Virus record (IMG/VR): IMGVR_UViG_3300047333_000104
Location: 1 to 64,000 of that record
Direction: 5' to 3' (one strand)
Origin: a virus
DNA length: 64,000 nucleotides
Part shown: positions 1 through 64,000 of the stretch, in pieces
Position numbering within the stretch: position 1 is the first letter of the stretch
Layout: every line of letters starts with the position of its first letter
Position numbers and translations under genes: made by a program
Notes under the pieces: generated by a model
Seen by the model: only the letters and a program-made list of their open reading frames with translations
What the model was told of the DNA's origin: nothing
Database searches by the model: none

Positions 1-39
1 CCCGCCCCCAGCGGGAGGGGCCAAGATGCCGAGGAGGAA

Positions 40-270
40 ATGCTAGCGCGCGCCCAGGTCATCAAGGACTGGGATGGAGTTCCCGCCGGCAAGACTGCAG
101 AGCAGCTTCAGGCGCTGGTGGATGCCGCTACGGCGCGCTTCAGGGCGCTATCACCCGAGCAGCAGGCGGCGCACCGCGAGGAACAGCGCCGGTCGTTCGT
201 GCGCGGGCAAGTCGGTCTCATCGAGACTGATCGGGAGTATTTCCGGTCGCGTGGCTTGGACACTGATTGA
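40..270 (+). CDS. Small hypothetical protein
   Basis: A 76-residue protein with no family I recognise. It is rich in Ala, Arg, Glu and Gln, looks helical and has no membrane segment. The start is supported by a strong GAGGAGG ribosome-binding site at 30-36. The stop lies 17 bases before the Thg1-like gene, so the two are probably co-transcribed. Confidence 0.6.
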   Translation: MLARAQVIKDWDGVPAGKTAEQLQALVDAATARFRALSPEQQAAHREEQRRSFVRGQVGLIETDREYFRSRGLDTD

Positions 271-287
271 AATAAAGGGAAAACCAC

Positions 288-1106
288 ATGGCTGATCGGA
301 AAGATGATTTCGGAGACCGAATGAAGGAATACGAGCGGCAGGAAACTGGCCGACGGTTCCTGCCGCTCGCGCCCGTCTATGCGCGCTTAGATGGGCGGTC
401 GTTCTCTCGGTTCACTCAGGGCATGAAGCGGCCTTGCGATCCGGCACTATCCCGCTGCATGATCGACGTCACGCGGCACTTGGTAGCCGAAACTGGCGCG
501 CTGATCGGCTATACCCAGTCCGACGAAATATCGCTGGTCTGGCAGATGCCAGATTACAAGAGCCAGATGCTTTTCGACGGCAAGGTGCAGAAGCTCGTAT
601 CGGTCTTGGCATCGATGGCAACGGTCAAGTTTGCGTTGCTCTGCCAGGCGCATTGGCCAGATCGCGTGGCGAAACTGCTGCCCACGTTCGATTGCCGGGT
701 TTTCAGCCTGCCAAACCGCGAAGAGGCCGCGAACGCGATCTTATGGCGCGAGAAGGATGCCACCAAGAATAGCATTTCCATGGCCTGCCGGTCGGTCTAT
801 TCGCACCACGCCTTGCACGGGAAATCGAGTGGAGAGATGCAGGAGATGCTTTTTCAAAAAGGCATAAACTGGAACGACTACCCGGCTTTCTTCAAGCGCG
901 GCACGTTCTTGCAGCGTCGGCGGGTGATCAAGCCGCTGGACGCCGAAACATTGGCGAAGATCCTAGAGAAACATCGCCCGACTGGCGCGATTGAGCGGTG
1001 GGAGATTTCAGAGATTGATATGCCGCCGTTTACGCAAGTAACCAATCGAAGCGCTGTCGTGTTCGATGGCGCTAAACCTACTGTCGCTGTTGCGGCGGTG
1101 GCCTGA
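288..1106 (+). CDS. Thg1-like tRNA(His) guanylyltransferase / 3'-5' polymerase
   Basis: A 272-residue protein of the Thg1 family, whose members add nucleotides to tRNA 5' ends in the 3'-to-5' direction: G-1 addition to tRNA-His, or 5'-end repair by Thg1-like proteins. The metal-binding motif ARLDGRSFSRF has D35 and G36, and the second carboxylate lies in TQSDEISLV (D79, E80). The family motifs KNSISMACRSVYSH and GINWNDYPAFFKRGT follow in order. The length is near that of full Thg1. The start has an AAGGGAAA site 6-7 bases upstream. No tRNA gene was seen in this window, so the substrate may be a host tRNA or one encoded elsewhere. Family assignment is firm; the exact reaction is inference. Confidence 0.9.
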   Translation: MADRKDDFGDRMKEYERQETGRRFLPLAPVYARLDGRSFSRFTQGMKRPCDPALSRCMIDVTRHLVAETGALIGYTQSDEISLVWQMPDYKSQMLFDGKVQKLVSVLASMATVKFALLCQAHWPDRVAKLLPTFDCRVFSLPNREEAANAILWREKDATKNSISMACRSVYSHHALHGKSSGEMQEMLFQKGINWNDYPAFFKRGTFLQRRRVIKPLDAETLAKILEKHRPTGAIERWEISEIDMPPFTQVTNRSAVVFDGAKPTVAVAAVA

Positions 1107-1168
1107 CACGAGGGGGAACCCGCTAACCGGTCACAACTCGGTCACTGGCCTCGGCTCCCGCATTGGTG

Positions 1169-1177
1169 CGTAATACG
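1169..1177 (+). promoter_or_regulatory. Partial CGTAATACG motif, possible promoter element
   Basis: CGTAATACG matches the core of the 13-base palindrome found upstream of three other genes (13655, 24793, 42934). It lies about 30 bases before the ATG at 1208. A GTTAAC follows at about the spacing of the early-promoter dyads. No good -35 box is visible. Confidence 0.3.
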
Positions 1178-1207
1178 ATCTCGTTAACATATCAACGCGA
1201 GGTTACC

Positions 1208-1639
1208 ATGACTCTTTCTCAGTTGTCTCTGATCCCCCGCCAGCGCGTCATCCTGGCCCGTGTCCGCGATCCCCGCTTCCGCGGTAAGCCGGCCGAGGTG
1301 ATGCGTTACCTCAAGACCCGCAATATCGTTGTGACGCGCCTCGACGATGGGACGCGCTACGACACGCCGCCCGACAACCTAGACCCCGTCGACGCCGCCT
1401 CGCGCGTCACGCCGGCCAACGACGCGGGAAGCGACTACTCAACGCCTCGTCATCTCCTCCAGCAACTCCGCGAGCCTGGCGCAGCGGTACTACGGGTCGA
1501 AACGTCGAGCGGGGAAGCGGAAGTATCAATAGAGAAACGCTCGCTCGTCAAATGGCTGAGCGATTGCGCGCCTAACCTTGAATGTGGGTTCCGGGGAACG
1601 CGAGCAGCATCGGGAAACCTCGTCATCCGATTAGCATGA
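1208..1639 (+). CDS. Hypothetical protein
   Basis: A 143-residue protein of unknown function. I chose the ATG at 1208 (MTLSQLSLIP) over an upstream TTG because GAGG precedes it and the upstream stretch holds a promoter-like motif. The N-terminal half contains short beta-type stretches; the C-terminal half, after residue 90, looks like a separate small domain. No metal or membrane motif is visible. Confidence 0.55.
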   Translation: MTLSQLSLIPRQRVILARVRDPRFRGKPAEVMRYLKTRNIVVTRLDDGTRYDTPPDNLDPVDAASRVTPANDAGSDYSTPRHLLQQLREPGAAVLRVETSSGEAEVSIEKRSLVKWLSDCAPNLECGFRGTRAASGNLVIRLA

Positions 1640-1658
1640 GTGCAGGCGGGGTATCTCG

Positions 1659-1958
1659 GTGGCAGACCGAAAGCGCCAAGCCGCCCGTCGCAGGCATTTC
1701 CATCGGCAAAACGGCAAGTGCTACTGGTGCGGTTGCGAGATGGTTCTTATCGAGGGCAGGCCGAAACACGCCGGCCCGCAGCCCGATAACATGTGTACGC
1801 TTGATCACCTACGCGACAGGCACCATCCCGAACGCACCGCGCCGAATACGGGAGAGCAGCGCTACGTCGCCGCGTGTCACAAATGCAATTGGGAGAGAGG
1901 GCGCCAGTCGCACCTCTCCCAGCCGATTGAGCTGCGCCGCCAATGGGCACACCACTGA
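1659..1958 (+). CDS. Small HNH endonuclease
   Basis: A 99-residue protein with a GTG start. It has a compact HNH nuclease fold: a CYWCGC zinc knuckle near residue 21, a central LDHLRDRHHP with the HNH histidines, and a closing CHKCNWERG zinc pair. HNH proteins of this size act in phages as packaging nickases, homing nucleases or restriction-type enzymes. It sits beside a recombinase rather than the terminase, which makes a packaging role less certain. Confidence 0.75.
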   Translation: MADRKRQAARRRHFHRQNGKCYWCGCEMVLIEGRPKHAGPQPDNMCTLDHLRDRHHPERTAPNTGEQRYVAACHKCNWERGRQSHLSQPIELRRQWAHH

Positions 1959-2046
1959 GTCCTAATCCTTAATCTGCTGTCTCTTTTCGGTCACTGGCAC
2001 CCGGCCCGCGCCCGATAAACTGACGCTCAAGCTTGTCTGATTGCGA

Positions 2047-2071
2047 GAGGGGCGGGTCACGCTCGCCCCTC
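2047..2071. other. Stem-loop between convergent genes
   Basis: GAGGGGCG (2047-2054) and CGCCCCTC (2064-2071) form an 8-bp GC-rich stem at the junction of the plus-strand HNH gene and the minus-strand recombinase. No T-run follows, so it is only a weak candidate for a bidirectional terminator. Confidence 0.3.
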
Positions 2072-2746
2072 CAGCATCCGTTTGATTTGCATCGCTTCCC
2101 ACGGCTTGCCGGCGCGCGTCAGGTGCCCTGCCTCCTGAAGCCGCCTCCCGATCACCCGTAACGACGCACCAAGCTCGCGGTGACGACGCGCCAGCCGTAA
2201 AGCCTCTTGTTCCTGGTCATCCTCCAGCAATATCGCGTCTCTGCCATGCCCTTCGACACGAAAGCCGTAGGGTGCATCCCCGCCGATATGGCCGCCCCGT
2301 CGCCGCTTGCCCTTCTGCCCGTCCGCCATGCGCTCGAGCAAGCGGCCTTTCTCGAACTCGGCGACGGCTGCTAACACGGTAAAGAATAGCTTGCTGGCTC
2401 CCTTGGTCACCGGATCGGCGCCACAGTCGAGCAGGATCAGCCCGATCTCGGAGGCTAGGAACGCCTCGGCCGTCAAGAGCGCGTCCGAAGCGGAACGAAA
2501 CATACGATCCATCTTCGCCGAGATCACGATATCGCCGGGCTGCATCGCCGCGAGCATACGGCCGCCTTCGGGGCGCTCGGCAAGCGGGACGCTTCCCGAC
2601 ACTCCAGGGTCGCACCAATCGCGAGGCTCGTCGCTTCCCTGCATCATGGCAGCGCCGCGGCACATACGTTCCTGATCGGCGAGGCTTGAGCGATTGTCGC
2701 CAGCTTGGTCGGTGGTGCTGACGCGGCGGTAGATGTGGATGGTCAT
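2057..2746 (-). CDS. Serine recombinase (resolvase/invertase family)
   Basis: A 229-residue protein with the resolvase N-terminal domain: YRRVSTTDQ places the nucleophile at Ser10, and ISAKMDRMFRSASDAL is the conserved helix around residues 75-90. A recombinase-type segment (GGDAPYGFRVEG) and a helix-turn-helix-like C-terminus follow from about residue 150. It is much shorter than large phage serine integrases, so it could be a resolvase, an invertase or a compact integrase. It is the last gene of a minus-strand run and overlaps the previous stop by ATGA. No att or inversion site was found. Confidence 0.85.
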   Translation of the reverse strand: MTIHIYRRVSTTDQAGDNRSSLADQERMCRGAAMMQGSDEPRDWCDPGVSGSVPLAERPEGGRMLAAMQPGDIVISAKMDRMFRSASDALLTAEAFLASEIGLILLDCGADPVTKGASKLFFTVLAAVAEFEKGRLLERMADGQKGKRRRGGHIGGDAPYGFRVEGHGRDAILLEDDQEQEALRLARRHRELGASLRVIGRRLQEAGHLTRAGKPWEAMQIKRMLEGRA

Positions 2747-2958
2747 GATTTAAACCAAGCAATCAGCCCGTACTTGAGGAGCAAATAGGCAATACGAAAA
2801 GCAACACGGGGACTGACGGAAATCCACCGAACTGTCTCGAAGAAGACCATCGTAACTTCCCGACGCGCCGTCACCCGAACATGAACGGCCGTTTCGCCAT
2901 CGCCGCACCTGAACTGCTCGCCGCCGTCTCCGGGGCCATAATTGTACGGCGAGGTCAT
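2743..2958 (-). CDS. Small hypothetical protein with hydrophobic C-terminus
   Basis: A 71-residue protein. The start at 2958 follows a GAGGTG site. The C-terminal third (FRIAYLLLKYGLIAWF) is hydrophobic and may be membrane-associated. ATGA overlaps on both sides couple it to its neighbours. No known family. Confidence 0.5.
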   Translation of the reverse strand: MTSPYNYGPGDGGEQFRCGDGETAVHVRVTARREVTMVFFETVRWISVSPRVAFRIAYLLLKYGLIAWFKS

Positions 2959-3266
2959 GGCCGCACCTCGTGCGAACGGGGCTGACGGTCGCCGCGAGAT
3001 TGATCGGGCGCGGCGAGCAGCGCCAGGAAAGCGACAAGGACTAGGCCGGCGCACACATAGGTTGCCGCCGATAGGAACGAGAGCACGCCGAAAGGCTGGC
3101 GCGGCGAGGCGTCGGCGGCCTCGAATGGGTAAGCGTACGTCACGCGCGTCATGTGCAGGTCGAGAAGGGACCGGCTCAAGGCGGCGCGGCGCTCGCGGTG
3201 GCGCGAACATAGGCTGTCACGCGGGGCGGCGTTGGTGTTGCAGTTGTCGACGGTGCAGGTTTTCAT
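2955..3266 (-). CDS. Small membrane protein with N-terminal Cys/His knuckle
   Basis: A 103-residue protein. The N-terminus has a CTVDNC...CSRH cluster that could hold a metal. Residues 62-86 form one clear transmembrane helix (AATYVCAGLVLVAFLALLAA). Its ATG overlaps the upstream stop (ATGA). Function unknown. Confidence 0.55.
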   Translation of the reverse strand: MKTCTVDNCNTNAAPRDSLCSRHRERRAALSRSLLDLHMTRVTYAYPFEAADASPRQPFGVLSFLSAATYVCAGLVLVAFLALLAAPDQSRGDRQPRSHEVRP

Positions 3267-3604
3267 GATGCCGCCTCAATCAGTTCAATCAACTTATCCG
3301 CCATTCGCGAATACCCCGCGCTCGCCGCGCATTGACGGATAGCATCTTTGACCAATGGGTGATTAATACCCAGATTGATTGTTTCATCGGTCAAAAGCCG
3401 ATCCTCTAGGCGAGCAAGCGCTACCGGGATGCCGAACCGCGTTTCATATTCCATGTGGTCGCCAGAATGGAGAGTGCAGCCGACTGCGCAACCCTTGCCG
3501 TCTTCCCAATATTGACCCTTGACGAGTTGGTCAGCCTCGCGGTGCATAGCGAGCTGTGCGAGGATTGCGGTTTTGATCGTGTCGTCCGAATGATAAGCAA
3601 GCAT
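3263..3604 (-). CDS. Short paralogue of the RAT-repeat protein
   Basis: A 113-residue protein starting MLAYHSDD; the start follows TAGGAG. It is a paralogue of the protein at 6110-6784. Both share the N-terminus MLAYHSD, the block KGCAVGCTLHSG, a FGIP..LA.LEDRL segment and the C-terminal RMADKL. This copy lacks the long middle section and the Ala/Arg/Thr repeat. Function unknown; the conserved Cys-containing block CAVGCTLHSG may be the functional core. Confidence 0.6.
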   Translation of the reverse strand: MLAYHSDDTIKTAILAQLAMHREADQLVKGQYWEDGKGCAVGCTLHSGDHMEYETRFGIPVALARLEDRLLTDETINLGINHPLVKDAIRQCAASAGYSRMADKLIELIEAAS

Positions 3605-3617
3605 GATACGTGAACTC

Positions 3618-3803
3618 CTATTCAGTGATCCGAAGGCGGTCAACAACGTTCCCATTAACGTCGCGCGCACAGTTTTCCCAAAGGCCGGACAGATAACAGC
3701 CGGACTCCAGCTTGTCTGCCGTCTCGCGCAAGATCCGCGCCAGCTCCGAGGCGGGGTTGTCGTCGAAGGCGGAGTTATCGGTTTCGATTTGCATCTCGAA
3801 CAT
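3618..3803 (-). CDS. Small acidic hypothetical protein
   Basis: A 61-residue acidic protein (MFEMQIETDN start). The ATG at 3803 has an AGGA upstream and is preferred to a TTG six bases earlier. Proteins with this ARILRETADKLE pattern are common among small phage early proteins; no function is known to me. Confidence 0.5.
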   Translation of the reverse strand: MFEMQIETDNSAFDDNPASELARILRETADKLESGCYLSGLWENCARDVNGNVVDRLRITE

Positions 3804-3805
3804 GA

Positions 3806-4240
3806 TCAATAATCCTGAAAAGCTACGCGAAGATCGGCTTTACGACTGTCGGTCCCACAACCGAGCGAATCAGCCCAACCCTCAAAGTTCGAATAGTCGA
3901 TAACGTCACTATCCGTGACGAGCGAGTAAAGCACGTCTTCCGGTTTCGGGAGGATCGGCACCGCCCGCTTGCCGAGATAGCGCTCGGGGTACGTCACGCC
4001 ATTCTCGCACTCAGACCGGATAGCCGCGTCATAGGCCGTCGTCCAACGAGCGTTTTGCTGGTAGTTCGGGCAATGCCCGATCCCGGCGCTGTAGTCGGTT
4101 GTCAGGATATCCCGGCCGTCTTTAACGAGCGTGACTTTCCAGTTCAACGACATATCTTTGGCGTTGCGCGAATGACTAAACGGAACGAACTCGGCGCGGA
4201 CGGTAAGACCGTGGGCGGCCATGGCTTCGGAAGGACTCAT
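3806..4240 (-). CDS. Conserved phage hypothetical protein
   Basis: A 144-residue protein. The start at 4240 follows GAGGAGTCA, which is preferred over an upstream in-frame ATG lying in the leader. The central block NWKVTLVKDGR...DYSAGIGHCP resembles proteins seen in other phages of GC-rich hosts, without known function. Its leader and promoter belong to the 84-bp segment duplicated at 5970-6053. Confidence 0.6.
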   Translation of the reverse strand: MSPSEAMAAHGLTVRAEFVPFSHSRNAKDMSLNWKVTLVKDGRDILTTDYSAGIGHCPNYQQNARWTTAYDAAIRSECENGVTYPERYLGKRAVPILPKPEDVLYSLVTDSDVIDYSNFEGWADSLGCGTDSRKADLRVAFQDY

Positions 4241-4319
4241 AATCTTTGACTCCTCGTTAACTTTCAACACTGTAACACCGCAGCGTTACACTAGCAAGCG
4301 TAAATCAATCCATCGTCGC
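4236..4319. repeat. 84-bp direct repeat, copy 1 (promoter, leader and gene end)
   Basis: These 84 bases recur at 5970-6053 with two differences by eye. The repeat contains, on the minus strand, the last codons of the 213-residue gene (ending DDGLIYAC), a promoter, the dyad, the SD and the first codon of the next gene. A whole regulatory cassette has been copied. Confidence 0.95.
4269..4297 (-). promoter_or_regulatory. Early promoter with overlapping operator dyad
   Basis: On the minus strand: TTGCTA (4297-4292), a 17-base spacer and TACAGT (4274-4269). TGTAAC-N8-GTTACA (4271-4290) is an inverted repeat that fills the spacer and covers the -10 box, where a repressor would sit. It drives the gene starting at 4240. 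Confidence 0.7.
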
Positions 4320-4932
4320 CCATATACAAATCGACCTGGCCGTAACACCGCGCTGCGTCCTGAAGCTTGTCGCCAAGCTCGCCGCAACCGCGATCGAAGA
4401 ACCCGGCACCGTGACCGTTACGGGACAGCCAGAAGTCATGCCCGGCTTGCTCAATGCTCAGACCCGCGGCCTCAACCGTCACGGACCACTCGGACAGGAA
4501 CGACTCGCAGTCGGACTCGGCGGCCGCCCAAACGTCATCGGACAATTCCGCCTCGGTCTGATCAAGCGGCGTTCCGTCGTCCGCGCTGGAAGCCCATAGG
4601 GCGCATTCGACGTAAGCCGACACGAACGAACCTAGCTCGGCGCTATCGGTGAGCTCGGCGCGCGGGAAAGTCTCCCGGACCGCGGCTTTAGCGGCCGTCA
4701 ACGAACGGGCGCGCACGAAGCATTCGTTATCGTGGACCGTGTCGGTGGCGCGGTATATCCATTCGCCCGAGGCATGTCCCCAATATGCGCCGCCTTCGTC
4801 GTAATCGCCGTCAACCCAGCGGAGGCGGGTTATCTCGAACAGACCCGTCGACTCGACGTCAGTGATCGTATTACGCCGGCCCATGTCCGCGCCGTAACGT
4901 GATCTGACGGAGGGAAGCGAGGGAACGGTCAT
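4291..4932 (-). CDS. Conserved phage hypothetical protein
   Basis: A 213-residue protein. The start follows GAGGAGTC and overlaps the stop of the pentapeptide gene. The C-terminal half ([11 protein letters not shown] ... [18 protein letters not shown] ... DDGLIYAC) is a conserved block in many tailed-phage proteins of unknown function. Its last codons are present a second time upstream of the gene at 5974, as a relic of the local duplication. Confidence 0.65.
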
Positions 4933-5492
4933 GACGCCGACTCCTCGGTAACACGAGATTGATGTGCCTTGGCCAGCGCCAGAATCGCCGGCTTAAACAG
5001 CTTCCACTCGGCCGGATCGCCGCCGAACGCTTCGATATCGGACGGCTTGAACGCGCGCCATTCGGCCGAAAGATGAACTTGGCAACCGATCTTAATATGA
5101 GCATCGGTAATCATCACGTCGTACGAACCGCCTAGGAAGAAAACGGGCGGGATTGAGCATTTCTGATTACTGCGCAGATTGGCGCCGCGCAGATTGGCGC
5201 CGCGCAGATTGGCGCCGCGCAGATCGGCGCCGTACAGATTGGCGCCGCCCAGATCGGCGCCGTACAGATTGGCGCCGCGCAGATCGGCGCCGCCCAGATT
5301 GGCGCCGCGCAGATCGGCGCCGCGCAGATCGGCGCCGCGCAGATCGGCGCCGCCCAGATCGGCGCACTCCTTTATTGCCCATTTGACGGCAAGCTCAAGC
5401 TTGAGTGAAGGCGACGCGTCGAGAGGGCAATCAATCTCTGCCGTGAACTGAACAGCGCCAGAGAACCGGTTGAAAACGTCGAATTTAATCAT
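4929..5492 (-). CDS. Pentapeptide-repeat protein
   Basis: A 187-residue protein with about 13 uninterrupted pentapeptides of the form A(D/N)LxG from about residue 44 to 107, which predict a right-handed quadrilateral beta-helix. Flanking regions are unrelated. Some pentapeptide proteins (the Qnr/MfpA group) mimic DNA and bind gyrase; whether this one does is unknown. At the DNA level the repeat is a near-perfect 15-bp tandem array. The start follows GGAGTCA. Confidence 0.8.
5163..5366. repeat. 15-bp tandem repeat encoding pentapeptides
   Basis: About thirteen copies of a 15-bp unit close to GCGCAGATTGGCGCC. Variation is confined mainly to two positions (TTG/TCG and GCGC/TACA/GCCC). Near-identity in DNA as well as protein points to recent expansion by slippage or recombination. 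Confidence 0.9.
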
Positions 5493-5513
5493 AATCGTGA
5501 CTCCAACAGAATG

Positions 5514-5603
5514 TTAGCGGCGAAGCGTGGCATAACCTCGCTTGATGAAAAGGATACGGTAACCGGCGGCAAGGAAGCGCCGGCAGTTTTTGCAGTTGCA
5601 CAT
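5514..5603 (-). CDS. Tiny Cys-rich basic peptide
   Basis: A 29-residue ORF starting MCNCKNCRRF, with three closely spaced Cys and a basic C-terminus. It begins three bases after the stop of the gene at 5606-5974 and has AGGCGG upstream. Its place in a gapless operon supports it being real; no function is known. Confidence 0.45.
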   Translation of the reverse strand: MCNCKNCRRFLAAGYRILFIKRGYATLRR

Positions 5604-5605
5604 GA

Positions 5606-5974
5606 CTAAACCGCCTGAAAAACGGTGAACCCTGCCTCGCGCAAATGCCAGTCCCAGTGATGACCGTCATCGTGCGAAAGCGTGGCCTTAAACTTAATCA
5701 CCCCCAAAACAGTTTCGACGGGCGGCGCGAATTGATCAGAGGCCGGAGTCTGGATCTTCGACACTGCGTGCCCGATAGCCGCCGATACGCGGTCATACCC
5801 GCCGCCTCCGGCAAAGCCTTGGACCATCTCCAAGCCGATCCAATGGACGTACGCGGTCACGCGGGCGCCGTACTTAACGGCGATGGTGGCAACGCGCTCA
5901 CCGCCCTTGCAGATGACATAAGCGTCCACATTGGCGAACGTTGCATCGTGCTTTTCGTAAATCGACTTGCTCAT
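5606..5974 (-). CDS. Hypothetical protein downstream of duplicated promoter
   Basis: A 122-residue protein starting MSKSIYEKHD. The start follows GAGGAGTCA within the 84-bp duplicated cassette. It has no resemblance to the gene behind the other copy of the cassette, so the duplicated control segment drives different products. Function unknown. Confidence 0.6.
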   Translation of the reverse strand: MSKSIYEKHDATFANVDAYVICKGGERVATIAVKYGARVTAYVHWIGLEMVQGFAGGGGYDRVSAAIGHAVSKIQTPASDQFAPPVETVLGVIKFKATLSHDDGHHWDWHLREAGFTVFQAV

Positions 5975-6053
5975 AATCTTTGACTCCTCGTTAACTCTCA
6001 ACACTGTAACACCGTAGCGTTACACTAGCAAGCGTAAATCAATCCATCGTCGC
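5970..6053. repeat. 84-bp direct repeat, copy 2
   Basis: Near-identical to 4236-4319. The segment also brings the final codons of the upstream gene of copy 1, here out of context. This shows that copy 1 was the source, or that a full gene has been lost here. Confidence 0.95.
6003..6031 (-). promoter_or_regulatory. Early promoter with operator dyad (copy 2)
   Basis: Minus strand: TTGCTA (6031-6026), 17 bases, TACAGT (6008-6003). The dyad TGTAAC-N8-GTTACA spans 6005-6024. Same architecture as 4269-4297. Confidence 0.7.
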
Positions 6054-6109
6054 GGGTGTCCGAAGAGGACCAAAGCGCGCGGCGTTGAAGATGCTCATTT
6101 GTGCCCAGG

Positions 6110-6784
6110 TCAGCATGACACCAGTAGATCCGTGAGCTTGTCCGCCATGCGATCATGGCATTCCGCTTTGGCGTCGGCGGCGTCGGCGGCGTAGGTGGCG
6201 GCGTAGGTGGCGTAAGCGGCGTAGGCGGCGGCGGCGGCGGCGGCGTCGGCGGCGCGGGTGGCGCGGGTGGCGCGGGTGGCGCGGGTGGCGCGGGTGGCGC
6301 GGGTGGCGCGGGTGGCGCGGGTGGCGGCGCTCTTACGCGCGGAAACCCATTCATCGCGGGCGGGCTTGTCTCCGGCGACCCAGCGGCGATAGAGTCCTCC
6401 GACTTCAGAGAGCGCAGAATTCGCTCCAGCCGATTTTGTGCGTTGCGGCATTTCTTCGGTTAGCAGCCATAAGGCGAAGCGGGGCCACACCATGGCGAGG
6501 TCAGCACCTGGGCGGATGGCGCCCATGAACCGCGCGGGCCACTCCATGGCGGCGGCATTCGGAAGCCCCTCAAACAGGCGGTCTTCCAGATGGGCCAGCA
6601 CGCGCGGAATACCGAAGCGGCTTTCGTACTCGGCATGGTTTCCGCTATGCAGAGTGCAGCCGACGGCGCACCCCTTGCCCTCTTGCCAGTAACGGTCTTT
6701 GACGAGTTGGTCCGCAGCACGATGCGCGTCGAGCTGGGCGAGGATATCGGCCTTGATCTGCGGGTCGGAATGATATGCAAGCAT
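6110..6784 (-). CDS. RAT-repeat protein, long paralogue
   Basis: A 224-residue protein sharing its N-terminal ~75 residues and C-terminal RMADKL with the gene at 3263-3604. The middle (about 75-150) contains a conserved MEWPARFMGAIRPG...WPRFALWLLTE section absent from the short copy. It is followed by about seven Arg-Ala-Thr triplets and an Ala/Tyr/Asp low-complexity stretch. The start follows GGAG. Function unknown. The low-complexity linker is likely variable in length. Confidence 0.6.
   Translation of the reverse strand: MLAYHSDPQIKADILAQLDAHRAADQLVKDRYWQEGKGCAVGCTLHSGNHAEYESRFGIPRVLAHLEDRLFEGLPNAAAMEWPARFMGAIRPGADLAMVWPRFALWLLTEEMPQRTKSAGANSALSEVGGLYRRWVAGDKPARDEWVSARKSAATRATRATRATRATRATRATRATRAADAAAAAAAYAAYATYAATYAADAADAKAECHDRMADKLTDLLVSC
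6252..6324. repeat. 9-bp microsatellite (GGTGGCGCG)
   Basis: About eight perfect copies of a 9-bp unit, flanked by further imperfect GCC/GGC triplets from about 6170. The unit is a multiple of three, so copy-number change lengthens or shortens the RAT linker of the minus-strand protein without a frameshift. Confidence 0.9.
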
Positions 6785-6809
6785 GTGATTGTCTCCATAG
6801 GCTCATCAG

Positions 6810-6845
6810 TGTCGGCTTATACCGACAGACGGCGCGGTGCGCCGT
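6810..6845. promoter_or_regulatory. Two adjacent dyads upstream of the RAT-repeat gene
   Basis: TGTCGG-N6-CCGACA (6810-6827) has a TATAAG on the minus strand in its centre. ACGGCGC-GGT-GCGCCGT (6829-6845) forms a hairpin. They lie in a 109-base gap between the genes at 6784 and 6894. Neither is followed by a T-run. They may be an operator and an mRNA structure; no -35 box is clear. Confidence 0.4.
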
Positions 6846-6893
6846 TTCGCCTTACGCCCAGCAACGCGTGAAAACGCGGATCATTGAGGATGC

Positions 6894-7187
6894 TTATTCG
6901 TCCCTCCAGTACTGCAAGCCGTCATTGCAGGAGTAGCCAATCTTTCCCGGTAGGTAGACTGGCGTGACGACGACTTGCCCGTTTGACGATATGCCTACCG
7001 AAGAGGTAGACGAGCCAGTCATGTGCCCGATTACGCGGCATTCGTGCGCAGCGGCGAACGCTTCCCACTTGCGGTTTTCTTGTGCGGCGGCGTAGAAGAT
7101 TAAACCGATAACTGCGACGGTGCCGGCGCTAATACCCCAAATCGGCCAGTCGTAGCGCAGGTGGTCCCAGAAGCGAGCGAGCATCAT
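6894..7187 (-). CDS. Conserved phage membrane protein
   Basis: A 97-residue protein. One transmembrane helix lies at about 17-34 (GISAGTVAVIGLIFYAAA), followed by WEAFAAAHECRVIGHMTGSS and a C-terminal PGKIGYSCNDGLQYWRDE. This layout matches a family common in phages and prophages with two conserved Cys; its function is unknown. ATGA overlap with the upstream gene. Confidence 0.65.
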   Translation of the reverse strand: MMLARFWDHLRYDWPIWGISAGTVAVIGLIFYAAAQENRKWEAFAAAHECRVIGHMTGSSTSSVGISSNGQVVVTPVYLPGKIGYSCNDGLQYWRDE

Positions 7188-7432
7188 GCAATCTCCAATT
7201 CAGCGGCTTCCAGCTTAGACCGGCTTTGGCCGATCCAATCACCGCAGAAGCGCGCGACCACGCCAATGCCTTGCAACGATCCGTTGTTCCACGCGTCCCG
7301 CCGCGCCTCCGCGATAGCCTGTTGTTCGTCAAACTGATGGGGCGAGACGTGTCCGAAGCCTTCGTCATTTTCCCAAGGGGGCGGAGCGGACTCGTCGACG
7401 ATGATGACACGGGAAATGGTGACTTTAGTCAT
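7184..7432 (-). CDS. Hypothetical protein
   Basis: An 82-residue acidic protein (MTKVTISRVIIVDES) with a strong TAGGAGTCA site before the start. It is coupled to the downstream membrane protein by ATGA. No recognisable domain. Confidence 0.55.
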   Translation of the reverse strand: MTKVTISRVIIVDESAPPPWENDEGFGHVSPHQFDEQQAIAEARRDAWNNGSLQGIGVVARFCGDWIGQSRSKLEAAELEIA

Positions 7433-7454
7433 GATGTTGACTCCTAGTTAGCGA

Positions 7455-7961
7455 TCAGACAACTGACCAAATCTCAGTCAGGCGGCCCTTGCCGTCCGCG
7501 ACGTACAGGCTAGCGTTCCCGTGATCGTTGATATGCAGCACTTCGCCTGAATAGTCCGCCGGAACCTCGCTGGTATCGCTCACGCGCAACCCATCGAAGT
7601 CGTCCAGCGCGCCATCCGACAGCCAGAAGCCGAAGTCCGCGCCGTCACCTTCCAACGTGCCGAAGTAGCCATAGGGCGGCGCGAAGTACGAGCTGAGGCA
7701 GTCAATCATCTCGTCGACCAGCGCGGAACCCGACTCCTCATCCGAGTCGCTATCGTCATCGTAAGCGTCCAGCCAAGCGTCCGCTTCCGCCAGCACGGCG
7801 AGCAACCTAGCGCCCTCTTCGTAATAGGCGTCATTGGGGGGCAGGTTGGCGTAGTTCGCGGACACAAGGGTGCGCAGTTCGCTCGCGAAGGCGTCCAGCA
7901 AGTCGGATGTGCGAAGCGTGCCGGAAGAGACGGAACCGAAGGAAGCGTATTTGAAGGGCAT
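7455..7961 (-). CDS. Hypothetical protein related to the N-terminal half of the WYL-like protein
   Basis: A 168-residue acidic protein. The segment FAPPYGYFGTLEGDGADFGFWL and the following 60 residues match in pattern the 13701-14546 protein (YAPPFAYFG...DLGFHL...SLYWVGDQGRVRLW). This is a two-member family within one genome. A run of Asp/Ser/Glu occupies about residues 69-78. GGGAGTCA precedes the start. Function unknown. Confidence 0.6.
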   Translation of the reverse strand: MPFKYASFGSVSSGTLRTSDLLDAFASELRTLVSANYANLPPNDAYYEEGARLLAVLAEADAWLDAYDDDSDSDEESGSALVDEMIDCLSSYFAPPYGYFGTLEGDGADFGFWLSDGALDDFDGLRVSDTSEVPADYSGEVLHINDHGNASLYVADGKGRLTEIWSVV

Positions 7962-8054
7962 AATGGTGACTCCCAGTTAGCGTTGAAATGATCCTAGGTA
8001 AGAGGCGGGTACCTGTTCCGCCCCTTGGCTAGAGCCATCGCCTGTCCTCGCCTG

Positions 8055-8381
8055 TCACGGATGCATAAAGAACCCCCTGTCCCCACACGCTTCCATGCCA
8101 GCGGTGTTAGACCGTTTCGGATGCTTCGGCAGATAGGTGCAAAGGTACTGGCCGAACCGATCCTTGGTGCACTCGTAACCGCCGTTGGCCCAATAGACTG
8201 CCTTGCCGGCGTCGATAGCCGCTTTAGCCTCTTCCAGCGTCAGGGCGGTGCCAAAGTCGCACACTTCGATCTTATGCGAACCGCACTTGGGGCAAGGGAG
8301 TGAGCCATCGTTGGGGACAGCCACGGATTGACCAGTAAAGTCACGGCGGCAAGCTTCGCAACGGGCTACGTAGTGGAACAT
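8055..8381 (-). CDS. Small zinc-ribbon protein
   Basis: A 108-residue protein with CEAC near the N-terminus and CPKC about 20 residues later, a typical four-Cys zinc ribbon (residues 8-33). The remainder contains two further Cys (ECTKD, LCTYL). Such proteins may bind nucleic acid or protein; no target is evident. TAGGAGTCA precedes the start. Confidence 0.6.
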   Translation of the reverse strand: MFHYVARCEACRRDFTGQSVAVPNDGSLPCPKCGSHKIEVCDFGTALTLEEAKAAIDAGKAVYWANGGYECTKDRFGQYLCTYLPKHPKRSNTAGMEACGDRGFFMHP

Positions 8382-8411
8382 TTGGGTGACTCCTAATTAG
8401 CGTTGATCGAC

Positions 8412-8660
8412 TTAGCATTCCCCGTAGATATAGCCTTCGGGTTCCCGCCACACTTGCCAGCAGCCCCTGCCGGAATTGTCTAGCGTATGCACTTCGCAAA
8501 CCCAGTCAGAGTCCAGCTGGCGGACAAAGGAGTACGCGACAATCTCGTCACGTTGTCCCCACTTGGCCTCGATTTCCTTCACATAGGCGATAGCCTCTTC
8601 CGCGGTTAGGGTAGGCTTATCGCGACGGAGAAGAGAACGGAGGGAAGAGAAGAGGCGCAT
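8412..8660 (-). CDS. Hypothetical protein, first gene of the minus-strand run
   Basis: An 82-residue protein starting MRLFSSLRSLLRR. The start at 8660 follows AAGGAGTCA; an earlier in-frame ATG lies in the promoter and is rejected. It is promoter-proximal in the leftward early operon, behind the third TGTAAC dyad. Function unknown. Confidence 0.55.
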   Translation of the reverse strand: MRLFSSLRSLLRRDKPTLTAEEAIAYVKEIEAKWGQRDEIVAYSFVRQLDSDWVCEVHTLDNSGRGCWQVWREPEGYIYGEC

Positions 8661-8687
8661 TTGTTTGACTCCTTGTTCGATTTCAGT

Positions 8688-8717
8688 AGTGTAACATCGA
8701 TGCGTTACGGATAGCAA
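8688..8717 (-). promoter_or_regulatory. Early promoter with operator dyad (copy 3)
   Basis: Minus strand: TTGCTA (8717-8712), 18 bases, TACACT (8693-8688). The dyad TGTAAC-ATCGATGC-GTTACG spans 8690-8709. Apart from the boxes and dyad it differs from copies 1 and 2, so the shared elements look functionally conserved rather than recently copied. Confidence 0.7.
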
Positions 8718-8767
8718 TGGCTATTTCGCACCAGGCGCCGACTATTTTGTTCATGTTCTATTCCTGT

Positions 8768-8830
8768 CATATCGCCGGGTTATTCGGGCATATCGCCAGG
8801 TTATTCGGGCATATCGGTAGGTATTACATG
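8768..8830. repeat. 21-bp tandem repeat in the divergent control region
   Basis: Two almost identical 21-bp units (CATATCGCC.GGTTATTCGG, 8768-8788 and 8789-8809) and a degenerate third unit (8810-8830) lie in the 247-base space between leftward and rightward genes. Units of two helical turns suggest cooperative protein binding, as in iterons or an operator array. Confidence 0.85.
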
Positions 8831-8907
8831 CAACATGAACCGACTAACAATTGCCTGTGATACCAGCAATAGCGTATCGTTCCCGCCATGACGGAAAGGG
8901 GTTAATC

Positions 8908-9366
8908 ATGCCAGATGGACAAGGGAAAGCCGTGTCGGGATGGAGAGGGCCGGAAGGATCTAGACACCCGGGATTTACGCCCGGAACGAGCGGAAACCCT
9001 AGTGGGCGGTCGAAACATGATTTGAATCTCGCGAAAATTGCGCGTGAGCATACGCAAGAGGCAATCGACGTGATTCTTGAGGTCCTGCGGGACCCGGACG
9101 CCAAGCACTCCGCCAGGTTGACGGCGGCAGACATGCTTCTCAATCGGGGCTATGGCCGCGCGCCCGTCACCGTGCAAGTCGGGGATAGCTCCGACCAGCT
9201 CGACGCTTTCCGGGAGACGTTGCTAGAGGCGGTACAGCACGCGTCCAGCGGGTTGTCTAGCGTGACTGTCATCGATCAGGAGCCGGCCGTTGTGATCGTC
9301 CAGCCAGCTCCGGCGCCTTCAGCAGCCCCCGGTCTTATCCCGAAAGACATCACTCCCAAGAAATAA
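8908..9366 (+). CDS. DUF5681-type protein
   Basis: A 152-residue protein starting MPDGQGKAV, with AAAGGGG upstream. It has the DUF5681 signature HPGFTPGTSGNPSGRS (about 18-33), an AREHTQEAIDVILEVLRD helix and ARLTAADMLLNRGYGRAP (about 72-89). DUF5681 proteins are frequent in phages, often near terminase genes, and have been considered small-terminase-like; that role is not proven. Here it lies 9 kb from the large terminase. The C-terminus is Ala/Pro rich. Confidence 0.75.
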   Translation: MPDGQGKAVSGWRGPEGSRHPGFTPGTSGNPSGRSKHDLNLAKIAREHTQEAIDVILEVLRDPDAKHSARLTAADMLLNRGYGRAPVTVQVGDSSDQLDAFRETLLEAVQHASSGLSSVTVIDQEPAVVIVQPAPAPSAAPGLIPKDITPKK

Positions 9367-9370
9367 GCGC

Positions 9371-9399
9371 TTGACAACAACGCTGTGTTGTGTCATACG
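9371..9399 (+). promoter_or_regulatory. Possible sigma70-type promoter
   Basis: TTGACA (9371-9376), 17 bases, CATACG (9394-9399). ACAAC-GCTGT-GTTGT in the spacer is a small dyad. The -35 box is perfect but the -10 box is poor, and no gene follows closely. Confidence 0.35.
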
Positions 9400-9445
9400 C
9401 GCGTGCGCGCGTAACGGAGCTTTAGCAACGTTACACCCAAATGCG

Positions 9446-9627
9446 CCCTACCCCCGTGAAACAGCCTGCGCGGCTCGCTGGTAAGAGTCGACCACGTTTG
9501 GCTAGGGGGGTAGCTTAAAGGGTCCTTCTGCCGCTTCCTTGACGATCTCGCCGCCCGCTTGCCGGTATGCCCGGTAGGGGGTGAGGGCGAAGCCGCGGAA
9601 AAGGGAGACTCACGGCCCACCCCCTAG
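9446..9627. repeat. Four G-rich motif copies
   Basis: The motif (C/G)TAGGGGG occurs at about 9447 (minus), 9502 (plus, inside GCTAGGGGGGTAGC), 9574 (plus) and 9619 (minus). The last two form a 9-bp inverted repeat, TAGGGGGTG (9575-9583) with CACCCCCTA (9618-9626). Confidence 0.55.
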
Positions 9628-9975
9628 CGCGGATCGCAACTTTTCGAAATCCGGGGTTCGATTAGGTTCGGGGCGTTATTGGCCGCTGCCGTTGCTGGTG
9701 ATTGATTCGGAGGGCTACCGATCGAGAGGAGGACGGTCGAGCGTTTCCAATCGTCACGTCCCGTCCCCGTCGCTGGGCCCACTTCCACAGGTTTGACGAT
9801 TTCTGCCGTTTTCCGGTTTCGGGTGAGGGTTTCTGCGGGTTTGACCTGCCGGCACCAGTTTTTCACCAGTTTTTCCTCCCTGTTTTGGAAGCGTATTTTT
9901 CAACAAAATCAACGCTCTGCTGTTTTATAACTCTCTTAACTAGCTATAGAAATTGATAGAAAGAGAGAATATATG

Positions 9976-10004
9976 TTGCATACCATATTACGCTGAGATA
10001 CAGT
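9976..10004 (+). promoter_or_regulatory. Early-type promoter in the AT-rich patch
   Basis: TTGCAT (9976-9981), 17 bases, TACAGT (9999-10004). The boxes match those of the leftward early promoters (TTGCTA/TACAGT), but no TGTAAC dyad is present. It points at the operon starting at 10179. Confidence 0.5.
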
Positions 10005-10178
10005 CTGTTTAGGAATAAGAGTACCTATACATGTTTTAGTAGGCCGTAGTGGAATCAAACCAGTCATGTTTTCAGCGGCCGAAATCCTTTACGTTTTCAG
10101 CACCTTATGGACCCTTGGAGCATTTCTGGTACCGGGGCACCGTTCATGAAATGTTCTCCAAAAAAAAAGGACGGTACA

Positions 10179-10409
10179 ATGCGAGTAATTATAGACCTCC
10201 CGGAGGCCATCGATGATCACTTGAGCTATTTAATTAACGAGAGAGAGCGGGAGCGCCGGATCAGCACCTCTCCTTTGGCGGGAGCGCCTAAATTATCTCG
10301 TTCCGCGCTGCTCAAGGCGATTATTGAGATCGGGTTTGAGGGATTCATAATGACCTATCCGACCGCCCAATCTCTGCTCCCCCTCCGTGGATGGGACCGC
10401 CGGAAATGA
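10179..10409 (+). CDS. Ribbon-helix-helix-like DNA-binding protein
   Basis: A 76-residue protein. MRVIIDLPEAIDDHLSYL gives an N-terminal beta strand and helix, and LSRSALLKAIIEIGFEGF (about 39-56) a second helix pair, the order of a CopG/RHH repressor. AAAAGGA precedes the ATG at 10179. As the first gene after the control region it is a natural candidate for an autoregulator. The assignment rests on pattern only. Confidence 0.55.
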   Translation: MRVIIDLPEAIDDHLSYLINERERERRISTSPLAGAPKLSRSALLKAIIEIGFEGFIMTYPTAQSLLPLRGWDRRK

Positions 10410-11014
10410 TCGTCTACGAGGTCGAGGCCCTTCGAAAGGGTCGTCGGATTGGGATCGGGCGGAACGGGGATTTCGATAAAGCGTGGGGGCGGGCTTGCGA
10501 GATCGCACGCCTGGACCCTAACGAGCACTTTGTCGCCTTAGCCTATCTCACGATCTTGGAGCATTTTATCAGCAGGCCGAGAGGATATACCGCAAAAGCG
10601 TGTTTGTTCGAGGTTGACGGTCATGAGATAACTCTACGGTCGGAGCGGTTCGACGCGAAACACGGCGATCGGTTTCTCCGACAGCGGGAAAGACCGAAGC
10701 CACCTTTGCTTGTACTGCGAAAATCTCAAGTCGGACCGGGTCGAATGGCTCGCACGGTGGAAGAGTGGACACGGGCTGCGAGGGTTGAAGCGGGGTTGCC
10801 GGATAAGATGCTGGAACACCCGCTGCTGATCGAGCGAGAGAAGCGTGAGCATGGGACGCCTGCTTGGAGGCAATGCTGCATTCGCTATGCGGAAAAGAAC
10901 GGGCGGGCAGTGGTTCTGAGGTCGAGTGATCGAGCGACGGTCATCACTTGGTTGCCGGGTTCCTCGAGCCCCGGAGAAGGCCCTCGGCGGCCATATGTGA
11001 TTGAGAAAGACTGA
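10406..11014 (+). CDS. Hypothetical protein
   Basis: A 202-residue protein starting MIVYEVEALRKGR, coupled to the preceding gene by ATGA. It is basic and looks like a mixed alpha/beta protein; a C-terminal RYAEKNGRAVVLRSSDRATVITWLP segment forms a likely beta sheet. No known domain recognised. Confidence 0.5.
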   Translation: MIVYEVEALRKGRRIGIGRNGDFDKAWGRACEIARLDPNEHFVALAYLTILEHFISRPRGYTAKACLFEVDGHEITLRSERFDAKHGDRFLRQRERPKPPLLVLRKSQVGPGRMARTVEEWTRAARVEAGLPDKMLEHPLLIEREKREHGTPAWRQCCIRYAEKNGRAVVLRSSDRATVITWLPGSSSPGEGPRRPYVIEKD

Positions 11015-11036
11015 ACCCTACGAACGGAGTCACATC

Positions 11037-11239
11037 ATGACCGAGATCTATCGCTACACTGCGGGCCGCTTGCTTGCTTGCTTGCTGACGACACCTAGAA
11101 GTATGAGGAGTTCGATCTCATGGAGAGCGCGCACTGGTTCACGACCGGCTATCCTGTCAGCACCATTCAGCTCAACGTGGCCGTTAGCGGCGATGCGATC
11201 ATCCGGGCGTTGGCCGCCCAATCCGATAAGGAGTCATAA
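11037..11239 (+). pseudogene. Small gene disrupted by a TTGC tetranucleotide repeat
   Basis: A GGAGTCA site leads into MTEIYRYTAGRLLA, then (CTTG)4.5 at 11069-11086 throws the reading out of frame. Codon sense resumes in another frame as KYEEFDLMESAHWFTTG...AAQSDKES, ending TAA at 11237-11239, just after an in-frame TAG. The distal part can still be made alone: ATG at 11120 has GAGGAG upstream and gives 39 residues. It looks like a former ~60-65 residue gene broken by repeat expansion plus an amber codon, or a gene now reduced to its distal half. Confidence 0.5.
11069..11086. repeat. (CTTG)4.5 tetranucleotide repeat
   Basis: An 18-base simple repeat of a unit that is not a multiple of three, inside a coding context, of the kind that changes length by slippage. 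Confidence 0.85.
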
Positions 11240-11242
11240 GTC

Positions 11243-11884
11243 ATGGTCATCGAATTGAGAGACTTTACCATCTACCTCGAGGACGAACTGCCGGTCACCG
11301 TCATGGGACGGATCGTGCTTCGCGAGGACGGCAAAGTCGAGTTCCCCGCGTCCTTTCCGCCTGAGAGCGCCGACAAGATCCTCGCCGCGTTCATGAGGTT
11401 TGTGGCGGCCCGTACGGTCGGCGGGGACGTCGATGCGCGCCGGGCGCTGTTCACCGAGGCGACCGGGCTTCACGGCTGCTTCACCCCGCGAAGCCGGCCC
11501 GAGATGTGGGAGACGATGTGCATCCAGCGCGACAAGATCAACGGCCTGAAGCAGCAGATGCGTGAGATGAAGCGGGGCTACGAGCGTAAGATCGCGCGCT
11601 TGGAGAAAGAATCCCCTGCGATCCGCTTCGCCCTCGCTAACTCCGTTCCGAAGACTTACTCGTATAAGATTACCGCTGAAGGTGCGGGCGAGAGCGGCAT
11701 GGGTGGTGCTAGCGGAGGCCCTGGCGGCGACAGTCACCCGATGACCGCTAGTGAGAAGATGGGATTTGACGCGCAGCGGGCCGGAGTCCCACCGTGGGGT
11801 TGGTCGCCGTTGCGGGGGTCAGAGAATCGTAAGGAGTGGCTTAGAGGTTGGGATCGCGCGGCTGCTACGCCTAAGGAGTTGTGA
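11243..11884 (+). CDS. Protein with RMF-like C-terminal motif
   Basis: A 213-residue protein with AAGGAGTCA before the start. The central part (about 95-125) is a Lys/Arg/Glu coiled-coil (LKQQMREMKRGYERKIARLE) followed by a Gly-rich linker. The C-terminal ~35 residues, GFDAQRAGVPPWGWSPLRG...EWLRGWDRAA, follow the A..G....P......WL.GW pattern of ribosome modulation factor-like tails. That tail is frequent at the end of phage proteins. A ribosome or nucleic-acid role is only suggested. Confidence 0.5.
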   Translation: MVIELRDFTIYLEDELPVTVMGRIVLREDGKVEFPASFPPESADKILAAFMRFVAARTVGGDVDARRALFTEATGLHGCFTPRSRPEMWETMCIQRDKINGLKQQMREMKRGYERKIARLEKESPAIRFALANSVPKTYSYKITAEGAGESGMGGASGGPGGDSHPMTASEKMGFDAQRAGVPPWGWSPLRGSENRKEWLRGWDRAAATPKEL

Positions 11885-11887
11885 GTC

Positions 11888-12496
11888 ATGGAAGCTTACC
11901 TCGTCCCTGGTCCGGCCGTCTGCGCCGCCTATGCCACTCTCGCCCGCGAGCACAACGCCGCGCCGATCGGTAGCGACGAGCGCAGACGGGTTTGGAACGA
12001 AGCGCAAGGCTTCCTCTTGGCCCTGAAGACCCTTTACTCCGACGCACCCATGTATGTCGGCCATCTATTGACCGAGACGGACAAGGCGATCATGCGCGAG
12101 GTCGGCGAGGATGCGGAGATGCGCGGCGGGTTCCTGCTCGACCGTGTCGTGAGCGTCGACACCGCGGTCCTGCAGCTGCGGATCTCGGATATCGTAGAGA
12201 GCGAGATGGAACCGCAGGAGCATTGGGTGGTGGGACTTGATGCTGCAGACCCTGTCGCCGAGATGCGAGAGCGATTGTCAGAGAGCTTCGAGGACACTCG
12301 GCTGCAAGAACCGCCGCGCAAAGTGCGCGCTGATCTTGAGCCTGACGAGTCGTACCGAAACCGCCTCATTGCGGCTAGTAAGGAGTACGCCGCTCAAACG
12401 CTTCCATCGACGATTGCCGTAGCGCTTCTTTACGGGCACGGGTCGGACCTTGACGATATTGGTCGTCAGATGGGCGTTGAGAGGGCGCCGTTTTGA
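11888..12496 (+). CDS. Hypothetical protein
   Basis: A 202-residue acidic, mostly helical protein starting three bases after the previous stop and following AAGGAG. The C-terminus (DESYRNRLIAA...GSDLDDIGRQMGVERAPF) matches a short segment that recurs at the ends of many phage hypothetical proteins. Function unknown. Confidence 0.5.
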   Translation: MEAYLVPGPAVCAAYATLAREHNAAPIGSDERRRVWNEAQGFLLALKTLYSDAPMYVGHLLTETDKAIMREVGEDAEMRGGFLLDRVVSVDTAVLQLRISDIVESEMEPQEHWVVGLDAADPVAEMRERLSESFEDTRLQEPPRKVRADLEPDESYRNRLIAASKEYAAQTLPSTIAVALLYGHGSDLDDIGRQMGVERAPF

Positions 12497-12618
12497 CCTC
12501 GCGAGCCGAGCGCACCGCCGAGTTAGCCGAGGTCGACGCGATGATCCGGCGGGCTATCGCTTATGCTCGGGCCGGGAAGCGGGTGCCGGTTGAACAGTTA
12601 TTAGGAGAAGAAAGATGA
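12493..12618 (+). CDS. Small coupled helical protein
   Basis: A 41-residue ORF with a TTG start overlapping the previous stop (TTGA) and a stop overlapping the next start (ATGA). Its sequence (AERTAELAEVDAMIRRAIAYARAGKRV) is a plausible helix pair. The double overlap is the main reason to call it. Confidence 0.45.
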   Translation: MTSRAERTAELAEVDAMIRRAIAYARAGKRVPVEQLLGEER

Positions 12619-13106
12619 GCGAGGTACACGACTATCACATCCGACCGCGGCCCTCGGAGACGAGTTTTACGGTCAAGGTCGATGCGGCGGGAAGCCACAT
12701 CGTGGTTGATACGTTCTCCAATTTCAATGGCGTGTCGCATCGACTCTTTCGCGACGTATTGGATGCGCGAGAGAAGGCGACACGCGAAGCATTGATTGCT
12801 CTGGGCTGGACGCCGCCCGGCAATGGCTGGCGGCCAATCCCGAAAGATCCTTATGCTCGGTTCGAAGGCACGGGGGTGTTGTGGGTCGCGATGTTCCGCG
12901 CGGACGATCCATCCACCACGTATGTTATCCATGCGCGGGCAGGGGAGCACGGCGCGCTATTCTTTACCGATGGCAGCATGCTTTCGGTAAACGAGCAAGG
13001 GTGGGTGCCCTTCGCTTGGAGAGTCGCGGACGCGCCCGCGAGAGACGACGAGGCATTCCCGCCCATGTGGACGGACTATCTCACGGAGTCACACCCGTGT
13101 CCGTAA
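12615..13106 (+). CDS. Hypothetical protein
   Basis: A 163-residue protein starting MSEVHDYHIRPRP, with GGAGAAGAAAG before the start. It is rich in beta-type segments and ends CP. Its end overlaps the start of the methyltransferase gene by 10 bases. No family recognised. Confidence 0.5.
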   Translation: MSEVHDYHIRPRPSETSFTVKVDAAGSHIVVDTFSNFNGVSHRLFRDVLDAREKATREALIALGWTPPGNGWRPIPKDPYARFEGTGVLWVAMFRADDPSTTYVIHARAGEHGALFFTDGSMLSVNEQGWVPFAWRVADAPARDDEAFPPMWTDYLTESHPCP

Positions 13107-13618
13107 TCCCTCACGAAACCCTCCTCTCCCTCCGCGAGACCGCCGCAACGACCCCACCCGGCGATATCGTCGAGGTCGGCGTGTACCGCGGCGGCAGTGC
13201 GTCGGTTCTGGCCGAGGTCTCCCGGTCGAAGGGTTGCCGGCTGCATTTGTTCGATACGTTCCTCGGCATGCCGTTCGCAGGCGCCGACGACAAGCACCAG
13301 GTCGGGGACTTCGGTGACACGTCGTTGCGGGCGGTCAGCGAGTTGGTGCCGGATGCGCTTATCTACCCCGGCGTCTTTCCGAGCACGCTGCCGGCGACCT
13401 GGACCGAGCCGTTCCTGGCGTTCGTGCATTGCGACGTTGATCAGTATGAGAGCACGCGGTCGGTCATCGAGCACCTATGGCCGATGCTCGTGCCGGGCGG
13501 GGTCATGTGGTTTGACGATTGCGAGCTGGCCCCGGCGATGCGGGCGATCGAGGAGATGCTGCCGGGCGTTGAGTTGCTCGACGCGCCGGGAGGACGGAGG
13601 TGGGCAAAGCGCGATTGA
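13097..13618 (+). CDS. TylF/MycF-like SAM-dependent methyltransferase
   Basis: A 173-residue protein. The GTG at 13097 follows CGGAGTCA. VEVGVYRGGSA (about 22-32) is the SAM-binding loop, LFDTFLGMP the acidic strand, CDVDQYEST and MWFDDCELAP the metal/substrate residues of the TylF/MycF group, which methylates sugar hydroxyls in macrolide and glycan pathways. The family call is good; a sugar substrate is an inference that fits the other glycan genes in this phage. Confidence 0.8.
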   Translation: MSVIPHETLLSLRETAATTPPGDIVEVGVYRGGSASVLAEVSRSKGCRLHLFDTFLGMPFAGADDKHQVGDFGDTSLRAVSELVPDALIYPGVFPSTLPATWTEPFLAFVHCDVDQYESTRSVIEHLWPMLVPGGVMWFDDCELAPAMRAIEEMLPGVELLDAPGGRRWAKRD

Positions 13619-13638
13619 CCTACCGCCCATATCTAGGG

Positions 13639-13667
13639 TTGACGCGAGCCGCGCAACGTAATACGTT
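13639..13667 (+). promoter_or_regulatory. Promoter-like palindrome AACGTAATACGTT
   Basis: TTGACG (13639-13644), 14 bases, then TAATAC inside the perfect 6-1-6 palindrome AACGTAATACGTT (13655-13667). The same arrangement with the same 14-base distance precedes the gene at 42978. It drives the gene at 13701. Confidence 0.55.
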
Positions 13668-13700
13668 TCGGTAATTGCGGGTGCAAGGAGTCAAATTATC

Positions 13701-14546
13701 ATGCGAGTCTATGCGAAGCTCGGTTCGTTAAATCACCATTACGCACCGGACGGTACTTATGCGCCAATCCCTAACCTCGACCTGTTTGCCGTTTGCTTGG
13801 CGGAATTGGCGGTGCTGTCGGAAGCGGACGGAGACCGCCATGCGGCGAGTCTGGGAACCGAATCGTTCGCGGAGATCGTTAAGCTGCTTGGTACCTACGC
13901 GCCCCCGTTTGCCTATTTCGGGTTCTCCACGTCGCACCCGACCGATCTTGGGTTCCATCTAAAATCCCGCCCCCACGTACTGGCGATTCAGGGAGGCGTG
14001 TCGGTCGTCGACGGCGAAGACTTCACGGGCGTTTCGGATTCCCTGGCTTTGGCGGACGAGGGGTACGGAGAGTGGAGTCTCTATTGGGTTGGAGACCAGG
14101 GCCGCGTCCGACTCTGGGATTTTCGTAGCCCTAGTGACGGGTCTCTAATTCGCTGCGAAGGGATGCCGAGCGACGAGGACTTGATCCTCGACGCGGCGGC
14201 CGATGCGCAGCGAATGCTTGACGCCGCGCCGCTATGCTTCGGCTACGTTAATTACCGCGGCGAGTTCGCCAACCGCGTCGTCCAGCCGATATCGGTCGAA
14301 TGGGGCGAGACTCTTTATCACCATGACGCTGGCTGGCATTTGAAGGCGCACGATCTCGAAAAGGGGGCGGAGCGGTCTTTCCTGATGCGCGATATCGTCA
14401 CGCCTTTCTGGGACGTCCCGCGCGATCCTGGAGAGATGCGCCCCTACGCCACACCCGTGGGTTTGGGCGACCCCCTCAAGCGCGGCGACGTGCTGCGTTG
14501 CATCGACGACCACGGAACGCTGGCTGTAATTTGGAGCCCATCATGA
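13701..14546 (+). CDS. WYL-like domain protein
   Basis: A 281-residue protein with AAGGAGTCA before the start. Residues about 1-150 are related to the protein at 7455-7961 (YAPPFAYFGFSTSHPTDLGF). The C-terminal third, FGYVNYRGEFANRVVQPISVEWGE...GWHLKAHDLEKGAERSFLMRDI, follows the WYL pattern (Y.N..GE...R.I.P..., GW.L.A.D...G..R.F..). WYL domains sense ligands, often nucleic acids, in regulators. There is no helix-turn-helix. It has its own promoter-like palindrome. Confidence 0.6.
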   Translation: MRVYAKLGSLNHHYAPDGTYAPIPNLDLFAVCLAELAVLSEADGDRHAASLGTESFAEIVKLLGTYAPPFAYFGFSTSHPTDLGFHLKSRPHVLAIQGGVSVVDGEDFTGVSDSLALADEGYGEWSLYWVGDQGRVRLWDFRSPSDGSLIRCEGMPSDEDLILDAAADAQRMLDAAPLCFGYVNYRGEFANRVVQPISVEWGETLYHHDAGWHLKAHDLEKGAERSFLMRDIVTPFWDVPRDPGEMRPYATPVGLGDPLKRGDVLRCIDDHGTLAVIWSPS

Positions 14547-14852
14547 GCTCCCGCGTCATTCAGGTCATCGAGACAACGCTAACTCGGCGCGGCAAAGGCA
14601 AGAAGGGCAGCCCGGTTCGCGTCGTGCGCCAGTATTGGTCGTTTGATGGGACGTTGCTGGCCGAGGTCGATTCGTTTCCCGAGAGGAGGGTCCCGCCCAT
14701 GCCGCCGGATGAGTGCCTAATAGAAGCGGGTATCGAGGCCGCTCTCTCGGCATCCGGATTTCAACCTGTGGGCGCGGACCGCCCAGAAACAACTGGTCGA
14801 GGCGATCCTGGAAGTTTTCCGGGACCCGCTCGGGAAGAAGGATGCGCTATGA
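14543..14852 (+). pseudogene. Conserved small phage protein with apparent frameshift
   Basis: It starts MSSRVIQVIETTLTRRGKG, a conserved small phage protein, coupled by ATGA. After MPPDECLIEAGIEAALSASGF the sense moves to another frame, NLWARTAQKQLVEAILEV...GKKDAL, which ends in a TGA overlapping the next ATG. A single T too many in TTT (14759-14761) would explain it. As it stands, the first frame runs on into the next gene and fuses both. Either a mutation, a sequencing error or a real 268-residue fusion. Confidence 0.5.
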
Positions 14853-15307
14853 CGACATCTCCGGCCCGGTTCACCGAGCTTCACCGGGAAGCCAGGCAGA
14901 TAGCCCGGTGGCTTCAAGAGCATCCTTGGATTGAAGGGGCGTCCTTTCGGTTCAGCGTCGAGCAGAACAAACGGCATGTGATGCACCGTGATAGACTCCG
15001 GAAGATTCAAGCGGAAATAGGTGTGACGACCGATGAGATCGTCGGCACCTACGGCTCGGCGTACTGGTCAGGCACTGCCTGGGTCGAAAGTTGTCCCGAG
15101 TGCAGGGGAGAGTTCTTAGGCTGCACTATGCCCGGATGCGTCGACGGAGAGATTTCGGTTGACGAGGCGCGCCTCCGTTTCCGTCTTCGGCGCGGTGGCC
15201 GGCAGTGGCTGGTGATCGACAGTAGGGAAAACACGATCGTCGAGCAGCATGATACCCGGGGGCAAGCTATTGTTGCCCTCGGCCGGCTGCGGGGGGCTGC
15301 GCCATGA
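14849..15307 (+). CDS. Hypothetical protein with Cys knuckle
   Basis: A 152-residue protein starting MTTSPARFTELHREAR, with AAGGA upstream. A CPECRGEFLGCTMPGC cluster (about 84-99) may hold zinc. The C-terminal ~40 residues (VIDSRENTIVEQHDTRGQAIVALGRL) resemble the end of the next protein, so the two share a tail module. In the database frame it may be fused to the preceding ORF. Confidence 0.5.
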   Translation: MTTSPARFTELHREARQIARWLQEHPWIEGASFRFSVEQNKRHVMHRDRLRKIQAEIGVTTDEIVGTYGSAYWSGTAWVESCPECRGEFLGCTMPGCVDGEISVDEARLRFRLRRGGRQWLVIDSRENTIVEQHDTRGQAIVALGRLRGAAP

Positions 15308-15864
15308 CAATGACTCCCGAACAGATCGACCACATGGAGCGCGCCACGGAGCGAGCGCGGGCGGTTCTGAAGCCCGGCGACTGGCTGACCGTGCGTAACT
15401 GTGGCGACAGCCGAAGCCGTGTTCGCATGACGGGCTGGGATGGCGACTGGATCTGCAGCCGGACGCGGAGCGACATTCACGCATTGCACGTCCTGAAGGT
15501 GAACGGGGATTGGATCGGGTTCGACGATTTATCGCACCAAGCGAACGAGTGCATCCGTTTCGGCGATCCGACCCTCGTGCCTGATGTGTTCGGCGGGATA
15601 GCGGTTCGGGTTGCCGGGTTAACGGACTATGACCCGGCAGATCCCCGCGCGCTGATCGAGAAGCAAGAACGCGTCAAATTGAGGTTTACCGAGTCCCCCA
15701 TGCTGCGCACTCAAATCGGTTCGCCCCGGAAGTTTCGGATCTTCGAGTTAGCCGGGGGATACTGCGGAGTGATAGATATCGACGCGAATACGATCGTCGA
15801 GATCCATCTCAGCCGAAGAGATGCGCGAGTGGCAATAATCCGGCTAGAGGAAGATGCGCTATGA
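15304..15864 (+). CDS. Hypothetical protein
   Basis: A 186-residue protein coupled by ATGA. The N-terminal half (MERATERARAVLKPGDWLTVRNCG...VNGDWIGFDD) is a beta-rich domain known from other phage hypotheticals. The C-terminus (GVIDIDANTIVEIHLSRRDARVAIIRL) matches the tail of the upstream protein. Function unknown. Confidence 0.5.
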   Translation: MTMTPEQIDHMERATERARAVLKPGDWLTVRNCGDSRSRVRMTGWDGDWICSRTRSDIHALHVLKVNGDWIGFDDLSHQANECIRFGDPTLVPDVFGGIAVRVAGLTDYDPADPRALIEKQERVKLRFTESPMLRTQIGSPRKFRIFELAGGYCGVIDIDANTIVEIHLSRRDARVAIIRLEEDAL

Positions 15865-16166
15865 CGGTCTACGTCGACTCGATGAAGGCCGCCTATGGCC
15901 GAATGGTGATGTGTCACCTTATCGCGGACTCGGACGAGGAGTTGCATGCGATGGCCGACAAGATCGGCGTCGCGAGGAAGTGGCACCAGGCACCCCCGAA
16001 GCACGACAGCCACTATGACATAGCGCTATCGAAACGTGCGCTCGCAGTGACGGCCGGCGCCGTTGAGATAACCTGGAAGCAGGCGGGTTGCATGATCATG
16101 CGCCGCCGTGTGACAGGAGAACTCGGTAAGCCAGAGGAGGCTATCCAATGGGTGCAAAGTCGATAA
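15861..16166 (+). CDS. DUF4031 family protein
   Basis: A 101-residue protein. VYVDSMKAAYGRMVMCHLIADSDEELHAMADKIGV is the DUF4031 signature, with the conserved KHDSHYDIALSKRALAV block (about 48-64). The family is widespread in phages and bacteria and has no established function. ATGA overlap with the previous gene. Confidence 0.85.
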   Translation: MTVYVDSMKAAYGRMVMCHLIADSDEELHAMADKIGVARKWHQAPPKHDSHYDIALSKRALAVTAGAVEITWKQAGCMIMRRRVTGELGKPEEAIQWVQSR

Positions 16167-16432
16167 TTGCCACGATAGCCGTCGGCGCTTTGCTCGCAGG
16201 CTGCGATCCCGGCCAAGAAGCAGACCCGTGGATGCCCGATCAGTGCAAGCGGGAAGAGGTGTTTCAGGCGTGCCTCTCGCATACCCCGGCTGGCCCGCAG
16301 ACGACGAAGTACAACCCGTGGGACGAAGTGATTAACGCATGCGAGACCGCGGCTTATCGTATAAGTCTCCGACCCAAGAGCCAAATCGCGTCGGCCTGCC
16401 GATCGGACAACCGTATGACGAACAGGGGTTAA
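16148..16432 (+). CDS. Small lipoprotein
   Basis: A 94-residue protein with a lipoprotein signal: MGAKSIIATIAVGALLAGC puts the lipobox LAGC at Cys19. The mature part is short, with four Cys (QCKREEVFQACLS, NACETAAY, SACRSD) that could form disulfides in the periplasm. GAGGAGG precedes the start. Phage lipoproteins can be outer spanins or superinfection blockers; the location, far from lysis genes, does not favour a spanin. Confidence 0.65.
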   Translation: MGAKSIIATIAVGALLAGCDPGQEADPWMPDQCKREEVFQACLSHTPAGPQTTKYNPWDEVINACETAAYRISLRPKSQIASACRSDNRMTNRG

Positions 16433-16585
16433 TCGCAGCGCCCGTTTAGGTGGGTCGAAAGTTCCTACTCGTTGGTGTGTTAGGGGTTTCGGAAAAGCTC
16501 TTTTTAACATTCAGCAACAGCAGTGTTTTGGTTTCTGCCAGACAAACTTTCGATCCTCCTAAGCGGGCGGTACTTGGAGCTAACT

Positions 16586-16879
16586 ATGGTCATAAAACCC
16601 CTCTCGAAACGCGGTGAGACCGTATTAAAATGGGTCCTATCGCCGCTCTGGCTGCCGCTCGTTGCGCTGCTCTACATCGACCATGGCGTTCGCTGGATCG
16701 CCGCGCGCATCGGTCGCCGCCTCTGGCCCGATCGCAGCGACTGGTCCCCATGTTTCGCGTGGTGGCCGACATATTGCGACGATCCCGATGACGAAGCATG
16801 GCGTCCCGTAACGGTTTGGCTGGAACCGATTGAGCGGTGCGAGATCGACCGCCGCACGGTCTGTAGGCTGCCTCAATGA
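16586..16879 (+). CDS. Small membrane protein
   Basis: A 97-residue protein starting MVIKPLSKRG, with TTGGAG upstream. One hydrophobic helix lies at about 16-32 (WVLSPLWLPLVALLYID), followed by a Trp-rich segment with a CYS-containing tail. It ends by overlapping the SLOG gene. Function unknown. Confidence 0.5.
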   Translation: MVIKPLSKRGETVLKWVLSPLWLPLVALLYIDHGVRWIAARIGRRLWPDRSDWSPCFAWWPTYCDDPDDEAWRPVTVWLEPIERCEIDRRTVCRLPQ

Positions 16880-17385
16880 TCGTCGCCTTCACCGGCCATC
16901 GCCCCGACAAGCTTGGTGGCTACGGTCCCGTCGTCAGCGCCCGACTGGTCGAATTCGCCGCGGGCTTCATCTCGCGGTCGCCAGCGACCAGCTTCATCAC
17001 GGGCATGGCGCTCGGATGGGACACGGCGGTCGCCGAGGCGTGCGTTCTGCTGCGTCGACCTTTCGTGGCGGCGATCCCGTTCAAAGGCCAGGAGTCGAAA
17101 TGGCCGGCGGAGAGCCAACGCCGGTACGTTGAGTTGCTGTCGAAGGCCGCTGCGGTCGAGGTGATCTCGCCAGGCGCGTACTCGTCCGGTAAGATAATCC
17201 TTCGGGATCATTGGATGGTCGACCATTGCGATATTCTCGTGGCGCTATGGGACGGATCGGCCAGTGGAACCCGCAAGACCGTAGAATACGCGAGAACACG
17301 GACGCCGCCAAAGCCGACAGTGAACCTGTGGTTGAACTGGCAGCAGGCGATGCATAAATTGGATTTGTTAGAGGGGGTGAAATGA
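16876..17385 (+). CDS. SLOG/YpsA-like (DUF1273) protein
   Basis: A 169-residue protein. FTGHRPDKLGGYGP at the N-terminus and GMALGWDTAVAEACV (about 43-57) are the two nucleotide-binding loops of the YpsA branch of the SLOG superfamily. A later DILVALWDGSASGT completes the Rossmann-like fold. SLOG proteins bind nucleotides or NAD-type ligands and some work in defence or signalling; the role here is unknown. ATGA coupled. Confidence 0.8.
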   Translation: MIVAFTGHRPDKLGGYGPVVSARLVEFAAGFISRSPATSFITGMALGWDTAVAEACVLLRRPFVAAIPFKGQESKWPAESQRRYVELLSKAAAVEVISPGAYSSGKIILRDHWMVDHCDILVALWDGSASGTRKTVEYARTRTPPKPTVNLWLNWQQAMHKLDLLEGVK

Positions 17386-17486
17386 GTCCCGTTGCGTTAG
17401 TCGCTTTTCTCGTTTTCCTAGCATTGATTTCCGTCGCGGCTGGTTTTTACGACCTCCAAACGATTTGGGAGTTGGTGAACAAGTGA
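17382..17486 (+). CDS. Tiny single-span membrane peptide
   Basis: A 34-residue ORF (MSPVALVAFLVFLALISVAAG then a short tail). It starts in an ATGA overlap with the SLOG gene and ends in a GTGA overlap with the next. Almost the whole peptide is a transmembrane helix. Confidence 0.55.
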   Translation: MSPVALVAFLVFLALISVAAGFYDLQTIWELVNK

Positions 17487-17716
17487 TCGACCCGGACTTG
17501 GACGGCAATTTTGCGAAGAACATATGGCTCCGCGGCGTGGTCGAGAACCAGAGCGCGAAGATCGCTTGGCTAAAGGTCAACCGGCTCTCGGTTCGCCTGC
17601 AGTGGTTCCTCGGCGGCATCTCCCTGGCCTACTTCGTTCTCACGGTAGCGCTGGCTCACGCGATCGGAGTATGGGTCTGGGGTTGGCCGATTTATCTAAT
17701 CTTTAACGAAATGTGA
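17483..17716 (+). CDS. Small membrane protein
   Basis: A 77-residue protein with a GTG start overlapping the previous stop. A soluble helical N-terminus (about 1-35) precedes one long hydrophobic segment (WFLGGISLAYFVLTVALAHAIG). Function unknown; two adjacent single-span proteins before the terminase could be a lysis-type or membrane module, but lysis genes appear elsewhere. Confidence 0.5.
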   Translation: MIDPDLDGNFAKNIWLRGVVENQSAKIAWLKVNRLSVRLQWFLGGISLAYFVLTVALAHAIGVWVWGWPIYLIFNEM

Positions 17717-17898
17717 ATCAAATGCCCCCGCTCCCCAATACGTCAATTCGCATTGACCCCGAGCAGCGCCCGACGCTCAATCAATTCCTTCGGATATGTC
17801 GGGAGCGGCCGGACGATCTACCCTTTGTGGATGCGGTGCTGGAAGCGTTGCTGCGGGGCGCGAAAGTCAACGCGTCGGTTGAGGAGCCCGAGGCGTGA
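17713..17898 (+). CDS. Small hypothetical protein
   Basis: A 61-residue protein with a GTG start in a GTGA overlap; an ATG nine bases later is an alternative. Acidic, no known motif. It ends in a GTGA overlap with the next ORF. Confidence 0.45.
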   Translation: MNQMPPLPNTSIRIDPEQRPTLNQFLRICRERPDDLPFVDAVLEALLRGAKVNASVEEPEA

Positions 17899-18092
17899 CC
17901 CGCGTTGAACGTTTGCTTGCCGAGTACCCGGCGTTGTCCCGCGAAGAAGCTGAGATGGTCCTCGAGGCGGAGCGGATCGTCGCAAGCCAGGAGCTAGAAC
18001 GTTTGGAGCACGACCTTATCCTTATCACTTTGGAAAACGCTTCTCGCTATGACGCCCCCTTCATAGCGGCGTTGAAGGCGGTAGCCACGTGA
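17895..18092 (+). CDS. Small helical protein preceding the terminase
   Basis: A 65-residue acidic protein, almost entirely helical (REEAEMVLEAERIVASQELERLEHDL). It immediately precedes and overlaps the terminase ATPase gene (GTGA). Position would suit a small packaging partner, but it is far shorter than known small terminases. Confidence 0.45.
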   Translation: MTRVERLLAEYPALSREEAEMVLEAERIVASQELERLEHDLILITLENASRYDAPFIAALKAVAT

Positions 18093-18964
18093 GCGGCCTC
18101 TTGCCGCCAGGCCCGGTCCGCGTTGAGGCGCCCTCGGAGCCGGCGCCGTTCGTCGTACCGGACTTCGCGGCGCGCGGGCGAGCGGTGCTGGAAGAGTACG
18201 TGCGGACGGGAGTGATCCCGTTTACGGCAGACGGCCTCGTCGTCTTCTACAACCTGATGATGGCGGATCGCGGATTCAATTTCCCGCCGCACCTTTTCCC
18301 TGTGGCCATGGCGCTCATGGATGATCGTATTCCGAAGCTCATGATTATCGTGGGACCAGGTAGTGGCAAGTCGAGTCTTCTATCGACGGTTTATCCCGCG
18401 TTCCGTCTCGGCCATGACCCGACTATGACGATCGTTGGCGTATCGGCCGGCGAGGCGCTTGTCCAAGGATTTATGGCCGCTGTGATGGAATGGGTGGAGA
18501 AGTCGAAGACATGGGCGCGGCTATTCCCCCATGTGCGACCCGATAAGGATCTCGGCTGGTCGACTGAGGCGGGCATGTTTGTGACCGGCCGCGCTCCGGG
18601 CGACCCTGATTCCAGTTACGCCGCATTCGGGCTTACCTCGACGAAGCTTACGGGTGTTCACGCAAGACTCATTATCTGCGACGACATCCACAATGAAGAG
18701 AACTCGTCCTCGGCATCCGCTTGCGAAGGGGTGCGATCCAAGTATTATCGGACGGTTCTTGGGCGTGCAGATCCCCGAGGTGCCCGGTTCATTATCGCCG
18801 GCCGGCGCTGGCATGAGGAGGATCTTTACGGCCACCTCGCCAAGAGCGAAGATTGGGTCGTTATGTCTTTGCCGGCGGAGCGCGTCGGTGAGAAGCAGTT
18901 ATATTGGACGGTCGAGGTTCCCGACGGCCTCGTTTGTTGTTTCACTGAAGGACGAAAATCATGA
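18089..18964 (+). CDS. Terminase large subunit, ATPase half (split gene)
   Basis: A 291-residue protein with a GTG start. Walker A is GPGSGKSS (G89-S96, K94) and Walker B LIICDD (194-199) followed by HNEEN. The ATPase motor drives DNA into the prohead. The protein then stops shortly after VVMSLPAERVGEKQLYWTVEVPDGLVCCFTEG, where a normal TerL would continue into the nuclease domain. That domain is encoded separately at 24851-25933. The last codons overlap the start of the inserted peptidase gene by ATGA. Confidence 0.9.
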   Translation: MSGLLPPGPVRVEAPSEPAPFVVPDFAARGRAVLEEYVRTGVIPFTADGLVVFYNLMMADRGFNFPPHLFPVAMALMDDRIPKLMIIVGPGSGKSSLLSTVYPAFRLGHDPTMTIVGVSAGEALVQGFMAAVMEWVEKSKTWARLFPHVRPDKDLGWSTEAGMFVTGRAPGDPDSSYAAFGLTSTKLTGVHARLIICDDIHNEENSSSASACEGVRSKYYRTVLGRADPRGARFIIAGRRWHEEDLYGHLAKSEDWVVMSLPAERVGEKQLYWTVEVPDGLVCCFTEGRKS

Positions 18965-20676
18965 CCTCTGTTAAGCTCGGACGCCTTCCCCGCCTCAAGG
19001 GTTTCAACGCTCCGAAGCTCGGCCCCGCCATCGCCGCCGCGGTATCCTTGCCGCCGACGCCGCCCGCTTCGGTCGATTGGTACTCGGCGGTAGGTAATGC
19101 TTTCGGCACTGACGGCAATCTTACGGTTGGGGATTGCACGATCGCTTGCCAAGCCCATTTGATCCAAGCGTGGACGACCAACGCAGGCAAACCATTCGCT
19201 CCGTCGCAAGCGGACTGCCTCGCCAAGTACGCGGCGCTCTCGGGATGGGACGGAACGCCGGGGGACGCGAGCGACGTCGGCCTCGTGGTTACTAAGGTGC
19301 TCGCCGACTGGCAGACGAACGGGCTCGACGGGCATAAACTGTCGGCGTGGGCCGAGATCGACGTCAAGAACCGCACCGAGCTTATGAATGCGATCTCGTG
19401 GTTTGGCGGCGTCTATATCGGCCTGAACTTGCCGATCAGCCTGCAGTCGGTGATTGAAGGCAATCTTCAGCCGGCTCCGCTCACCGTGACATGGGACGTC
19501 GTGCCGGGCGTTGATAGCGCGGCGCGGTCTTGGGGCGGACATGCGGTTCCGATCCTTGGATTTAACGCAACCGGACCGGTCGTCGTGTCGTGGGGCGCGG
19601 TGTACCAGATGACTTGGCCGTTCTACGAGGCGTATGTCGACGAAGCTTATGCCCCCATTAGCGCCGACTTTATCGAAGCGACCGGTAGCACGCCGGGCGG
19701 TCTGACCTTAGCGCAACTTCAAGCCGATCTGGCCGCCGTTGGTGAGCCCACGACCGGTCCTTCGAGCCCGTTGGTGCTGTTCCTCGACGCCGGCAACGCG
19801 CCGGAGCTCTCAGTGGGCGCAATGCTGTCTCCGGACGTCATCCTCGCCGCGCCCGGCACTTTGGCGATCGGCCTGATCGAGATCTCCGCCGTCGCACAAT
19901 CCTACGCGCTGCAAGTTACCGCGATCGAGAACTATCCCGGGTTCAGCCTCGGCAAATTATCCGGCTCGGTCGCCTGCGATCACTACGCCGGTTACACCTC
20001 GACCTTTACGGGCGGCGTGGCGCAAATCGAGTACTACACGTCGGCAGCCGGCAGCAATGTGAGCGGCGCAGGTGCGGCGTATGAGAACTTTACTGTATCG
20101 GGCAACATCGGTACCTGCGCTACCGTTTCGGACGGGGCGCAAGGCATCGTTTACGAAGAGTCGCCAGAGGGCAATGGGATTACCCTCGTGGGTGTGATGA
20201 CCAGCAATGGTGCGGCTTACGTTTTCACGAGCAGCGACATCAATAACCTCGAATACGGGATTGAACTGTTGTCGGATTGCTCGCCCGCTATTCAACGCCT
20301 ATACCTCGGATTGCTCGGCCGTCCCGGTAGTGCTGCGGAACTCCAATGGTACAACGACAACGGATGGAAGGCTGCTTACGCCGCGTTGGCGGGAAGCGGC
20401 GTCCCGAGCGCGGCAGCGGTGTTGCTGGCCAACCCTCAGTTCGTAAGTTATTTCACGCAATCTTCCGAGTTCGTAGCGTTGAACACCGGCTACGGCACGA
20501 ATCCGACGCTGTTCGTCAATTATGTGTACGAGACCGCGCTCGGACGTACGGCGGCTCCCGTCGAAGTGACGTACTGGGTGAACGCGATTGGATCGATGGG
20601 ATACCCCGCGGTTATCGCCAGCATTACGCAATCGGCCGAAGCGATTCAGTTCTTGTCGGTTCGGAACGTCGGGTAA
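18961..20676 (+). CDS. Papain-like cysteine peptidase with DUF4214 tail
   Basis: A 571-residue protein. KLGRLPRLKGF and SVDWYSAVG begin a papain-like (C1-type) domain. GDCT places the probable nucleophile at Cys59 and WGGHAVPILGF the histidine at His194. Residues about 265-440 are a beta-rich linker with a cysteine pair. The C-terminus (about 440-571) is a DUF4214 module with two repeats (LYLGLLGRPGSAAE, VYETALGRTAAPVE), found in surface and adhesin-like proteins. No signal peptide. It could be a virion enzyme or act on the host surface. It interrupts the terminase. Confidence 0.8.
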   Translation: MTSVKLGRLPRLKGFNAPKLGPAIAAAVSLPPTPPASVDWYSAVGNAFGTDGNLTVGDCTIACQAHLIQAWTTNAGKPFAPSQADCLAKYAALSGWDGTPGDASDVGLVVTKVLADWQTNGLDGHKLSAWAEIDVKNRTELMNAISWFGGVYIGLNLPISLQSVIEGNLQPAPLTVTWDVVPGVDSAARSWGGHAVPILGFNATGPVVVSWGAVYQMTWPFYEAYVDEAYAPISADFIEATGSTPGGLTLAQLQADLAAVGEPTTGPSSPLVLFLDAGNAPELSVGAMLSPDVILAAPGTLAIGLIEISAVAQSYALQVTAIENYPGFSLGKLSGSVACDHYAGYTSTFTGGVAQIEYYTSAAGSNVSGAGAAYENFTVSGNIGTCATVSDGAQGIVYEESPEGNGITLVGVMTSNGAAYVFTSSDINNLEYGIELLSDCSPAIQRLYLGLLGRPGSAAELQWYNDNGWKAAYAALAGSGVPSAAAVLLANPQFVSYFTQSSEFVALNTGYGTNPTLFVNYVYETALGRTAAPVEVTYWVNAIGSMGYPAVIASITQSAEAIQFLSVRNVG

Positions 20677-20855
20677 TGATCGTCCGGCTTAAACATGTAG
20701 ATCTCGTCGGCCTGTCGACGTTCGCGGTTCAGCAGATGTTGATTGAACGCGGGCTCGATTGGCGGACAGCCAAAGCACATGCGGATCACACGAGCGGGGA
20801 GATCGTCTATGAAGGGGAGCCGATGGCGGGGTCTACGCCGCCGGCCGCCCCCTAA
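20676..20855 (+). CDS. Small hypothetical protein
   Basis: A 59-residue ORF starting MIVRLKHVDLVGLSTFAV, coupled to the peptidase by a TAATG overlap. Its end overlaps the convergent GP88-like gene by 23 bases. Function unknown. Confidence 0.5.
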   Translation: MIVRLKHVDLVGLSTFAVQQMLIERGLDWRTAKAHADHTSGEIVYEGEPMAGSTPPAAP

Positions 20856-21621
20856 AGGTCTGCCCGTGCAGGATGAAAGTGATCGTCTTGTCCTTTGCGG
20901 CAGGCGCCCAGCACAGCCCGCACGTTCCGCAGCAATCCGTCTTGTTCGTTTGTACAGGGCAAATGATGGACCCCGGAGGGGGCGCAGCCGGCGTAAAGTC
21001 AACCGTGGTGGCGCGCATAGGGCCGACCTGGCTCCCCGAGAAACGGACAACCCAACGATCTGGGTATAGGTCGTTAATTGATGCGACGATCGTGCCGATT
21101 TCGGTGTCCGGTTGTCGTGCCGTATATCCGAATACCCGAAGGGCCGGGAATTGGTTCATCGCCTGCTTCCACAGAAGGGCGTAATCGGCGCTGTAAAAGT
21201 CACCGAGGATATGGAGCCGAACCGCGAAACCTTTAGGGTGCTTGGCGTTTTTCTCGGCTAGTTCTTTCAGCAGTCGGCGTTCTAAATCCTCGCCCGATCG
21301 GTGCCGCCGGCTATAGGGCATGCCGTTCCCATAACAGTTCGCCCAGTGCCCGCAAGAGGTCGGGCAAGTCGCGCGTTCCTCCAGCGTCAGAGTATAGAGG
21401 GGCATGCCCGCCCATGCGCCCTTCACTATCTTGTTGCCGAGTTTTCGTTGATTGATGCCGGACACAAGCAAACGCGGCGAGTCCTGAACGTCGGCCACCG
21501 TGGTGGGGAAGATCGTACGGGCTTCACGTAGCGCGGGGTGATCGGTAGACAGGCCCCGGACTCTCTGCGGCGACAGTTCCGCATGCTCGGTGAACCGCCG
21601 CAGGGGTTTGGACATTCTCAT
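20833..21621 (-). CDS. GP88-like cysteine-motif protein
   Basis: A 262-residue protein. It has CPTSCGHWANCYGNG (about 86-100), HILGDFYSADYALLW (about 136-150), RVFGYTARQ and a C-terminal CPVQTNKTDCCGTCGLCW cluster. This order matches the phage GP88 family, which resembles radical-SAM-type proteins in its three-Cys motif and may bind an Fe-S cluster. The role is not established. TAGGAG precedes the start; ATGA overlap with the YkgJ-like gene. Last gene of the minus-strand cargo operon. Confidence 0.7.
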   Translation of the reverse strand: MRMSKPLRRFTEHAELSPQRVRGLSTDHPALREARTIFPTTVADVQDSPRLLVSGINQRKLGNKIVKGAWAGMPLYTLTLEERATCPTSCGHWANCYGNGMPYSRRHRSGEDLERRLLKELAEKNAKHPKGFAVRLHILGDFYSADYALLWKQAMNQFPALRVFGYTARQPDTEIGTIVASINDLYPDRWVVRFSGSQVGPMRATTVDFTPAAPPPGSIICPVQTNKTDCCGTCGLCWAPAAKDKTITFILHGQTFRGRPAA

Positions 21622-22001
21622 AGCATTTCTCCTAGATCCTCACCACCTTCCGCGCCCCGATAGTGAACGCACAGTTCCGTCGATCCCGGCTCGAACGATT
21701 TGCACAGTTGTGGGCGGTCTTGATAGATCCCGCAGCGCCCGTTCGGCAGTAGCTTTGTGCAAACGAACTCCGCATAACCGTATTGACGCCCCGTTTCGTC
21801 AGATAAGAGCGGTTCTCTAAAGCTCGCCAGGACAGAGGGTGTCTCCCCGTCCGTCATCTGCGTGTAGGGCTCATCGCGAACATTCCACAGTGGGTCGTCG
21901 ACCCAATGCGTCAGCCATTCGTCGTTCTTTATGAACTGGATTGTCTTACAGCAAGCTCCGGGCGAGTAGCATTGGTCGCAGAGGCTCACAGGAAAGCCCA
22001 T
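21618..22001 (-). CDS. YkgJ-like Cys-cluster (Zn/Fe-binding) protein
   Basis: A 127-residue protein. CDQCYSPGACCKTIQF near the N-terminus and FVCTKLLPNGRCGIYQDRPQLCKSF (from about 80, written here only as its key Cys run C..L...RC.IY..RP..C) are the YkgJ/Fe-chelating signature. I chose ATG at 22001 because an earlier start would overlap a membrane peptide in another frame; the SD is weak, so the start could be further upstream. Neighbouring Cys-rich GP88-like gene suggests a shared metal-dependent role. Confidence 0.65.
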   Translation of the reverse strand: MGFPVSLCDQCYSPGACCKTIQFIKNDEWLTHWVDDPLWNVRDEPYTQMTDGETPSVLASFREPLLSDETGRQYGYAEFVCTKLLPNGRCGIYQDRPQLCKSFEPGSTELCVHYRGAEGGEDLGEML

Positions 22002-22105
22002 ACTATGATCAAAACCCCGAGCATGAGTACGTAGGTGGTGCCGCGGATTAATCCCAGCGCGCGGGTCTGCCGCGGGAGGCTTAGTGAGCGCCACCAAGTT
22101 TTCAT
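21986..22105 (-). CDS. Tiny membrane peptide
   Basis: A 39-residue ORF (MKTWWRSLSLPRQTR then a helix TTYVLMLGVLIIVWAFL). It starts in an ATGA overlap with the upstream gene and ends 16 bases inside the YkgJ-like gene. A basic N-terminus and one membrane span are typical of small phage membrane proteins. Confidence 0.5.
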   Translation of the reverse strand: MKTWWRSLSLPRQTRALGLIRGTTYVLMLGVLIIVWAFL

Positions 22106-22296
22106 CGCCGCGCCCGTTCCTCAGCGTTCTGCGCATAGAAGGCCAACTGCTCGAGGCACTCCTCGATCCGCGTCTGCCGATCCCAGAATTCGACGATAGT
22201 CTCGGAGATTAGCGCGACGACGCGTTGGTCCGCATCGGGTGCGTCCTTATTGGCGAAGAGGTCCGCAAAGCGGGCGGCGAGTTCAGCCCCGGTCAT
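22102..22296 (-). CDS. Small helical protein
   Basis: A 64-residue acidic helical protein (MTGAELAARFADLF) with CAGGAG before the start. It overlaps the end of the GT9 gene and couples to the membrane peptide by ATGA. Unknown function. Confidence 0.5.
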   Translation of the reverse strand: MTGAELAARFADLFANKDAPDADQRVVALISETIVEFWDRQTRIEECLEQLAFYAQNAEERARR

Positions 22297-23149
22297 CGAT
22301 CATCTCCTGAACAGCATCGGCCACGACATCGGGCCGGAACGCATAAATGCAAGCGTCCGTACCATAGCGGCAGGACAGGTTCGTGGCGGGCGCCGGCAGC
22401 GTTTCCAGGCATCCCTGGCACGGCACGTCGGCCTCCATCTCCTTGACGCGCCAGCCGCGCTCACCGTGGCGGTACGGCACGCGGTATTTCGCCCGCACGG
22501 AGGTGAACAGACCGACGATCGGCGTATCGGTCGCCCCGGCGAGATGCAAGAGGGCGCTGTCGCTGCCGAGGAAGCAAAGACTGCTAGCGATCAGGTTCGC
22601 CGTCTCTCTAAGGCTCGTCTGGCCGACCGCCGAGCCCACGAACGGGCTTGTAACCCCGTCCGCTCGGAAGTCGGCCCCGCCGCCGACGAACAGCACGCGG
22701 TACTCCCGCGCGATCAGAAGCGACGACACTTCAACCCAGAAGTCAGCAGGCAGCGATCGGCTCGGCCAGGACCGGGCGGCGTGGATCGTAACGAGGCGGT
22801 CCTGCTCGCGGAGTTCGAACGGAGCAGGCGGATCAATGCCGAAAACGACCCTCTTGTGCTTGTAGTCTCTGGGAGCCCCTGCATATTCGAGATAAGCGTC
22901 CACGACGTGCATCGTCGGTTTGCGCTCATACACGAGGTTGAGGTCGATGACGCTTGTGAACCCGCCGCTCGCTCGGCCAGGCAGCAGAACCGTCGAGACG
23001 TGCGGGTTGTTGAGCAACACTTCGGGGCAGCCGGTCTCAAAGACGATCTCGGCCTCGGGGCCGTACCAGTCGCGGAGGTAGCGCAGGATCGGCGTAGCGC
23101 ACAGAACATCACCCAAGGCACCGGTACGGCGGATTAGGATGCGAGTCAT
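22283..23149 (-). CDS. GT9 (heptosyltransferase-type) glycosyltransferase
   Basis: A 288-residue protein. MTRILIRRTGALGDVLCATPILRYL is the N-terminal GT9 signature (R..GALGD.L...P). The C-terminal domain has FVGGGADF, FLGSDSALLHLAGATDTPIVGLF (key: GSDS...HLA....P.V.LF) and a Cys pair CQGCLE. GT9 enzymes transfer heptose or similar sugars from ADP-sugar donors in LPS assembly. The start follows GAGGGAGTC. In a phage it may modify host LPS or virion glycans. Confidence 0.85.
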   Translation of the reverse strand: MTRILIRRTGALGDVLCATPILRYLRDWYGPEAEIVFETGCPEVLLNNPHVSTVLLPGRASGGFTSVIDLNLVYERKPTMHVVDAYLEYAGAPRDYKHKRVVFGIDPPAPFELREQDRLVTIHAARSWPSRSLPADFWVEVSSLLIAREYRVLFVGGGADFRADGVTSPFVGSAVGQTSLRETANLIASSLCFLGSDSALLHLAGATDTPIVGLFTSVRAKYRVPYRHGERGWRVKEMEADVPCQGCLETLPAPATNLSCRYGTDACIYAFRPDVVADAVQEMIDDRG

Positions 23150-23394
23150 TTTGACTCCCTCACGATACGGTTGATATCGACCGCAACCGGTGGGTGGCCG
23201 GCGGCGACGACGGTCAGTTGGACCTTGGCGCCGAACAGCAGCGCGATCCGCTCGCGCCAAGTTGGCTTCCAGAACGAGATGAAGCTATCGCTGACGCGGA
23301 GCACCGGAAGGCCGAGGCATTTGCCCTGGGACTCGTCCCAACCCTCGGGTGCGCCGAGAACCGCTTGTTGGCCTTTGAAATGGATGGGGTTCAT
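23146..23394 (-). CDS. Conserved small phage protein
   Basis: An 82-residue protein starting MNPIHFKGQQAVLGAPEGWD. The pattern WDE..G.C.GLPV...D...SFWKPTWRERIALLFGA matches a small protein common in phages, function unknown. ATGA overlaps on both sides. Confidence 0.65.
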   Translation of the reverse strand: MNPIHFKGQQAVLGAPEGWDESQGKCLGLPVLRVSDSFISFWKPTWRERIALLFGAKVQLTVVAAGHPPVAVDINRIVRESK

Positions 23395-23588
23395 TGACGA
23401 CCCACCGAGTAAAGCCCGCATTTCGGGCAGTTGTCGGAGCCCCGCAACGTTAGGCCGCCCAAGTGTCGGCCATTGACGGACCGAAGCCAGCCTTCGACCA
23501 GCACGGCGGCGGAAAGCACGTTATCGGGAATATTTATCGAACCGATCGGTTTTCCCGAATGGCCGTCGAATAATTGAAGCAAGGCCAT
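23391..23588 (-). CDS. Small protein with CxxC
   Basis: A 65-residue protein (MALLQLFDGHSGKPIG) ending with CPKCGLYSVGRQ, half of a zinc-ribbon. AAGGGG precedes the start. Function unknown. Confidence 0.5.
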   Translation of the reverse strand: MALLQLFDGHSGKPIGSINIPDNVLSAAVLVEGWLRSVNGRHLGGLTLRGSDNCPKCGLYSVGRQ

Positions 23589-23590
23589 TG

Positions 23591-24196
23591 TTAGAACCCC
23601 TTCGGCAGCGCCGAGATATACCCCTCGTGGGCATAGTCAATCGCGATCTCGTGCGTCTCTCCGAGCGCAGCATAAAGGAAGTCGAGATTGCGCTGCTCGG
23701 CACGCAGTGTTTGCGCCCAGTCGGGTAGGGTGCCGTAAGTGAACGGGCCGTCGACATAAATCCGCGCATCATCAATCAGGAAGATGTCGGGTACTCCGGG
23801 CCGTAACGAGCGGATCAATTCGATCTCTCGGGCGAGGGGCAGGCGGAGATCGTCATCGGGCTCAACCGCGGCGTCGTTTGTCGTATAGCCGAGACCGGGG
23901 AAATGCGCGTCAAGCCAGAAGAGGACGGGATCGTCGCGCGATATGCCGCTGCCTAGGAGAACCTGCAGTCCTGCGAGGCTATCGGCCTGAAGGATAAGCA
24001 CCTCTGGGCAGCGCGCGAACCGATCTCGGGCGGCGGCATGGATCTCTTCGATAAGCTCGATCGAGTAGATATTCGGGAAGCCGGCGGCGAGCGCCGCAGC
24101 CACACCTTCGCCCGCTCCGACTCCGGTTTCGACGAAGTGCTTGATACCGTGCGCGGCGCGCAACGCGGCGAGGTCGAAGTGATTGACGATTCCCAT
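23591..24196 (-). CDS. SAM-methyltransferase-fold protein
   Basis: A 201-residue protein. HFVETGVGAGEGVAAAL (about 22-38) is a class I SAM-binding loop, IYSIEL (about 43-48) the following acidic strand, and LFWLDAHFPG (about 91-100) the motif-IV-like strand. The fold is that of small FkbM/TylF-type phage methyltransferases. It overlaps the previous gene by one base (TAATG). Substrate unknown. Confidence 0.7.
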   Translation of the reverse strand: MGIVNHFDLAALRAAHGIKHFVETGVGAGEGVAAALAAGFPNIYSIELIEEIHAAARDRFARCPEVLILQADSLAGLQVLLGSGISRDDPVLFWLDAHFPGLGYTTNDAAVEPDDDLRLPLAREIELIRSLRPGVPDIFLIDDARIYVDGPFTYGTLPDWAQTLRAEQRNLDFLYAALGETHEIAIDYAHEGYISALPKGF

Positions 24197-24765
24197 TAAA
24201 GCCTCCGCAACACGAACTCGATCGACGACTCGACGTTCGGATTGAGCGTCTGGTCGCCCTGCAAACCTTCGACGAAGAAGTCGCGCACTACCACGATCCG
24301 TTCGACCGAAACACCGTCGATCTGGCGCAGCAAATCGAGCAGATTGATCGACCGCGGCGACCAACTCTCCAGCTTGAACACCGTGAAGGTCCATTTGTGG
24401 TCTGCGTTGAACTGAGACGGCCAGAAGCCCTGCTCGTACATATCCTCGTCGGGGACGGTGATGACGAGATGGCCGCCCGGTCGGACGACGTTTATCCAGT
24501 TTTGGAGGGCGACGGCGGGGTCGGTCATGTGCTCAAGGCAATGGGCGGAATGGAGGAAATCATAAGGTGGGGCGCCTTCGAGGTATTGAGCATCCCCGTC
24601 TTCGACGTCCCAGCAGTCAACGTAGGTAATATGAGGGAAAGCCCCCATGTGACGGCCGAGACCGTCTGATCCTGCGCCGACGTCGATCCCCGCGCCGACG
24701 AAATAGCGCGTCTGGAACGCGCCGTCATTGAAACGGCGCTTTGCCGCCTTCGATTGCTCATCCAA
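24196..24765 (-). CDS. Class I SAM-dependent methyltransferase
   Basis: A 189-residue protein with a TTG start behind GAGGAGTCA. GIDVGAGSDGLGRH (about 26-39) is motif I, FLHSAHCLEHMTDP (about 70-83) the post-II/III region and WINVVRPGGHLVITVPDE the conserved RPGG strand, as in Methyltransf_11 enzymes of polysaccharide gene clusters. First gene of the minus-strand operon inserted in the terminase. Confidence 0.8.
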   Translation of the reverse strand: MDEQSKAAKRRFNDGAFQTRYFVGAGIDVGAGSDGLGRHMGAFPHITYVDCWDVEDGDAQYLEGAPPYDFLHSAHCLEHMTDPAVALQNWINVVRPGGHLVITVPDEDMYEQGFWPSQFNADHKWTFTVFKLESWSPRSINLLDLLRQIDGVSVERIVVVRDFFVEGLQGDQTLNPNVESSIEFVLRRL

Positions 24766-24792
24766 TTGATTGACTCCTCAAATCCCGCATAA

Positions 24793-24824
24793 AACGTAAT
24801 ACGTTGTTTTAATGTCGAAAGCAA
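24793..24824 (-). promoter_or_regulatory. Promoter of the cargo operon, with AACGTATTACGTT palindrome
   Basis: Minus strand: TTGCTT (24824-24819), 17 bases, TATTAC (24801-24796). The -10 box is inside the same 13-base palindrome (24793-24805) found at 13655 and 42934. Being symmetric it could also serve the rightward terminase half. Confidence 0.6.
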
Positions 24825-24850
24825 CCACAATCTAGCCTATCTTCCTCGAC

Positions 24851-25933
24851 ATGCAAACGGTTCGCGTCGCATATGGGGAGGACCCAACGGGGCTCGGCTT
24901 CTACTGGCCGCAGAGCGCCCAGAAGCGTGCCGAAATGAACGCGATCAAGCGCGGCGATCCCTCGGCCTACGAGTCGGTCTATCAGTGTCGGCCCGGCAGC
25001 CGTGAAGGCCAGGTCTTTCTCGAATCGGACTTTGTCGAATATATCCCGCCGGTCGGCCTGGAGAACGGCGTGCTCGACGAGAGCATCCGCCGTTTCGTTT
25101 CCCGAGGAACGGTTGTTCAAGCGTGGGACACCGCGTCCTCAGTCGCGGCGCAGTCCGCCTACTCCGTGTGCGTAACCGCGCTTTTGATGCCGTGCAACAA
25201 GTATCATCGCGCCGAGGACCCCGCGGTCTACGGTCCCTGCGACGACCATTACGACGTCCATCTGCTCGACCTCCATAGGGGGCGGTACGCGATCGGCGAT
25301 CTCGTCGGCGCGTTCAAGATGCAGTACCACATCTGGCGGCCGGAACTGATCCTCGTCGAGAAGAAGTCGTCTGGCATCACGCTTGTCCAGACGATGCCCG
25401 CGCTCGGGATGCCCGTTAAAGGGATCGAGCCGGAAGGCGGCAAGCGCGAGCGAGCGACTAGCAACGTCGGCGCCGGTTCCGCGCAGGGTTGGTTCCGTCA
25501 GCACCGGGTGCTTCATCCGAAAGACGCGGACTGGGTCGCACCGTGGAAGCGCGAACTCAAGGATTTCACGGGTAGCGACGAAGGCATCTCAGATCAGGTT
25601 GACGCCTCCGTGCATCTTATCCGCCACGCAATCATGTCCGGCGCGCACACCGCGCTTTTGCCAACGGATTGGAGCCCGGAGCGCGGTACGATGGCCGATT
25701 CGCAGATGGCGATGGGCGAAGGCGGGGTCTACGCGCCGTTCGCTGATCCGCGATTAGAATTACTGAACGCGCTTGACATGCTCGGGTCTATGTCGAACGA
25801 TGCGTTTGAGGGGCTCTGCGGTCGTTGTATCAGCTATTCAGGTGATACCTGCACGCTCCATCGCATGAAGAAGATCGCGTTGGACTCCTGCCTCATGTTC
25901 TCGGACGCAAACCCCGTAAGCTACTATGGGTGA
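24851..25933 (+). CDS. Terminase large subunit, nuclease half (split gene)
   Basis: A 360-residue protein. AYESVYQCRPGSREGQVFLESDF is the usual TerL linker (key: Y...RP....G..F...DF). The RNase-H-like nuclease follows: VVQAWDTASS (D93), LILVEKKSSG (E170) and SDQVDASVHL. It lacks any ATPase domain. A Cys-rich tail (CGRCISYSGDTCTLH, about 320-334) may bind zinc. No SD is visible before the ATG; an in-frame TAG lies 18 bases upstream. It must assemble with the 18089-18964 product to package DNA. Confidence 0.9.
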   Translation: MQTVRVAYGEDPTGLGFYWPQSAQKRAEMNAIKRGDPSAYESVYQCRPGSREGQVFLESDFVEYIPPVGLENGVLDESIRRFVSRGTVVQAWDTASSVAAQSAYSVCVTALLMPCNKYHRAEDPAVYGPCDDHYDVHLLDLHRGRYAIGDLVGAFKMQYHIWRPELILVEKKSSGITLVQTMPALGMPVKGIEPEGGKRERATSNVGAGSAQGWFRQHRVLHPKDADWVAPWKRELKDFTGSDEGISDQVDASVHLIRHAIMSGAHTALLPTDWSPERGTMADSQMAMGEGGVYAPFADPRLELLNALDMLGSMSNDAFEGLCGRCISYSGDTCTLHRMKKIALDSCLMFSDANPVSYYG

Positions 25934-27605
25934 CTTCGACATCAACGAAGGTGCGCCAGTCAAAGGGCGCGTCATGCTGCCATCTGCCGGGAGTGCCGCG
26001 ATGGGCGCGGGCATGTCAGGCATGGTCAGCGACGTCGAGAGCTACGCTGCGATCTTCGAGACTCAGTACGCCAGAGCGATGGACGCGAGTGACGCAGCAG
26101 CGAAAAGTATTGCCGTCCCACCAGGTATGCTGTCGTTCGGCAAGATCAGCTACATGCCGGAGAGTTACAATTCCGGCGTGCTTCAGTGGCCGGGAATCGC
26201 CCCGGAGGCCCTCCGCAAGACCGTCCGCGAGAACCTCGCGCCGCAGCTCATCATCGGTATGCGTTGCGACGACGTCATTCGCTTCTCGCAGTATTCGACG
26301 CACCCCTGGAAGCCAGGCTGGCGCATCGAGCCGATGAATTCCGAAGCGGCCCCCAGCGTGTCCGACAAAAAGGACATTCAGGAGGTCATTCGGTTCCTGA
26401 GTAACTCCAGCATCGACACGACCTACGCGCAAGCTAACGAGCGGGACGAGCGAAAGCTGACGAATTTTCAGCGGTTCTTGTCGGCGATGACGCGGGATAC
26501 GCTCACGTTCGACGGGATCGCGGTTTGGAAAGACGTCGACCAAAGCGGGAAGGTCAAAGCGTATAGCTTGTTGCCGGCCGGGAACATCCGGCTCGTCGGC
26601 CCGGACGGGTACCTCGGGAACAAAGACATCGCTTATGTCGCCGTGGACGAAGGCAACAAGATCATCCATGAGTTCACACGAGAGGAACTGACGTTCTACA
26701 TTCGCAACCCTCGGCCGGATGCAGAGTCGTTAGGCTACGGGTATCCGGAAATCGAAATAGCGATGCGTCTGGTGCAAGGAATACAGAACGCAATTGACCT
26801 AAATTGTGACACCTTTAACAAAAATTCCACACCCAACGGTATCCTCGTCCTCTCCGGTTCGTCCGTTACGCAGCGTCAACTTGATCTGCTCAACCGCATG
26901 TGGACGAACCTCAAGAAGGGCATCACGAAAGCGTGGGCTCTCCCGGTGATGGGCCTCGCGGACGGCAGCAAGCTCGAAGTCGTCGATATGACCCGGCTCA
27001 AGGGCAACGAGGTCTACTACCGCGACTTTCTCAATATGTTCTTCGGCGCGTTTGCTACTGTTTACCGGTTCCCCGTCAAGCGGATCGGCTACAAGATCAG
27101 CGGCCAGGGCCGGGACAACGAGCCGAACCAAGACGCCGCGACCGAGATGGACGATAGCGACGATCCGGGTCTTGCTCCGTTGCTCATCCACATCGAGAAC
27201 GTTATCAACGAGTACCTCGTCTGGACGCGCTGGCCGCATCTGCGTTTCACCTTCATCGGCAAGAACCCGAAAGAGGAGATGCGCGGCTTCGAGTTCCGTA
27301 AGAACGCCATGACTTTTGGGGAAGCCCGTTCGCTCGGCGATCTCGACGACCTCGAGAACGAGGCGAAGGGCGAAGACGAGAAGCTGATCGCCCGCATCAT
27401 GAACATGGCGCCGCTCGACCCGAATATGTCCGGCGTGTTCCAATCCGTGGCTGCCGCGTTTATCGCCGCCAAGTTTGGCGCGAAACCGGAGGGCGGCGAC
27501 AAGGGCAACACGATGACCAGCAAGATCGATCCGGCTCGATCGGCCGATCATGGAGCCGAAGCTGGAGTGCGGCGGGATTCAGCCGCGGAAACGAAGAAGG
27601 AATAG
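25926..27605 (+). CDS. Portal protein
   Basis: A 559-residue protein directly after the terminase with an 8-base overlap. The length, position and portal-type sequence (MSFGKISYMPESY...WKPGWRIEP..., LGYGYPEIEIAMRLVQGIQNAIDLN, NEYLVWTRWPHLRFTF) fit a dodecameric portal that forms the DNA entry vertex. The C-terminus is charged and flexible and ends AETKKE. Confidence 0.85.
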   Translation: MGDFDINEGAPVKGRVMLPSAGSAAMGAGMSGMVSDVESYAAIFETQYARAMDASDAAAKSIAVPPGMLSFGKISYMPESYNSGVLQWPGIAPEALRKTVRENLAPQLIIGMRCDDVIRFSQYSTHPWKPGWRIEPMNSEAAPSVSDKKDIQEVIRFLSNSSIDTTYAQANERDERKLTNFQRFLSAMTRDTLTFDGIAVWKDVDQSGKVKAYSLLPAGNIRLVGPDGYLGNKDIAYVAVDEGNKIIHEFTREELTFYIRNPRPDAESLGYGYPEIEIAMRLVQGIQNAIDLNCDTFNKNSTPNGILVLSGSSVTQRQLDLLNRMWTNLKKGITKAWALPVMGLADGSKLEVVDMTRLKGNEVYYRDFLNMFFGAFATVYRFPVKRIGYKISGQGRDNEPNQDAATEMDDSDDPGLAPLLIHIENVINEYLVWTRWPHLRFTFIGKNPKEEMRGFEFRKNAMTFGEARSLGDLDDLENEAKGEDEKLIARIMNMAPLDPNMSGVFQSVAAAFIAAKFGAKPEGGDKGNTMTSKIDPARSADHGAEAGVRRDSAAETKKE

Positions 27606-27846
27606 CCGTGCGGATTGACACGGAGTCAGTGGGGTCGATCGGCTACCGCACCTCGGGCGGGAAAGTGCAATTGGTCGTACAAGACGCGTGGGGCCGCTAT
27701 ATCCAGGTAGCGGAGGGCGCCGTATCTGAAGGGGCTTTCCAGTTCGTCTACCCCGTTGGCATCCGGCAGGCGAAATTGGAGGGGAAGACGCCGGAGGGGT
27801 TTGATGCCCGACCTGCCCCCGCTGAGACGAAGAAGGAATAGCCGTG
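27591..27846. repeat. Duplicated 20-bp gene junction
   Basis: The same 20 bases (27591-27610 and 27827-27846) encode the C-terminal ETKKE, a TAG stop, two bases and a GTG start. They end two successive genes and begin the next ones. Confidence 0.9.
27608..27841 (+). CDS. Small protein following the portal
   Basis: A 77-residue protein with a GTG start behind AAGGAAT. Beta-rich N-terminal 55 residues; it ends with the same AETKKE as the portal. Function unknown; the duplicated junction suggests it was inserted by recombination. Confidence 0.5.
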   Translation: MRIDTESVGSIGYRTSGGKVQLVVQDAWGRYIQVAEGAVSEGAFQFVYPVGIRQAKLEGKTPEGFDARPAPAETKKE

Positions 27847-28086
27847 AAACACGCCCACGCGATCGAGAGAGCGTGGGAGAGGCACGGGTTGGAGTTGTCG
27901 GAGTCAGATTTCGAAAATGTCATTGCGTCGATCAAGAAAGGTCAGTCCATCTTGCAGGGGACCGTTGATCACGGCCTAGAGCGCCGGATAGTCCAAGTCA
28001 AAGGGAAAGTCCTTTCGGTTGTTTTCGCACCCGCCGATGGCTACATCGTTACCGTCCTATCCAATTTCAAAATGCGGAGACCCTAG
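27844..28086 (+). CDS. Small protein, possibly toxin-fold-like
   Basis: An 80-residue protein with a GTG start behind the duplicated junction. The layout (HAIERAWERHGLEL...FENVIASIKKG...RRIVQVKGKVLSVVFAPADGYIVTVL) resembles small BrnT/DUF4258-type folds in order of helix and strands, but the match is weak. Function unknown. Confidence 0.45.
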   Translation: MKHAHAIERAWERHGLELSESDFENVIASIKKGQSILQGTVDHGLERRIVQVKGKVLSVVFAPADGYIVTVLSNFKMRRP

Positions 28087-28087
28087 A

Positions 28088-31000
28088 ATGTCGAAACTTC
28101 AGTTTACCCGTCCCCCTTACGTCCTAGCCCACGCTGGCGATCAGGCAGGATGCGGTTGGTACAGAATCCAGTCGCCCCTCGAAACCCTGATCAAGAAGGG
28201 TTTGATCGCCGGCCGCATCGAGTATTCGTTTCTCTCCGACGACATGCTCCGCGCGTTGAAACCCGATATCGTGGTGTGGCAGCGCCAGTGCGAGGACTAC
28301 CAGGTCGACGCGATGCGCCGATATAAAGAGGTTCTTCCGGATCTCTATATGGTCTTCGAGATCGACGATGCGCTCTCCAAAGTGCCTGACGCATCATACC
28401 ACAAGGCGTTCATGCCGCCGAACATCGACGCCAATCTCGCCAATGCGATTTCGCTTTGCGACGTGGTCACCGTTACGACGGCGGACCTCGCGGCGCACAT
28501 GAAAACGGTCAGTGGCGGCGATACGCCGATCCGTATCGTGCCGAACATGCTGGCGCAGGAAGACGTCTACAAAGCTGACGCAGCCCGCGTGGCCGCCCGC
28601 AAGTTCCGTTCGAAGCTGCGCGTCGGCTGGGGCGGCGGCATCGGCCATACGGGGGATCTTGCCATCCTCAACCGGGCTATCGCGGAACTTGGCGACGAGG
28701 TGGAATGGGCATGGGCCGGCATGCAGCCCGAGATGCCGGAGGGTACGATCTCGAAATTCTACGGGGCGGTCGCACCGAAGGAATATCTCAGCCTGCTCGC
28801 GTCGATGGATCTCGACCTCATGATCGCCCCGATCGAGGACAACGAATTTAATCGGTGCAAGTCGAACCTGCGACTGATCGAGGGCGGCGCCTGCGGCTAC
28901 CCCGTGATCGCCAGCCCGGTCGCGCCCTACCTCAACGCTCCGGTGTTCGCCTATGCCGCCGGCCCCGAGGATTGGGCCGCTAAGATCCGCGAGTTCGCTG
29001 CTCTTTCCGCCGAGGAGCGGGGCACCTGGTCTTCCAAAATGCGGAACTGGGTCGACCGTAAATGGATTCTCGAAGAGAACGCCGAGGCTCGCGCCAAAGC
29101 GTGGCTTCCGCCGAAATCCGAACTCTTCTATCCGAGCCCGAACGTCGTCGGCAAGATCAGCGGCAGCACGATCATCGTGAGCCGCACGCTCGAAGAGGCG
29201 GCGCTTGCCCCCTATAAGGTCGTCAAGACCCTGAAGGACGCGCTGACCAGCAAGGGCCAGTCCGACATTCTTTACGTCCGGCCGAACGTTGTCATGACCG
29301 TCGATCAGATCGAAAGGCTGACGAAGCAAGAGAACTTCGATATCGCTACGATATCTACGATGAGCAATGACGGCGGTCCGTGCTCCTTTCCGCAGATCGG
29401 CCAATTTACCATGCTCGATCCCGGCGCAGCGGACGCGCTCGATCAATACTGCGCGCAGCGGCCCGGTACGGCGGCACTGACCGCTTGCGCCGGACCGGCG
29501 GTTTTGCTCAAGCGCACCGCGCTTAATGCGATCGGTTGGCCCGACGAGGACGAAGTTCTCGATCTTGCGCTGATCGAATGGTCGGCAGCGGCGGCCGGTC
29601 GAGGGTTCCGCAACATCGTCGATTTCAGCGTGTATGTCGGATGCCCCTCTCCGACGACTTTTTCGCAAGATATCGCGCACAACATGGCGATGCGGATTAG
29701 CATGCGCTGGCCGCAAGTTCAGACCGAGCATGAGAAAATCGCGGAAGCGCGCAACTTCCTCGAACTTCGTTTTCACCGCGAGTCCTACCGCTACTTGCCG
29801 CCGCAGAACCAAGGCGACTACGCGACCTGGAGTCAGGTCATGGACACGCTCGGCCCGCGCTCGCTCGCGGCCATGAACGAGTGGGACGCGGCCGACATCC
29901 GTCCCCTGGTCGTCGCGCATTCTTATGCCAAGGCGCTCACGCTTCCCGAGACCGGCGATTGGGTGCTGATGCACAAGATGGGCAGCGTCCTTCCCGAGCA
30001 GGCGATCCCGCTTTTCGCGGACTTCATCGCCAAGAACCCCGAAGCGAAAGTGGTCTACGCTGATCACGATTACCTTGATCAGAACGGCGAGCGCCAGGGC
30101 CACGATTTTAAGCCGAACTTCGACCTGCATCTGCTCATGGGCCGCGACTACGTTACCCCCGTGTTTGCTGCCCGACGCGCCGATCTCGAACAGATCTCGA
30201 CGCTCGGTAACGTTCCGGCGGAATGCCTACTTTACGAATTCGTTTTGAGCGCGGTCGCCCAGTTCGGTCGACAGAGCGTCGTTCATCTTCCCTCCATTCT
30301 CGCGCACCTTCCGGTGCCCAGAGTCGACGACCTGGCGGAAGCGGCGCGGATCAAATCGGAGATGGCCACCAAGTTCGCCGCACATATCGGCATGGACGCC
30401 CAGGTCAAGCCGCATGCGATCGGCCTCGGCTTGATGGATGTGAGCTTCGGTCGCGGCAAAACACTCGACATCCCGCACGTCTCGATCATCATTCCGACGA
30501 AGAATCGGATCGACATGATCGCCCCATGTCTTGCGACCGTCTTGTCTTTGACGACCTACCCGAGTTTCGAGGTATTGGTCATCGACAACGGCAGCGACAA
30601 GCAGGATGTGCTCGACTATTTCGCGGGGGTTGCGGACAAGCGCGTTCGGATCATCCAGCATGACGTGCCGTTCAACTGGTCTGAGATCAACAATTTCGCG
30701 GTCAAGCAGGCCAAGGGCAGCATCTTGTGCTTTCTCAACGACGATACCCGCGTTTCGTCCGGAGATTGGCTGACCGAGATGGTCGGCGCCGCGCTCTACG
30801 AGGACGTGGGCGCGGTCGGCGCTCGGCTGGTCTACCCGAACGGGACGCTCCAGCATATCGGCGTCGTCGCACGAGGCGGCATCTGCGGCCACATCCACAA
30901 GGGGCTTGCGGCCAATCTGATCGGGTACCACGGCATCGCTATCCTGCCGCACGAGAACGCCGCTCAGACCGGAGCATGCATGGTCGTTCGCCGCGAAATA

Positions 31001-31897
31001 TACGACCGGATCGGCGGTTTCGACGAATCTTTTTCGAATAACTACAACGACGTGGCGTTTTGCCTAGAAGCGCGCCGTCTCGGCCTGGTTAACGTTTATG
31101 CGCCGCGCGCCGAGTTGCAGCATTTCGAGGGCGTATCGCGAGTGTCGGGCATGACGTCCGAGGGGCAGAAGCTCCTGCATGAGGAGGGCGTCTTGCTCGG
31201 CGATAAGTATCCCGAGGACGATCCCTACTGGAACCGCAATCTCGTATTCGCCGGCCAGAAGGGCGGCATGTACGTCGTCGGCACCAATTACGATATGCTC
31301 AATTGGATGCCGCCCGTGTACCCATGGGCCGGCGAACGCGGCGAACCGCGCCGTGTTCTCCTGGTCGGTCCGACTGAAACGGCGCTCTCCGAACGTCAGG
31401 ACGGTTGCGCGGTCTTCACACTCGGCATCCGCGGCAACGAAGTGCGGATCGTCGATCCGCCGATGGAGAACAGCAAGACGTTCGATCTTCGTTACCCGCA
31501 GGAGATGGTCGAGTCTCTCGCCGCCCTCGGGATCGACGAGGTTATCCTGACTTCGGCAGCCGGCGTCCCGTTGATCGTCTTATCATTCTTGAGCCGCCTC
31601 GGGCTTCCCGTCACCTATCGGCCGATCGACGCCGAGATGGTATGCCCGCGCCTCGACCTGACCGCTTCCGGCTCGCCGTGCGACCGGGGATGGGCGACAG
31701 GCGGCTGCCAATCGTGCCTTGACGAACACGGGTCGGCGAATGGTTACGTGAACCGCATCTCGTGGATGAGCGAATGGGTTCGGTTCACCAGCAACCCCTC
31801 GGTAACGATCGATCTCTCGGAGGTCGAAGAGGAACGGTTTGCCGACGCGATCATGGAAGTGTTTCGGCCGGACGAATTAGTGCGGGCGGCCGAATGA
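28088..31897 (+). CDS. Giant multi-domain glycosyltransferase (GT4 + GT2 modules)
   Basis: A 1269-residue protein between portal and protease genes. Residues about 1-360 are GT4-like (GCGWYRIQSPLE; NRCKSNLRLIEGGACGYPVI). About 360-790 look like a degenerate GT-A module (VVYADHDYLDQNGE). A full GT2 domain starts near 798 (VSIIIPTKNRID) with the metal motif NDDT (D885, D886) and ends with GGFDESFSNNYNDVAFCLEA. The last ~150 residues are GT-B-like with a Cys cluster. Such proteins build polysaccharide chains. No membrane span, so it is probably cytoplasmic, acting on virion proteins or host glycans. Confidence 0.85.
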   Translation: MSKLQFTRPPYVLAHAGDQAGCGWYRIQSPLETLIKKGLIAGRIEYSFLSDDMLRALKPDIVVWQRQCEDYQVDAMRRYKEVLPDLYMVFEIDDALSKVPDASYHKAFMPPNIDANLANAISLCDVVTVTTADLAAHMKTVSGGDTPIRIVPNMLAQEDVYKADAARVAARKFRSKLRVGWGGGIGHTGDLAILNRAIAELGDEVEWAWAGMQPEMPEGTISKFYGAVAPKEYLSLLASMDLDLMIAPIEDNEFNRCKSNLRLIEGGACGYPVIASPVAPYLNAPVFAYAAGPEDWAAKIREFAALSAEERGTWSSKMRNWVDRKWILEENAEARAKAWLPPKSELFYPSPNVVGKISGSTIIVSRTLEEAALAPYKVVKTLKDALTSKGQSDILYVRPNVVMTVDQIERLTKQENFDIATISTMSNDGGPCSFPQIGQFTMLDPGAADALDQYCAQRPGTAALTACAGPAVLLKRTALNAIGWPDEDEVLDLALIEWSAAAAGRGFRNIVDFSVYVGCPSPTTFSQDIAHNMAMRISMRWPQVQTEHEKIAEARNFLELRFHRESYRYLPPQNQGDYATWSQVMDTLGPRSLAAMNEWDAADIRPLVVAHSYAKALTLPETGDWVLMHKMGSVLPEQAIPLFADFIAKNPEAKVVYADHDYLDQNGERQGHDFKPNFDLHLLMGRDYVTPVFAARRADLEQISTLGNVPAECLLYEFVLSAVAQFGRQSVVHLPSILAHLPVPRVDDLAEAARIKSEMATKFAAHIGMDAQVKPHAIGLGLMDVSFGRGKTLDIPHVSIIIPTKNRIDMIAPCLATVLSLTTYPSFEVLVIDNGSDKQDVLDYFAGVADKRVRIIQHDVPFNWSEINNFAVKQAKGSILCFLNDDTRVSSGDWLTEMVGAALYEDVGAVGARLVYPNGTLQHIGVVARGGICGHIHKGLAANLIGYHGIAILPHENAAQTGACMVVRREIYDRIGGFDESFSNNYNDVAFCLEARRLGLVNVYAPRAELQHFEGVSRVSGMTSEGQKLLHEEGVLLGDKYPEDDPYWNRNLVFAGQKGGMYVVGTNYDMLNWMPPVYPWAGERGEPRRVLLVGPTETALSERQDGCAVFTLGIRGNEVRIVDPPMENSKTFDLRYPQEMVESLAALGIDEVILTSAAGVPLIVLSFLSRLGLPVTYRPIDAEMVCPRLDLTASGSPCDRGWATGGCQSCLDEHGSANGYVNRISWMSEWVRFTSNPSVTIDLSEVEEERFADAIMEVFRPDELVRAAE

Positions 31898-32319
31898 GTA
31901 TCGACCGCATCTACGGGCCTCTCGAGCATTACGACTATGGCGTCCTCGACAGGCATTGTCTCTGCGATCTGTGTCTGGAATGGCGGGCCGCGCAGCGTAC
32001 CTGGCACGAGTACCAAGACAATAAGCGGAAAAATCCGCAGGATCGAATTGCTCACCGCTCCACCTATCTCGCCGCAGTATCGCGGCGAGACCTCTATTGC
32101 GAGTCGTCTTGGCACGCATCGGAGAATAGGTGGGGCGAGGACTACATGGACTGGATCTCTCGGCAGATTACCGAGACAGCAGAGCGATCGAAATACTGGT
32201 GGCGGACGGAGGGACTTTCCTCTCCATTGCTTTACTGGTTTCGGCAGTTCAACGTCTATCGTCGTTCGAACGCTACGGCGGCTTTCGACCCTCCTCTGAT
32301 CGACCTGCGCGGCGCGTAG
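31894..32319 (+). CDS. Hypothetical protein with CxxC
   Basis: A 141-residue protein coupled to the glycosyltransferase by ATGA. HCLCDLCLEWRAAQRTW near the N-terminus gives a possible metal knuckle. The rest is Trp/Tyr/Arg rich. Function unknown. Confidence 0.5.
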   Translation: MSIDRIYGPLEHYDYGVLDRHCLCDLCLEWRAAQRTWHEYQDNKRKNPQDRIAHRSTYLAAVSRRDLYCESSWHASENRWGEDYMDWISRQITETAERSKYWWRTEGLSSPLLYWFRQFNVYRRSNATAAFDPPLIDLRGA

Positions 32320-32344
32320 CATCTTATGTAACAGCCGGAGCGCG

Positions 32345-32373
32345 TGATATCCTCCACGCAACGGAGGATATCA
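32345..32373 (+). promoter_or_regulatory. RBS-sequestering hairpin
   Basis: A perfect 11-bp inverted repeat: TGATATCCTCC (32345-32355), a 7-base loop ACGCAAC and GGAGGATATCA (32363-32373). The right arm contains the GGAGG ribosome-binding site and ends at the base before the ATG at 32374. Folded, it would hide the site. Confidence 0.85.
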
Positions 32374-32964
32374 ATGCTTGAAGCGCGCTGGGCAAAAGGG
32401 GTTCTGACGATCACGTCTCTCGCGGCGGACCCTGCATCTGCGGCGATCGAGATTGTCGGTGCGGACGGCAGCCGTGTTCCGTTCGTCAAAGCGTTTCCTG
32501 CCGGCGCGGCGCACATTAAGATCGCGATGGAGCGCCCGCATAGCGTATTTTTATCCTCAATTGCGGCGAAAAGCGTTCCGGTACGGACACTTAAACCGAT
32601 CGACGATACGTACTCGCACCCGCCGTTTCCCTACGACCCACAAGCATTCGACAAACTTCGCCCGGACCAAGTGCCTCGGTTCCTGGGAGCCTTGACCGAT
32701 CCAGATCGTCTCGAACATCGCCGCATCAGGCTTAACGACCTTGTCGCGATGCAGAACCGCGTCGATCGTGGGAAAGTCGAATCGGCCCGAACTCGCGAGG
32801 GCGGCAGACCGCCGGTCGTCGTTCGGATGGATGGACGATACTATATTGCGGACGGGCACCATCGGATGGCAGCCGCCTATCTAAATGGCGATCAAGATCA
32901 CGAATGTCTGTTCCTCGACCTTACCCCCGTGAACAACGCAATGAAGGGCCGCAGCCATGCGTGA
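32374..32964 (+). CDS. ParB/Srx-like domain protein
   Basis: A 196-residue protein. The C-terminal half has NRVDRGKVESAR, PPVVVRMDGRYYIADGHHRMAAAYL (key: ADGHHR at about 169-174), the ParB-type motif that in ParB/Srx proteins binds nucleotide and often hydrolyses it. It is located just before the protease and its last 8 bases overlap that gene. Translation is probably controlled by the hairpin covering its ribosome-binding site. The role in morphogenesis is unknown. Confidence 0.75.
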   Translation: MLEARWAKGVLTITSLAADPASAAIEIVGADGSRVPFVKAFPAGAAHIKIAMERPHSVFLSSIAAKSVPVRTLKPIDDTYSHPPFPYDPQAFDKLRPDQVPRFLGALTDPDRLEHRRIRLNDLVAMQNRVDRGKVESARTREGGRPPVVVRMDGRYYIADGHHRMAAAYLNGDQDHECLFLDLTPVNNAMKGRSHA

Positions 32965-33859
32965 AGCCGTACTCATCTCGATCCCCACGATCATCAAAGC
33001 GGTGTCTGACGACACGGGGCGGCGCCTGATCTCCGTGGAGGCCAGCAACGAGGCCGTCGACAGCGAGGGCGACGTCATCCTGCAGTCTGCACTGATGGGC
33101 TCGGCGGCGTCCTTCGTGAAGACGGGTCACATCGACATCGACCACATCTCGGAACTGGGCGACCGTCTCGGCATCGCTAACCCGACGTCCTACATCATCG
33201 GCCGCCCGCTCGAAGTGAAAGACCTCGGCGGCAAACGGACTGGCGTCGTTGCGGAAATCTTCCGTTCGCATGACGGTAAGGTTGACCCGGCAGCGCATCG
33301 ATACGACTCGTTCTGGGACAGCCTGCATACCGATCCCCCAGTAATGTGGCGGTCCTCGATCTACGGTTTCCCGCTTGAAGGTCAGACCGAAGATCACCGC
33401 GACAGAGGCGGCAATAAGCGCTTTGTCGTGAAGGGGATCGACTGGCGTTCTTTGGCCATGACCCGTAATCCGATCAACACTGATATCCGCGGTTACGCCA
33501 AGATCGTTACGGCCAAAGCCGCCATCGCTGAGATGATCAAGAGCGGATCATTCGGCCCCGGGGTAGGGCAGTCTCCGTTCGATCAGACCAATCCGTTTGG
33601 TGTGGAGACGGTCAACTCCGGCTCGGCGCCGGGGGCATACGGGGCATCGCACACGATGGCGCATCCCCGTAACATGGATGACCTCGTCGGTCAGCACGCG
33701 CGCCACATCTCTAAGGACTGCCCTTGGTCGGGAGGCGCGGACACGCGGTCGGGATTTAAAGCCCACTTTGAAAAATGCTGCGGGTCGCATCCGGACGTCG
33801 CGGACATGATGGCGCACGCGTTGATGTACCACCGGCTACTCGAAAAGAAGCGGGCGTAA
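32957..33859 (+). CDS. Prohead maturation protease
   Basis: A 300-residue protein located before the scaffold and capsid genes. VEASNEAVDSEGDVILQSAL begins the protease fold; HIDIDHIS (about 52-59) supplies the catalytic-type His, and a later LAMTRNPIN is the characteristic block of phage head proteases. The C-terminal part has a Cys/His cluster (CPWSGG...HFEKCCGSH). It would cleave scaffold and capsid during maturation. Confidence 0.75.
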   Translation: MREAVLISIPTIIKAVSDDTGRRLISVEASNEAVDSEGDVILQSALMGSAASFVKTGHIDIDHISELGDRLGIANPTSYIIGRPLEVKDLGGKRTGVVAEIFRSHDGKVDPAAHRYDSFWDSLHTDPPVMWRSSIYGFPLEGQTEDHRDRGGNKRFVVKGIDWRSLAMTRNPINTDIRGYAKIVTAKAAIAEMIKSGSFGPGVGQSPFDQTNPFGVETVNSGSAPGAYGASHTMAHPRNMDDLVGQHARHISKDCPWSGGADTRSGFKAHFEKCCGSHPDVADMMAHALMYHRLLEKKRA

Positions 33860-33944
33860 CATACCTACTAGACGCCGAAAATAACGCTGTGTGATTATAG
33901 AGCGCAATTATCCACCTTCGGCGCTCCTGAAGAGAGGTCACGTC

Positions 33945-35168
33945 ATGAATCCCAAACAGATCCTTGAGGCTATCGGCATCCTGGCTAAGGCTCCCGCCGC
34001 CGAAGTCGCCAAAATTCTGCAGGACAGCGCCCTCGACAAGGCCGCGCAGGATCTCACCCACTCGGAGATGGTCGAAAGCCGGTGGGAAGAAGGTCATATG
34101 CATGAGCATATCTCGCGTGAGGTCATTCGTACCGGCCCCGAGCAAAAGGCTTCGGGCGACGGCGCCGAGAAGATGATCCGCGACTATTCGAATGTCGCGA
34201 CCCAGCAGGCCGGCATCATGCAGCAGGCCGAATCGCTGGCGCGCTTGATCGCTCCGATCGCCGCCTCCTCGAAAGCCCAGACCGCCGCGGTCACCGCGCT
34301 CATCGAGAACGTCAAGTCGCTCAATGTAACGCTCGCCGCGCTCGTTACGGCCAAAGCCGAAGGCGAAGACAAGATGGTCGAAGAAGACGACGAGGACGAA
34401 AAGGAAACCAAGGAGATGGCCGCTGAGAAGGCCAAGTCCCTGGTCGCTCGCGCCAAGATCCTGCTCACCAAAGCCAAGAAGGCCGAGGGTGACGCCATGA
34501 TGGTCGAAGACGACGAGGAAGAAGAGAAAGCTTGCAAGAAGAAAGCCAAGGCTTTCCGCAAGCAGGCCGCTGTTCTCCTCGGCAAAGCCCGCACCGCCGC
34601 CTTCGTGGCCGGTGATCGCGAGACCCGCAAATCGATCGCCCAGATCGCCGCCAAGTCCGACATTACCGTCGTCGAGGACGACGAAGATGAGGATGACGAC
34701 GAGAAGGAGAAGGCGAAAGCCGCCGCCGAGAAAGCCAAGGGCCATGACGCCGCCGGCAACCAAGCCGATTTCTCGAACAAGGACGGCAATCAGGACAGCA
34801 CCGCCGTCAAGGCAGTGAGCGAGATGTCCGGCAAGGTCGAAGAGGCGCTGAAAGGTTTTGGCATGCTCTCGATGGAACTGAAAGACATGATGAACGTCGT
34901 GTCCGGTCGTTCGAAGGGCACGGGCGCCGTTCCCGAGTTCACCAAGTCTGCCGTCGATCCGACGCTTGCGCTGGTCAACAAGATCGAAGAACTCGAAGAC
35001 GCCGGACAATTGAGCGACACGGATGCGTTCGCCGCCCGCGACATTGTCTCGAAGATGACCGCCGCTCGTGCCGGCCAGTTGGACGCTTCGATCGTTCATG
35101 ATCGGATCGCCAAGTCCACGCTGCCTGTGCAGATGTTGTTCAAGGCCGCTACCACGGCTGCCGCCTAA
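33945..35168 (+). CDS. Scaffold-like acidic coiled-coil protein
   Basis: A 407-residue protein starting MNPKQILEAIG behind AGAGAGG. It is extremely rich in Glu, Asp, Lys and Ala, with runs such as EEDDEDEKE and DDEDEDDDEKE and long coiled-coil segments. The position, between protease and major capsid protein, and composition fit an internal scaffold that shapes the prohead and is later cleaved. Confidence 0.7.
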   Translation: MNPKQILEAIGILAKAPAAEVAKILQDSALDKAAQDLTHSEMVESRWEEGHMHEHISREVIRTGPEQKASGDGAEKMIRDYSNVATQQAGIMQQAESLARLIAPIAASSKAQTAAVTALIENVKSLNVTLAALVTAKAEGEDKMVEEDDEDEKETKEMAAEKAKSLVARAKILLTKAKKAEGDAMMVEDDEEEEKACKKKAKAFRKQAAVLLGKARTAAFVAGDRETRKSIAQIAAKSDITVVEDDEDEDDDEKEKAKAAAEKAKGHDAAGNQADFSNKDGNQDSTAVKAVSEMSGKVEEALKGFGMLSMELKDMMNVVSGRSKGTGAVPEFTKSAVDPTLALVNKIEELEDAGQLSDTDAFAARDIVSKMTAARAGQLDASIVHDRIAKSTLPVQMLFKAATTAAA

Positions 35169-35199
35169 GCCCACCATGTGCCGAGAGAGGATTTGACAA

Positions 35200-36990
35200 A
35201 TGCCCGATGGTAACTTCAGCCACATGGTGCCCAAGGCGGAACGCGATTTCGCGATCTCCAAAGCCGTCGATACGATGGCTCGGTTCGTCAACCCGAATGA
35301 CCCGCTGCGCGACTTCTATCTGAGCGTCGCGGGCTATCGTCCGGAACTGACCGAGCAGATCCAGGCGAAGACGGCGCCGGAGATCGCCAAGGCGAATGCG
35401 ATCGCCAAGATCTTCCGTTCCAACACCCGCGCCGCTCGGTTCGCGACCAAGAAGGAACTCGTCGAGAAGGGCGCCCTCTCGAAGGCGCAGCTTGACGTCG
35501 GTTCGCTCACCAACTTCGCGCAGATTACCGGCGGCCAGTCGCTCGGCTATGTCTCGCTCGATACTCAGATGGCCCGCGGCACGGTGCGCCCAAACAGCTT
35601 CACGCTGTATCAGGCGCTCCACAAGTCGGCCGCTTTCCAGGTCGTCGACTACTGGCCGTACGCTTCCGATACCGGCGGCGGTCTGCCCGGCACGGCATTC
35701 AGCGGCTTCAGCAACGTGTCCTCGGGCACCCTGTCGACCTCGGCCGGCATCTACTCGCTGAACAACATCACGCTGAAGCTGGCCGTCAACGGTCGCGCGA
35801 TCACCACCGCCCTGGCCGCCCAGAATTCCTTCGTGGATGTCTCGGCCCAGGAGAACATCAACGCGGCGCTGACGGTGCTGGAATCGGTCAACTGGTCCTG
35901 CTACTGGGGCAACCCTGCGCTCTACCCGAACCAGTTCCAGGGTATCGCGGGCGTCATTCCCGCCACCAACATCTTCGACTACCAGGCGTTCTACAACAAC
36001 TTCGCCACGGCGCAAGGCTGGAGCGCCGCGCAGGCGATGTTCAACCTGATCTACGAAGCCTCGGCGAAGATCACCGGCTACCGTCAGTACGGTCGCATCA
36101 CGCACGCTTTCATGTCCCCGGTTTGCGCCGGCAGCTTGCAGGGCCTCGTGACCACGCTGCTGAACAACATCACCAACAACATCACGCCCGCCCAAGAACG
36201 TCTGCACGGCGTGATCGTCGATGGCGATCTGCAGGGCATCCGGACCCGCTTCGGCGAGATCCAGTTCCCGATCGACTTCTACATCACCGCTCGTGACAAG
36301 CCGGCCCAGACCGTCGTGTACGGCAACGGCACGAACGCCGCGTTCACCAGCAGCCCGACTCCCCCGACGTCCGTCGCCGCCGCCCTGGTTACGGGCGTGG
36401 TTTCGGGGTCCGCGTGGACGTCCGCCTATGTCGCCAGCAGCGGTATTTACAGCTACGCGGTCGCCGGCTGCGATCAGCTGATGAACGAATCGTACCTGAC
36501 CTTCGTGTCCTCGGGCGGCGTCGCCGCTTCGGGTCTGGCGGTCTCCGGCGTCACCGTCGCCAGCGGCGCCTACCAGCTGACGATTACCCCGGCGGACACC
36601 TCGTGCCAGGCGTTCCGCGTTTACCGCAGCGGCCTCGGCTACGCTCCGGTTGGTTCGGGCAACGCGAACCCCGCTTCATACCGCTACATCGGTTCGGTGC
36701 TGGCGTCGGGTTCGTCTCCCGTCACCTTCACGGACCTGAACACGTACATCCCCGGCAGCGAGACGGTCTTCCTGCTCGATCTCGACGAACAAGACAATGC
36801 GATCGATTTCCGCTTCCTGCTGCCGCTGACGCGCATAGAGCTGTTCGCTCAGTCGCTATACATGCCCTGGGCCGTAGCAGAAATTGGTAGCGTAAGAGTT
36901 CGCATCCCCAAGTTCAATGGGTATGTGAAGAACTATGTTCCGGATTCGACGGACTTCAATCCCTTAGCTCCGAACGCTCTCGCGACCTAA
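35200..36990 (+). CDS. Major capsid protein with Ig/FN3-like insertion
   Basis: A 596-residue protein, first after the scaffold, with AGAGGATTTG before the start and a strong terminator after it. Residues about 1-380 and 515-596 look like an HK97-type shell protein (GSLTNFAQITGGQSLGYVSL; DFRFLLPLTRIELFAQSLYMPW). Residues about 385-515 are an inserted beta domain with the repeating Gly/Ser/Val and SGIYSYAVAGCD...FRVYRSG pattern of fibronectin-III or Ig modules, likely exposed on the capsid. The gene has the highest-quality codon use in the region. Confidence 0.85.
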   Translation: MPDGNFSHMVPKAERDFAISKAVDTMARFVNPNDPLRDFYLSVAGYRPELTEQIQAKTAPEIAKANAIAKIFRSNTRAARFATKKELVEKGALSKAQLDVGSLTNFAQITGGQSLGYVSLDTQMARGTVRPNSFTLYQALHKSAAFQVVDYWPYASDTGGGLPGTAFSGFSNVSSGTLSTSAGIYSLNNITLKLAVNGRAITTALAAQNSFVDVSAQENINAALTVLESVNWSCYWGNPALYPNQFQGIAGVIPATNIFDYQAFYNNFATAQGWSAAQAMFNLIYEASAKITGYRQYGRITHAFMSPVCAGSLQGLVTTLLNNITNNITPAQERLHGVIVDGDLQGIRTRFGEIQFPIDFYITARDKPAQTVVYGNGTNAAFTSSPTPPTSVAAALVTGVVSGSAWTSAYVASSGIYSYAVAGCDQLMNESYLTFVSSGGVAASGLAVSGVTVASGAYQLTITPADTSCQAFRVYRSGLGYAPVGSGNANPASYRYIGSVLASGSSPVTFTDLNTYIPGSETVFLLDLDEQDNAIDFRFLLPLTRIELFAQSLYMPWAVAEIGSVRVRIPKFNGYVKNYVPDSTDFNPLAPNALAT

Positions 36991-37014
36991 CTTTCTCGGT
37001 TGCTCTCGAGCACT

Positions 37015-37046
37015 AAAGGCCCGCTACGTAGCGGGCCTTTTCTTTT
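37015..37046 (+). terminator. Rho-independent terminator after the capsid gene
   Basis: A perfect 13-bp inverted repeat AAAGGCCCGCTAC/GTAGCGGGCCTTT (37015-37040) followed by TCTTTT. It lies 25 bases after the capsid stop and separates head genes from the homing endonuclease. Confidence 0.95.
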
Positions 37047-37148
37047 GAATAGCTATTGCGCAAAAAGTTTCATCGTGGCATAACAGGCGTGCCCTTTCCT
37101 CCACAGAAGGGGCACGCCCTAACCTACCCGTGAGAAGAGACCTCACCG

Positions 37149-38834
37149 ATGGCTGACCCCACCATACAAGATCCAGTTACTGACCTCAACGCTCCGCGGA
37201 CCTGTCGGACGTGCGGAGAGACAAAGACCTATGCTGACTTCAGCAAGGACAGCACTACGGCAGATAAGATCGCGTGGCACTGCAAAGCGTGCCAAAAAGC
37301 TAAGAACGCCGCGAGCTATGCCCGTAACGCGGATAAGCGGAGGGCGTACGCCAACAAGCGGGCACTCGCTACGAAACCCGAGAAGGCGGCATACAACGCG
37401 GCGTACCGCGCTAAAAACCGCTCCGCGCTCGTCGAGTATGCGAAAGAGTGGCGCAAGACGCATAAGGTGGTTCGGTCGGAAGAGGCGAAGGCCCGACATC
37501 GGGAGCGCTCAAAGGAGCGGTACGCCAGCGACCCCGTCTATCGTCAGAGGATTCAAGAGCAGGCTAAGAGGTTCCGTCAAGGGAACCCCGAGAAAGTCAA
37601 AGCGTGGTTTAACGCTTGGCTCGCCAAAAACCGCAATCACATGCTGGAGTACCGCAGGGAATACCACCGCCGCACCTCGGAGGCCATGACGCAGGAAGAG
37701 AGACAGGAGCGCTGGCGGAAAAGCCGAGAAAGGAATTTCCTTCAACGGTCATTGGCGCAAGCGGCCCGTCGCTCTGAGCGCGCAGAGGTCCCCGGCGTGA
37801 CGACAAACGCCGAACTCTTTTGGGTTCATAAGTGGCAGGACAACCGGTGCCTCTTTTGCTCTCGGGAGTTGCCGGAAGACCGACGCGGGAAACCGGTGGA
37901 ACACATCATTCCGATCAAGCGCTTCGGGACTAACCACCCCTACAACGTCGTCCGCACTTGCGCGAACTGTAATTTTTCTCGGCAGGAAAAGATCTATAGC
38001 GTCGAGTGGAATCCTAAAGAACAATTGCCCGCGGATCGTTTCCATTCAGCCTATTGCACCGCGCAGCTTCGGAAAGCGCTTTCGGAAGCTGACGTTTCCT
38101 TTGAGAATAACGGCACCCATCTCTCGGTTGCAGGTCGGCCGGTCTTTATCCTCTCCACCTTTTGGATGAGCAGTCGAACTGCACCGATCGAGACTCTCGA
38201 GACGTTGCGGGCGAAGCACCCCACCGCCGTGTTCTTCTTTGACCACGAGTGGCGGGCGCGGCCCGACTCCCTCAAATCCGTGGTCTTAGCTAAAGCGGGG
38301 TTGTCTCCGAGCTATGGCGCACGGCAGACGGAGGTCGAGGTCCCTTCGATTGAGGAGGCGCGGGTTTTCCTGGATCAGTGGCACACGCAGGGGTTTGCCG
38401 GCGGTTCTTGGACGATCGGTTTGAAACACGCTGGTGAGTGGCAAGCGATGGCGGTGTTTCAGGACACTAAGAAGGGTTATGACCTCGCGCGCATGGCGTT
38501 TCGCGGGCACGTCTCGGGCGGCATGAGCAAACTCATTCAGGCGTTTCTAAAGGTTGCCCCCGAGAAGAAGGACATTACCAGCTTTTGCGATCTTCGTTTC
38601 GGTGCGGGGTCTGGGTACGAGGCGACGGGGTTTCGATCGACTGGGGATAGCCTGCCAGTCACTGCCTATGCGAACGTTCGCGAACTTTTTCATTGGTGGG
38701 TCGCCAAGAAGCAAAACCTTACGCGGTGGGACTACTACAACGAGAATTTGTCAGACGTGGAGAACCTTCGCGCGAACGGTGTTTTTAGGCTAACCTTGCT
38801 TCCTCGGAAAAAGTTCATCCTGACGGCTAAATAG
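37149..38834 (+). CDS. HNH homing endonuclease (Hef-like)
   Basis: A 561-residue protein. The N-terminus has a zinc module (CRTCGETKTYADFSKDS...WHCKACQ, about 16-50) followed by Arg/Lys-rich repeats that would bind DNA. The HNH nuclease is CLFCSRELP...VEHIIPIKRFG...TCANCNF (about 234-283). The C-terminal third (GGSWTIGLKHAGEWQAMAVF...CDLRFGAGSGYEATGF) resembles the C-terminal domain of Hef-type phage homing endonucleases. It is a free-standing homing gene directly after the capsid terminator. Confidence 0.85.
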   Translation: MADPTIQDPVTDLNAPRTCRTCGETKTYADFSKDSTTADKIAWHCKACQKAKNAASYARNADKRRAYANKRALATKPEKAAYNAAYRAKNRSALVEYAKEWRKTHKVVRSEEAKARHRERSKERYASDPVYRQRIQEQAKRFRQGNPEKVKAWFNAWLAKNRNHMLEYRREYHRRTSEAMTQEERQERWRKSRERNFLQRSLAQAARRSERAEVPGVTTNAELFWVHKWQDNRCLFCSRELPEDRRGKPVEHIIPIKRFGTNHPYNVVRTCANCNFSRQEKIYSVEWNPKEQLPADRFHSAYCTAQLRKALSEADVSFENNGTHLSVAGRPVFILSTFWMSSRTAPIETLETLRAKHPTAVFFFDHEWRARPDSLKSVVLAKAGLSPSYGARQTEVEVPSIEEARVFLDQWHTQGFAGGSWTIGLKHAGEWQAMAVFQDTKKGYDLARMAFRGHVSGGMSKLIQAFLKVAPEKKDITSFCDLRFGAGSGYEATGFRSTGDSLPVTAYANVRELFHWWVAKKQNLTRWDYYNENLSDVENLRANGVFRLTLLPRKKFILTAK

Positions 38835-38847
38835 GAGTCTCACCCCA

Positions 38848-38958
38848 ATGCTCTACGCTATCCTCGTACCCTCTGTCCTCTACCTTCTCTGGCTTGGCTT
38901 CGAGCATCTTCGCGGTGCCTTACGCCCCCCGCCACCCCGTAAGCACCGCCCGTTCTAG
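38848..38958 (+). CDS. Tiny membrane peptide
   Basis: A 36-residue ORF (MLYAILVPSVLYLLWLGFEHL, then a Pro/Arg tail) behind TAGGAGTC, 13 bases after the endonuclease stop. One membrane span. Function unknown. Confidence 0.5.
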   Translation: MLYAILVPSVLYLLWLGFEHLRGALRPPPPRKHRPF

Positions 38959-38984
38959 CCTTGTGCCTGCAATCGCGATATGCT
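38955..38984 (+). promoter_or_regulatory. Possible late promoter motif CTAGCC-N18-TATGCT
   Basis: CTAGCC (38955-38960), 18 bases, TATGCT (38979-38984). The same CTAGC-N18-TA...T layout occurs at 43625 and 60339. It would restart transcription after the homing gene. Confidence 0.35.
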
Positions 38985-39016
38985 GCCCGGTGCTCCCACA
39001 GTCAAGGAACAGCCTC

Positions 39017-39442
39017 ATGCGCTTCTTCGCTCTCCTCCGCCCGAACTGCCGCGTCGATAAAGCGTGGCGCGCAGCGCACCGTAACGGCGGCCAGATCGCG
39101 GGCGTTCAGTTCTCGGTGATCCCCGGCGCAGTCGTGAATGCGCTCGACGCGTCGAGGGGGACGTACCGGACGGGCGAGCTGGACGGCGATCAGGTCGCGG
39201 CGCTGCAGGGCAATCTCAGCGTCGTGATCGAAGTCACGGGGCAGGAGCTTCCGGCGAGCGTTGAGGTGCTATCGGGCGATGCGAAGCCTGCGCCCACGCC
39301 CGTCCCGACGGAGCCCCCTGTCGTCACCCCGCCGCCCGCTCCTGCTCCCACCTTGGCCTCGAAACCAACCGTCACGACCCTCTCCAGCGCCAAGCCGTCG
39401 ACCATTCTCAGCAGCGGCGGCAACCCCAAGAAGGGGCGCTAA
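39017..39442 (+). CDS. Neck-region hypothetical protein
   Basis: A 141-residue protein starting MRFFALLRPNCRVDK with AAGGAA before the start. The first ~90 residues look folded; the C-terminal 50 are Pro/Thr/Ser-rich and disordered (TPVPTEPPVVTPPP). Position suggests a head-decoration or neck protein, but there is no direct evidence. Confidence 0.5.
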   Translation: MRFFALLRPNCRVDKAWRAAHRNGGQIAGVQFSVIPGAVVNALDASRGTYRTGELDGDQVAALQGNLSVVIEVTGQELPASVEVLSGDAKPAPTPVPTEPPVVTPPPAPAPTLASKPTVTTLSSAKPSTILSSGGNPKKGR

Positions 39443-39445
39443 ATC

Positions 39446-39985
39446 GTGCCGGTCAGCGTCGCCGAGCGTGACGGGAAGTTCCGGATCGTCGGCCCCGACG
39501 GTAAGATTGAGGTGACGCCCGAGGGTCACGCCCGCGACGGCGGTGGTCACGCCACGCACGAGGAGGCGGCGCGGCAGCAACGAGCGATCAATATGCACCT
39601 GGCCGAGAAAGCGCGGAAAGCCGTGCTCGACGTCGCCACCACATTAAAGGGGTCGAAGCGCATGAATGGATGGATCGGTGTTGACCTGGACGGAACGCTG
39701 GCGATTTATGACGGTTGGAGAGGGCCGGGGCATATCGGGGAACCGATCCCCCTAATGCTTGACCGCGTCAGAGAGTGGCTTGCGGCGGGTCAGGAAGTGC
39801 GGATCGTCACGGCGCGGGCGTCCATCAAGGAGCAGATCCCGCCGATCGAGCGCTGGCTGGAGGAGCACGGGATCGGCGGCCTCAAAGTCACGAATGAGAA
39901 AGATTTTGGCATGCACGAACTTTGGGACGATCGAGCGGTTCAAGTGATCCCGAACACCGGACGTCGCGCCGACGGTGGTAAATAA
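39446..39985 (+). CDS. HAD-like hydrolase with extra N-terminal domain
   Basis: A 179-residue protein with a GTG start. After a small N-terminal domain (PDGKIEVTPEGHARDGGGH) a compact HAD-type phosphatase begins at about residue 76: GVDLDGTLAIYDGW is motif I (Asp nucleophile), EVRIVTARAS motif II, and DDRAVQVIP the motif IV region. Such HAD domains are frequent small phage proteins; substrate unknown. It overlaps the next gene by TAATG. Confidence 0.75.
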   Translation: MPVSVAERDGKFRIVGPDGKIEVTPEGHARDGGGHATHEEAARQQRAINMHLAEKARKAVLDVATTLKGSKRMNGWIGVDLDGTLAIYDGWRGPGHIGEPIPLMLDRVREWLAAGQEVRIVTARASIKEQIPPIERWLEEHGIGGLKVTNEKDFGMHELWDDRAVQVIPNTGRRADGGK

Positions 39986-40992
39986 TGGCCCTCAACCCCG
40001 GTGGCGCCGCACCCCCGACAGTCCCGGACACAGCACTGTGGCTGTGGGATACGAGCGGCCAGACGCCTGTCGTCAGCGGCTATCCGATTGGTAACGGCGT
40101 CTACGCGCCGACTAAGACGGGGCTGACGCCGCAGGATCTCCAGAACTTCGTCGGGGTGCCGCTCCAATACTACGGGAACCCGCCGGTTGCGGTCGCTTCG
40201 GGGGATATCCAGAATTGGATCAGGTACGCGGAGGATATGGTCGAGCAGGAGACATCGATCTTGCTGTGCCAGACATGGGTGGCGAGTCCGCCAGCGTTGT
40301 CTCCCGCTGACGTGCAGGCACAGGGGCTGATCGTCAATACGAACTCGGGGATACAGGAACTCGGTTTTGATTACGATTTGGAAGATTTTGGGTACGATTT
40401 CGTTTTTAATAGAGCACAGGATGAAGGTTGGAGCGCCCAAGTCCTTCGGTACCATCCTTTAAAATCGACCGCCTATAACACGGCAAGTGGCGCAGCAACC
40501 ATGGGAACTACCGCAATAAAGAACTGGTGTTTTATCTATCCTTTGCTTAACACGTTTTTTCGAGTTCCACCGTCTTGGATAATTGAAGATCGCGATTTTT
40601 CATACTGCAGGCTGGTCCCGAGCACCAACGTGCAAATGCTTCCGTTGTTCGCTATGCAACTTGCCTTTATGGGATTCGCAGAATCGGTCCCAGGGTGCCA
40701 CCATATCCAATACACTGCGGGTTTGACTCAAGTAGACTATCAAACTCGATTTAGCTTCATGAAAGAGCTAGTGCTGGCGACGGCTTCGATTACTGCGTTG
40801 TCTTCCATTCAAGGAACTATTAATTTGGGTGCAGAGGGAGTAAACACGATCGTTGACGGGCTACAAGTACAGTTTAAATATCCCTCCGCGGGTCCATTTG
40901 CGGGGCTGATTTCGCAACTTACCAAACGACGAGAACTCCTCCTAAAAACTGCCAGAACCAAGGTGTCCGGGCCTATGATGAACACTCTGTAA
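39985..40992 (+). CDS. Head-tail adaptor-like protein
   Basis: A 335-residue protein located among neck genes. LTPQDLQNFVG...IQNWIRYAEDMVEQETSILL near residues 32-95 has the helical layout of a head-tail connector or adaptor. From about 40330 to the end, the DNA is clearly AT-richer than its start, ending next to the GIY-YIG gene. The last 20 bases overlap that convergent gene. Function by position. Confidence 0.55.
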   Translation: MALNPGGAAPPTVPDTALWLWDTSGQTPVVSGYPIGNGVYAPTKTGLTPQDLQNFVGVPLQYYGNPPVAVASGDIQNWIRYAEDMVEQETSILLCQTWVASPPALSPADVQAQGLIVNTNSGIQELGFDYDLEDFGYDFVFNRAQDEGWSAQVLRYHPLKSTAYNTASGAATMGTTAIKNWCFIYPLLNTFFRVPPSWIIEDRDFSYCRLVPSTNVQMLPLFAMQLAFMGFAESVPGCHHIQYTAGLTQVDYQTRFSFMKELVLATASITALSSIQGTINLGAEGVNTIVDGLQVQFKYPSAGPFAGLISQLTKRRELLLKTARTKVSGPMMNTL

Positions 40993-41875
40993 GAGTTTTC
41001 TTCTTTCGGTTCAACGCGCCTTGTCGAATTCGCTCTACTTGCTCCGGTGTTCTCTTTCTCCCGATATTACAGACACGGAGAATCGCGGCATGCTCGGGGC
41101 TACGCGGCTGCCGGCTATAGAGACGGGGAACACCTTTTTGCTTTGCCGCAATCTTTTGTTTAGCTTCTTCGGTATGGTGCGATCCGCGCCAGGAGTCATG
41201 GAGTGCTTTCGCACGTTCTTCCCCGATCGGGCGCCCGGTGAGCTTCTGGCGCACGATCTCAAGGCAAGGGCGCCCCGTTAAGGCAACGCTGATCTTGGCG
41301 CGGTGCTCGGCGCTTTTTGGGACGCCTTTCTGCCAAGCGGATCTTTTAGCGCGTTCTTCGTCCGTTACTGTTCGTGCGCGAGCCGCTTCGAGCATTTTCT
41401 TCGCCCACGCAATCCGTTCGTCTAGCGGGACGCGGAGTCGAGCTTCTGAAAGCGCCGCCCGCCACTCAAGTGAAAGTTTTCGGCCTTTGCGCGCTGCCGA
41501 TTGGCGTTGGCGCAATTCGAGTGGCGCTTTGAACCCGCTGATCCCTTCTCCGCCATCCGTCCCGTTCGTGAGCGGCCCGTTCGGGTAGCGCCCATACATC
41601 GCGATGTACGCTTTTTCAAGAGCGCAAGCATCTGCGTCAGAAATTCCTTCGATGAATTTCTTTTTGGGGAGGTGCCCGAGTTCCGCAACCACTAAATTTA
41701 TGATGCGGTTCTTGTGGGGGTTTCCCGAGGCTCTCCGGGCTAGGCGCTCGTGCTTCTTCCAGCGGCCGCCGTACCCTTTGCCGACGTAAAAGATTTGAGT
41801 GCAGGCGGCATCCCGATAGAGGCCGTACACGTAATGGACTTTCGGTTCTTCGACGGGTAAGGTCACTTCAGCCAT
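40973..41875 (-). CDS. GIY-YIG homing endonuclease with NUMOD3 repeats
   Basis: A 300-residue protein on the strand opposite to the structural genes. HYVYGLYRDAACTQIFYVGKG (key: YVYGLY ... FYVGKG, about 14-34) is the GIY-YIG nuclease core, with R38 and E (about 87) following. From about 115 on there are repeated NUMOD3-type DNA-binding units (RQSAARKGRKLS, HRAKISVALTGR, KQKIAAKQKG). It is an intronless homing gene between head-tail genes. Confidence 0.85.
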   Translation of the reverse strand: MAEVTLPVEEPKVHYVYGLYRDAACTQIFYVGKGYGGRWKKHERLARRASGNPHKNRIINLVVAELGHLPKKKFIEGISDADACALEKAYIAMYGRYPNGPLTNGTDGGEGISGFKAPLELRQRQSAARKGRKLSLEWRAALSEARLRVPLDERIAWAKKMLEAARARTVTDEERAKRSAWQKGVPKSAEHRAKISVALTGRPCLEIVRQKLTGRPIGEERAKALHDSWRGSHHTEEAKQKIAAKQKGVPRLYSRQPRSPEHAAILRVCNIGRKRTPEQVERIRQGALNRKKKTLTECSS

Positions 41876-42128
41876 TTCGAGACTGTCCTTCTCGTTAGCG
41901 GTCAGGGGCGGCGAGGTGTTGACGCATCTCGTCGTTCCGTCATCCCATCAACCGTATTGCGCCGACACAAGAGCCCGTCTCCGCGAGTAGACAGGCGCTC
42001 CGCCCTGCGGTAATCTAAGATCTCGCGTCCCGCTGATTGACTCCCAGCGGTTGATGCTTGAGGCGGTCGAGTGCCCGCAACACTCGACCGCCTCGCCCAC
42101 TTCCCGCCGATAGAAGGATCGACGCCAG
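41876..42128. other. 253-base intergenic region with a long hairpin
   Basis: It separates the minus-strand GIY-YIG gene from the plus-strand head-closure gene. No ORF of note. It contains the perfect 14-bp inverted repeat listed separately and one TTGACG without a good -10 box. Confidence 0.6.
42060..42094. other. Perfect 14-bp stem-loop
   Basis: GAGGCGGTCGAGTG (42060-42073), a 7-base loop CCCGCAA and CACTCGACCGCCTC (42081-42094). It lies 34 bases before the head-closure start. There is no T-run, so it is not a classical terminator. The loop shares CGCAA with the hairpin at 32345. Confidence 0.85.
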
Positions 42129-42911
42129 ATGACCGGTCCCCCGCAGCCCACGACCTACCTTCCGGCGCTGCAGAGCATGAACCCGTACATGCTTCCGCCG
42201 GCTGCTTTCGAAAACCTGATCAGCGCATACGGCATCCGCATCTCGTGGTGCCGCGCCCACGCGTGCCCCTGTGTCTACGGCGGACCCATCCCCGGTTCTC
42301 CCGATACGCAATGCCAAACCTGTGGCGGCCGCGGCGTCTATTGGGACCAACCGCTCGGCCCGTTCCAGGGCTTGATCACGCTCGTTCACCGCGGTCCGAC
42401 GCCAGACGAGCCCGGCTCGATCGTCGACGAGAACCAGGGCCTGGTGGTCAATGGCGAGCCGACCTTGACGATCCCCCACAATGGGCCGTTCGCTGGCCAG
42501 AATACGATCTGGGCCGAGGCGGGGATTAACGACCTATTCATCGAGATCGACGCGGTCTCGCGGTTCAACGCGCAGCTCCAGGTCGGTGTGCGGACACAGG
42601 TGCCGTATCAGTCGAATTTGACGATCGCACCGAGCGGAGCCGTCCAGGTCTATGATGCTGTCAATCACGTGGTAGTAACGGGGGTCAGCTATACGGTAAG
42701 CGGGGCATCCGTTATTGTCTCGGGATACCCGACCGGCACCAATTTTATTTGCGACTTCACCGCCGCGCCTTGTTACGTCGGTTACCGAGTCGCCGGCATG
42801 CCGGCGCACGTTCGGCCGTTCGGGCAGTTGACTTTGCCACGCCGGTTCCGTCTGCAAACCCTCGACCTGTGGACGCGCGCGACGGGGAATGGGAACGTGC
42901 CGCACGTTTGA
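42129..42911 (+). CDS. Head-closure or neck protein with Cys cluster
   Basis: A 260-residue protein with AAGGATC before the start. The N-terminus has WCRAHACPC and, 20 residues later, CQTCGGRGVYW, a likely zinc site, in the pattern of some phage head-closure proteins. The remainder is beta-rich. It would bind the connector or the tail terminator. Confidence 0.6.
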   Translation: MTGPPQPTTYLPALQSMNPYMLPPAAFENLISAYGIRISWCRAHACPCVYGGPIPGSPDTQCQTCGGRGVYWDQPLGPFQGLITLVHRGPTPDEPGSIVDENQGLVVNGEPTLTIPHNGPFAGQNTIWAEAGINDLFIEIDAVSRFNAQLQVGVRTQVPYQSNLTIAPSGAVQVYDAVNHVVVTGVSYTVSGASVIVSGYPTGTNFICDFTAAPCYVGYRVAGMPAHVRPFGQLTLPRRFRLQTLDLWTRATGNGNVPHV

Positions 42912-42917
42912 TCTCCG

Positions 42918-42946
42918 TTGACGGCCGTCGTGGAACGTAATACGTT
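42918..42946 (+). promoter_or_regulatory. Promoter-like palindrome AACGTAATACGTT
   Basis: TTGACG (42918-42923), 14 bases, then TAATAC inside AACGTAATACGTT (42934-42946). Identical layout to 13639-13667. It lies 32 bases before the gene at 42978. Confidence 0.55.
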
Positions 42947-42977
42947 TGCGGGATTGAGGGAGATAGGAGTCAACATC

Positions 42978-43451
42978 ATGAATGAAGAAGCGGAGTTTTG
43001 GCGTTGCGCAGCCTTACAGTATGAAAGATCAATTGGCGAAGCGCTATTTCATTTAAAGGGCGATAGGCCGCTGCATGCGGCAGAAGTGCTGAAAGATCGG
43101 AAGATGATCGAAGCGGCGCTGATTAGGGCAGACGCGGGGCAGGATCTTATTGAGAGGGCTAAATCCCTTGCTGAAAATATAAGTCCGGACTATCTAGGCA
43201 GAAAATGGTTGGAGTGCGTATCGCCTTTCGGGTACGGGGACCCGGAATATTCGGCCAAGCTCCTCGTGTTAGAGGGATCTCCCCTCCGGTCGTTTATTCT
43301 CTACAAACCGGCGAACGCGGGGTTCGGCACTGGTCCTGACGAGGCCGTCATACTCTCGATGACTTTTGAGGTAGTCGGACGCGTAGGGCGACAAGTCCTG
43401 AGCCCGCAATCGACCGGCCTGAAAGTGTGGTCGGCGAGACGGAAAGCTTAG
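42978..43451 (+). CDS. Moron-like hypothetical protein
   Basis: A 157-residue protein starting MNEEAEFWRCAA behind TAGGAGTCA. It lies between two neck genes, has its own promoter-like palindrome and more AT-rich codons than its neighbours. These are traits of a moron. The fold is unrecognised; it may be mostly helical at the N-terminus. Confidence 0.55.
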   Translation: MNEEAEFWRCAALQYERSIGEALFHLKGDRPLHAAEVLKDRKMIEAALIRADAGQDLIERAKSLAENISPDYLGRKWLECVSPFGYGDPEYSAKLLVLEGSPLRSFILYKPANAGFGTGPDEAVILSMTFEVVGRVGRQVLSPQSTGLKVWSARRKA

Positions 43452-43454
43452 TCA

Positions 43455-43628
43455 ATGGGAGACATTGAAATCGTGCTAGCCCCCGACGTGTCGAGAGAGG
43501 ACTTCCGAGAGTGGGTAACTCAGTTCCTGACGTGGGCCTCTAGTGACGAGAGGGTCCCGCCCGATCTGAGGGGATACTGCGCGCAGGCAGTCAGTAAGCG
43601 AATGGCGGAGGAGGGGCGTCTCAACTAG
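43455..43628 (+). CDS. Small moron-associated protein
   Basis: A 57-residue acidic ORF (MGDIEIVLAPDVSREDFREWV) three bases after the previous stop. It is too short to be certain, but its spacing, codon use and lack of overlap with anything else support it. Confidence 0.5.
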   Translation: MGDIEIVLAPDVSREDFREWVTQFLTWASSDERVPPDLRGYCAQAVSKRMAEEGRLN

Positions 43629-43654
43629 CGTAAATCGGTTGAGAGAGGTATCGT
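43625..43654 (+). promoter_or_regulatory. Possible late promoter motif CTAGCG-N18-TATCGT
   Basis: CTAGCG (43625-43630), 18 bases, TATCGT (43649-43654), 53 bases before the next GTG start. It would restore structural-gene transcription after the moron. Confidence 0.35.
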
Positions 43655-43706
43655 AGCTTCACCGACGCGGAATTGGCCGCGTTGAATCTTGCGCGGAGTC
43701 AATCCA

Positions 43707-43934
43707 GTGGCAGACCCCCTCCTGGCGCGGTTCACGGCGTTTTCCCGCTCCGAGAAGTATCAGGTTCGAAAAAGCCTAGCTGTGCTTCGTGAGATCATGG
43801 ATTGCGCTGACGCTAAAACCGAAACGCGCTTGCACGCCGCCGAGTCCCTTTTGCCACGGGCACATCCCGATTCCGCTCACCACAAGGCGGCGGTGGCGTT
43901 TATCGCAACGGTGAAAGCGAGGTATGATGCCTAA
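43707..43934 (+). CDS. Small neck-region protein
   Basis: A 75-residue protein. The GTG at 43707 follows GCGGAGTCA and is preferred over a TTG six codons upstream. Helical and basic; it overlaps the next gene by 8 bases. Function unknown. Confidence 0.5.
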   Translation: MADPLLARFTAFSRSEKYQVRKSLAVLREIMDCADAKTETRLHAAESLLPRAHPDSAHHKAAVAFIATVKARYDA

Positions 43935-44514
43935 CACCGTCTACACCGTCCACACGAACCTCGACCCGCAGGCTTTGAGTGCAGTCGGTCTCGAGGTTTT
44001 CCGCATGTGGATCGCCTTCGCCGCCGGCCAGGAAACCCTCAACGGCTTCCGCATCGAAAACCCGACCGGCCGTTACGCGGCGAGCATCGAGTACAAGCAG
44101 GTCGGCGAGGCCCAGGTCAGCATCGTGCAGCACGAGGACGTCGCCCCCGAAGGTGCCTTCCTCGAAGAGGGCACGAAGGAGATCGACATGCTCGCGGCAG
44201 GCTCCCCGTGGGTGGGACGCCGCATCCCGATGCACCGTGGACGACCAGGGCAGTTCGGCAGCCAAGGCAACTCGGTCCCGAAGAACTCTCCGGGCACGAT
44301 CAAGCAAGCGCGCAAAATGAAGCATATCTGGGTCGAGGCACGAGGCGACAGCGGCAGCGTGCTGGTTCCCCGATCGCGCGCCGAGGTGCGGCCCGGAGCG
44401 CGGAACACGAGCGGCACCGGGCCTGCCTGGACGATCCCCGCTATGCCTGCGTACTCGCCGGCCGGAACGCTGGCGGATCTCGCGGCTCGCTACGCCGCGT
44501 TCGGGGGCGGGTGA
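43927..44514 (+). CDS. Neck/tail-completion protein
   Basis: A 195-residue protein (MPNTVYTVHTNLDPQAL). The middle (GAFLEEGTKEIDMLAAGSPWVGRRIPMHRGRPGQ) has the pattern of minor head-tail joining proteins (gpG/HK97 gp10-like). Position between connector and sheath supports a head-tail joining or tail-completion role. ATGA overlap with the next gene. Confidence 0.55.
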   Translation: MPNTVYTVHTNLDPQALSAVGLEVFRMWIAFAAGQETLNGFRIENPTGRYAASIEYKQVGEAQVSIVQHEDVAPEGAFLEEGTKEIDMLAAGSPWVGRRIPMHRGRPGQFGSQGNSVPKNSPGTIKQARKMKHIWVEARGDSGSVLVPRSRAEVRPGARNTSGTGPAWTIPAMPAYSPAGTLADLAARYAAFGGG

Positions 44515-45365
44515 TGAGCAGCATCAAGAGCTTGCTCGTTCCGACCGGCGGGGCCATCTCGTTTAGTATCGTCTCAAGCGGTACGACGACTTTCTCCCGC
44601 GCCGTGTCGGGCGTCGGCGGCCTTGGCTCTTTCACGCAGCTTTACAGCGGCGGCCCAATCCAGACGTACGTCGATACCGGTGATATGCTTCCCGCGCCGC
44701 TCGATCCGACGCAGCTTTACGTCTACCAGATGGTCGACGCGAACGGTACGCTGACCACGCCGCCGATCCAGCCCTATGTGGCTTTGAACCTCCAGCAAGA
44801 GCCGCTTCTCGCTCTATTGATACGGCTCCTGCAGGCAGGCGTCACGAACCTCATCACTCCGACCGGCGTCCAGCCGTGCCAAGTGCTTCAGGCGATGCCT
44901 CTCGTCGGCTTCCCGCCTATGCCGTTCATGGTCGTCAATATGGACCTCATGCAGCAGGCGGAAATCCCGATCGGCCAGTCGGCGGAAGCGGTCGACATGA
45001 ACGGCAATTGGACGATGACGGGATTTGCTCGCCGTGTCTTTCGCATCTCCGTGCTTGCCCAGAATACGACGGACCGGGATTTCTACCGTGATGCCTCGAT
45101 CGGGATTTTCGAGAGCATCATTAAATCGGTGCTGACCCCTCTTGGCCTGGACGTCCGCCACCGCTACCAAGCGGCCGCCGGCCAAGTCGCGAATGATAAC
45201 ATGGGCCAGAGCCCCGGCTTTTATTATGCCGACGTCATGTGTACGTTTGAGGGCACATTTAACATCCTGATCACGCCTCAGTATGGCTTGATGAACACGA
45301 TCACCTTCACCGGTACGCAAGCCAGCGACGGCAAGACCGTTATCTCGACTACCGCGACGGCATAA
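44514..45365 (+). CDS. Tail terminator/completion-like protein
   Basis: A 283-residue protein starting MSSIKSLLVPTGG. Two beta-rich parts, with FESIIKSVLTPLGLDVRHRYQAA and GFYYADVMCTFEGTFNI near the C-terminus, consistent with a tail structural protein. Location just before the sheath suggests a tail terminator or completion protein; the family is not recognised. Confidence 0.5.
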   Translation: MSSIKSLLVPTGGAISFSIVSSGTTTFSRAVSGVGGLGSFTQLYSGGPIQTYVDTGDMLPAPLDPTQLYVYQMVDANGTLTTPPIQPYVALNLQQEPLLALLIRLLQAGVTNLITPTGVQPCQVLQAMPLVGFPPMPFMVVNMDLMQQAEIPIGQSAEAVDMNGNWTMTGFARRVFRISVLAQNTTDRDFYRDASIGIFESIIKSVLTPLGLDVRHRYQAAAGQVANDNMGQSPGFYYADVMCTFEGTFNILITPQYGLMNTITFTGTQASDGKTVISTTATA

Positions 45366-45439
45366 CGTAGCTACTAGCCGCTTTTCCGAGCGCTATGTTA
45401 CTGTGGGCCGAAATCACACAAAGCAAGGGTTTCGTCGCT

Positions 45440-45631
45440 ATGGCCGCCAAATCTGACATCCCTTCCGAGCCTGACGACTTCCCCGTTCCGCTCGGGGTGT
45501 TCCTGAACACGTTGGTCGGAACACATGACGAGATCTGGATCAAGGCTATGCAGATCGCTCACGGCGACAAGAAGCGCACAATGGCGGAATTCGCCGCGCT
45601 GCTCGCCACCCTTCGTTCGACTCCGGTGTAA
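45440..45631 (+). CDS. Small protein before the sheath
   Basis: A 63-residue protein starting MAAKSDIPSEPDDFPVPL behind AAGGG; an upstream ATG at 45395 lacks a site. Acidic N-terminus and helical C-terminus (WIKAMQIAHGDKKRTMAEFAALL). Function unknown. Confidence 0.5.
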   Translation: MAAKSDIPSEPDDFPVPLGVFLNTLVGTHDEIWIKAMQIAHGDKKRTMAEFAALLATLRSTPV

Positions 45632-45644
45632 GGGATAGGTTCCG

Positions 45645-47426
45645 ATGCCCAATCTTGACATCCCTTTCCAGGGTCAAACGCTCGTTAAACCAGGTGCGTA
45701 CTACGCCGACAACGTCTCGGCGGTCGCCTCTTCGAACGCCACGCCCGCGCCCCCGCTGATCTATCTCGGCAACGGGTACGGGCAGAAGCCGCAGACCGCC
45801 GTTACCTACGGCTCGTCCCAGGCCCTCCTCGCCGCCTTGCGTGGCGGTCCGGCCTCCGGATACGTTCCGTTCCTATACAGCCCCTCGGGGCAGTTGAGCG
45901 GCGCGCAGCAAGTCACCTTCGTGAATGTCAGCGAGAACACCCAATCGGCTTTGACGCTCTACTCAGGCACCTCGGGCCTGATCAATCTGACCTCGACGAA
46001 TTATGGTCTGCCGTCGAACCTCCTTTCCGCGTCGGTCGCCGCGTCCCCTGTGTCCGGCAAGACGATCACGCTCTATGACAATTACGCCAACACGAGCCTC
46101 GTCGGCACGAACCTCGGCGTCCCGTTTGCGCTCGCGTACACGGGTGCCGCGACCGGCGTGACCTATACCGTGACGACGGTGAGCGGCTCGTCGACGCAAT
46201 TGGCGATCACCAGTCCGAACGCGGGAGAGTCGCAGACGATCCCGCTCAGCGCCGGCACATTCGCGACGGTCGAGGCGGTCGTCAACTTCCTCAACGGGAC
46301 GGGGTACTACTCGGCCTATACCTTCAGTAATGCGGCGTTGCCCTCGACCAGTCTTGATGCCGCGTCGGCCGTCGCACTGTCCAAGCCCGTCTCCGGCGTT
46401 AATCAATATGTCGGCGTTACGGCGACCCTCGGCGACCCGATCTTCTGGGTTAACCAGTATGCCCAGCTTTATGCGACGGCGGCCCTCTATACCAGCGGAA
46501 CAGTGTCAAGTCCGGCTTCGGGTTTGTCCACGTTGGCTCCGACGCTGTTCTCGGGCGCTGCGAACGTCCCTCCGGCGCTCTCCGACTATGCCTCCGGCTT
46601 CAACCTCGCGCTGACCTTGAACGGGTCGGTGATCTTCGCCGACAGCAATGCCTCGGGCGTCGTCGCTCTCGGCTCGCAGCATTCCGTGACAGCCAGTAGC
46701 CCCGCGCAGGGGCATTGGCGCCGGTTCTTCTCGGGCTCGTCGATTGGCGACTCGGTCACGAACGCTATTACGGCCGCGCAGTCCTGCAACGCGATCTCGG
46801 CGACTTACGTGTACCCCGGCATCTACCGGACCAGCACGACGACCGGCCTCAACACGCTCTATGGTGGCGTCTATGCGGCAGCGGCTGCCGCGGGTATGGC
46901 GGCGGGAAACCAAGCGTCCCTCCCGCTGACCAATAAGGCGTTGACGGGTAATGGCGTGGAAGTCGCGCTGACGGTCACGCAGATCGATCAGCTTCAGCAG
47001 GGCGGCGTTATGCCCATCGGGCTCAGTTCGGCCGGCGTGCCTTCGATCATCTCGGACTTTACGACTTGGCAGAATGACGCCAACCCCGAGAACGTCTTCA
47101 ACCAGCAGGTCGCTTGCCGGTATTATGCCGCCTACACGTTGCAGGCTGCTCTGCAGCCCTACGTCGGCACCGTCTCGTCGCCGCTGAATGAGGTTCTTGT
47201 ATTGCGCGCCGCGCAGACGGCCCTCAACGGTCTGGTCTATTCGCAGAATAACGTCAATGGCGTGCTGGCGTCCTGGAACCCGGCGACCCTGCAGCTGGTC
47301 TATACCGGCGCGACGCAGACCGCCGCGGTCTCCGTCCAGGTGCAGTTGGTCGGCCAGAACCGGTTCATTACCATGCTGGTCGGGATTCAGCCGCTGAACT
47401 TCACTACCACGATTTCCACTCAGTGA
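45645..47426 (+). CDS. Tail sheath protein
   Basis: A 593-residue protein with AGGGATAGG before the start. The N-terminal KPGAYYADNVSAV, a long variable middle and a C-terminal core (QVACRYYAAYTLQAALQPYVGT...LVLRAAQTALNGLVYSQN...VQVQLVGQNRFITMLVGIQPLNF) match contractile tail sheaths. Length is at the upper end for the family. It contracts during infection. The tube gene follows. Confidence 0.85.
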   Translation: MPNLDIPFQGQTLVKPGAYYADNVSAVASSNATPAPPLIYLGNGYGQKPQTAVTYGSSQALLAALRGGPASGYVPFLYSPSGQLSGAQQVTFVNVSENTQSALTLYSGTSGLINLTSTNYGLPSNLLSASVAASPVSGKTITLYDNYANTSLVGTNLGVPFALAYTGAATGVTYTVTTVSGSSTQLAITSPNAGESQTIPLSAGTFATVEAVVNFLNGTGYYSAYTFSNAALPSTSLDAASAVALSKPVSGVNQYVGVTATLGDPIFWVNQYAQLYATAALYTSGTVSSPASGLSTLAPTLFSGAANVPPALSDYASGFNLALTLNGSVIFADSNASGVVALGSQHSVTASSPAQGHWRRFFSGSSIGDSVTNAITAAQSCNAISATYVYPGIYRTSTTTGLNTLYGGVYAAAAAAGMAAGNQASLPLTNKALTGNGVEVALTVTQIDQLQQGGVMPIGLSSAGVPSIISDFTTWQNDANPENVFNQQVACRYYAAYTLQAALQPYVGTVSSPLNEVLVLRAAQTALNGLVYSQNNVNGVLASWNPATLQLVYTGATQTAAVSVQVQLVGQNRFITMLVGIQPLNFTTTISTQ

Positions 47427-47448
47427 CAGCGTTCGGAGCGAGATAACC

Positions 47449-47931
47449 ATGCCCGCATTTAGCCCTACCCAGATAAATCCGAACAGCCGCACTGCGAACA
47501 TGGCCCTGATTCTCGTGGGGGATCAGCCCATTGCGTTCGCGCAGACGGTCAACCACAGTCTCGAGTACGGCGCCGAAAGCTTTTACGGCATCGGCAGCGC
47601 GAAGCCGCAGGAGATCCAGCAGCTCCGCAACAGTATGCAGATCACGATCGACAATTTCGATCTGACGACGAACGGCATGGCGCTGATCCAGGACAACGAT
47701 ACGCCGCTGAGTTCGATCCTCTCGAACAACTCTCTGAATATCTCCGTGGTCGACGGCATTACCAACGTCTCGCTGTTTACCTATGTCGGCTGCGTGTCGA
47801 CGACGTTCAGCCAAGCGATCTCGGCCAACCAGCCGATTACCGACGCGTACACCTTTCATGCCCTCGACGTGCTCGACCAGACCGGTCAGTCGATCCTCAA
47901 CGGACCGAATGCGTTCTCCGTTACAAACTAA
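47449..47931 (+). CDS. Tail tube protein
   Basis: A 160-residue protein following the sheath. FSPTQINPNSRTANMALILVGDQPIAFAQTVNHS starts a beta-sandwich typical for phage tail tube proteins (key: N.NR.N....V.....G). It would form the inner tube. Size and position fit. Confidence 0.8.
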   Translation: MPAFSPTQINPNSRTANMALILVGDQPIAFAQTVNHSLEYGAESFYGIGSAKPQEIQQLRNSMQITIDNFDLTTNGMALIQDNDTPLSSILSNNSLNISVVDGITNVSLFTYVGCVSTTFSQAISANQPITDAYTFHALDVLDQTGQSILNGPNAFSVTN

Positions 47932-47955
47932 AGAGTTGAAGCCAGGAGTCATTAA

Positions 47956-48387
47956 ATGCCGGAACTTTTCCAAGATGAAATCACCGCCAGTTTCGGCGGC
48001 GACGACTTTATTTTCTCGATCCCCTCGCTCCATGACGAGATCCGCGTCGGTCTGCGTTCAAAAGCGCTTCGACAAGAGTTGGTCGGAGCGGGTGAGGACT
48101 CAAGCGAGTACGGCCTCGACGATTGGACAACCTACCTTCTCCGCGCCAGCGCGACTTTTGAGGTGCTTCTGAAAAAGGCATCCACGAAATGGCCGTTTAC
48201 GCCAGGCGCGGCCGGCCCGGTCGTCGACTCCAGTAAGTTCCCGAAGAATAAGGTCGGCGACGTGGTCGCGATTTACCGGAGGTATCTCGACGAACTAGCC
48301 ACGTTTCGCGAGGGAGGGTCTCCCGCAAAGCCCGTTGGCGAGGAAGCTGTGGCGGATCAGTCGAATCCTCCAGAAGTCCCCGTTTGA
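47956..48387 (+). CDS. Tail assembly chaperone (upstream frame)
   Basis: A 143-residue protein with AGGAGTCA before the start. Position between tube and tape measure identifies it as the G-type chaperone that coats the tape measure. The next ORF overlaps by 53 bases in the +1 frame, and the last codons read GTC CCC GTT TGA, with a four-C run at 48378-48381, a plausible +1 slip site. Confidence 0.7.
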   Translation: MPELFQDEITASFGGDDFIFSIPSLHDEIRVGLRSKALRQELVGAGEDSSEYGLDDWTTYLLRASATFEVLLKKASTKWPFTPGAAGPVVDSSKFPKNKVGDVVAIYRRYLDELATFREGGSPAKPVGEEAVADQSNPPEVPV

Positions 48388-48664
48388 CCCCGAGATACTG
48401 GGTCTCAACGAGGCTCAACTCGACTTTATCCTAGAGAGCTACGCGCGGGATAACCCGGAAGAGGGTACGTTCGTGCGCGCTGGCTCGGTAACGCCGCTTA
48501 CACAGGTTCAAGAGGCAGTGCGGTGGGAGTCGGTCTTGGTGGGTCGCGCGCACGATGCTATGATCGGCCCGATGATGCCGTCACGGGCAACTCTTGATGC
48601 GCTGAAGCGGCTGGAGCGGATGTCGAAGCCGCACTTGCAGGCCGGCCCTGGGAAGAAGGCGTAG
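48335..48664 (+). CDS. Tail assembly chaperone extension (T-type, probable +1 frameshift product)
   Basis: An ORF open from 48335 in the +1 frame relative to the previous gene. The TTG at its beginning has no close ribosome-binding site. A slip on CCC-G at 48379-48382 would join it as ...VP-FDPEILGLNEAQLDFILESY. The product would be the GT-type longer chaperone. Independent translation from TTG remains possible. Confidence 0.65.
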   Translation: MARKLWRISRILQKSPFDPEILGLNEAQLDFILESYARDNPEEGTFVRAGSVTPLTQVQEAVRWESVLVGRAHDAMIGPMMPSRATLDALKRLERMSKPHLQAGPGKKA

Positions 48665-48667
48665 ATC

Positions 48668-51136
48668 ATGCCGACAATCAACATCACGGGTTCGGGCGCG
48701 GGCGGCGGGAAACCTCCTTCCGGCAACGACGACACGAAAGCGCTTATCGCCGCGATCAAGAAGCTCGACGCCACGATCCAGAAGTCGATGACGGGTCGTA
48801 CCGCGGGGTCAACTGTAAAGCCCCCTGCCCCCAGCGTGGTTGCCGCTTCAGCAGACGTCATAATGGCGGACCTTCGGCGACAAGCCGAGCAAGATAACAA
48901 ACTCTTCAATATGCGTAAATCGGCCGCTCAGCGGGAGTCCGCCAAGAAGGAGGCCGACCAGCGCAAGACGGCAATGCAGGCGGAGAAGCTGGCTCAGCGG
49001 GAGTCCGCCAAGAAGGAGGCCGACCAGCGCAAGACGGCCGCCCGCGAGGAGCGGATGGCGCAGAAGGCAGCGGATCGTGCGGAGCGAGACAGCCAGCGCG
49101 CGTATTCGCGAGCATACCGATCGCGGAACGCAGGCGCCGCAGCGGCAATGGCCGGCGAGATGGCACCCGAGGGCGCGTTCCGCTCCCCTCGCGCCCTACG
49201 TGCTTGGCAGAACTATCGGAGCATGGGTCGCGCCGGCCAACGCGCATTCGCACCAGGTCTCGGCGGCTCCCTTATGCGTGCGGGCGGCGTAGCGGGCGCG
49301 ACTATCGGCGCGGCGATCGAGGCCCCACTACTGCCCGGTCAGATCATGAACGGCATTCTTTCGACCGCTCAGCCCGCTATCGATCTGACTAAAGGTACCT
49401 ACGCGCTCGGTCGTGCCGGTGGCTTCTCAGGCGCTGGGCTATTTAACACGCTCTATCCCGGCACTGGTACGACCCGAGGCACCGAATGGATGACCGACAA
49501 CATGCTGACGGCGCCCAAGGTGCTGGAGAGTATGGCGCAGTTCGGCATCGCCCCGCGTAGCGCTGGCCAGACCAAGGACATGGCGATTGCCTTGGCGCAA
49601 GCGGGGCTCTCGGGCGGCTTTTCGGGTATGGGCGCGGGCACGGTGGAGAAGCTTGCGCGCCAGGGCGTCGGTTATGGCGCGGCGCCGAATTCAGCGGCGG
49701 GGATCTCGGCATTCTTGGCCCCCGTGGAAGCGACTTTGTCTGACGCCGTGGCCAAGGGCATGGATCGGACTAAGGTGCTCGCCAGCATTCAAGACAGCCT
49801 GGATCTTATGGCGCGCGCGGGCGGTATCGGGGCGTCCTCTAACTCGGCGCTCGACTTGATCAACAAGCTGATGCAGTCGGGCACGGCGGGCGGTCGCACG
49901 GGGGAAACCGCTGTTGGTTTGCAGGCCACCGGGGCTGCGTTTGCGCGAAACCCTTCCTCGTCTCCTGTCGCTCAGTTGATGATCTACTCTCAATTGCATA
50001 AATACGGGATGCTCCAAGATGAGAAAGGCGTGCGAGCGTTCTGGGGTGATAAAATTAACGCGGTACTGGATAAGACCCCCGCAGTTCGCGACCGGATGAT
50101 TAAAGACATCACGCGCATAGCGCGCACGACTGGTGCAGGGGCAGCGATGAATGCCGCGATAGAGGCGGGGGACGGGATAGACCCCTCCCGCCCTAAAGAA
50201 ATCGCATATCAGGGCGTTCGCGAAGGGGGAACTCCTGAGGAGTGGCAAACGACGGTACGGGCGCACATGTTCGGGGATGTAACCCCAGACATATACGCGC
50301 TAGATGCCGGGACCGCGGCAGGGCCGGCGACTCCCGAAGGCCGTAAGTCGTCTCCGCACTTCACCGAGACCGCCGCCATCTACAAAGCGCAATTGAAAAA
50401 CGCGGGCGTCCCTGACGACGTGGCCGCGGCGTTGATTGCCGCCGGCCAAGCGAAGAACGTCAACCCGATGCTACTCGCTTCGATCGCTAAGACCGAGTCT
50501 GGGTTCCGTCAAACCGATGCGCTTGGAAATCCCCTTTACAACAAGCCTAAGAAAGGCCGGAAAAGCAGCGGGGCGGTCGGTCTCATGCAGGTCATGCCGA
50601 TAAGCGGGTCGGGTCCGAGCGACTGGAAGTATGCGGCGGGGGCACGAGACAACCTAGAGCTGAACGCGATGGAAGGGGCCGATATCTTCGCTAAGAAATT
50701 GGCGCGCAGGCACGATGACATTCGCGGAGCACTTCACGACTATGGCGGGTTTGACCGCGTTAGTGACGCCGACTACCAAAAGAAAGTTCTCCGAGATTTT
50801 CGCGGCAACGAGGACCGGGTGAACATCCCCTCTAAGATCGCTGACTATGAAAACGGCGCGTCCCAGAAGACCATCGGGGGCGCTAATTTCGCATTAAATA
50901 ATTTTGTACCTGCCGCTCAGAAGCTCACGGACGGTATGGAGCACGCGGGAGATGCGGTTTTGGCATTTGCTAAAAAAGTTGAATCAGCGACTAAGAGCTT
51001 CGACGCGTACCAAGCTACTCGTACTACGCGGGGGGGAATATTCGAGGACGGGGACGTCGGCCGCGCTCAAGCAATGAAGTGGGGGTTGAATACCGGATCT
51101 CGCGCTAATGCGTCCCCCACCCCCGGTGGTCAGTAA
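48668..51136 (+). CDS. Tail tape measure protein with lytic transglycosylase domain
   Basis: An 822-residue protein. A charged N-terminal coiled coil (about 80-150) is followed by Gly/Ala-rich, weakly hydrophobic segments that span the tail tube. A soluble lytic transglycosylase domain lies at about 570-710: LASIAKTESGF (E610, catalytic), GAVGLMQVMP and ALHDYGG. It would set tail length and cut peptidoglycan during entry. It is short for a tape measure, which suggests a short tail. Confidence 0.85.
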   Translation: MPTINITGSGAGGGKPPSGNDDTKALIAAIKKLDATIQKSMTGRTAGSTVKPPAPSVVAASADVIMADLRRQAEQDNKLFNMRKSAAQRESAKKEADQRKTAMQAEKLAQRESAKKEADQRKTAAREERMAQKAADRAERDSQRAYSRAYRSRNAGAAAAMAGEMAPEGAFRSPRALRAWQNYRSMGRAGQRAFAPGLGGSLMRAGGVAGATIGAAIEAPLLPGQIMNGILSTAQPAIDLTKGTYALGRAGGFSGAGLFNTLYPGTGTTRGTEWMTDNMLTAPKVLESMAQFGIAPRSAGQTKDMAIALAQAGLSGGFSGMGAGTVEKLARQGVGYGAAPNSAAGISAFLAPVEATLSDAVAKGMDRTKVLASIQDSLDLMARAGGIGASSNSALDLINKLMQSGTAGGRTGETAVGLQATGAAFARNPSSSPVAQLMIYSQLHKYGMLQDEKGVRAFWGDKINAVLDKTPAVRDRMIKDITRIARTTGAGAAMNAAIEAGDGIDPSRPKEIAYQGVREGGTPEEWQTTVRAHMFGDVTPDIYALDAGTAAGPATPEGRKSSPHFTETAAIYKAQLKNAGVPDDVAAALIAAGQAKNVNPMLLASIAKTESGFRQTDALGNPLYNKPKKGRKSSGAVGLMQVMPISGSGPSDWKYAAGARDNLELNAMEGADIFAKKLARRHDDIRGALHDYGGFDRVSDADYQKKVLRDFRGNEDRVNIPSKIADYENGASQKTIGGANFALNNFVPAAQKLTDGMEHAGDAVLAFAKKVESATKSFDAYQATRTTRGGIFEDGDVGRAQAMKWGLNTGSRANASPTPGGQ
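48927..49038. repeat. 63-base-spaced direct repeat in the tape measure
   Basis: Two near-identical segments of about 46 bases encode AQRESAKKEADQRKTA, one at about 48927-48972 and one at about 48990-49035. They double a coiled-coil unit without changing frame. Confidence 0.85.
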
Positions 51137-51138
51137 TC

Positions 51139-52806
51139 GTGGCCTCCTATCCCGTCGCAATTCCGCAGTGCTTCGTCGACATCTATACCTACGAGGGCAA
51201 TACTTACTCGCTGCAAGGCGCTCAGGTGAGGGCGGTCGTCGTGACTAAGAGCATCGACCCGCAAGCGGACACGGGGACGTTCGCGTTAACGCTAGCGCCG
51301 GGTGGCCCGAACGGGGCTAATCAGATACCGTCTTGGTCAGATGTCATCACGCCTATGTCACTGGTCGTTATCGGGATGCGGCGGGGGACCAACGCGGCGA
51401 TCACGATGTTGGGCGTCGTGCGAGCGGTTGGTGAAAACCAGGAGTGGCCGGTTGATCGCCCCGGCGCTCCAGTTGATCGGCAGATCCTGATCACCGGGTT
51501 CGACTTTTCCTACTTCTATACGATGTTTACCTACTACTCCCTTTGGTATCTCGGCGCGACCGGAGTTGGAGTCTCCGCGCAGACCCCGTCTGAGGGTTTG
51601 CCTACACAGCTCGGCGCGTCATACCTCATCGGCGATCCGGGGCAAATCGCCGCCGCTTGGTTTGAAGGCATCATGGCGGGATCTATCGGCGTTCTGTCGC
51701 GTAGTTTCGTGCCGTTCCAAGGCGGAAAAATATTTTTCGGTACGGCGATGGCGCGGGTCATAGAGACCTACGACGTGATGGTTCCCTACGGGGAGTATTT
51801 CGTCGGTACAGAGGGGTCGTGGATCGACAAGTACCGACTTATGCTGCCTTTCCCCTTTTACGAATTTTTCGTAACCACTTCGCCAACCACGGGGGGAACG
51901 ACCTCTTACGAAGACCCGGAAGGTGTGAATTATGCCGACAATAGCTCGGGTTACGCCTTCACAAGTAAGGGTCTCGGCTCTTCTATTACGGCGTCTCCGG
52001 TAATGGTCGCTCGGCGCAACCCGGTGCCTGCGTTAACCGCGCAGATAGAAAACGGGGTTGCGAATTTCAACGGTATCGACGCAACAGCTTGGCGCAAACT
52101 CACAGTCAATCAGCTTGATCTCGGTGGGTTTGTTTCATCCCAAGTCAGTTTTGATGAAAGCCAAGTCCATAACCTGTACGTTATTAACCCAACGTTCGGG
52201 ACGGCCTTAAACGGTGGCAGCAATTCTAGCATCATACCCTACGTTATGACGGCGGGAGGAGCGGGAGACGCGGCGTCTATCCACAGGTATGGACTGCGGC
52301 CAGCGTCGATCGAGACGCATTGGCAGTGCGACCCGACCGGTCAGTTCGCCCAATTGAACGAGAGTAGTCCAGTCAATAACTTCATCCTTGGTGCTACTCT
52401 CCTGGCTCGATACGCGAGCTATTGGCATCCCACCCCTCTCATGGCCAAAGCTACCGTAACAACGTGGCTTCGGCCCGACATCCTTCCCGGAACGATCTTC
52501 CGTTACAGCCCGTTCAAAGGCGATGTGACGTGGGACTTCTACGTTACGGGCGTTACGCATCGGTGGGTATTCGGCGGCCCGTCCGTGACGCAACTCACGC
52601 TCGAACGCGGATTGCCGACGAGCGTCTATGCCGATAACAACCTGCTCTACAATATCCATCTCGGCAACGCGACGAGGGTCGGTTCGACCTACACCGTTGG
52701 TCTGCCGTATGACTCGTCACCGACGCTACAAGCGATAGCGCTCGGTAACTTCCAGGACTTCCTCTCGAACATCGCTTCAGTCTATTCCAAACCCCAGGCT
52801 CCTTGA
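51139..52806 (+). CDS. Baseplate hub protein
   Basis: A 555-residue protein with a GTG start. It follows the tape measure. The N-terminus (CFVDIYTYEGN...TKSIDPQADTGTFALTLAPGG) and the C-terminal RPDILPGTIFRYSP...WDFYVTGVTHRWVFGGPSVTQLTLERG have the beta layout of gp27/gpD-type hub proteins. It would anchor the spike and the wedges. Confidence 0.7.
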   Translation: MASYPVAIPQCFVDIYTYEGNTYSLQGAQVRAVVVTKSIDPQADTGTFALTLAPGGPNGANQIPSWSDVITPMSLVVIGMRRGTNAAITMLGVVRAVGENQEWPVDRPGAPVDRQILITGFDFSYFYTMFTYYSLWYLGATGVGVSAQTPSEGLPTQLGASYLIGDPGQIAAAWFEGIMAGSIGVLSRSFVPFQGGKIFFGTAMARVIETYDVMVPYGEYFVGTEGSWIDKYRLMLPFPFYEFFVTTSPTTGGTTSYEDPEGVNYADNSSGYAFTSKGLGSSITASPVMVARRNPVPALTAQIENGVANFNGIDATAWRKLTVNQLDLGGFVSSQVSFDESQVHNLYVINPTFGTALNGGSNSSIIPYVMTAGGAGDAASIHRYGLRPASIETHWQCDPTGQFAQLNESSPVNNFILGATLLARYASYWHPTPLMAKATVTTWLRPDILPGTIFRYSPFKGDVTWDFYVTGVTHRWVFGGPSVTQLTLERGLPTSVYADNNLLYNIHLGNATRVGSTYTVGLPYDSSPTLQAIALGNFQDFLSNIASVYSKPQAP

Positions 52807-52862
52807 CGTTCGGATCGGCGGCGGACACAATAACTGTTCTGTCAGATTAAGGCGGGCATACA

Positions 52863-53348
52863 ATGAACTCCGAGTCACTCTCCCTTCCCGAAGTCATTCG
52901 CTTCACCCCCGATCAGGTCATCGACCCGCGCGGCCGCTCCTGCGAGGTGCGGATTCCCGACGTCTCGTTTTCTCAGTCGCGGGTGTTCAATTCGGTTCCT
53001 TGGTCGCTCCACGGCATTTACAGCAACGGCGCGGGGCGGTTGGTGCGCTGCTTGAGCGGCAGCATTTTCCTCGCCGCCGTCGATTTGCGCGACGACTCCG
53101 CCACCTACCTCCAGAGCACGAACTGCCGGATTGACGGCACTACGCAGCAAGCGGTGTGGGTGCCCCCCGGTTTCGGCTACGGCTTCCTGGCTGACGAGCA
53201 GGGCGTCACGGTGCTGGTCGAGCAGACCGAACCGAGCGTCGATCAGATCACCAACTGGAATAGTCCGTCACTGAGCATCCCGTGGCCGCTGATGCGGAAC
53301 ATGAAAGTCATTACGCCTATTCTCTCCAACCAGGATCGGGCCGCGTGA
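52863..53348 (+). CDS. RmlC-like cupin (sugar 3,5-epimerase family)
   Basis: A 161-residue protein. [22 protein letters not shown] (His50, the position of the RmlC base), [18 protein letters not shown] and [15 protein letters not shown] follow the dTDP-4-dehydrorhamnose 3,5-epimerase order. RmlC enzymes make nucleotide rhamnose. Whether this one is catalytic or a sugar-binding relative is not known. It lies between hub and spike genes, an unusual position, and overlaps the next gene by TGATG. Confidence 0.75.
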
Positions 53349-53566
53349 TGGTTACAGGTGTCGTCAAATGGTACAACGCCGCCAAAGGCTACGGCTTTAT
53401 CCTGCCGGACCTTCGCGTTAACGGTGGCGGCGACGTGTTCGTGCATGCGTCGGCGGTCGAGGAGACCGGCCTCGATACGCTCGTCGAGGGCCAGAAGATC
53501 GGTTTCGACATCGGAACGTCTGCCCGCACCGGGCGTAGTTGCGCCGTCAACTTGAAAGCGATCTAG
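53348..53566 (+). CDS. Cold-shock protein
   Basis: A 72-residue CspA-family protein. [13 protein letters not shown] (RNP1) and DVFVHASAV (RNP2) are intact; the fold is a five-stranded OB barrel that binds single-stranded RNA or DNA. A four-residue loop extension (RVNGGG) lies between the two motifs. It is coupled to the epimerase and lies three bases before the spike. Presumably an RNA chaperone taken from a host. Confidence 0.9.
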
Positions 53567-53568
53567 TT

Positions 53569-54501
53569 ATGGGGGGCATCCCGCTCCTGACGGTCGGGCA
53601 GGTTTACGCTCATGCGCCCGATAACGGCGGCGTGCGGGTAATCCTCCGGTCGTCAGGGCAGGACCCCGGCTACGTCGTCCGTATGGGGTACGTGGGACCG
53701 GCGGACACGCTGCGGATCAGGCAGCGCCCGTTGCCGACGCGCGGCTCCTGGGGGCTCATCGCGTTCCCCTACGGCGATATCCGCAACGGCGTGTGGATCT
53801 GCACGATCTTGCCGAGTTTGGCGGACGCGCTCACCTCTACGGCATCCGGCGTCTCAGATCTCGACCCCTTCATCGACTATGAGTCGCACTATAGCGGGTT
53901 CTGGAAAATGCTCGACGGGCTCGGCCAGTTGTCGATGCAGTTCCCGGATGGCAGCAGCTTCGTGGTCGGATCTGGGACGGCGTTACCGACGACCTACCGC
54001 CACACGGTGACGTCAGGGAACGTTCGAGAGAAAATCCCCTTCGTGACAGCAGATCGGATACCGAACCCTCCGTCGCCCTACGCGCTGACGCTGGCGATGA
54101 AATCAGGTGCTACGATCTCGGTGGATGCCAGCGGGAACACCTCTGTTTCAACGGTTGGCAATATCTCGGCGATTGCCTCGGGTACCGCTTCGATTACGGC
54201 GTCCGGTAACGTAACGGCGGTATCCGCTTCCGGTTCCGTTTCTTTGACAGACGGAAAAGGCTCCAATTTCACGCTGAGTAACGACACAAATGGGTCGGCA
54301 ACAATGGCGGGAACCCTCACCTTGGCCTGCAATGTGGTTGTTACGAAGACTCTTGCCGTGAGCGGGGCAGTGACCGGTAGTAGCACCGCAGTCTTCACCG
54401 GCAATGTGACGGGTCAGGGTACGTCACTTCACACGCACACCCATAATGTTTCGGGCGTTCAGACTGGTGGATCGACGCTTCCGACCACCTCGCCGAACTA
54501 A
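53569..54501 (+). CDS. Baseplate spike (gpV-like)
   Basis: A 310-residue protein. The N-terminal OB fold (VRVILRSSGQDPGYVVRMGYVGPADTL) precedes a triple-stranded beta-helix with regular Gly/Ala/Thr/Ser repeats (SGNTSVSTVGNISAIASGT). The apex HTHTHNVSGVQTGGST has the HxH motif that binds iron in gpV-type tips. It punctures the outer membrane. Start follows the Csp stop by three bases. Confidence 0.85.
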   Translation: MGGIPLLTVGQVYAHAPDNGGVRVILRSSGQDPGYVVRMGYVGPADTLRIRQRPLPTRGSWGLIAFPYGDIRNGVWICTILPSLADALTSTASGVSDLDPFIDYESHYSGFWKMLDGLGQLSMQFPDGSSFVVGSGTALPTTYRHTVTSGNVREKIPFVTADRIPNPPSPYALTLAMKSGATISVDASGNTSVSTVGNISAIASGTASITASGNVTAVSASGSVSLTDGKGSNFTLSNDTNGSATMAGTLTLACNVVVTKTLAVSGAVTGSSTAVFTGNVTGQGTSLHTHTHNVSGVQTGGSTLPTTSPN

Positions 54502-54537
54502 TAGCTTGCCGCCGCCCTCCGATGCTAGGATACCGGC

Positions 54538-56337
54538 ATGAGCACCTACCTCCGTCCTACGCCGAACACTAGCCTCAAATCCTCATCTCTGTCGGCTTAT
54601 GCGACAGGGGTCGTGGTCAACGCGCGCTATGCACTCGACGCCTGGGCGATCTCAGGATCGGCGATGGTGCAGACGCCAGTATCAGGTGCGGTCGGTGCGT
54701 CTGGCATCGGCAGTCTCGTCTCGTGCTCGGATGGCGCGTCGGGTGAATGGATCGCTCAAATCGCCGGCTCGGTGGTCCGTTACGCTTCGGGCGGCGCGGT
54801 GACGGCATATTCGATGCCGACGTCCGCCGCGCTTACCGGGGCCGCTTACAGCGCTACTCAAAGCGCCCCCTATTTTCTCAGCGCGAACGGAGCGCTCTCG
54901 ACGATCTCGGGCGCTGTATCGGCCGCCGTAGGGAGCGGCTTCGGTGCGTCGGGCTTTGCGCTTGCCACCTCAGGGTCCACCCTATTCGCGCTGCTCCCTG
55001 GCACGCCCGCGCTCGGAACGTTCTTGTTCGCTACGGCGACGACGGGTACGAGCGGTTCGATCGCGGCTCCTATCAGCGCGCCGTCCTGTCTGGCGGCAAT
55101 CTCCGGTTTCGTCGCGGTTGGCGGCTGGAACTATGCCGGTCTCGGCTCCGGCTTCACCAGCATGGCGATTAGTCCGGCTACGTTTTCCTCCTTGATCGGC
55201 GCAACTCCTTCAACGGGCCGCGTAAGCGCGTGGGGCGTCACGACGGGTAATACGTGGGCGCTTACAAGCGTCGCTTCCGGTCTTGGCGCACCTAACTATG
55301 TCGCCTGGATGCCGAGCGGCCTCTACGCCCTAGCCTCCGACCCGACGAATGGCACGCTCTATAATTTCTCCTATTCACTCGGGACGCTGACGCAGATCCA
55401 ATCTTTGGCTATCGCGGGCGCCGGCCCCGTGGCGATGCTTCCCGACAACATCCACGGGTTGCTATGCAGGACCGCGGCCAACCAAGCATTGGCGTTGACT
55501 TACGCCGGCAGCGCAGTGTCTTCCGGTACCGGGTTCGCGATCACGGCGCCTACCTCGATCGCTTATGCAGGAACGTCGGGCCAAATTCTAATCGGGTGCG
55601 CTTCGGGACTGGCTCTCGCCACTATCAATGTGAGCGGAGTCTGGTCCGTGACGGCCACCGGGTCGGTCGGCTTCACGCCGTCGTCGCTGTTCGTGGATGC
55701 GTCCGGCAACGCCTACTGCGCTGCCACGTCGGGGGCTTCCGGGCTTTATGCCATCGCGACGTCGGGTCTCGCTCTGGTCGGCTCTGGGTCATTCGCGGGG
55801 TCGGCGGTGGGTATCGTTTACCAGCAAGGTCAAACCCTCGTAGCCGACGGCGTCAACGCGGTCGTGCGGGGCTTCGGCCCCCGAGGGTCGGTCTACAGTC
55901 AATACGCTTCCGCTGCTGCGCCTGCCGGCCTCGCCTCGATCGTGCTGAATGCTTTCGAAGGATCGGAGCAAGACATTTTTGCCTCCGGTACCTCGACGAC
56001 CTACCAGCTTAGCCTCACCGCCCCCTATTACGCAGATCGCGTTCGACAAGGGGCGGTATCCGTCTACGCATCGGGCGCCTGGACGAATTATGTGCTGCCG
56101 GTCGATATCCTTCCCGAGGCAATTGCCTGGAACCCGTCAGGCAATTTGTCCGTCTATATGCTGACCAACACGCTCTATACCTTTTCATCGGGCTTGGCGC
56201 TCATCAGCTCCGGGACAGTCTTGCAACAGCCGAGTATCGCGCAGACGACACCGATCGGCGTCTCCAACCTTCTGTGGCAGAACGGTTCGCTTTACGGCTC
56301 GACAGGGCTCAATGACTCGTTGGTGCAAATCCAATGA
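54538..56337 (+). CDS. Repeat-rich baseplate/tail protein (propeller-like)
   Basis: A 599-residue protein of Gly/Ala/Ser-rich strands recurring about every 40-45 residues (VSGFVAVGGWNYAGL, ASGLYAIATSGLALVGSG), a rhythm of beta-propeller repeats. It lies between the spike and wedge genes, so it should be structural. A sugar- or receptor-binding propeller is possible. AGGA precedes the start. Confidence 0.5.
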   Translation: MSTYLRPTPNTSLKSSSLSAYATGVVVNARYALDAWAISGSAMVQTPVSGAVGASGIGSLVSCSDGASGEWIAQIAGSVVRYASGGAVTAYSMPTSAALTGAAYSATQSAPYFLSANGALSTISGAVSAAVGSGFGASGFALATSGSTLFALLPGTPALGTFLFATATTGTSGSIAAPISAPSCLAAISGFVAVGGWNYAGLGSGFTSMAISPATFSSLIGATPSTGRVSAWGVTTGNTWALTSVASGLGAPNYVAWMPSGLYALASDPTNGTLYNFSYSLGTLTQIQSLAIAGAGPVAMLPDNIHGLLCRTAANQALALTYAGSAVSSGTGFAITAPTSIAYAGTSGQILIGCASGLALATINVSGVWSVTATGSVGFTPSSLFVDASGNAYCAATSGASGLYAIATSGLALVGSGSFAGSAVGIVYQQGQTLVADGVNAVVRGFGPRGSVYSQYASAAAPAGLASIVLNAFEGSEQDIFASGTSTTYQLSLTAPYYADRVRQGAVSVYASGAWTNYVLPVDILPEAIAWNPSGNLSVYMLTNTLYTFSSGLALISSGTVLQQPSIAQTTPIGVSNLLWQNGSLYGSTGLNDSLVQIQ

Positions 56338-57068
56338 CGACCACCAGCAGCTTCCAGTCCTTCTCGACCCGCCCCGTGCTCAATACGCGGCTGGCTCTCT
56401 ACGCCCTGTCGATCCGGTCGCCGGGCGGCGCCGCCTATCAAACCTATACCTTTCCGATCTCCCCAGCGTCATTGGTCAAGGAGTATTCCGCCCTCACGAA
56501 CTCGTTTGACGTGGCCGGCACGCCGCAGCAGAACGGTGTTCAGCGGACAATTGATACTTACGGAATCACTCCGGTTTCGTACCACCTCGACGGAACGACG
56601 GGTTGGCAACAGCATTCGACGGATGGCTTCGTCGCGACGGGCATCGAGTCGATCCTCCAGCTCGAACAGATGCTTGCGCTTTATGCTCAGTTAAACGCAA
56701 CTGCCGTCGCCGGTAATCAGCCGCTCTACACGCTGGAGTTCTTCGATTACTTCCTGAACGATTTCTGGCAGATCGAACCGATGGGGCGCCAAGAGTTCCG
56801 TCAGTCTCGCGAGCGGCCGCTGGTCGTGAATTACTCGCTGCACTGGCAGGGAGTTCGCGACCTATCCGCGCCCGCCGGCCCGTCCTCGACGACTACGCTA
56901 TTTGATTCGAGTTCAAGCAGCGTAGGCACCACTGCGGCCGCAACATCCTTCCTCGAGACCGGATACGCTGATAACACGCCGGGTGCGCAGGCGCTCCAAA
57001 CCACCTATGGCGTCCCGAGTAGCCAAGCGGTGTCTGCCGGCGCATTTACAGGAGCGGCGACCGGATGA
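56334..57068 (+). CDS. Baseplate protein
   Basis: A 244-residue protein coupled by ATGA to its neighbours. ITPVSYHLDGTTGWQ...ESILQLEQMLALYAQLN...LYTLEFFDYFLNDFWQIEPMGRQEFRQSRERPLVVNYSLHWQGVRDL has the order of baseplate proteins that link hub and wedges (key: LEFFDY...DFW.IEP..). The C-terminus is a disordered Ser/Ala tail. Confidence 0.55.
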   Translation: MTTTSSFQSFSTRPVLNTRLALYALSIRSPGGAAYQTYTFPISPASLVKEYSALTNSFDVAGTPQQNGVQRTIDTYGITPVSYHLDGTTGWQQHSTDGFVATGIESILQLEQMLALYAQLNATAVAGNQPLYTLEFFDYFLNDFWQIEPMGRQEFRQSRERPLVVNYSLHWQGVRDLSAPAGPSSTTTLFDSSSSSVGTTAAATSFLETGYADNTPGAQALQTTYGVPSSQAVSAGAFTGAATG

Positions 57069-58516
57069 CCACCCCCATCTTCTCAGGATACTCCGGAGCC
57101 GTGTGGCAGTCGGTCTATGCGAGCATTTGCTACTACCAGGCTCAGTTGACCGCTCCTCAAGCCTCAGCCAATCCCGCGTCCGTCATAAGCCTGTCGGAAG
57201 TCATGCTCCAGACTTTGCTCAACGCGGACGATGCGATCGTCGCCAGCGCGATGGCGGCCGCTTGGGCAGTTGAATCCACCCATCTCACTACCGTCTCGAC
57301 TTTCCCTCTTGGCTCGATCTCGCCAGTCAACGCCTCTTTCTTCAACAACCGTCTGGCCTCCTACGACGCAGCTACCCCGGCACTCACGGCCATCGTCCCA
57401 GCCACGAGTTCGTTCTTGAACCCGTTCCAGGGGATAGCTAACGGAATCCCCGCCATCCCGCCGTGCAATCTTCTCGGCTTCTTCGCGGCGTTTAATTACG
57501 AAACCCCGCCGGTCGGTCTGAACGCGGCGAACTTCGCGGCGCAGGCGCAGGGCGTGGCGAGCGCGTTCGCTGCGGTAGCGGTCGCCGTCCAAATTTTCCA
57601 AGGAGTGTTCCCTACCCAGGCGTACGATACCGTTACGCAGGAGGAGAATGTCGCTAATGCCGCAGCTTACTTGATCTCGTCGTTTACGTCGGGGACGGTA
57701 GCTTCGGGTTCTGCGTCTGCGTGGAACCAGATCGTCGCCCTGCCCGCCATGACCATGTCCGCCGATATCATAACCGGCGCCCCCGTAGCGGCATCGGCGC
57801 AGCAGCAAGCCACGATTCGTTACGCGATGCTCTCCCTGGCCGCTCAGATAGCCGAGTTTCTCGCTACGGCCGCAATCCCGACTACAGGCCAAGTCAACAC
57901 GGCCACACTCATGGTTGGACAGAACCTGCTCGACGTGGCGGCGCAGGCGCTCGGAAATTACGAACTGTGGCCGGAGATCGCGGCCCTCAATAACCTCCTC
58001 CCCCCCTACGTCGGGGCAGTGGCGGCCCCGGGGATCGCCGCGTGGGGAACGCAGCTCCTCCTGCCGTCTCCCGGAACGCAGATGGCCGCCAATGGCGTTA
58101 CGATCTCGTACGACAACAACGTGCTGGGAACCGATCTTTACGTCGGCCCGATCAACGGTGACATGCCGGCCTGGGAGGGGGACTTCCAGTCGATAACTGG
58201 CTATTCGAATCTCGCGTGGGCGCTCGGTCGGCGGTTGCAGACCGCTCTCGGGTCTTTAGTGTTCCATCCGGACTACGGCAGCCGAATCCCGCCAGAGGTA
58301 GGAATGGTGCTGGACGACTCGACGGCGGGGCATATCGCGGCGTACGGTAAATCGGCGCTGCTGAATGACCCCCGGGTACAAAGCGTTACCTCCGCCTTGT
58401 CCAATTTGATCGCGAACCAAGGCGTTTCTTTTAGCGCGACGGTCCAACCGATCGGTATTGGTTCTACCCCCACGCAGGTAAATCAGGTTATCGTTTCGCC
58501 GAATCAGCAAGGATAG
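57065..58516 (+). CDS. Baseplate wedge protein with gp25-like C-terminus
   Basis: A 483-residue protein. A helical Ala-rich N-terminal part (about 1-260) precedes a LysM-like stretch (VGQNLLDVAAQALGNYELWPEIAALNNL, about 285-312) and a C-terminal gp25/gpW domain (LAWALGRRLQTALGSLVFHPDYGSRIP...VQSVTSALSNL, about 385-470). A single chain thus joins units that are separate genes in P2-like phages. Confidence 0.75.
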   Translation: MTTPIFSGYSGAVWQSVYASICYYQAQLTAPQASANPASVISLSEVMLQTLLNADDAIVASAMAAAWAVESTHLTTVSTFPLGSISPVNASFFNNRLASYDAATPALTAIVPATSSFLNPFQGIANGIPAIPPCNLLGFFAAFNYETPPVGLNAANFAAQAQGVASAFAAVAVAVQIFQGVFPTQAYDTVTQEENVANAAAYLISSFTSGTVASGSASAWNQIVALPAMTMSADIITGAPVAASAQQQATIRYAMLSLAAQIAEFLATAAIPTTGQVNTATLMVGQNLLDVAAQALGNYELWPEIAALNNLLPPYVGAVAAPGIAAWGTQLLLPSPGTQMAANGVTISYDNNVLGTDLYVGPINGDMPAWEGDFQSITGYSNLAWALGRRLQTALGSLVFHPDYGSRIPPEVGMVLDDSTAGHIAAYGKSALLNDPRVQSVTSALSNLIANQGVSFSATVQPIGIGSTPTQVNQVIVSPNQQG

Positions 58517-58519
58517 GCC

Positions 58520-59683
58520 ATGGCCCTCGAACCGACTGTCGCCGCCCCTCCCTCCACTCAAACCGTGGCATCGCAGTTCTTGGCGAGCATGGCGGCGCTG
58601 TCCGGGGTTTTGACCGACTACAATTCCGGATCGCAGGTTCGCACGATCGCCGAGAGCCTAGGTTCGGTGGTGGAGCAGCAGAGCATCTGGACGCAGGCGG
58701 AGGCGTTTCAAGCGCTCGCCTACGGCGCCATGACGGTTCTGGGGATAACCCCGTACGCGGCGTTCCCTTCGGTCGGACAGCTTACCTTCGCCACGGCACC
58801 CGGCAGCCCGTACCCGACTGCGACCCAGAACGTCAACATCCCCGCCGGCACCCTTGCGCAGACGACGGGCGGCGTGCAGTTCGTCACGACCGCTAACGCG
58901 GTTCTCGCGAGCGGCACGACCAGTATCGTTATCCCGGCGACAGCGGTGCTGGGCGGGGTCGCAGGAAACGTTCCGGCCGGCGCGGTTACTCAGATCGTCA
59001 CGGGGCTTCTCTACCCCCTATTCGTCACCAACGCGGCAGCTTTCACAGGGGGTACGAACGCGGAGCAGCTGGCCGCCACCTTGGCGAGGTTCTCCTCGGC
59101 GGTAGCGGCGATCGGTTTGGCCTCTCCCGTCGCCATCGCGAATGCGGCGATCGGTGTGACGAACCCGGCGACGAGTGAGGAGGTGCTTTTTAGCACCCTG
59201 TACGAACCCTTCGTGGCGGCGGGAAGCGGCGCGGGGTCGGGTGTCGCGGGTTGGACGCTCTATATCGATAACGGCACTGGCGCCGCCAGCTCAGGTCTCA
59301 TCAACAACGTTATCAGCAAGTTGAACGGTAACGCCGCTTCAGGGCAAGTTGGATACCGAGATGCGGGCGTGCCCTACATCGTGTCCGGAGTAACCCCCAC
59401 CTATGCCGTCGTCGGCGTATCGGGGACAGCGTCGAGCCTGACGACCGACGCCGCGTTGCAAACCCTGATCAACCAGGCGGTCAGTGGGTACTTCATGCTG
59501 CCCTTTGGAGCGTCGGCGCAGCAGGCAGTGCTCGCGCAGAATGTCGGAAATGCGGTCCTCGGCTTAATGACCTCGCTGACGGTATCACTGTACGCTTCCG
59601 GGTCCGGGTCTCCGCTCACAGCTTTGACGCCAGCCGTGACTGGCCGAGTGGTGCTCGGGCAGATCAACTATGCGCTGAATTAG
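58520..59683 (+). CDS. Baseplate J-like protein
   Basis: A 387-residue protein after the gp25 domain. SGSQVRTIAESLGSVVEQQSIW, FATAPGSPYPTATQNVNIPAGTLAQT and AGNVPAGAVTQIVTG give the gpJ/gp47 layout. It forms the wedge rim. Next gene is gpI-like, the usual order. Confidence 0.8.
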   Translation: MALEPTVAAPPSTQTVASQFLASMAALSGVLTDYNSGSQVRTIAESLGSVVEQQSIWTQAEAFQALAYGAMTVLGITPYAAFPSVGQLTFATAPGSPYPTATQNVNIPAGTLAQTTGGVQFVTTANAVLASGTTSIVIPATAVLGGVAGNVPAGAVTQIVTGLLYPLFVTNAAAFTGGTNAEQLAATLARFSSAVAAIGLASPVAIANAAIGVTNPATSEEVLFSTLYEPFVAAGSGAGSGVAGWTLYIDNGTGAASSGLINNVISKLNGNAASGQVGYRDAGVPYIVSGVTPTYAVVGVSGTASSLTTDAALQTLINQAVSGYFMLPFGASAQQAVLAQNVGNAVLGLMTSLTVSLYASGSGSPLTALTPAVTGRVVLGQINYALN

Positions 59684-59685
59684 CC

Positions 59686-60327
59686 ATGGATTTTCCGACC
59701 GTCCAAGCCTCGCTCAACGACCTTCCTCCGACATTCAAGCGGTCGAACGCGCCATTCCTCCAGGTCGTCGATTCCGAGTCCGCGGCGTTATCGCGGCTGA
59801 CAATGGCGGCCGACACCATACTGAGTATGGTGAGGAACATATCGAACGCGCAGTATGGCTGGCTTGACTTTTGGGGCCTGTTGTTCGGCATTGCGCGCAA
59901 CAATAACGAATCCGACGCGACGTATCTCGCCCGCACTCTTTTCACCCTCCAGAACGGGGCCGGGCCGCCGCTCGCGATCGTTAATTGGATTCAACTCGTC
60001 TGGGGCGTCACGGCCACTTTTGCGGAGAACTTTCCCGCCCTTGGATATAGCCTCTCTTTTCCGCCGGCCATCACGCCTGCCCAGCTTCAAGTGATCGTCC
60101 AGGGGCTCGTCCGCGTGCGTCCAGCCGGCGTCCCTTTCGCTACATACTCGGCCAGCGCGGGGCCGTACTTGGATACCGTTAATTTTCTCGACTGTCCGCG
60201 CATCTCCGGCGCATATGTCGGCGGGGGCGGAGCAACGCGGGTTTTTGTAACGCAATCCGCCGCCACTCCGAACAGCACGCCCGGATTGCCGACGCTATTC
60301 ATGACTGACCCGACGTTGAACGCCTAG
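59686..60327 (+). CDS. Tail protein I-like
   Basis: A 213-residue protein. ILSMVRNISNAQYGWLDFWGLLFGIARNNNESDATYLARTLFTLQN is the conserved gpI-like region (key: WLD..G.LFGI.R...ES...Y..R). A Gly-rich tail ends the protein. It connects wedge and fibres. The region ahead carries the fibre genes. Confidence 0.65.
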   Translation: MDFPTVQASLNDLPPTFKRSNAPFLQVVDSESAALSRLTMAADTILSMVRNISNAQYGWLDFWGLLFGIARNNNESDATYLARTLFTLQNGAGPPLAIVNWIQLVWGVTATFAENFPALGYSLSFPPAITPAQLQVIVQGLVRVRPAGVPFATYSASAGPYLDTVNFLDCPRISGAYVGGGGATRVFVTQSAATPNSTPGLPTLFMTDPTLNA

Positions 60328-60338
60328 TCCGCCTGCAA

Positions 60339-60368
60339 CTAGCGCAAAACCGGCGCTTGCCTTACACT
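60339..60368 (+). promoter_or_regulatory. Possible late promoter motif CTAGCG-N18-TACACT
   Basis: CTAGCG (60339-60344), 18 bases, TACACT (60363-60368). It lies 31 bases before the first fibre gene. Third instance of the spacing seen at 38955 and 43625. Confidence 0.35.
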
Positions 60369-60398
60369 CACGCGTAGATACCCTCTAGGAACCCGTGG

Positions 60399-61472
60399 AT
60401 GCCCCAAAACCCAAATTACACGGCGTACGAGTTTTTGAGCGCGGCAGCGCTGAACGCTGCGGCGGGTGTCGTATCTGGGTCTCTTGCGCAAATCGTTTCG
60501 GGCGTCTCAGCGCCCGGTCTCGTTCACCCAGAAGTTGTCGGGTTAACGGCAAGCGGTCTCGTCGTTACGGTAACCGCGCCGCTGCCATTCCAAACGCTTT
60601 TCGGTTCCGGCGTCCTGGCTTCCGCGTCTGGCGTAACGACGGGCGTAACGTCGTCAACCTACTCCGTCAATTTCTCGGGCGTCGTGCCAGTCTCGGGCGC
60701 CGCAGTAACCGCATACCTCCTCGCGTCCTACGCCTCGATATTGGAAGGCGCGTACCAGGTTGTCGGCCCCCCGCAAGGCCACCCCGACTACAATCCTCTC
60801 TTCGTGCCTGCGACGGCCTATGCTTCCCAGCTTGACACGATCGCGTTGGCAGCCTCCCTGACGGCGCCGGACAACGTTACGACGTTCGAACTCGCGCGCT
60901 GCACGCTCGCATCCGGCGCGACGGGCGTAGGCAGTCTCAGCACGGCGTACCAGCAGCGGGCTTCCGCCCTGCCGGCGACTCAGGGGTTGCAAGTCTCGGG
61001 CGCGATCACGCTCACGCCCGCCGCGCACGGCGGCAAGACGCTAGTGTTCGTCGGCAGCGGTACGGCAACCCTGTGGCCAGCGGCGTCCGGTAACGGGCTC
61101 GGCGTGACTTTTGTCTCGACGACCAGCGGCACGGTTGCGGTTCAGACGACCGGTGCGGACCTCATTTATGGGTCGGCTAGCTATGGCGGCTCGGGCGGCG
61201 TATCGGGGATCACCGTTGCGCAAGGATCTCAGATCGAGTTGGGGTCGCTGTACGGGATCTGGCAGACGCAGAGTCTCTCCCCAAACGCCAAAGGCAGCGT
61301 TACGCCCTCCTCGAACCAGACATATGTGGCGGCGGTGTCAGGGGCGGTAGTCTCAGGGAATTATGCGATCTTTAACGACACCACCGGAACCGTCGAGGAT
61401 AGTGGAACCTCCCCGGCGACGGTTAACTCCACAGGGTCCGCCGCCCTATATCAACTCGGATATCTTCTCTAG
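60399..61472 (+). CDS. Tail fibre protein
   Basis: A 357-residue protein of beta-type Ser/Gly/Val-rich repeats (ASGLVVTVTAPLPF, HGGKTLVFVGSGTATLWP, GTVAVQTTGADLI) following the wedge genes. Likely trimeric fibre; the C-terminus has repeating VNSTGSAALYQLGYLL. AGGA precedes the start, in the same CTCTAGGA context as the next gene. Confidence 0.65.
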   Translation: MPQNPNYTAYEFLSAAALNAAAGVVSGSLAQIVSGVSAPGLVHPEVVGLTASGLVVTVTAPLPFQTLFGSGVLASASGVTTGVTSSTYSVNFSGVVPVSGAAVTAYLLASYASILEGAYQVVGPPQGHPDYNPLFVPATAYASQLDTIALAASLTAPDNVTTFELARCTLASGATGVGSLSTAYQQRASALPATQGLQVSGAITLTPAAHGGKTLVFVGSGTATLWPAASGNGLGVTFVSTTSGTVAVQTTGADLIYGSASYGGSGGVSGITVAQGSQIELGSLYGIWQTQSLSPNAKGSVTPSSNQTYVAAVSGAVVSGNYAIFNDTTGTVEDSGTSPATVNSTGSAALYQLGYLL

Positions 61473-61484
61473 GAGCCCAGAAGC

Positions 61485-61889
61485 ATGGCCACGACTCCCA
61501 ATTACGCCTCTACACCCACTGTGGGCGTTGCGCTCCTCACCGCTGCGAATAGTGGGTCCAGGGCTGCCCCCGCGGCGGGAACGACGATCTTCACTCCCGG
61601 CGCGTCTGGTGCGGAGATCGAGCGAATTGTCATTCAACCGGTCGCGACGACGATTGCAGGTACGGTGCAGATCTATCGCGTCATCAGCGGCACCTATTAC
61701 CTGTATGCCGAAGTACAATTGCCGATCCAGACGGCGGCTACCGGAACGGCGATTGCGAACCAAACCCTCGAAGCGGTCGACAATCCGAACTTGTTCCCAA
61801 TCGCCATGCCGACAGGTTCGACTCTTTACGGCGTCCTGAGCGTGGCGCAGACGGGCGTCGTCGTGCAAGTCGAGGGGGGGAGTTACTGA
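61485..61889 (+). CDS. Small fibre or fibre-associated protein
   Basis: A 134-residue protein starting MATTPNYASTPTVGVALLTAAN with TAGGAG before the start. Beta-sandwich pattern with EIERIVIQPVATTIAGTVQIYR, common in small phage decoration or fibre-accessory proteins. Function by position. Confidence 0.55.
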   Translation: MATTPNYASTPTVGVALLTAANSGSRAAPAAGTTIFTPGASGAEIERIVIQPVATTIAGTVQIYRVISGTYYLYAEVQLPIQTAATGTAIANQTLEAVDNPNLFPIAMPTGSTLYGVLSVAQTGVVVQVEGGSY

Positions 61890-61890
61890 T

Positions 61891-62828
<938 letters not shown>

Positions 62829-62832
<4 letters not shown>

Positions 62833-63281
62833 CCAATCTTTATGCTCGCGTCGTTGATGGCGTCGTTATCGAAGTTTGCGACGGGGAAACCCTCGCTACG
62901 CATGTGCCGTCGCTACAAGCGCAATTCCAAGAATGCCCAGACGACGTGGCGGCAAACTGGACCTTTGTTGCTCCGAGCACTTGGACCGCCCCCGTCGCTC
63001 CGACGCCTCCAGCCGCCCGTTATGCAAACCTTACGCCGATCCAATACTACAACGCCTTCACCGCGGCAGAGGCGATTGCGATCAAGACTTCGAACGACCC
63101 GGTCGTTCAGGAGATCTGGTATCGTCTGCAAACCGCGATCACCGCGTCCGGTAACGTTCCGATCATCGACCCCAATTCAACGCCAGTCCAGGCGGGGTTA
63201 ACTTACCTCAGTACCGCATCGCCGACGCCGTATATCCAACCATCACGCATTCCGCAAATATGCGCGGGGGTCGCACAATGA
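62829..63281 (+). CDS. Tail fibre assembly-like protein
   Basis: A 150-residue protein coupled by ATGA. YARVVDGVVIEVCDGETLATHV starts a pattern seen in small proteins after fibres; the second part (QYYNAFTAAEAIAIKTSNDPVVQEIWYRLQTA) is helical. It could be a fibre chaperone or part of the fibre. Overlaps the next start. Confidence 0.5.
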
Positions 63282-63754
63282 CGCCCGTCGCCCCCGAAGA
63301 CCGACGCCGACGCAACGCCGACGTACAAGCGGCCCATCTTGAAGGACGCATGGATATGATCGAGCAACACCTTGAGATGATGGACAAGAAGATCGACGGC
63401 GTCGTCTTCAGCATCGACAAGGTGCTCCAGGAGATCAAAGCGACGTCTGATCGAATGCAGCGGATGGATATCGAAGCCACCGAACGAGACGGCCGCGTGC
63501 GTCTTCTTGAGCAACGGATCGGAGACCTTCTGTCACGTCCGGCGCCTGCGACGACGCAGACTACGACCACGACGACTTCCCCGACTCCGCCCCCGGAAGA
63601 TGAGTTGGTACGCTACCGTAAGCGCGCGGTTGACGTCTTCGTTATCTCCATCTGCGTCCTAGGGATTTTCGGCGTCGTGATCTTCATCTCGAACAACATG
63701 CTCAACAAGCAAACTGCCGAGACGGCCGGGAAAATCATTGAGCACGTCCCGTGA
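63278..63754 (+). CDS. Coiled-coil membrane protein (holin/XhlA-like)
   Basis: A 158-residue protein. A coiled coil (MDMIEQHLEMMDKKIDGVVFSIDKVLQEIK, key: heptads to about residue 80), a Thr/Pro linker and one membrane span (VDVFVISICVLGIFGVVIFIS, about 122-142). Placed directly before a lysozyme gene, it is probably part of the lysis module, such as a holin-associated or hemolysin-like XhlA protein. GTGA overlap with the lysozyme. Confidence 0.6.
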   Translation: MTPVAPEDRRRRNADVQAAHLEGRMDMIEQHLEMMDKKIDGVVFSIDKVLQEIKATSDRMQRMDIEATERDGRVRLLEQRIGDLLSRPAPATTQTTTTTTSPTPPPEDELVRYRKRAVDVFVISICVLGIFGVVIFISNNMLNKQTAETAGKIIEHVP

Positions 63755-64000
63755 CTCGGCAAGTCAACGCCGCCGGTATTGCGCTAATCCAAGGATTTGA
63801 GACCGATCAACCTGTCGGGATGTTACCGACCTCGCGGGACGTCCCGACCGCCGGATGGGGGCATACCGGACCGGACGTGAAGCTCGGTGTGGCGTATCCC
63901 CTGGCGCAACGGCAAACTTGGTTCGCTCAGGATCTTAAATGGGCCTGCGATACGGTCGAGGAGCATTGCACAGTGCCGTTGACAGACAACCAATTCGCAG
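63751..64000 (+). CDS. Phage lysozyme, GH24 family (partial)
   Basis: The GTG-started gene runs off the window after about 83 codons. AGIALIQGFE has the catalytic Glu17, then SRDVPTAGWGHTGPDVKLG gives Asp30 and Thr33 of the GH24 (T4 lysozyme-type) catalytic triad; PLTDNQFA is the following family block. No signal peptide, so it is released through the membrane protein encoded just upstream. It hydrolyses peptidoglycan at the end of infection. Confidence 0.9.
   Translation, partial: MTRQVNAAGIALIQGFETDQPVGMLPTSRDVPTAGWGHTGPDVKLGVAYPLAQRQTWFAQDLKWACDTVEEHCTVPLTDNQFA

Follow-up and report, generated by a model that had tools for sequence, protein, structure and literature searches.

We find that the phage represented by the window, the 64,000-nucleotide stretch of viral DNA analysed here, very probably makes its large terminase (TerL), the motor that fills the virus head with DNA, as two polypeptides that would dock as one ATPase-nuclease motor; we put the probability of this reading at about 0.85. 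At the level of sequence, the window and its relatives, a family of uncultured tailed phages, reveal two separate ORFs, a conserved break point, turnover of cargo genes at the junction, and purifying selection on a split nuclease.

The two TerL ORFs of the window lie exactly where the sequence-only reading of this DNA had placed them, and the portal gene follows the nuclease gene immediately:

18089..18964, + strand: TerL ATPase chain, 291 aa (phrog_38 positions 276-479, E 2.8e-40; AlphaFold2; Foldseek)
24851..25933, + strand: TerL nuclease chain, 360 aa (phrog_38 positions 487-713, E 5.7e-17; AlphaFold2; Foldseek)
25926..27605, + strand: portal protein (phrog_15361, 2.5e-22; 57% to L003)

The ATPase ORF begins at a GTG, overlaps the ORF upstream of it, and contains a Walker A motif (GPGSGKS) and a Walker B motif (LIICDD). 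It matches the PDB profiles 4bij and 8dgc_E, and its AlphaFold2 model (pLDDT 89.4) leads in Foldseek to the TerL ATPases 8dgc_E, 2o0j and 7ks4; together with the phrog_38 match, these results identify a TerL-type Walker A/B ATPase. The nuclease ORF encodes 'FYWP...YQCRP' helices and a RuvC/RNase-H-like nuclease, the acidic residues of which lie in QAWDTA, LVEKK and DQVDA and are invariant or almost so in relatives (D93, E170, D248 and D251 are invariant across 29 aligned sequences). Its model (pLDDT 82.4, with a low-confidence stretch at 268-303, C-terminal to the catalytic core) leads to the TerL nuclease domains of G20c and RB49 (5m1p, 3c6a). Both chains are predicted by these models to fold as complete TerL domains. 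Because the two matches to phrog_38, a 760-position TerL profile, stop at 479 and resume at 487, the chain break falls exactly between the two TerL parts; jointly, the ORFs make up the core of the profile, and nothing sizeable is missing at the break. No second TerL ATPase or nuclease was found elsewhere in the 87,337-bp virus record, and the TerL ATPase is present in a single copy per record.

The nuclease frame contains an in-frame stop 15 nt upstream of the ATG, which, together with the ten ORFs that intervene, excludes a fusion made by frameshifting in the window. We also rejected a split-intein TerL with intein halves at the ends of the two chains, since the ATPase chain ends four residues past the conserved CCFTE motif and the nuclease ORF opens five codons upstream of its ATG; inteins do occur in L003 and L013, at Walker A and not at the chain break. 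No Shine-Dalgarno sequence precedes the nuclease ORF, as noted before, and the nuclease ORFs of several relatives likewise lack one.

Relatives were found by scanning IMG/VR and GTDB contigs with alignments as queries; scans with the window's nuclease and portal sequences alone returned no relative. The resulting close family has 32 distinct members including the window; TerL is a single fused ORF in 19 of them, and in the other 13 the nuclease has an ORF to itself:

Fused: L014, L016, L017, L030, L033, L035, L036, L037, L080, L090/L092, L091, L094, L095/L096, L098, L100, L101, L105, L106, L107
Split: window, L002/L011, L003, L012, L013/L015, L022, L025, L026, L027, L029, L031, L032, L081 (the contig of L081 stops before the ATPase position, and it is counted as split from its nuclease ORF)

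Thus, the ATPase and nuclease are encoded by separate ORFs in the window and in 12 relatives, and the portal gene is the next gene after the nuclease in most relatives, with one extra gap in L011. The canonical TerLs used as outgroups are all fused. Searching annotated phages with the nuclease by tblastn revealed no close-family member, so that functional assignments depend on homology. A distant TerL on two MAG contigs of Armatimonadota is split as well: the ATG of the nuclease ORF overlaps the stop of the ATPase ORF, and the break lies shortly before 'ALWPEV.PERLL...YQGEP'. This split appears to be independent and to lie at an equivalent point of the structure. In addition, two short terminase families in PHROGs each match only one of the window ORFs, phrog_4758 (243 positions) the ATPase ORF and phrog_5573 (250 positions) the nuclease ORF, suggesting that databases may already contain other split TerLs that have gone unnoticed.

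Alignment with ordinary TerLs revealed a family-specific extra loop of ~40-70 residues between the end of the ATPase core (...LPAER) and the motif 'FYWP..KR.E...YQCRP', which corresponds to '.LWPE...YQQRP' of canonical TerL, just before the nuclease. All of the chain breaks fall within this loop, so the nuclease chain carries the helices that join both domains. The start of the nuclease is also conserved in position: 7 of the 13 split nuclease ORFs, the window included and distant branches among them, have an ATG exactly 7 codons before a conserved YG. L025 has a GTG at this place, and the fused L017 retains an ATG there. The start place shared by distant lineages and the relic ATG in L017 hint at some re-fusion.

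In a tree of 39 rows built from both TerL domains, the window, L025, L026, L027, L003 and L013 form one clade (support 100/99), all six members of which are split. Fused members are interleaved with split ones, and the two states require at least five changes. A single origin of the split, with all split members in one clade, was rejected by the AU test (p = 3e-5 for the smaller set and 2.2e-4 for the larger set). Deep branches of the backbone are weakly supported, and we therefore make no claim as to the direction of change, fission or re-fusion. The occurrence of fused and split forms in one family indicates that one ancestral ORF is now two conserved ORFs in the split members. The split nuclease of L002 and L011, which are 95% identical in DNA, differs by 48.7 synonymous and 6.3 non-synonymous changes, giving a dN/dS of 0.031 and indicating strong selection on a nuclease that is produced with no ATPase attached.

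The gap between the split TerL genes ranges from 0 to 5.9 kb in the family, and that of the window is the longest found. It holds ten ORFs, two on the plus strand and eight on the minus strand:

18961..20676, + strand: 571-aa protein with a C-terminal DUF4214 (PF13946, 6.8e-08; phrog_19005, 1e-19)
20676..20855, + strand: 59-aa ORF, its start overlapping the stop of the 571-aa ORF
20833..21621, - strand: gp88-like protein (PF17338, 9.5e-08; phrog_2554, 4.8e-36)
21618..22136, - strand: CxxCxxCC putative metal-binding protein (PF03692, 7.1e-06)
22102..22296, - strand: 64-aa ORF, no Pfam family
22283..23149, - strand: GT9 heptosyltransferase-like protein (PF01075, 5.7e-14)
23146..23421, - strand: 91-aa ORF, no Pfam family
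23391..23588, - strand: 65-aa ORF, no match over the curated Pfam cut-off
23591..24196, - strand: ~201-aa protein, methyltransferase-like by eye, no Pfam or PHROGs match
24196..24765, - strand: 189-aa methyltransferase (PF13489, 1.4e-11)
24766..24850, no strand: 85-bp gap between the divergent methyltransferase and nuclease genes, containing ACGTAATACGT, with no Shine-Dalgarno sequence and no consensus promoter

The cargo block described in the sequence-only reading is thus present, and its count of eleven genes, nine of them on the opposite strand, is corrected to ten and eight. The promoter that it assigned to the insert is unproven: a scan of the insert and of the 85-bp gap before the nuclease gave no sigma-70-like promoter above chance. 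Most of the minus-strand ORFs share one, four or more bases with the adjacent ORFs, and from these coordinates they resemble working operons. The ATG of the 571-aa ORF overlaps the ATPase stop (ATGA), the same place at which the nuclease starts in L002 and L032.

The junctions of relatives are filled quite differently. L002, L003, L029 and L032 have no cargo at all and their two ORFs overlap, while in eight lineages, including the window, genes separate the ATPase and nuclease ORFs:

L022: one 108 aa gene
L012: one 204 aa gene
L013/L015: Mom-family gene (PF25680, 2.4e-27)
L031: ribonucleotide reductase large and small chains (by eye) and a D12-class adenine methylase (MethyltransfD12, Dam-type)
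L026: GT9 alone, antisense
L027: GT9 and methyltransferase, antisense
L025: methyltransferase, CxxC-like and GT9, sense

Upstream of the nuclease of L081 there are a small reductase chain (by eye) and a 157-aa ORF. A 257-aa junction protein of L027 appeared NUMOD-like by eye and was rejected as a homing endonuclease for want of a Pfam match.

Together, these arrangements support the proposal that TerL is built from two polypeptides. In the eight lineages with genes between the ORFs, no frameshift could join them; in the directly overlapping L002, L003 and L029, a fusion product made by frameshifting may occur. The alternative, loss of the insert at the RNA or DNA level, is not supported, given that the split exists in relatives without any insert. 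As regards RNA, the insert could be an intron or a twintron-like block that is spliced out to yield one TerL chain. TerL genes are common intron sites, and RNA-seq and RT-PCR have shown that terL of the Vibrio phage ICP1 is spliced (PMC10448857). We nevertheless consider this very unlikely in the window. The insert is 5.9 kb long with an eight-gene antisense operon, junction content is wholly different between lineages, and zero-insert relatives still have two ORFs with overlapping stop and start. Consistent with the earlier failure to see group I or II intron ends, no Rfam intron match was found at the gathering cut-off, nor in 18800-25000 at E<=1. Excision of the insert from DNA by site-specific recombination before packaging, leaving one gene, has precedents in cellular genomes in the skin and nif elements. 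It is extremely improbable here: there are no flanking repeats beyond chance-sized matches and no recombinase among the insert genes by Pfam and PHROGs, and since an overlapping two-ORF form exists in nature, rejoining after excision would not give one ORF.

Since the window is a metagenomic contig from a single record, it might also join unrelated fragments by misassembly or contain a broken terL from a decayed prophage. Comparison with the window clade makes this highly improbable. Four of its six members have GT9 cargo at the junction, and the GT9 proteins of L025 (+), L026 (-) and L027 (-), which come from other datasets, are 44-46% identical to that of the window at the same junction. The junction methyltransferases of L025 and L027 are 45% and 44% identical, respectively, to their window counterpart, and the window CxxCxxCC protein matches, at 62% identity across 50 residues, a frame within the L025 junction, where the cargo is inverted relative to the window. 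Judged by these orthologues, the cargo is an old resident of the junction in its clade, and an assembly accident in one contig is excluded. In the closest split relative of the window, which comes from a different dataset, orthologous cargo occupies this junction on the opposite strand, a finding that fits neither misassembly nor recent insertion. Furthermore, the left edge shows the ATGA overlap, the two catalytic cores and the portal are intact, and the low dN/dS in a split relative argues against decay. The notion that an insertion split the terL of the window is likewise not upheld, because relatives are split without an insert and the closest split relatives have orthologous cargo at the junction. 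By the refutation that the sequence-only reading itself named, close relatives sharing the arrangement, a recent insertion fails for the window clade, with its six split members; the wider family does also have fused TerLs.

We therefore favor a two-polypeptide terminase. In the mechanism we propose, an ATPase chain would work with a nuclease chain bearing the domain-linking helices of ordinary TerL. Since the break sits in the loop that this family inserts after the ATPase core and ahead of those helices, each chain should be able to fold alone. With the genes already separate, the space between them would tolerate insertions, and lineages would have gained, exchanged or inverted cargo at this site, in the window clade glycosyltransferase and methyltransferase genes. 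Transcription of the nuclease gene would start at a local promoter or result from read-through, and the two chains would dock non-covalently on the portal. That they reassemble into one motor, as do other phage genes in pieces, is the most likely outcome by analogy. It is also conceivable that the motor consists of the ATPase only and that the nuclease chain is an independent cutter that does not bind it. The packaging ATPase of phi29 functions without a covalently attached nuclease, and the nuclease here is a free-standing gene. We think this unlikely, since the nuclease chain retains domain-linking helices that a free cutter would not need, and the interleaving of fused with split members across the tree suggests that the two forms are functionally interchangeable. 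More tentatively, and with some doubt, the nuclease of a two-chain motor could be a detachable subunit that joins at initiation and headful cutting alone, with the ATPase ring translocating DNA; the gene split would then have evolved repeatedly and reversibly, and would serve at the same time as an insertion site for cargo.

The coupling of translocation to cutting by TerL is an open question, and studies usually deal with a single chain whose nuclease must be kept inactive while DNA is packaged. A motor with naturally separate ATPase and nuclease, along with close fused relatives, would allow direct tests of this coupling in which the nuclease chain is omitted, titrated or swapped. For virus discovery, a split TerL used as a marker gene can be missed or counted twice, and the TerL junction is a new place to seek phage cargo genes.

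The TerLs of the window family share with canonical TerLs (T4 gp17, T7 gp19, PhiV-1 TerL and P74-26 TerL; phrog_38) the ATPase core, the linking helices, the RuvC-type nuclease and the pre-portal position. They differ in that canonical TerL is one chain, whereas split members have two, and the break between these lies in a loop peculiar to the family. Full-text searches of an open-access library returned no report of a two-chain TerL, which does not prove that none exists. In herpesviruses, the terminase ATPase-nuclease UL15 is encoded in two exons that flank the opposite-strand genes UL16 and UL17. The window resembles this arrangement in that terminase coding parts flank opposite-strand genes. 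However, the UL15 exons are joined by host splicing, and we know of no splicing machinery of the herpesvirus-host type in a bacterial host. Separate coding pieces with sequence between them are likewise found in terL of ICP1 and of Campylobacter phage IBB_35, the latter containing an intein and an intron (PMC3322345). Those genes are reported to be interrupted by introns or inteins and are not reported to yield two chains, while in the window no intron was found and antisense genes lie between the pieces. Closer parallels come from T4-like phages, in which Aeh1 NrdA, phage 25 gp43A/43B and T4 topoisomerase are encoded by genes in pieces (PMC2988022). The Aeh1 and T4 splits hold the homing endonucleases mobE and mobA (PMC2988022), whereas none was found among the window junction genes by Pfam and PHROGs, and the junction instead holds cargo genes that turn over between lineages. 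A homing endonuclease is not obligatory for a gene in pieces. The two halves of the phage 25 polymerase co-purify and are active (PMC2988022). In these systems, as in the window, an essential phage enzyme is encoded as two polypeptides from one ancestral ORF.

The TerL nuclease chain of the window ends in a motif that is conserved in its family.

25817-25933, conserved Cys motif at the end of the TerL nuclease chain

In nine family members, residues C323, C326, C334 and C347 of the chain do not vary, and a His often accompanies them; this motif, C-terminal to the nuclease core, is a possible metal site. Two further features of the window are listed below.

24795-24805, ACGTAATACGT, an 11-nt near-palindrome inside the 85 bp that separate the methyltransferase gene from the divergently oriented nuclease gene
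28019-31897, glycosyltransferase-rich protein of 1292 aa, just downstream of the portal gene

The near-palindrome is a candidate operator or promoter element. Most family members, whether their TerL is fused or split, have a homologue of the glycosyltransferase-rich protein in the corresponding region, and the protein looks like a hallmark of the family. Elsewhere, the AT-skew swings strongly, reaching its extremes within the window at 34001-35000 (+0.31), 37001-38000 (+0.23) and 41001-42000 (-0.25).

Among the contigs carrying related TerL, the near-identical L002 (6915-6928) and L011 (1162-2233) differ by a 1.07-kb insertion between the nuclease and portal genes, indicating that this boundary also accepts inserts.

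Walker A is the interruption site in the TerL ATPases of four relatives (L003, L013, L106 and L107).

L003, 3589-5709, TerL ATPase interrupted at Walker A
L013, 5729-7414, TerL ATPase interrupted at Walker A

In L003 and L013 the TerL ATPase contains an intein-like sequence with VTHN/S at its end. L013 also has a 1.1-kb gap (10225-11339) in its portal match.

Outside the close family, two Armatimonadota MAG contigs, L082 and L083, encode a distant TerL that is likewise split into ATPase and nuclease ORFs (9114-10597), joined by an ATGA overlap; this split apparently arose independently.

Follow-up and report, generated by a model that had tools for sequence, protein, structure and literature searches.

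In mycobacteriophages, virions carry glycans on both capsid and tail-tube subunits, and these glycans have been linked to phage-encoded glycosyltransferases (Freeman 2023, as cited in PMC12619734 and PMC11256854). In the chlorovirus PBCV-1, a multidomain glycosyltransferase, A111/114R, acts in the synthesis of the capsid glycan (PMC7826918). Here we describe a gene encoding a 1269-residue multidomain glycosyltransferase in the head operon of an uncultivated, myovirus-like virus known from a record of 87,337 bases; the window analyzed here is the first 64 kb of that record. From its sequence and gene context, the protein is a core glycosyltransferase of an undescribed phage clade, predicted to be made together with the head proteins, and its occurrence at the same place in the head operon across related viruses suggests that these viruses put sugar chains on their own particles.

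The glycosyltransferase gene is packed into the head operon

The reading frame is open throughout its length (Table 1). A small ORF upstream ends 1 nt before its ATG, and the stop codon of the glycosyltransferase gene overlaps the start codon of the next gene in an ATGA at position 31894, so that the gene is packed into a same-strand run extending from the portal gene to the major capsid protein (MCP) gene. Its GC3 (0.771) matches that of the portal gene (0.768). The initial annotation had proposed a 1269-residue glycosyltransferase located between portal and protease; both neighbors are supported by profiles, and the protein itself matches the Pfam GT2 family and a PHROGs glycosyltransferase family. 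Of the terminator-like hairpins in this region, the strongest lies beyond the MCP gene; it is a candidate for the end of the head operon, in a region where the number of such sites is not above shuffle expectation.

Table 1. Features of the head operon, the glycosyltransferase modules and other sugar and modification genes (window coordinates)
Feature	Coordinates	Strand	Basis and remarks
TylF-type sugar O-methyltransferase	12881..13618	+	PF05711 1.1e-15
TerL gene	18089..18964
GT9 (heptosyltransferase-like)	22283..23260	-	PF01075 6.2e-14; between the two TerL genes
Probable SAM methyltransferase	23591..24394	-	SAM-binding pattern by eye; no Pfam match
SAM methyltransferase	24196..24765	-	PF13489 1.4e-11; between the TerL genes
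TerL gene	24851..25933
Portal protein	25926..27605	+	phrog_15361 2.5e-22; isolated relatives' profile 2e-49
Small ORF, 77 aa	27608..27841	+	start codon GTG; between portal and glycosyltransferase
Small ORF, 80 aa	27844..28086	+	ends 1 nt before glycosyltransferase start codon
Multidomain glycosyltransferase, 1269 aa	28088..31897	+	open reading frame
Module 1, residues 1-345	28088..29122	+	GT-B/GT4-type domain; phrog_7162, AlphaFold2
Module 2, residues 345-545	29120..29722	+	probable degenerate GT-A-like; AlphaFold2 alpha/beta topology
Module 3, residues 560-790	29765..30457	+	degenerate GT-A-like, from sequence pattern
Module 4, residues 797-1016	30476..31135	+	intact GT2 domain; PF00535
Module 5, residues 1060-1269	31265..31894	+	variable tail; AlphaFold2 confidence mixed
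Gene overlapping glycosyltransferase stop codon (ATGA)	31894..32319	+	relatives in 8 other clade contigs
ParB-like-domain protein	32344..32964	+	conservation in relatives not visible
Head maturation protease	32957..33859	+	mainly isolated relatives' protease profile 3e-32; weak phrog_1028 3.6e-5
Probable scaffold	33891..35168	+	by position; no family match
MCP, candidate acceptor	35200..36990	+	phrog_752 3.4e-36; isolated relatives' profile
Terminator-like hairpin, 11-bp stem	37015..37040	+	after MCP; candidate operon end

The protein combines two conserved motif-bearing modules with degenerate ones

The protein comprises at least five modules: a GT4-type domain, two degenerate GT-A-like modules, a GT2 domain and a variable tail. 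The initial annotation had read the chain as three parts; the GT4-like domain, the degenerate GT-A-like piece and the intact GT2 domain that it listed all stand, but five modules replace the three on the basis of the family alignment, the module identities and the profile match of residues 345-545. Its Cys-rich tail was rejected as a defining part, since the Cys motif is confined to the clade of the window, and members of the sister clade either lack this tail or have a shorter one.

Module 1 contains a conserved G-rich loop (GWGGGIGH) and a donor-site-like CKSNLRLIE motif, and its residues 16-336 match the phage glycosyltransferase family phrog_7162 (PHROGs, 4.3e-38, profile positions 8-302 of 309). 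An AlphaFold2 model of residues 1-560, built with 44 sequences in the alignment, has a pLDDT of 91.9, and the PDB structures that it resembles most are GT-B enzymes of GT4 type (MshA, HepE, BshA, PglA and sucrose-phosphate synthase). Compared with the canonical EX7E donor motif, almost every member retains E265 (L023 has D), but the first position is Cys257, which is invariant in 44 aligned relatives and thus a family trait.

In module 2, the catalytic motifs have been lost and EWS replaces the acidic base region. Its modeled fold, together with a weak hhalign match to the GT2 domain of the same protein (E 5e-4, probability 31), suggests that it is probably a second degenerate GT-A-like piece. 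Module 3 gave no match to the GT2 domain profile; it is called GT-A-like from its sequence pattern and from the presence of the same piece before GT2 in bacterial tandem enzymes. At its DXD position, the motif is lost in the clade of the window, which has MHKMG, and DDT is present in several members of the sister clade.

The GT2 domain is the sole strong Pfam match in the protein (PF00535, residues 799-975, E 7.8e-22, 78.4 bits versus a cut-off of 23.3, profile positions 1-167 of 168). Its NDDT motif occupies residues 884-887, in agreement with the earlier numbering of the two aspartates as D885 and D886. The metal-binding motif NDD (residues 884-886, positions 30737-30745) and the downstream acidic base D988 (positions 31049-31051) are invariant in all nine aligned members that reach the region. 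An AlphaFold2 model of residues 545-1269, for which the alignment held 10 sequences only, has a pLDDT of 67, with much of the GT2 part confident, and the PDB matches of that part are K4 chondroitin polymerase, PcManGT, WrtF and polypeptide GalNAc-transferases, with which a profile search was concordant. Most of the solved enzymes matched by the GT2 and GT4 modules have polysaccharides or small molecules as their substrates, which counts against a virion protein as acceptor.

Mean pairwise identity within the family is 48% in module 1 and 52% in the GT2 domain, compared with 32% in module 2, 31% in module 3 and 27-35% in the tail. The GT4 and GT2 modules are thus the best conserved and carry the catalytic motifs, making catalysis the probable target of selection. 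The initial annotation would have favored a structural role had no domain kept an intact donor site; the GT2 motifs are kept in all nine aligned members that reach them, and both this invariance and the conservation of the glycosyltransferase modules disfavor a role that is structural only, with inactive catalytic sites.

The gene is inherited with the head genes

Scans of viral contigs revealed relatives of the glycosyltransferase in 11 contigs, at 34-46% identity: one truncated (L002) and ten full length or nearly so (L011-L014 and L019-L024), all of them metagenomic. L002 ends within the gene and L022 begins within it. The glycosyltransferase sequences of L012 and L014 are the same and those of L021 and L022 nearly so, leaving about 9 to 10 independent lineages. 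The window and its relatives share the gene order portal-glycosyltransferase-(small gene)-protease-scaffold-MCP to the extent that each contig covers it, and any genes separating portal from glycosyltransferase are small. Among nine distinct genomes, pairwise identity of the glycosyltransferase correlates with that of the portal (r 0.970), the protease (r 0.863) and the MCP (r 0.918; Mantel p <= 0.0004). This co-divergence marks the glycosyltransferase, encoded among the structural genes and conserved along with them across the clade, as a vertically inherited core gene.

No cultivated member of the clade was found among isolated phages. A tblastn search of isolated phages with the TerL nuclease gene, a scan of viral contigs with a single portal sequence and a genome scan with the full protein each gave no relatives. 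The position of the gene, described as very unusual in the initial annotation, is so by comparison with isolated phages; within the clade it is the rule, and a relative of the GT4 module recurs in the contig L025 and in the phage Zuko.

Virion glycosylation and the competing readings

The window contains two separate TerL genes, and other sugar and modification genes lie between and beyond them (Table 1). The GT9 family (PF01075) is represented in 7 of 12 records and the TylF family (PF05711) in 4 of 11 relatives besides the window, some of the records being fragments; that the two are not found in all records weighs against virion glycosylation. GT9 enzymes typically act on LPS, a further point against it. 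For the probable methyltransferase at 23591..24394, the real start lies near residue 66, and homologues are present in L019-L021. Searches of the record for an NTP_transferase, an SDR epimerase and a tyrosine integrase gave no match. Since no nucleotide-sugar enzyme of the types sought is present, the sugar donors would come from the host.

On balance we think it probable, with considerable room for doubt, that the enzyme uses sugars supplied by the host to build a glycan on one of the virion proteins, most plausibly the capsid. The chain would be soluble, cytosolic and expressed late. Its GT4 module would draw on a nucleotide sugar of the host to start or lengthen a chain to which the GT2 module would add the next sugar, and both degenerate GT-A-like modules, like the tail, would serve as spacers or acceptor-holding surfaces; where present, GT9 and the methyltransferases would extend and O-methylate the glycan. 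The acceptor would be a virion protein, the leading candidate being the MCP, by its abundance and its Ser/Thr-rich stretch (around residues 386-521), where Ser and Thr make up 21-27% versus 18-19% in relatives without the glycosyltransferase. This enrichment is modest and could be phylogenetic. The likely benefit would be a shielded particle or an altered surface chemistry.

A second possibility, which we regard as rather unlikely, is that the enzyme, in the manner of bacterial multi-glycosyltransferase enzymes, remodels the host surface during infection, acting on LPS O-chains or exopolysaccharide, for instance to block superinfection or to release progeny from the receptor. Two observations favor this reading: among cellular proteins, those nearest to the GT2 tandem are large glycosyltransferases of bacteria, some of them beside other glycosyltransferases, and the GT9 partner resembles LPS heptosyltransferases. 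However, the gene is locked in the head operon across the clade, the record has no recognizable tyrosine integrase, and no lipid-carrier, flippase or acyltransferase genes were recognized among the proteins scanned, nor any Gtr-type partner among the scanned neighbors. The initial suggestion of an enzyme that polymerizes or caps O-antigen chains finds no support in these observations.

The enzyme might instead glycosylate phage DNA bases as a hypermodification against restriction. Virus-encoded glycosyltransferases can hypermodify DNA (Pyle 2024, as cited in PMC12619734), YerA41 has a probable oligosaccharide on thymidine (PMC9023294), and a C5-methylase-like gene is present in our record and a Mom-type gene in one relative. 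We nevertheless judge this improbable, because the thymidylate synthase family is absent from the record in a search with a working control, and neither the head-operon placement nor a multi-glycosyltransferase chain would be expected of such an enzyme. A TET/JBP search gave no match, although its control gave no match anywhere either.

The glycosyltransferase occupies the slot of a minor head protein

Isolated phages with related portal and capsid proteins are Bordetella phage PHB04, Morganella phage Mecenats66, Pseudomonas phages Touem01 and Dolphis, Aeromonas phage ST4 and Yersinia phage fHe-Yen8-01. These phages are without an annotated glycosyltransferase in the interval between portal and protease, which holds a conserved Mu F-like minor head protein of 363-388 aa, annotated as particle associated in fHe-Yen8-01, and sometimes extra, unrelated cargo. 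Profiles built from the isolated relatives detected portal, protease and MCP in all ten of the glycosyltransferase-phage loci tested and the adaptor in eight; the minor-head profile detected nothing in the ten loci, nor in the whole records, where the search was run without a positive control. The glycosyltransferase phages thus have no minor head protein that could be detected, and its slot holds the glycosyltransferase, although the scaffold likewise went undetected, so that fast divergence may be the reason.

This arrangement could mean that the glycosyltransferase is itself a component of the virion or of head assembly and took the slot, perhaps also the role, of the minor head protein. 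We consider this slightly less credible even than DNA modification: conservation is highest in the modules with catalytic motifs, the loss of one gene and the gain of the other may be unrelated, and homology between the two proteins was rejected because no sequence relation was found. Equally doubtful is a variant in which the protein sits at or near the portal, in place of the lost minor head protein, and attaches sugars as an enzyme that the particle carries or ejects; if true, a metabolic enzyme would have been turned into a head component.

That the gene is a passenger (moron) recently captured from a bacterium and without a fixed role is very improbable and was rejected. Glycosyltransferases are common phage cargo, the GT2 tandem has relatives in bacteria, and in some isolated relatives this interval holds genes of other, unrelated kinds; but this gene is single copy, syntenic and co-inherited across the clade, with a GC3 matching that of its neighbors.

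Implications and comparison with known systems

If virion glycosylation is the function of the large glycosyltransferase, then this phage clade would have made sugar decoration part of its core head-building program, not an accessory to it, and would keep in one enzyme two motif-bearing modules together with two worn-out ones. It would also open to testing how widespread glycosylated phage particles are outside that one group, mycobacteriophages, and whether a head protein can be replaced by a glycan.

The GT4 module has stand-alone homologues in phrog_7162, including L025, Zuko gp5 and proteins of phAPEC8-like phages, with about 22-33% identity and, across 44 aligned sequences, a shared F-N-x-C-K-S-N donor-site-like motif; these, however, are single-domain proteins of variable position. 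The one most similar to module 1, that of L025 (29%), belongs to another phage lineage, whose terminase, portal and MCP fall in PHROGs other than those of the window; its gene is flanked by TerL-portal and MCP, an independent recurrence that favors virion glycosylation. In Streptomyces phage Zuko, gp5 lies just upstream of the terminase gene and adjoins a sugar epimerase, and the members in L026 and L033 adjoin replication or repair genes, so that a link with head genes does not hold throughout the GT4 family.

The cellular relatives of the GT2 tandem come from Rubrivivax, Belnapia, Siccirubricoccus and Hydrogenophilus, and the other glycosyltransferase genes that some of them adjoin include glycosyltransferase-methyltransferase fusions. 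A 1612-aa protein from a Hydrogenophilus metagenome-assembled genome (L099) likewise combines the GT2 tandem with a GT4 domain, which is 33% identical to the phage N-terminus; in that protein, however, GT4 is at the C-terminus, and the bacterial tandem or multi-glycosyltransferase genes are cellular and outside a head operon. Myxococcus RfbC is, we presume, a bacterial multi-glycosyltransferase enzyme of similar type.

With the mycobacteriophages, the locus described here shares the proposed working principle of a phage-encoded glycosyltransferase for virion proteins. The glycosyltransferase genes that PMC11256854 reports for mycobacteriophage Maravista lie near the genome end, whereas here a single 1269-residue multi-module chain with a putative acceptor is encoded in the head operon of a myovirus-like clade. 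With PBCV-1 A111/114R, it shares the presence of several glycosyltransferase domains in one virus-encoded chain, but PBCV-1 is a eukaryotic algal virus and A111/114R has three putatively active glycosyltransferase domains of about 300 aa (PMC7826918).

The large terminase and neighboring genes

The large terminase of the window is encoded by two genes, divided at the ATPase/nuclease boundary, and sugar genes and others sit between them, the first terminase gene being adjoined by a DUF4214-domain protein gene. The content of this gap is variable in L002, L013, and L014, three metagenomic contigs with relatives of the 1269-residue glycosyltransferase, and in L014 it includes a Mom-family DNA modification gene. 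The portal ORF of L014 has a LAGLIDADG match, which is probably an intein, and L012, another such contig, encodes the same portal protein. Elsewhere in the window lie a phage-encoded Thg1 homologue and, downstream of the major capsid protein gene, a homing endonuclease gene whose relatives in L019 and L021 are on the opposite strand.

Coordinates of the features discussed
Feature	Sequence	Position	Detail
Thg1 (tRNA-His guanylyltransferase) homologue	Window	288-1106	Pfam 4e-28
TerL, first gene	Window	18089-18964	
DUF4214-domain protein	Window	18961-20676	571 aa
TerL, second gene	Window	24851-25933	
Portal-protease comparison	Window	25926-33859	
Homing endonuclease	Window	37149-38834	HNH/endonuclease VII-like
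Mom family	L014	4784-5446	
Portal	L014	6638-9475	945 aa
Primase-polymerase-like protein	L005	10-1767	NrS-1 helix-bundle domain; DUF5906/VapE-like part
GT4 locus	L025	4605-13221	

The head gene region

In L025, a phage lineage different from that of the window, a single-domain GT4 gene is placed between the terminase-portal genes and the major head protein gene. In 10 loci of phages with the large glycosyltransferase, portal, protease, and major capsid protein were detected and a Mu F-like minor head protein was undetectable; the isolated relatives compared (L006-L009, L113, and L114) carry one.
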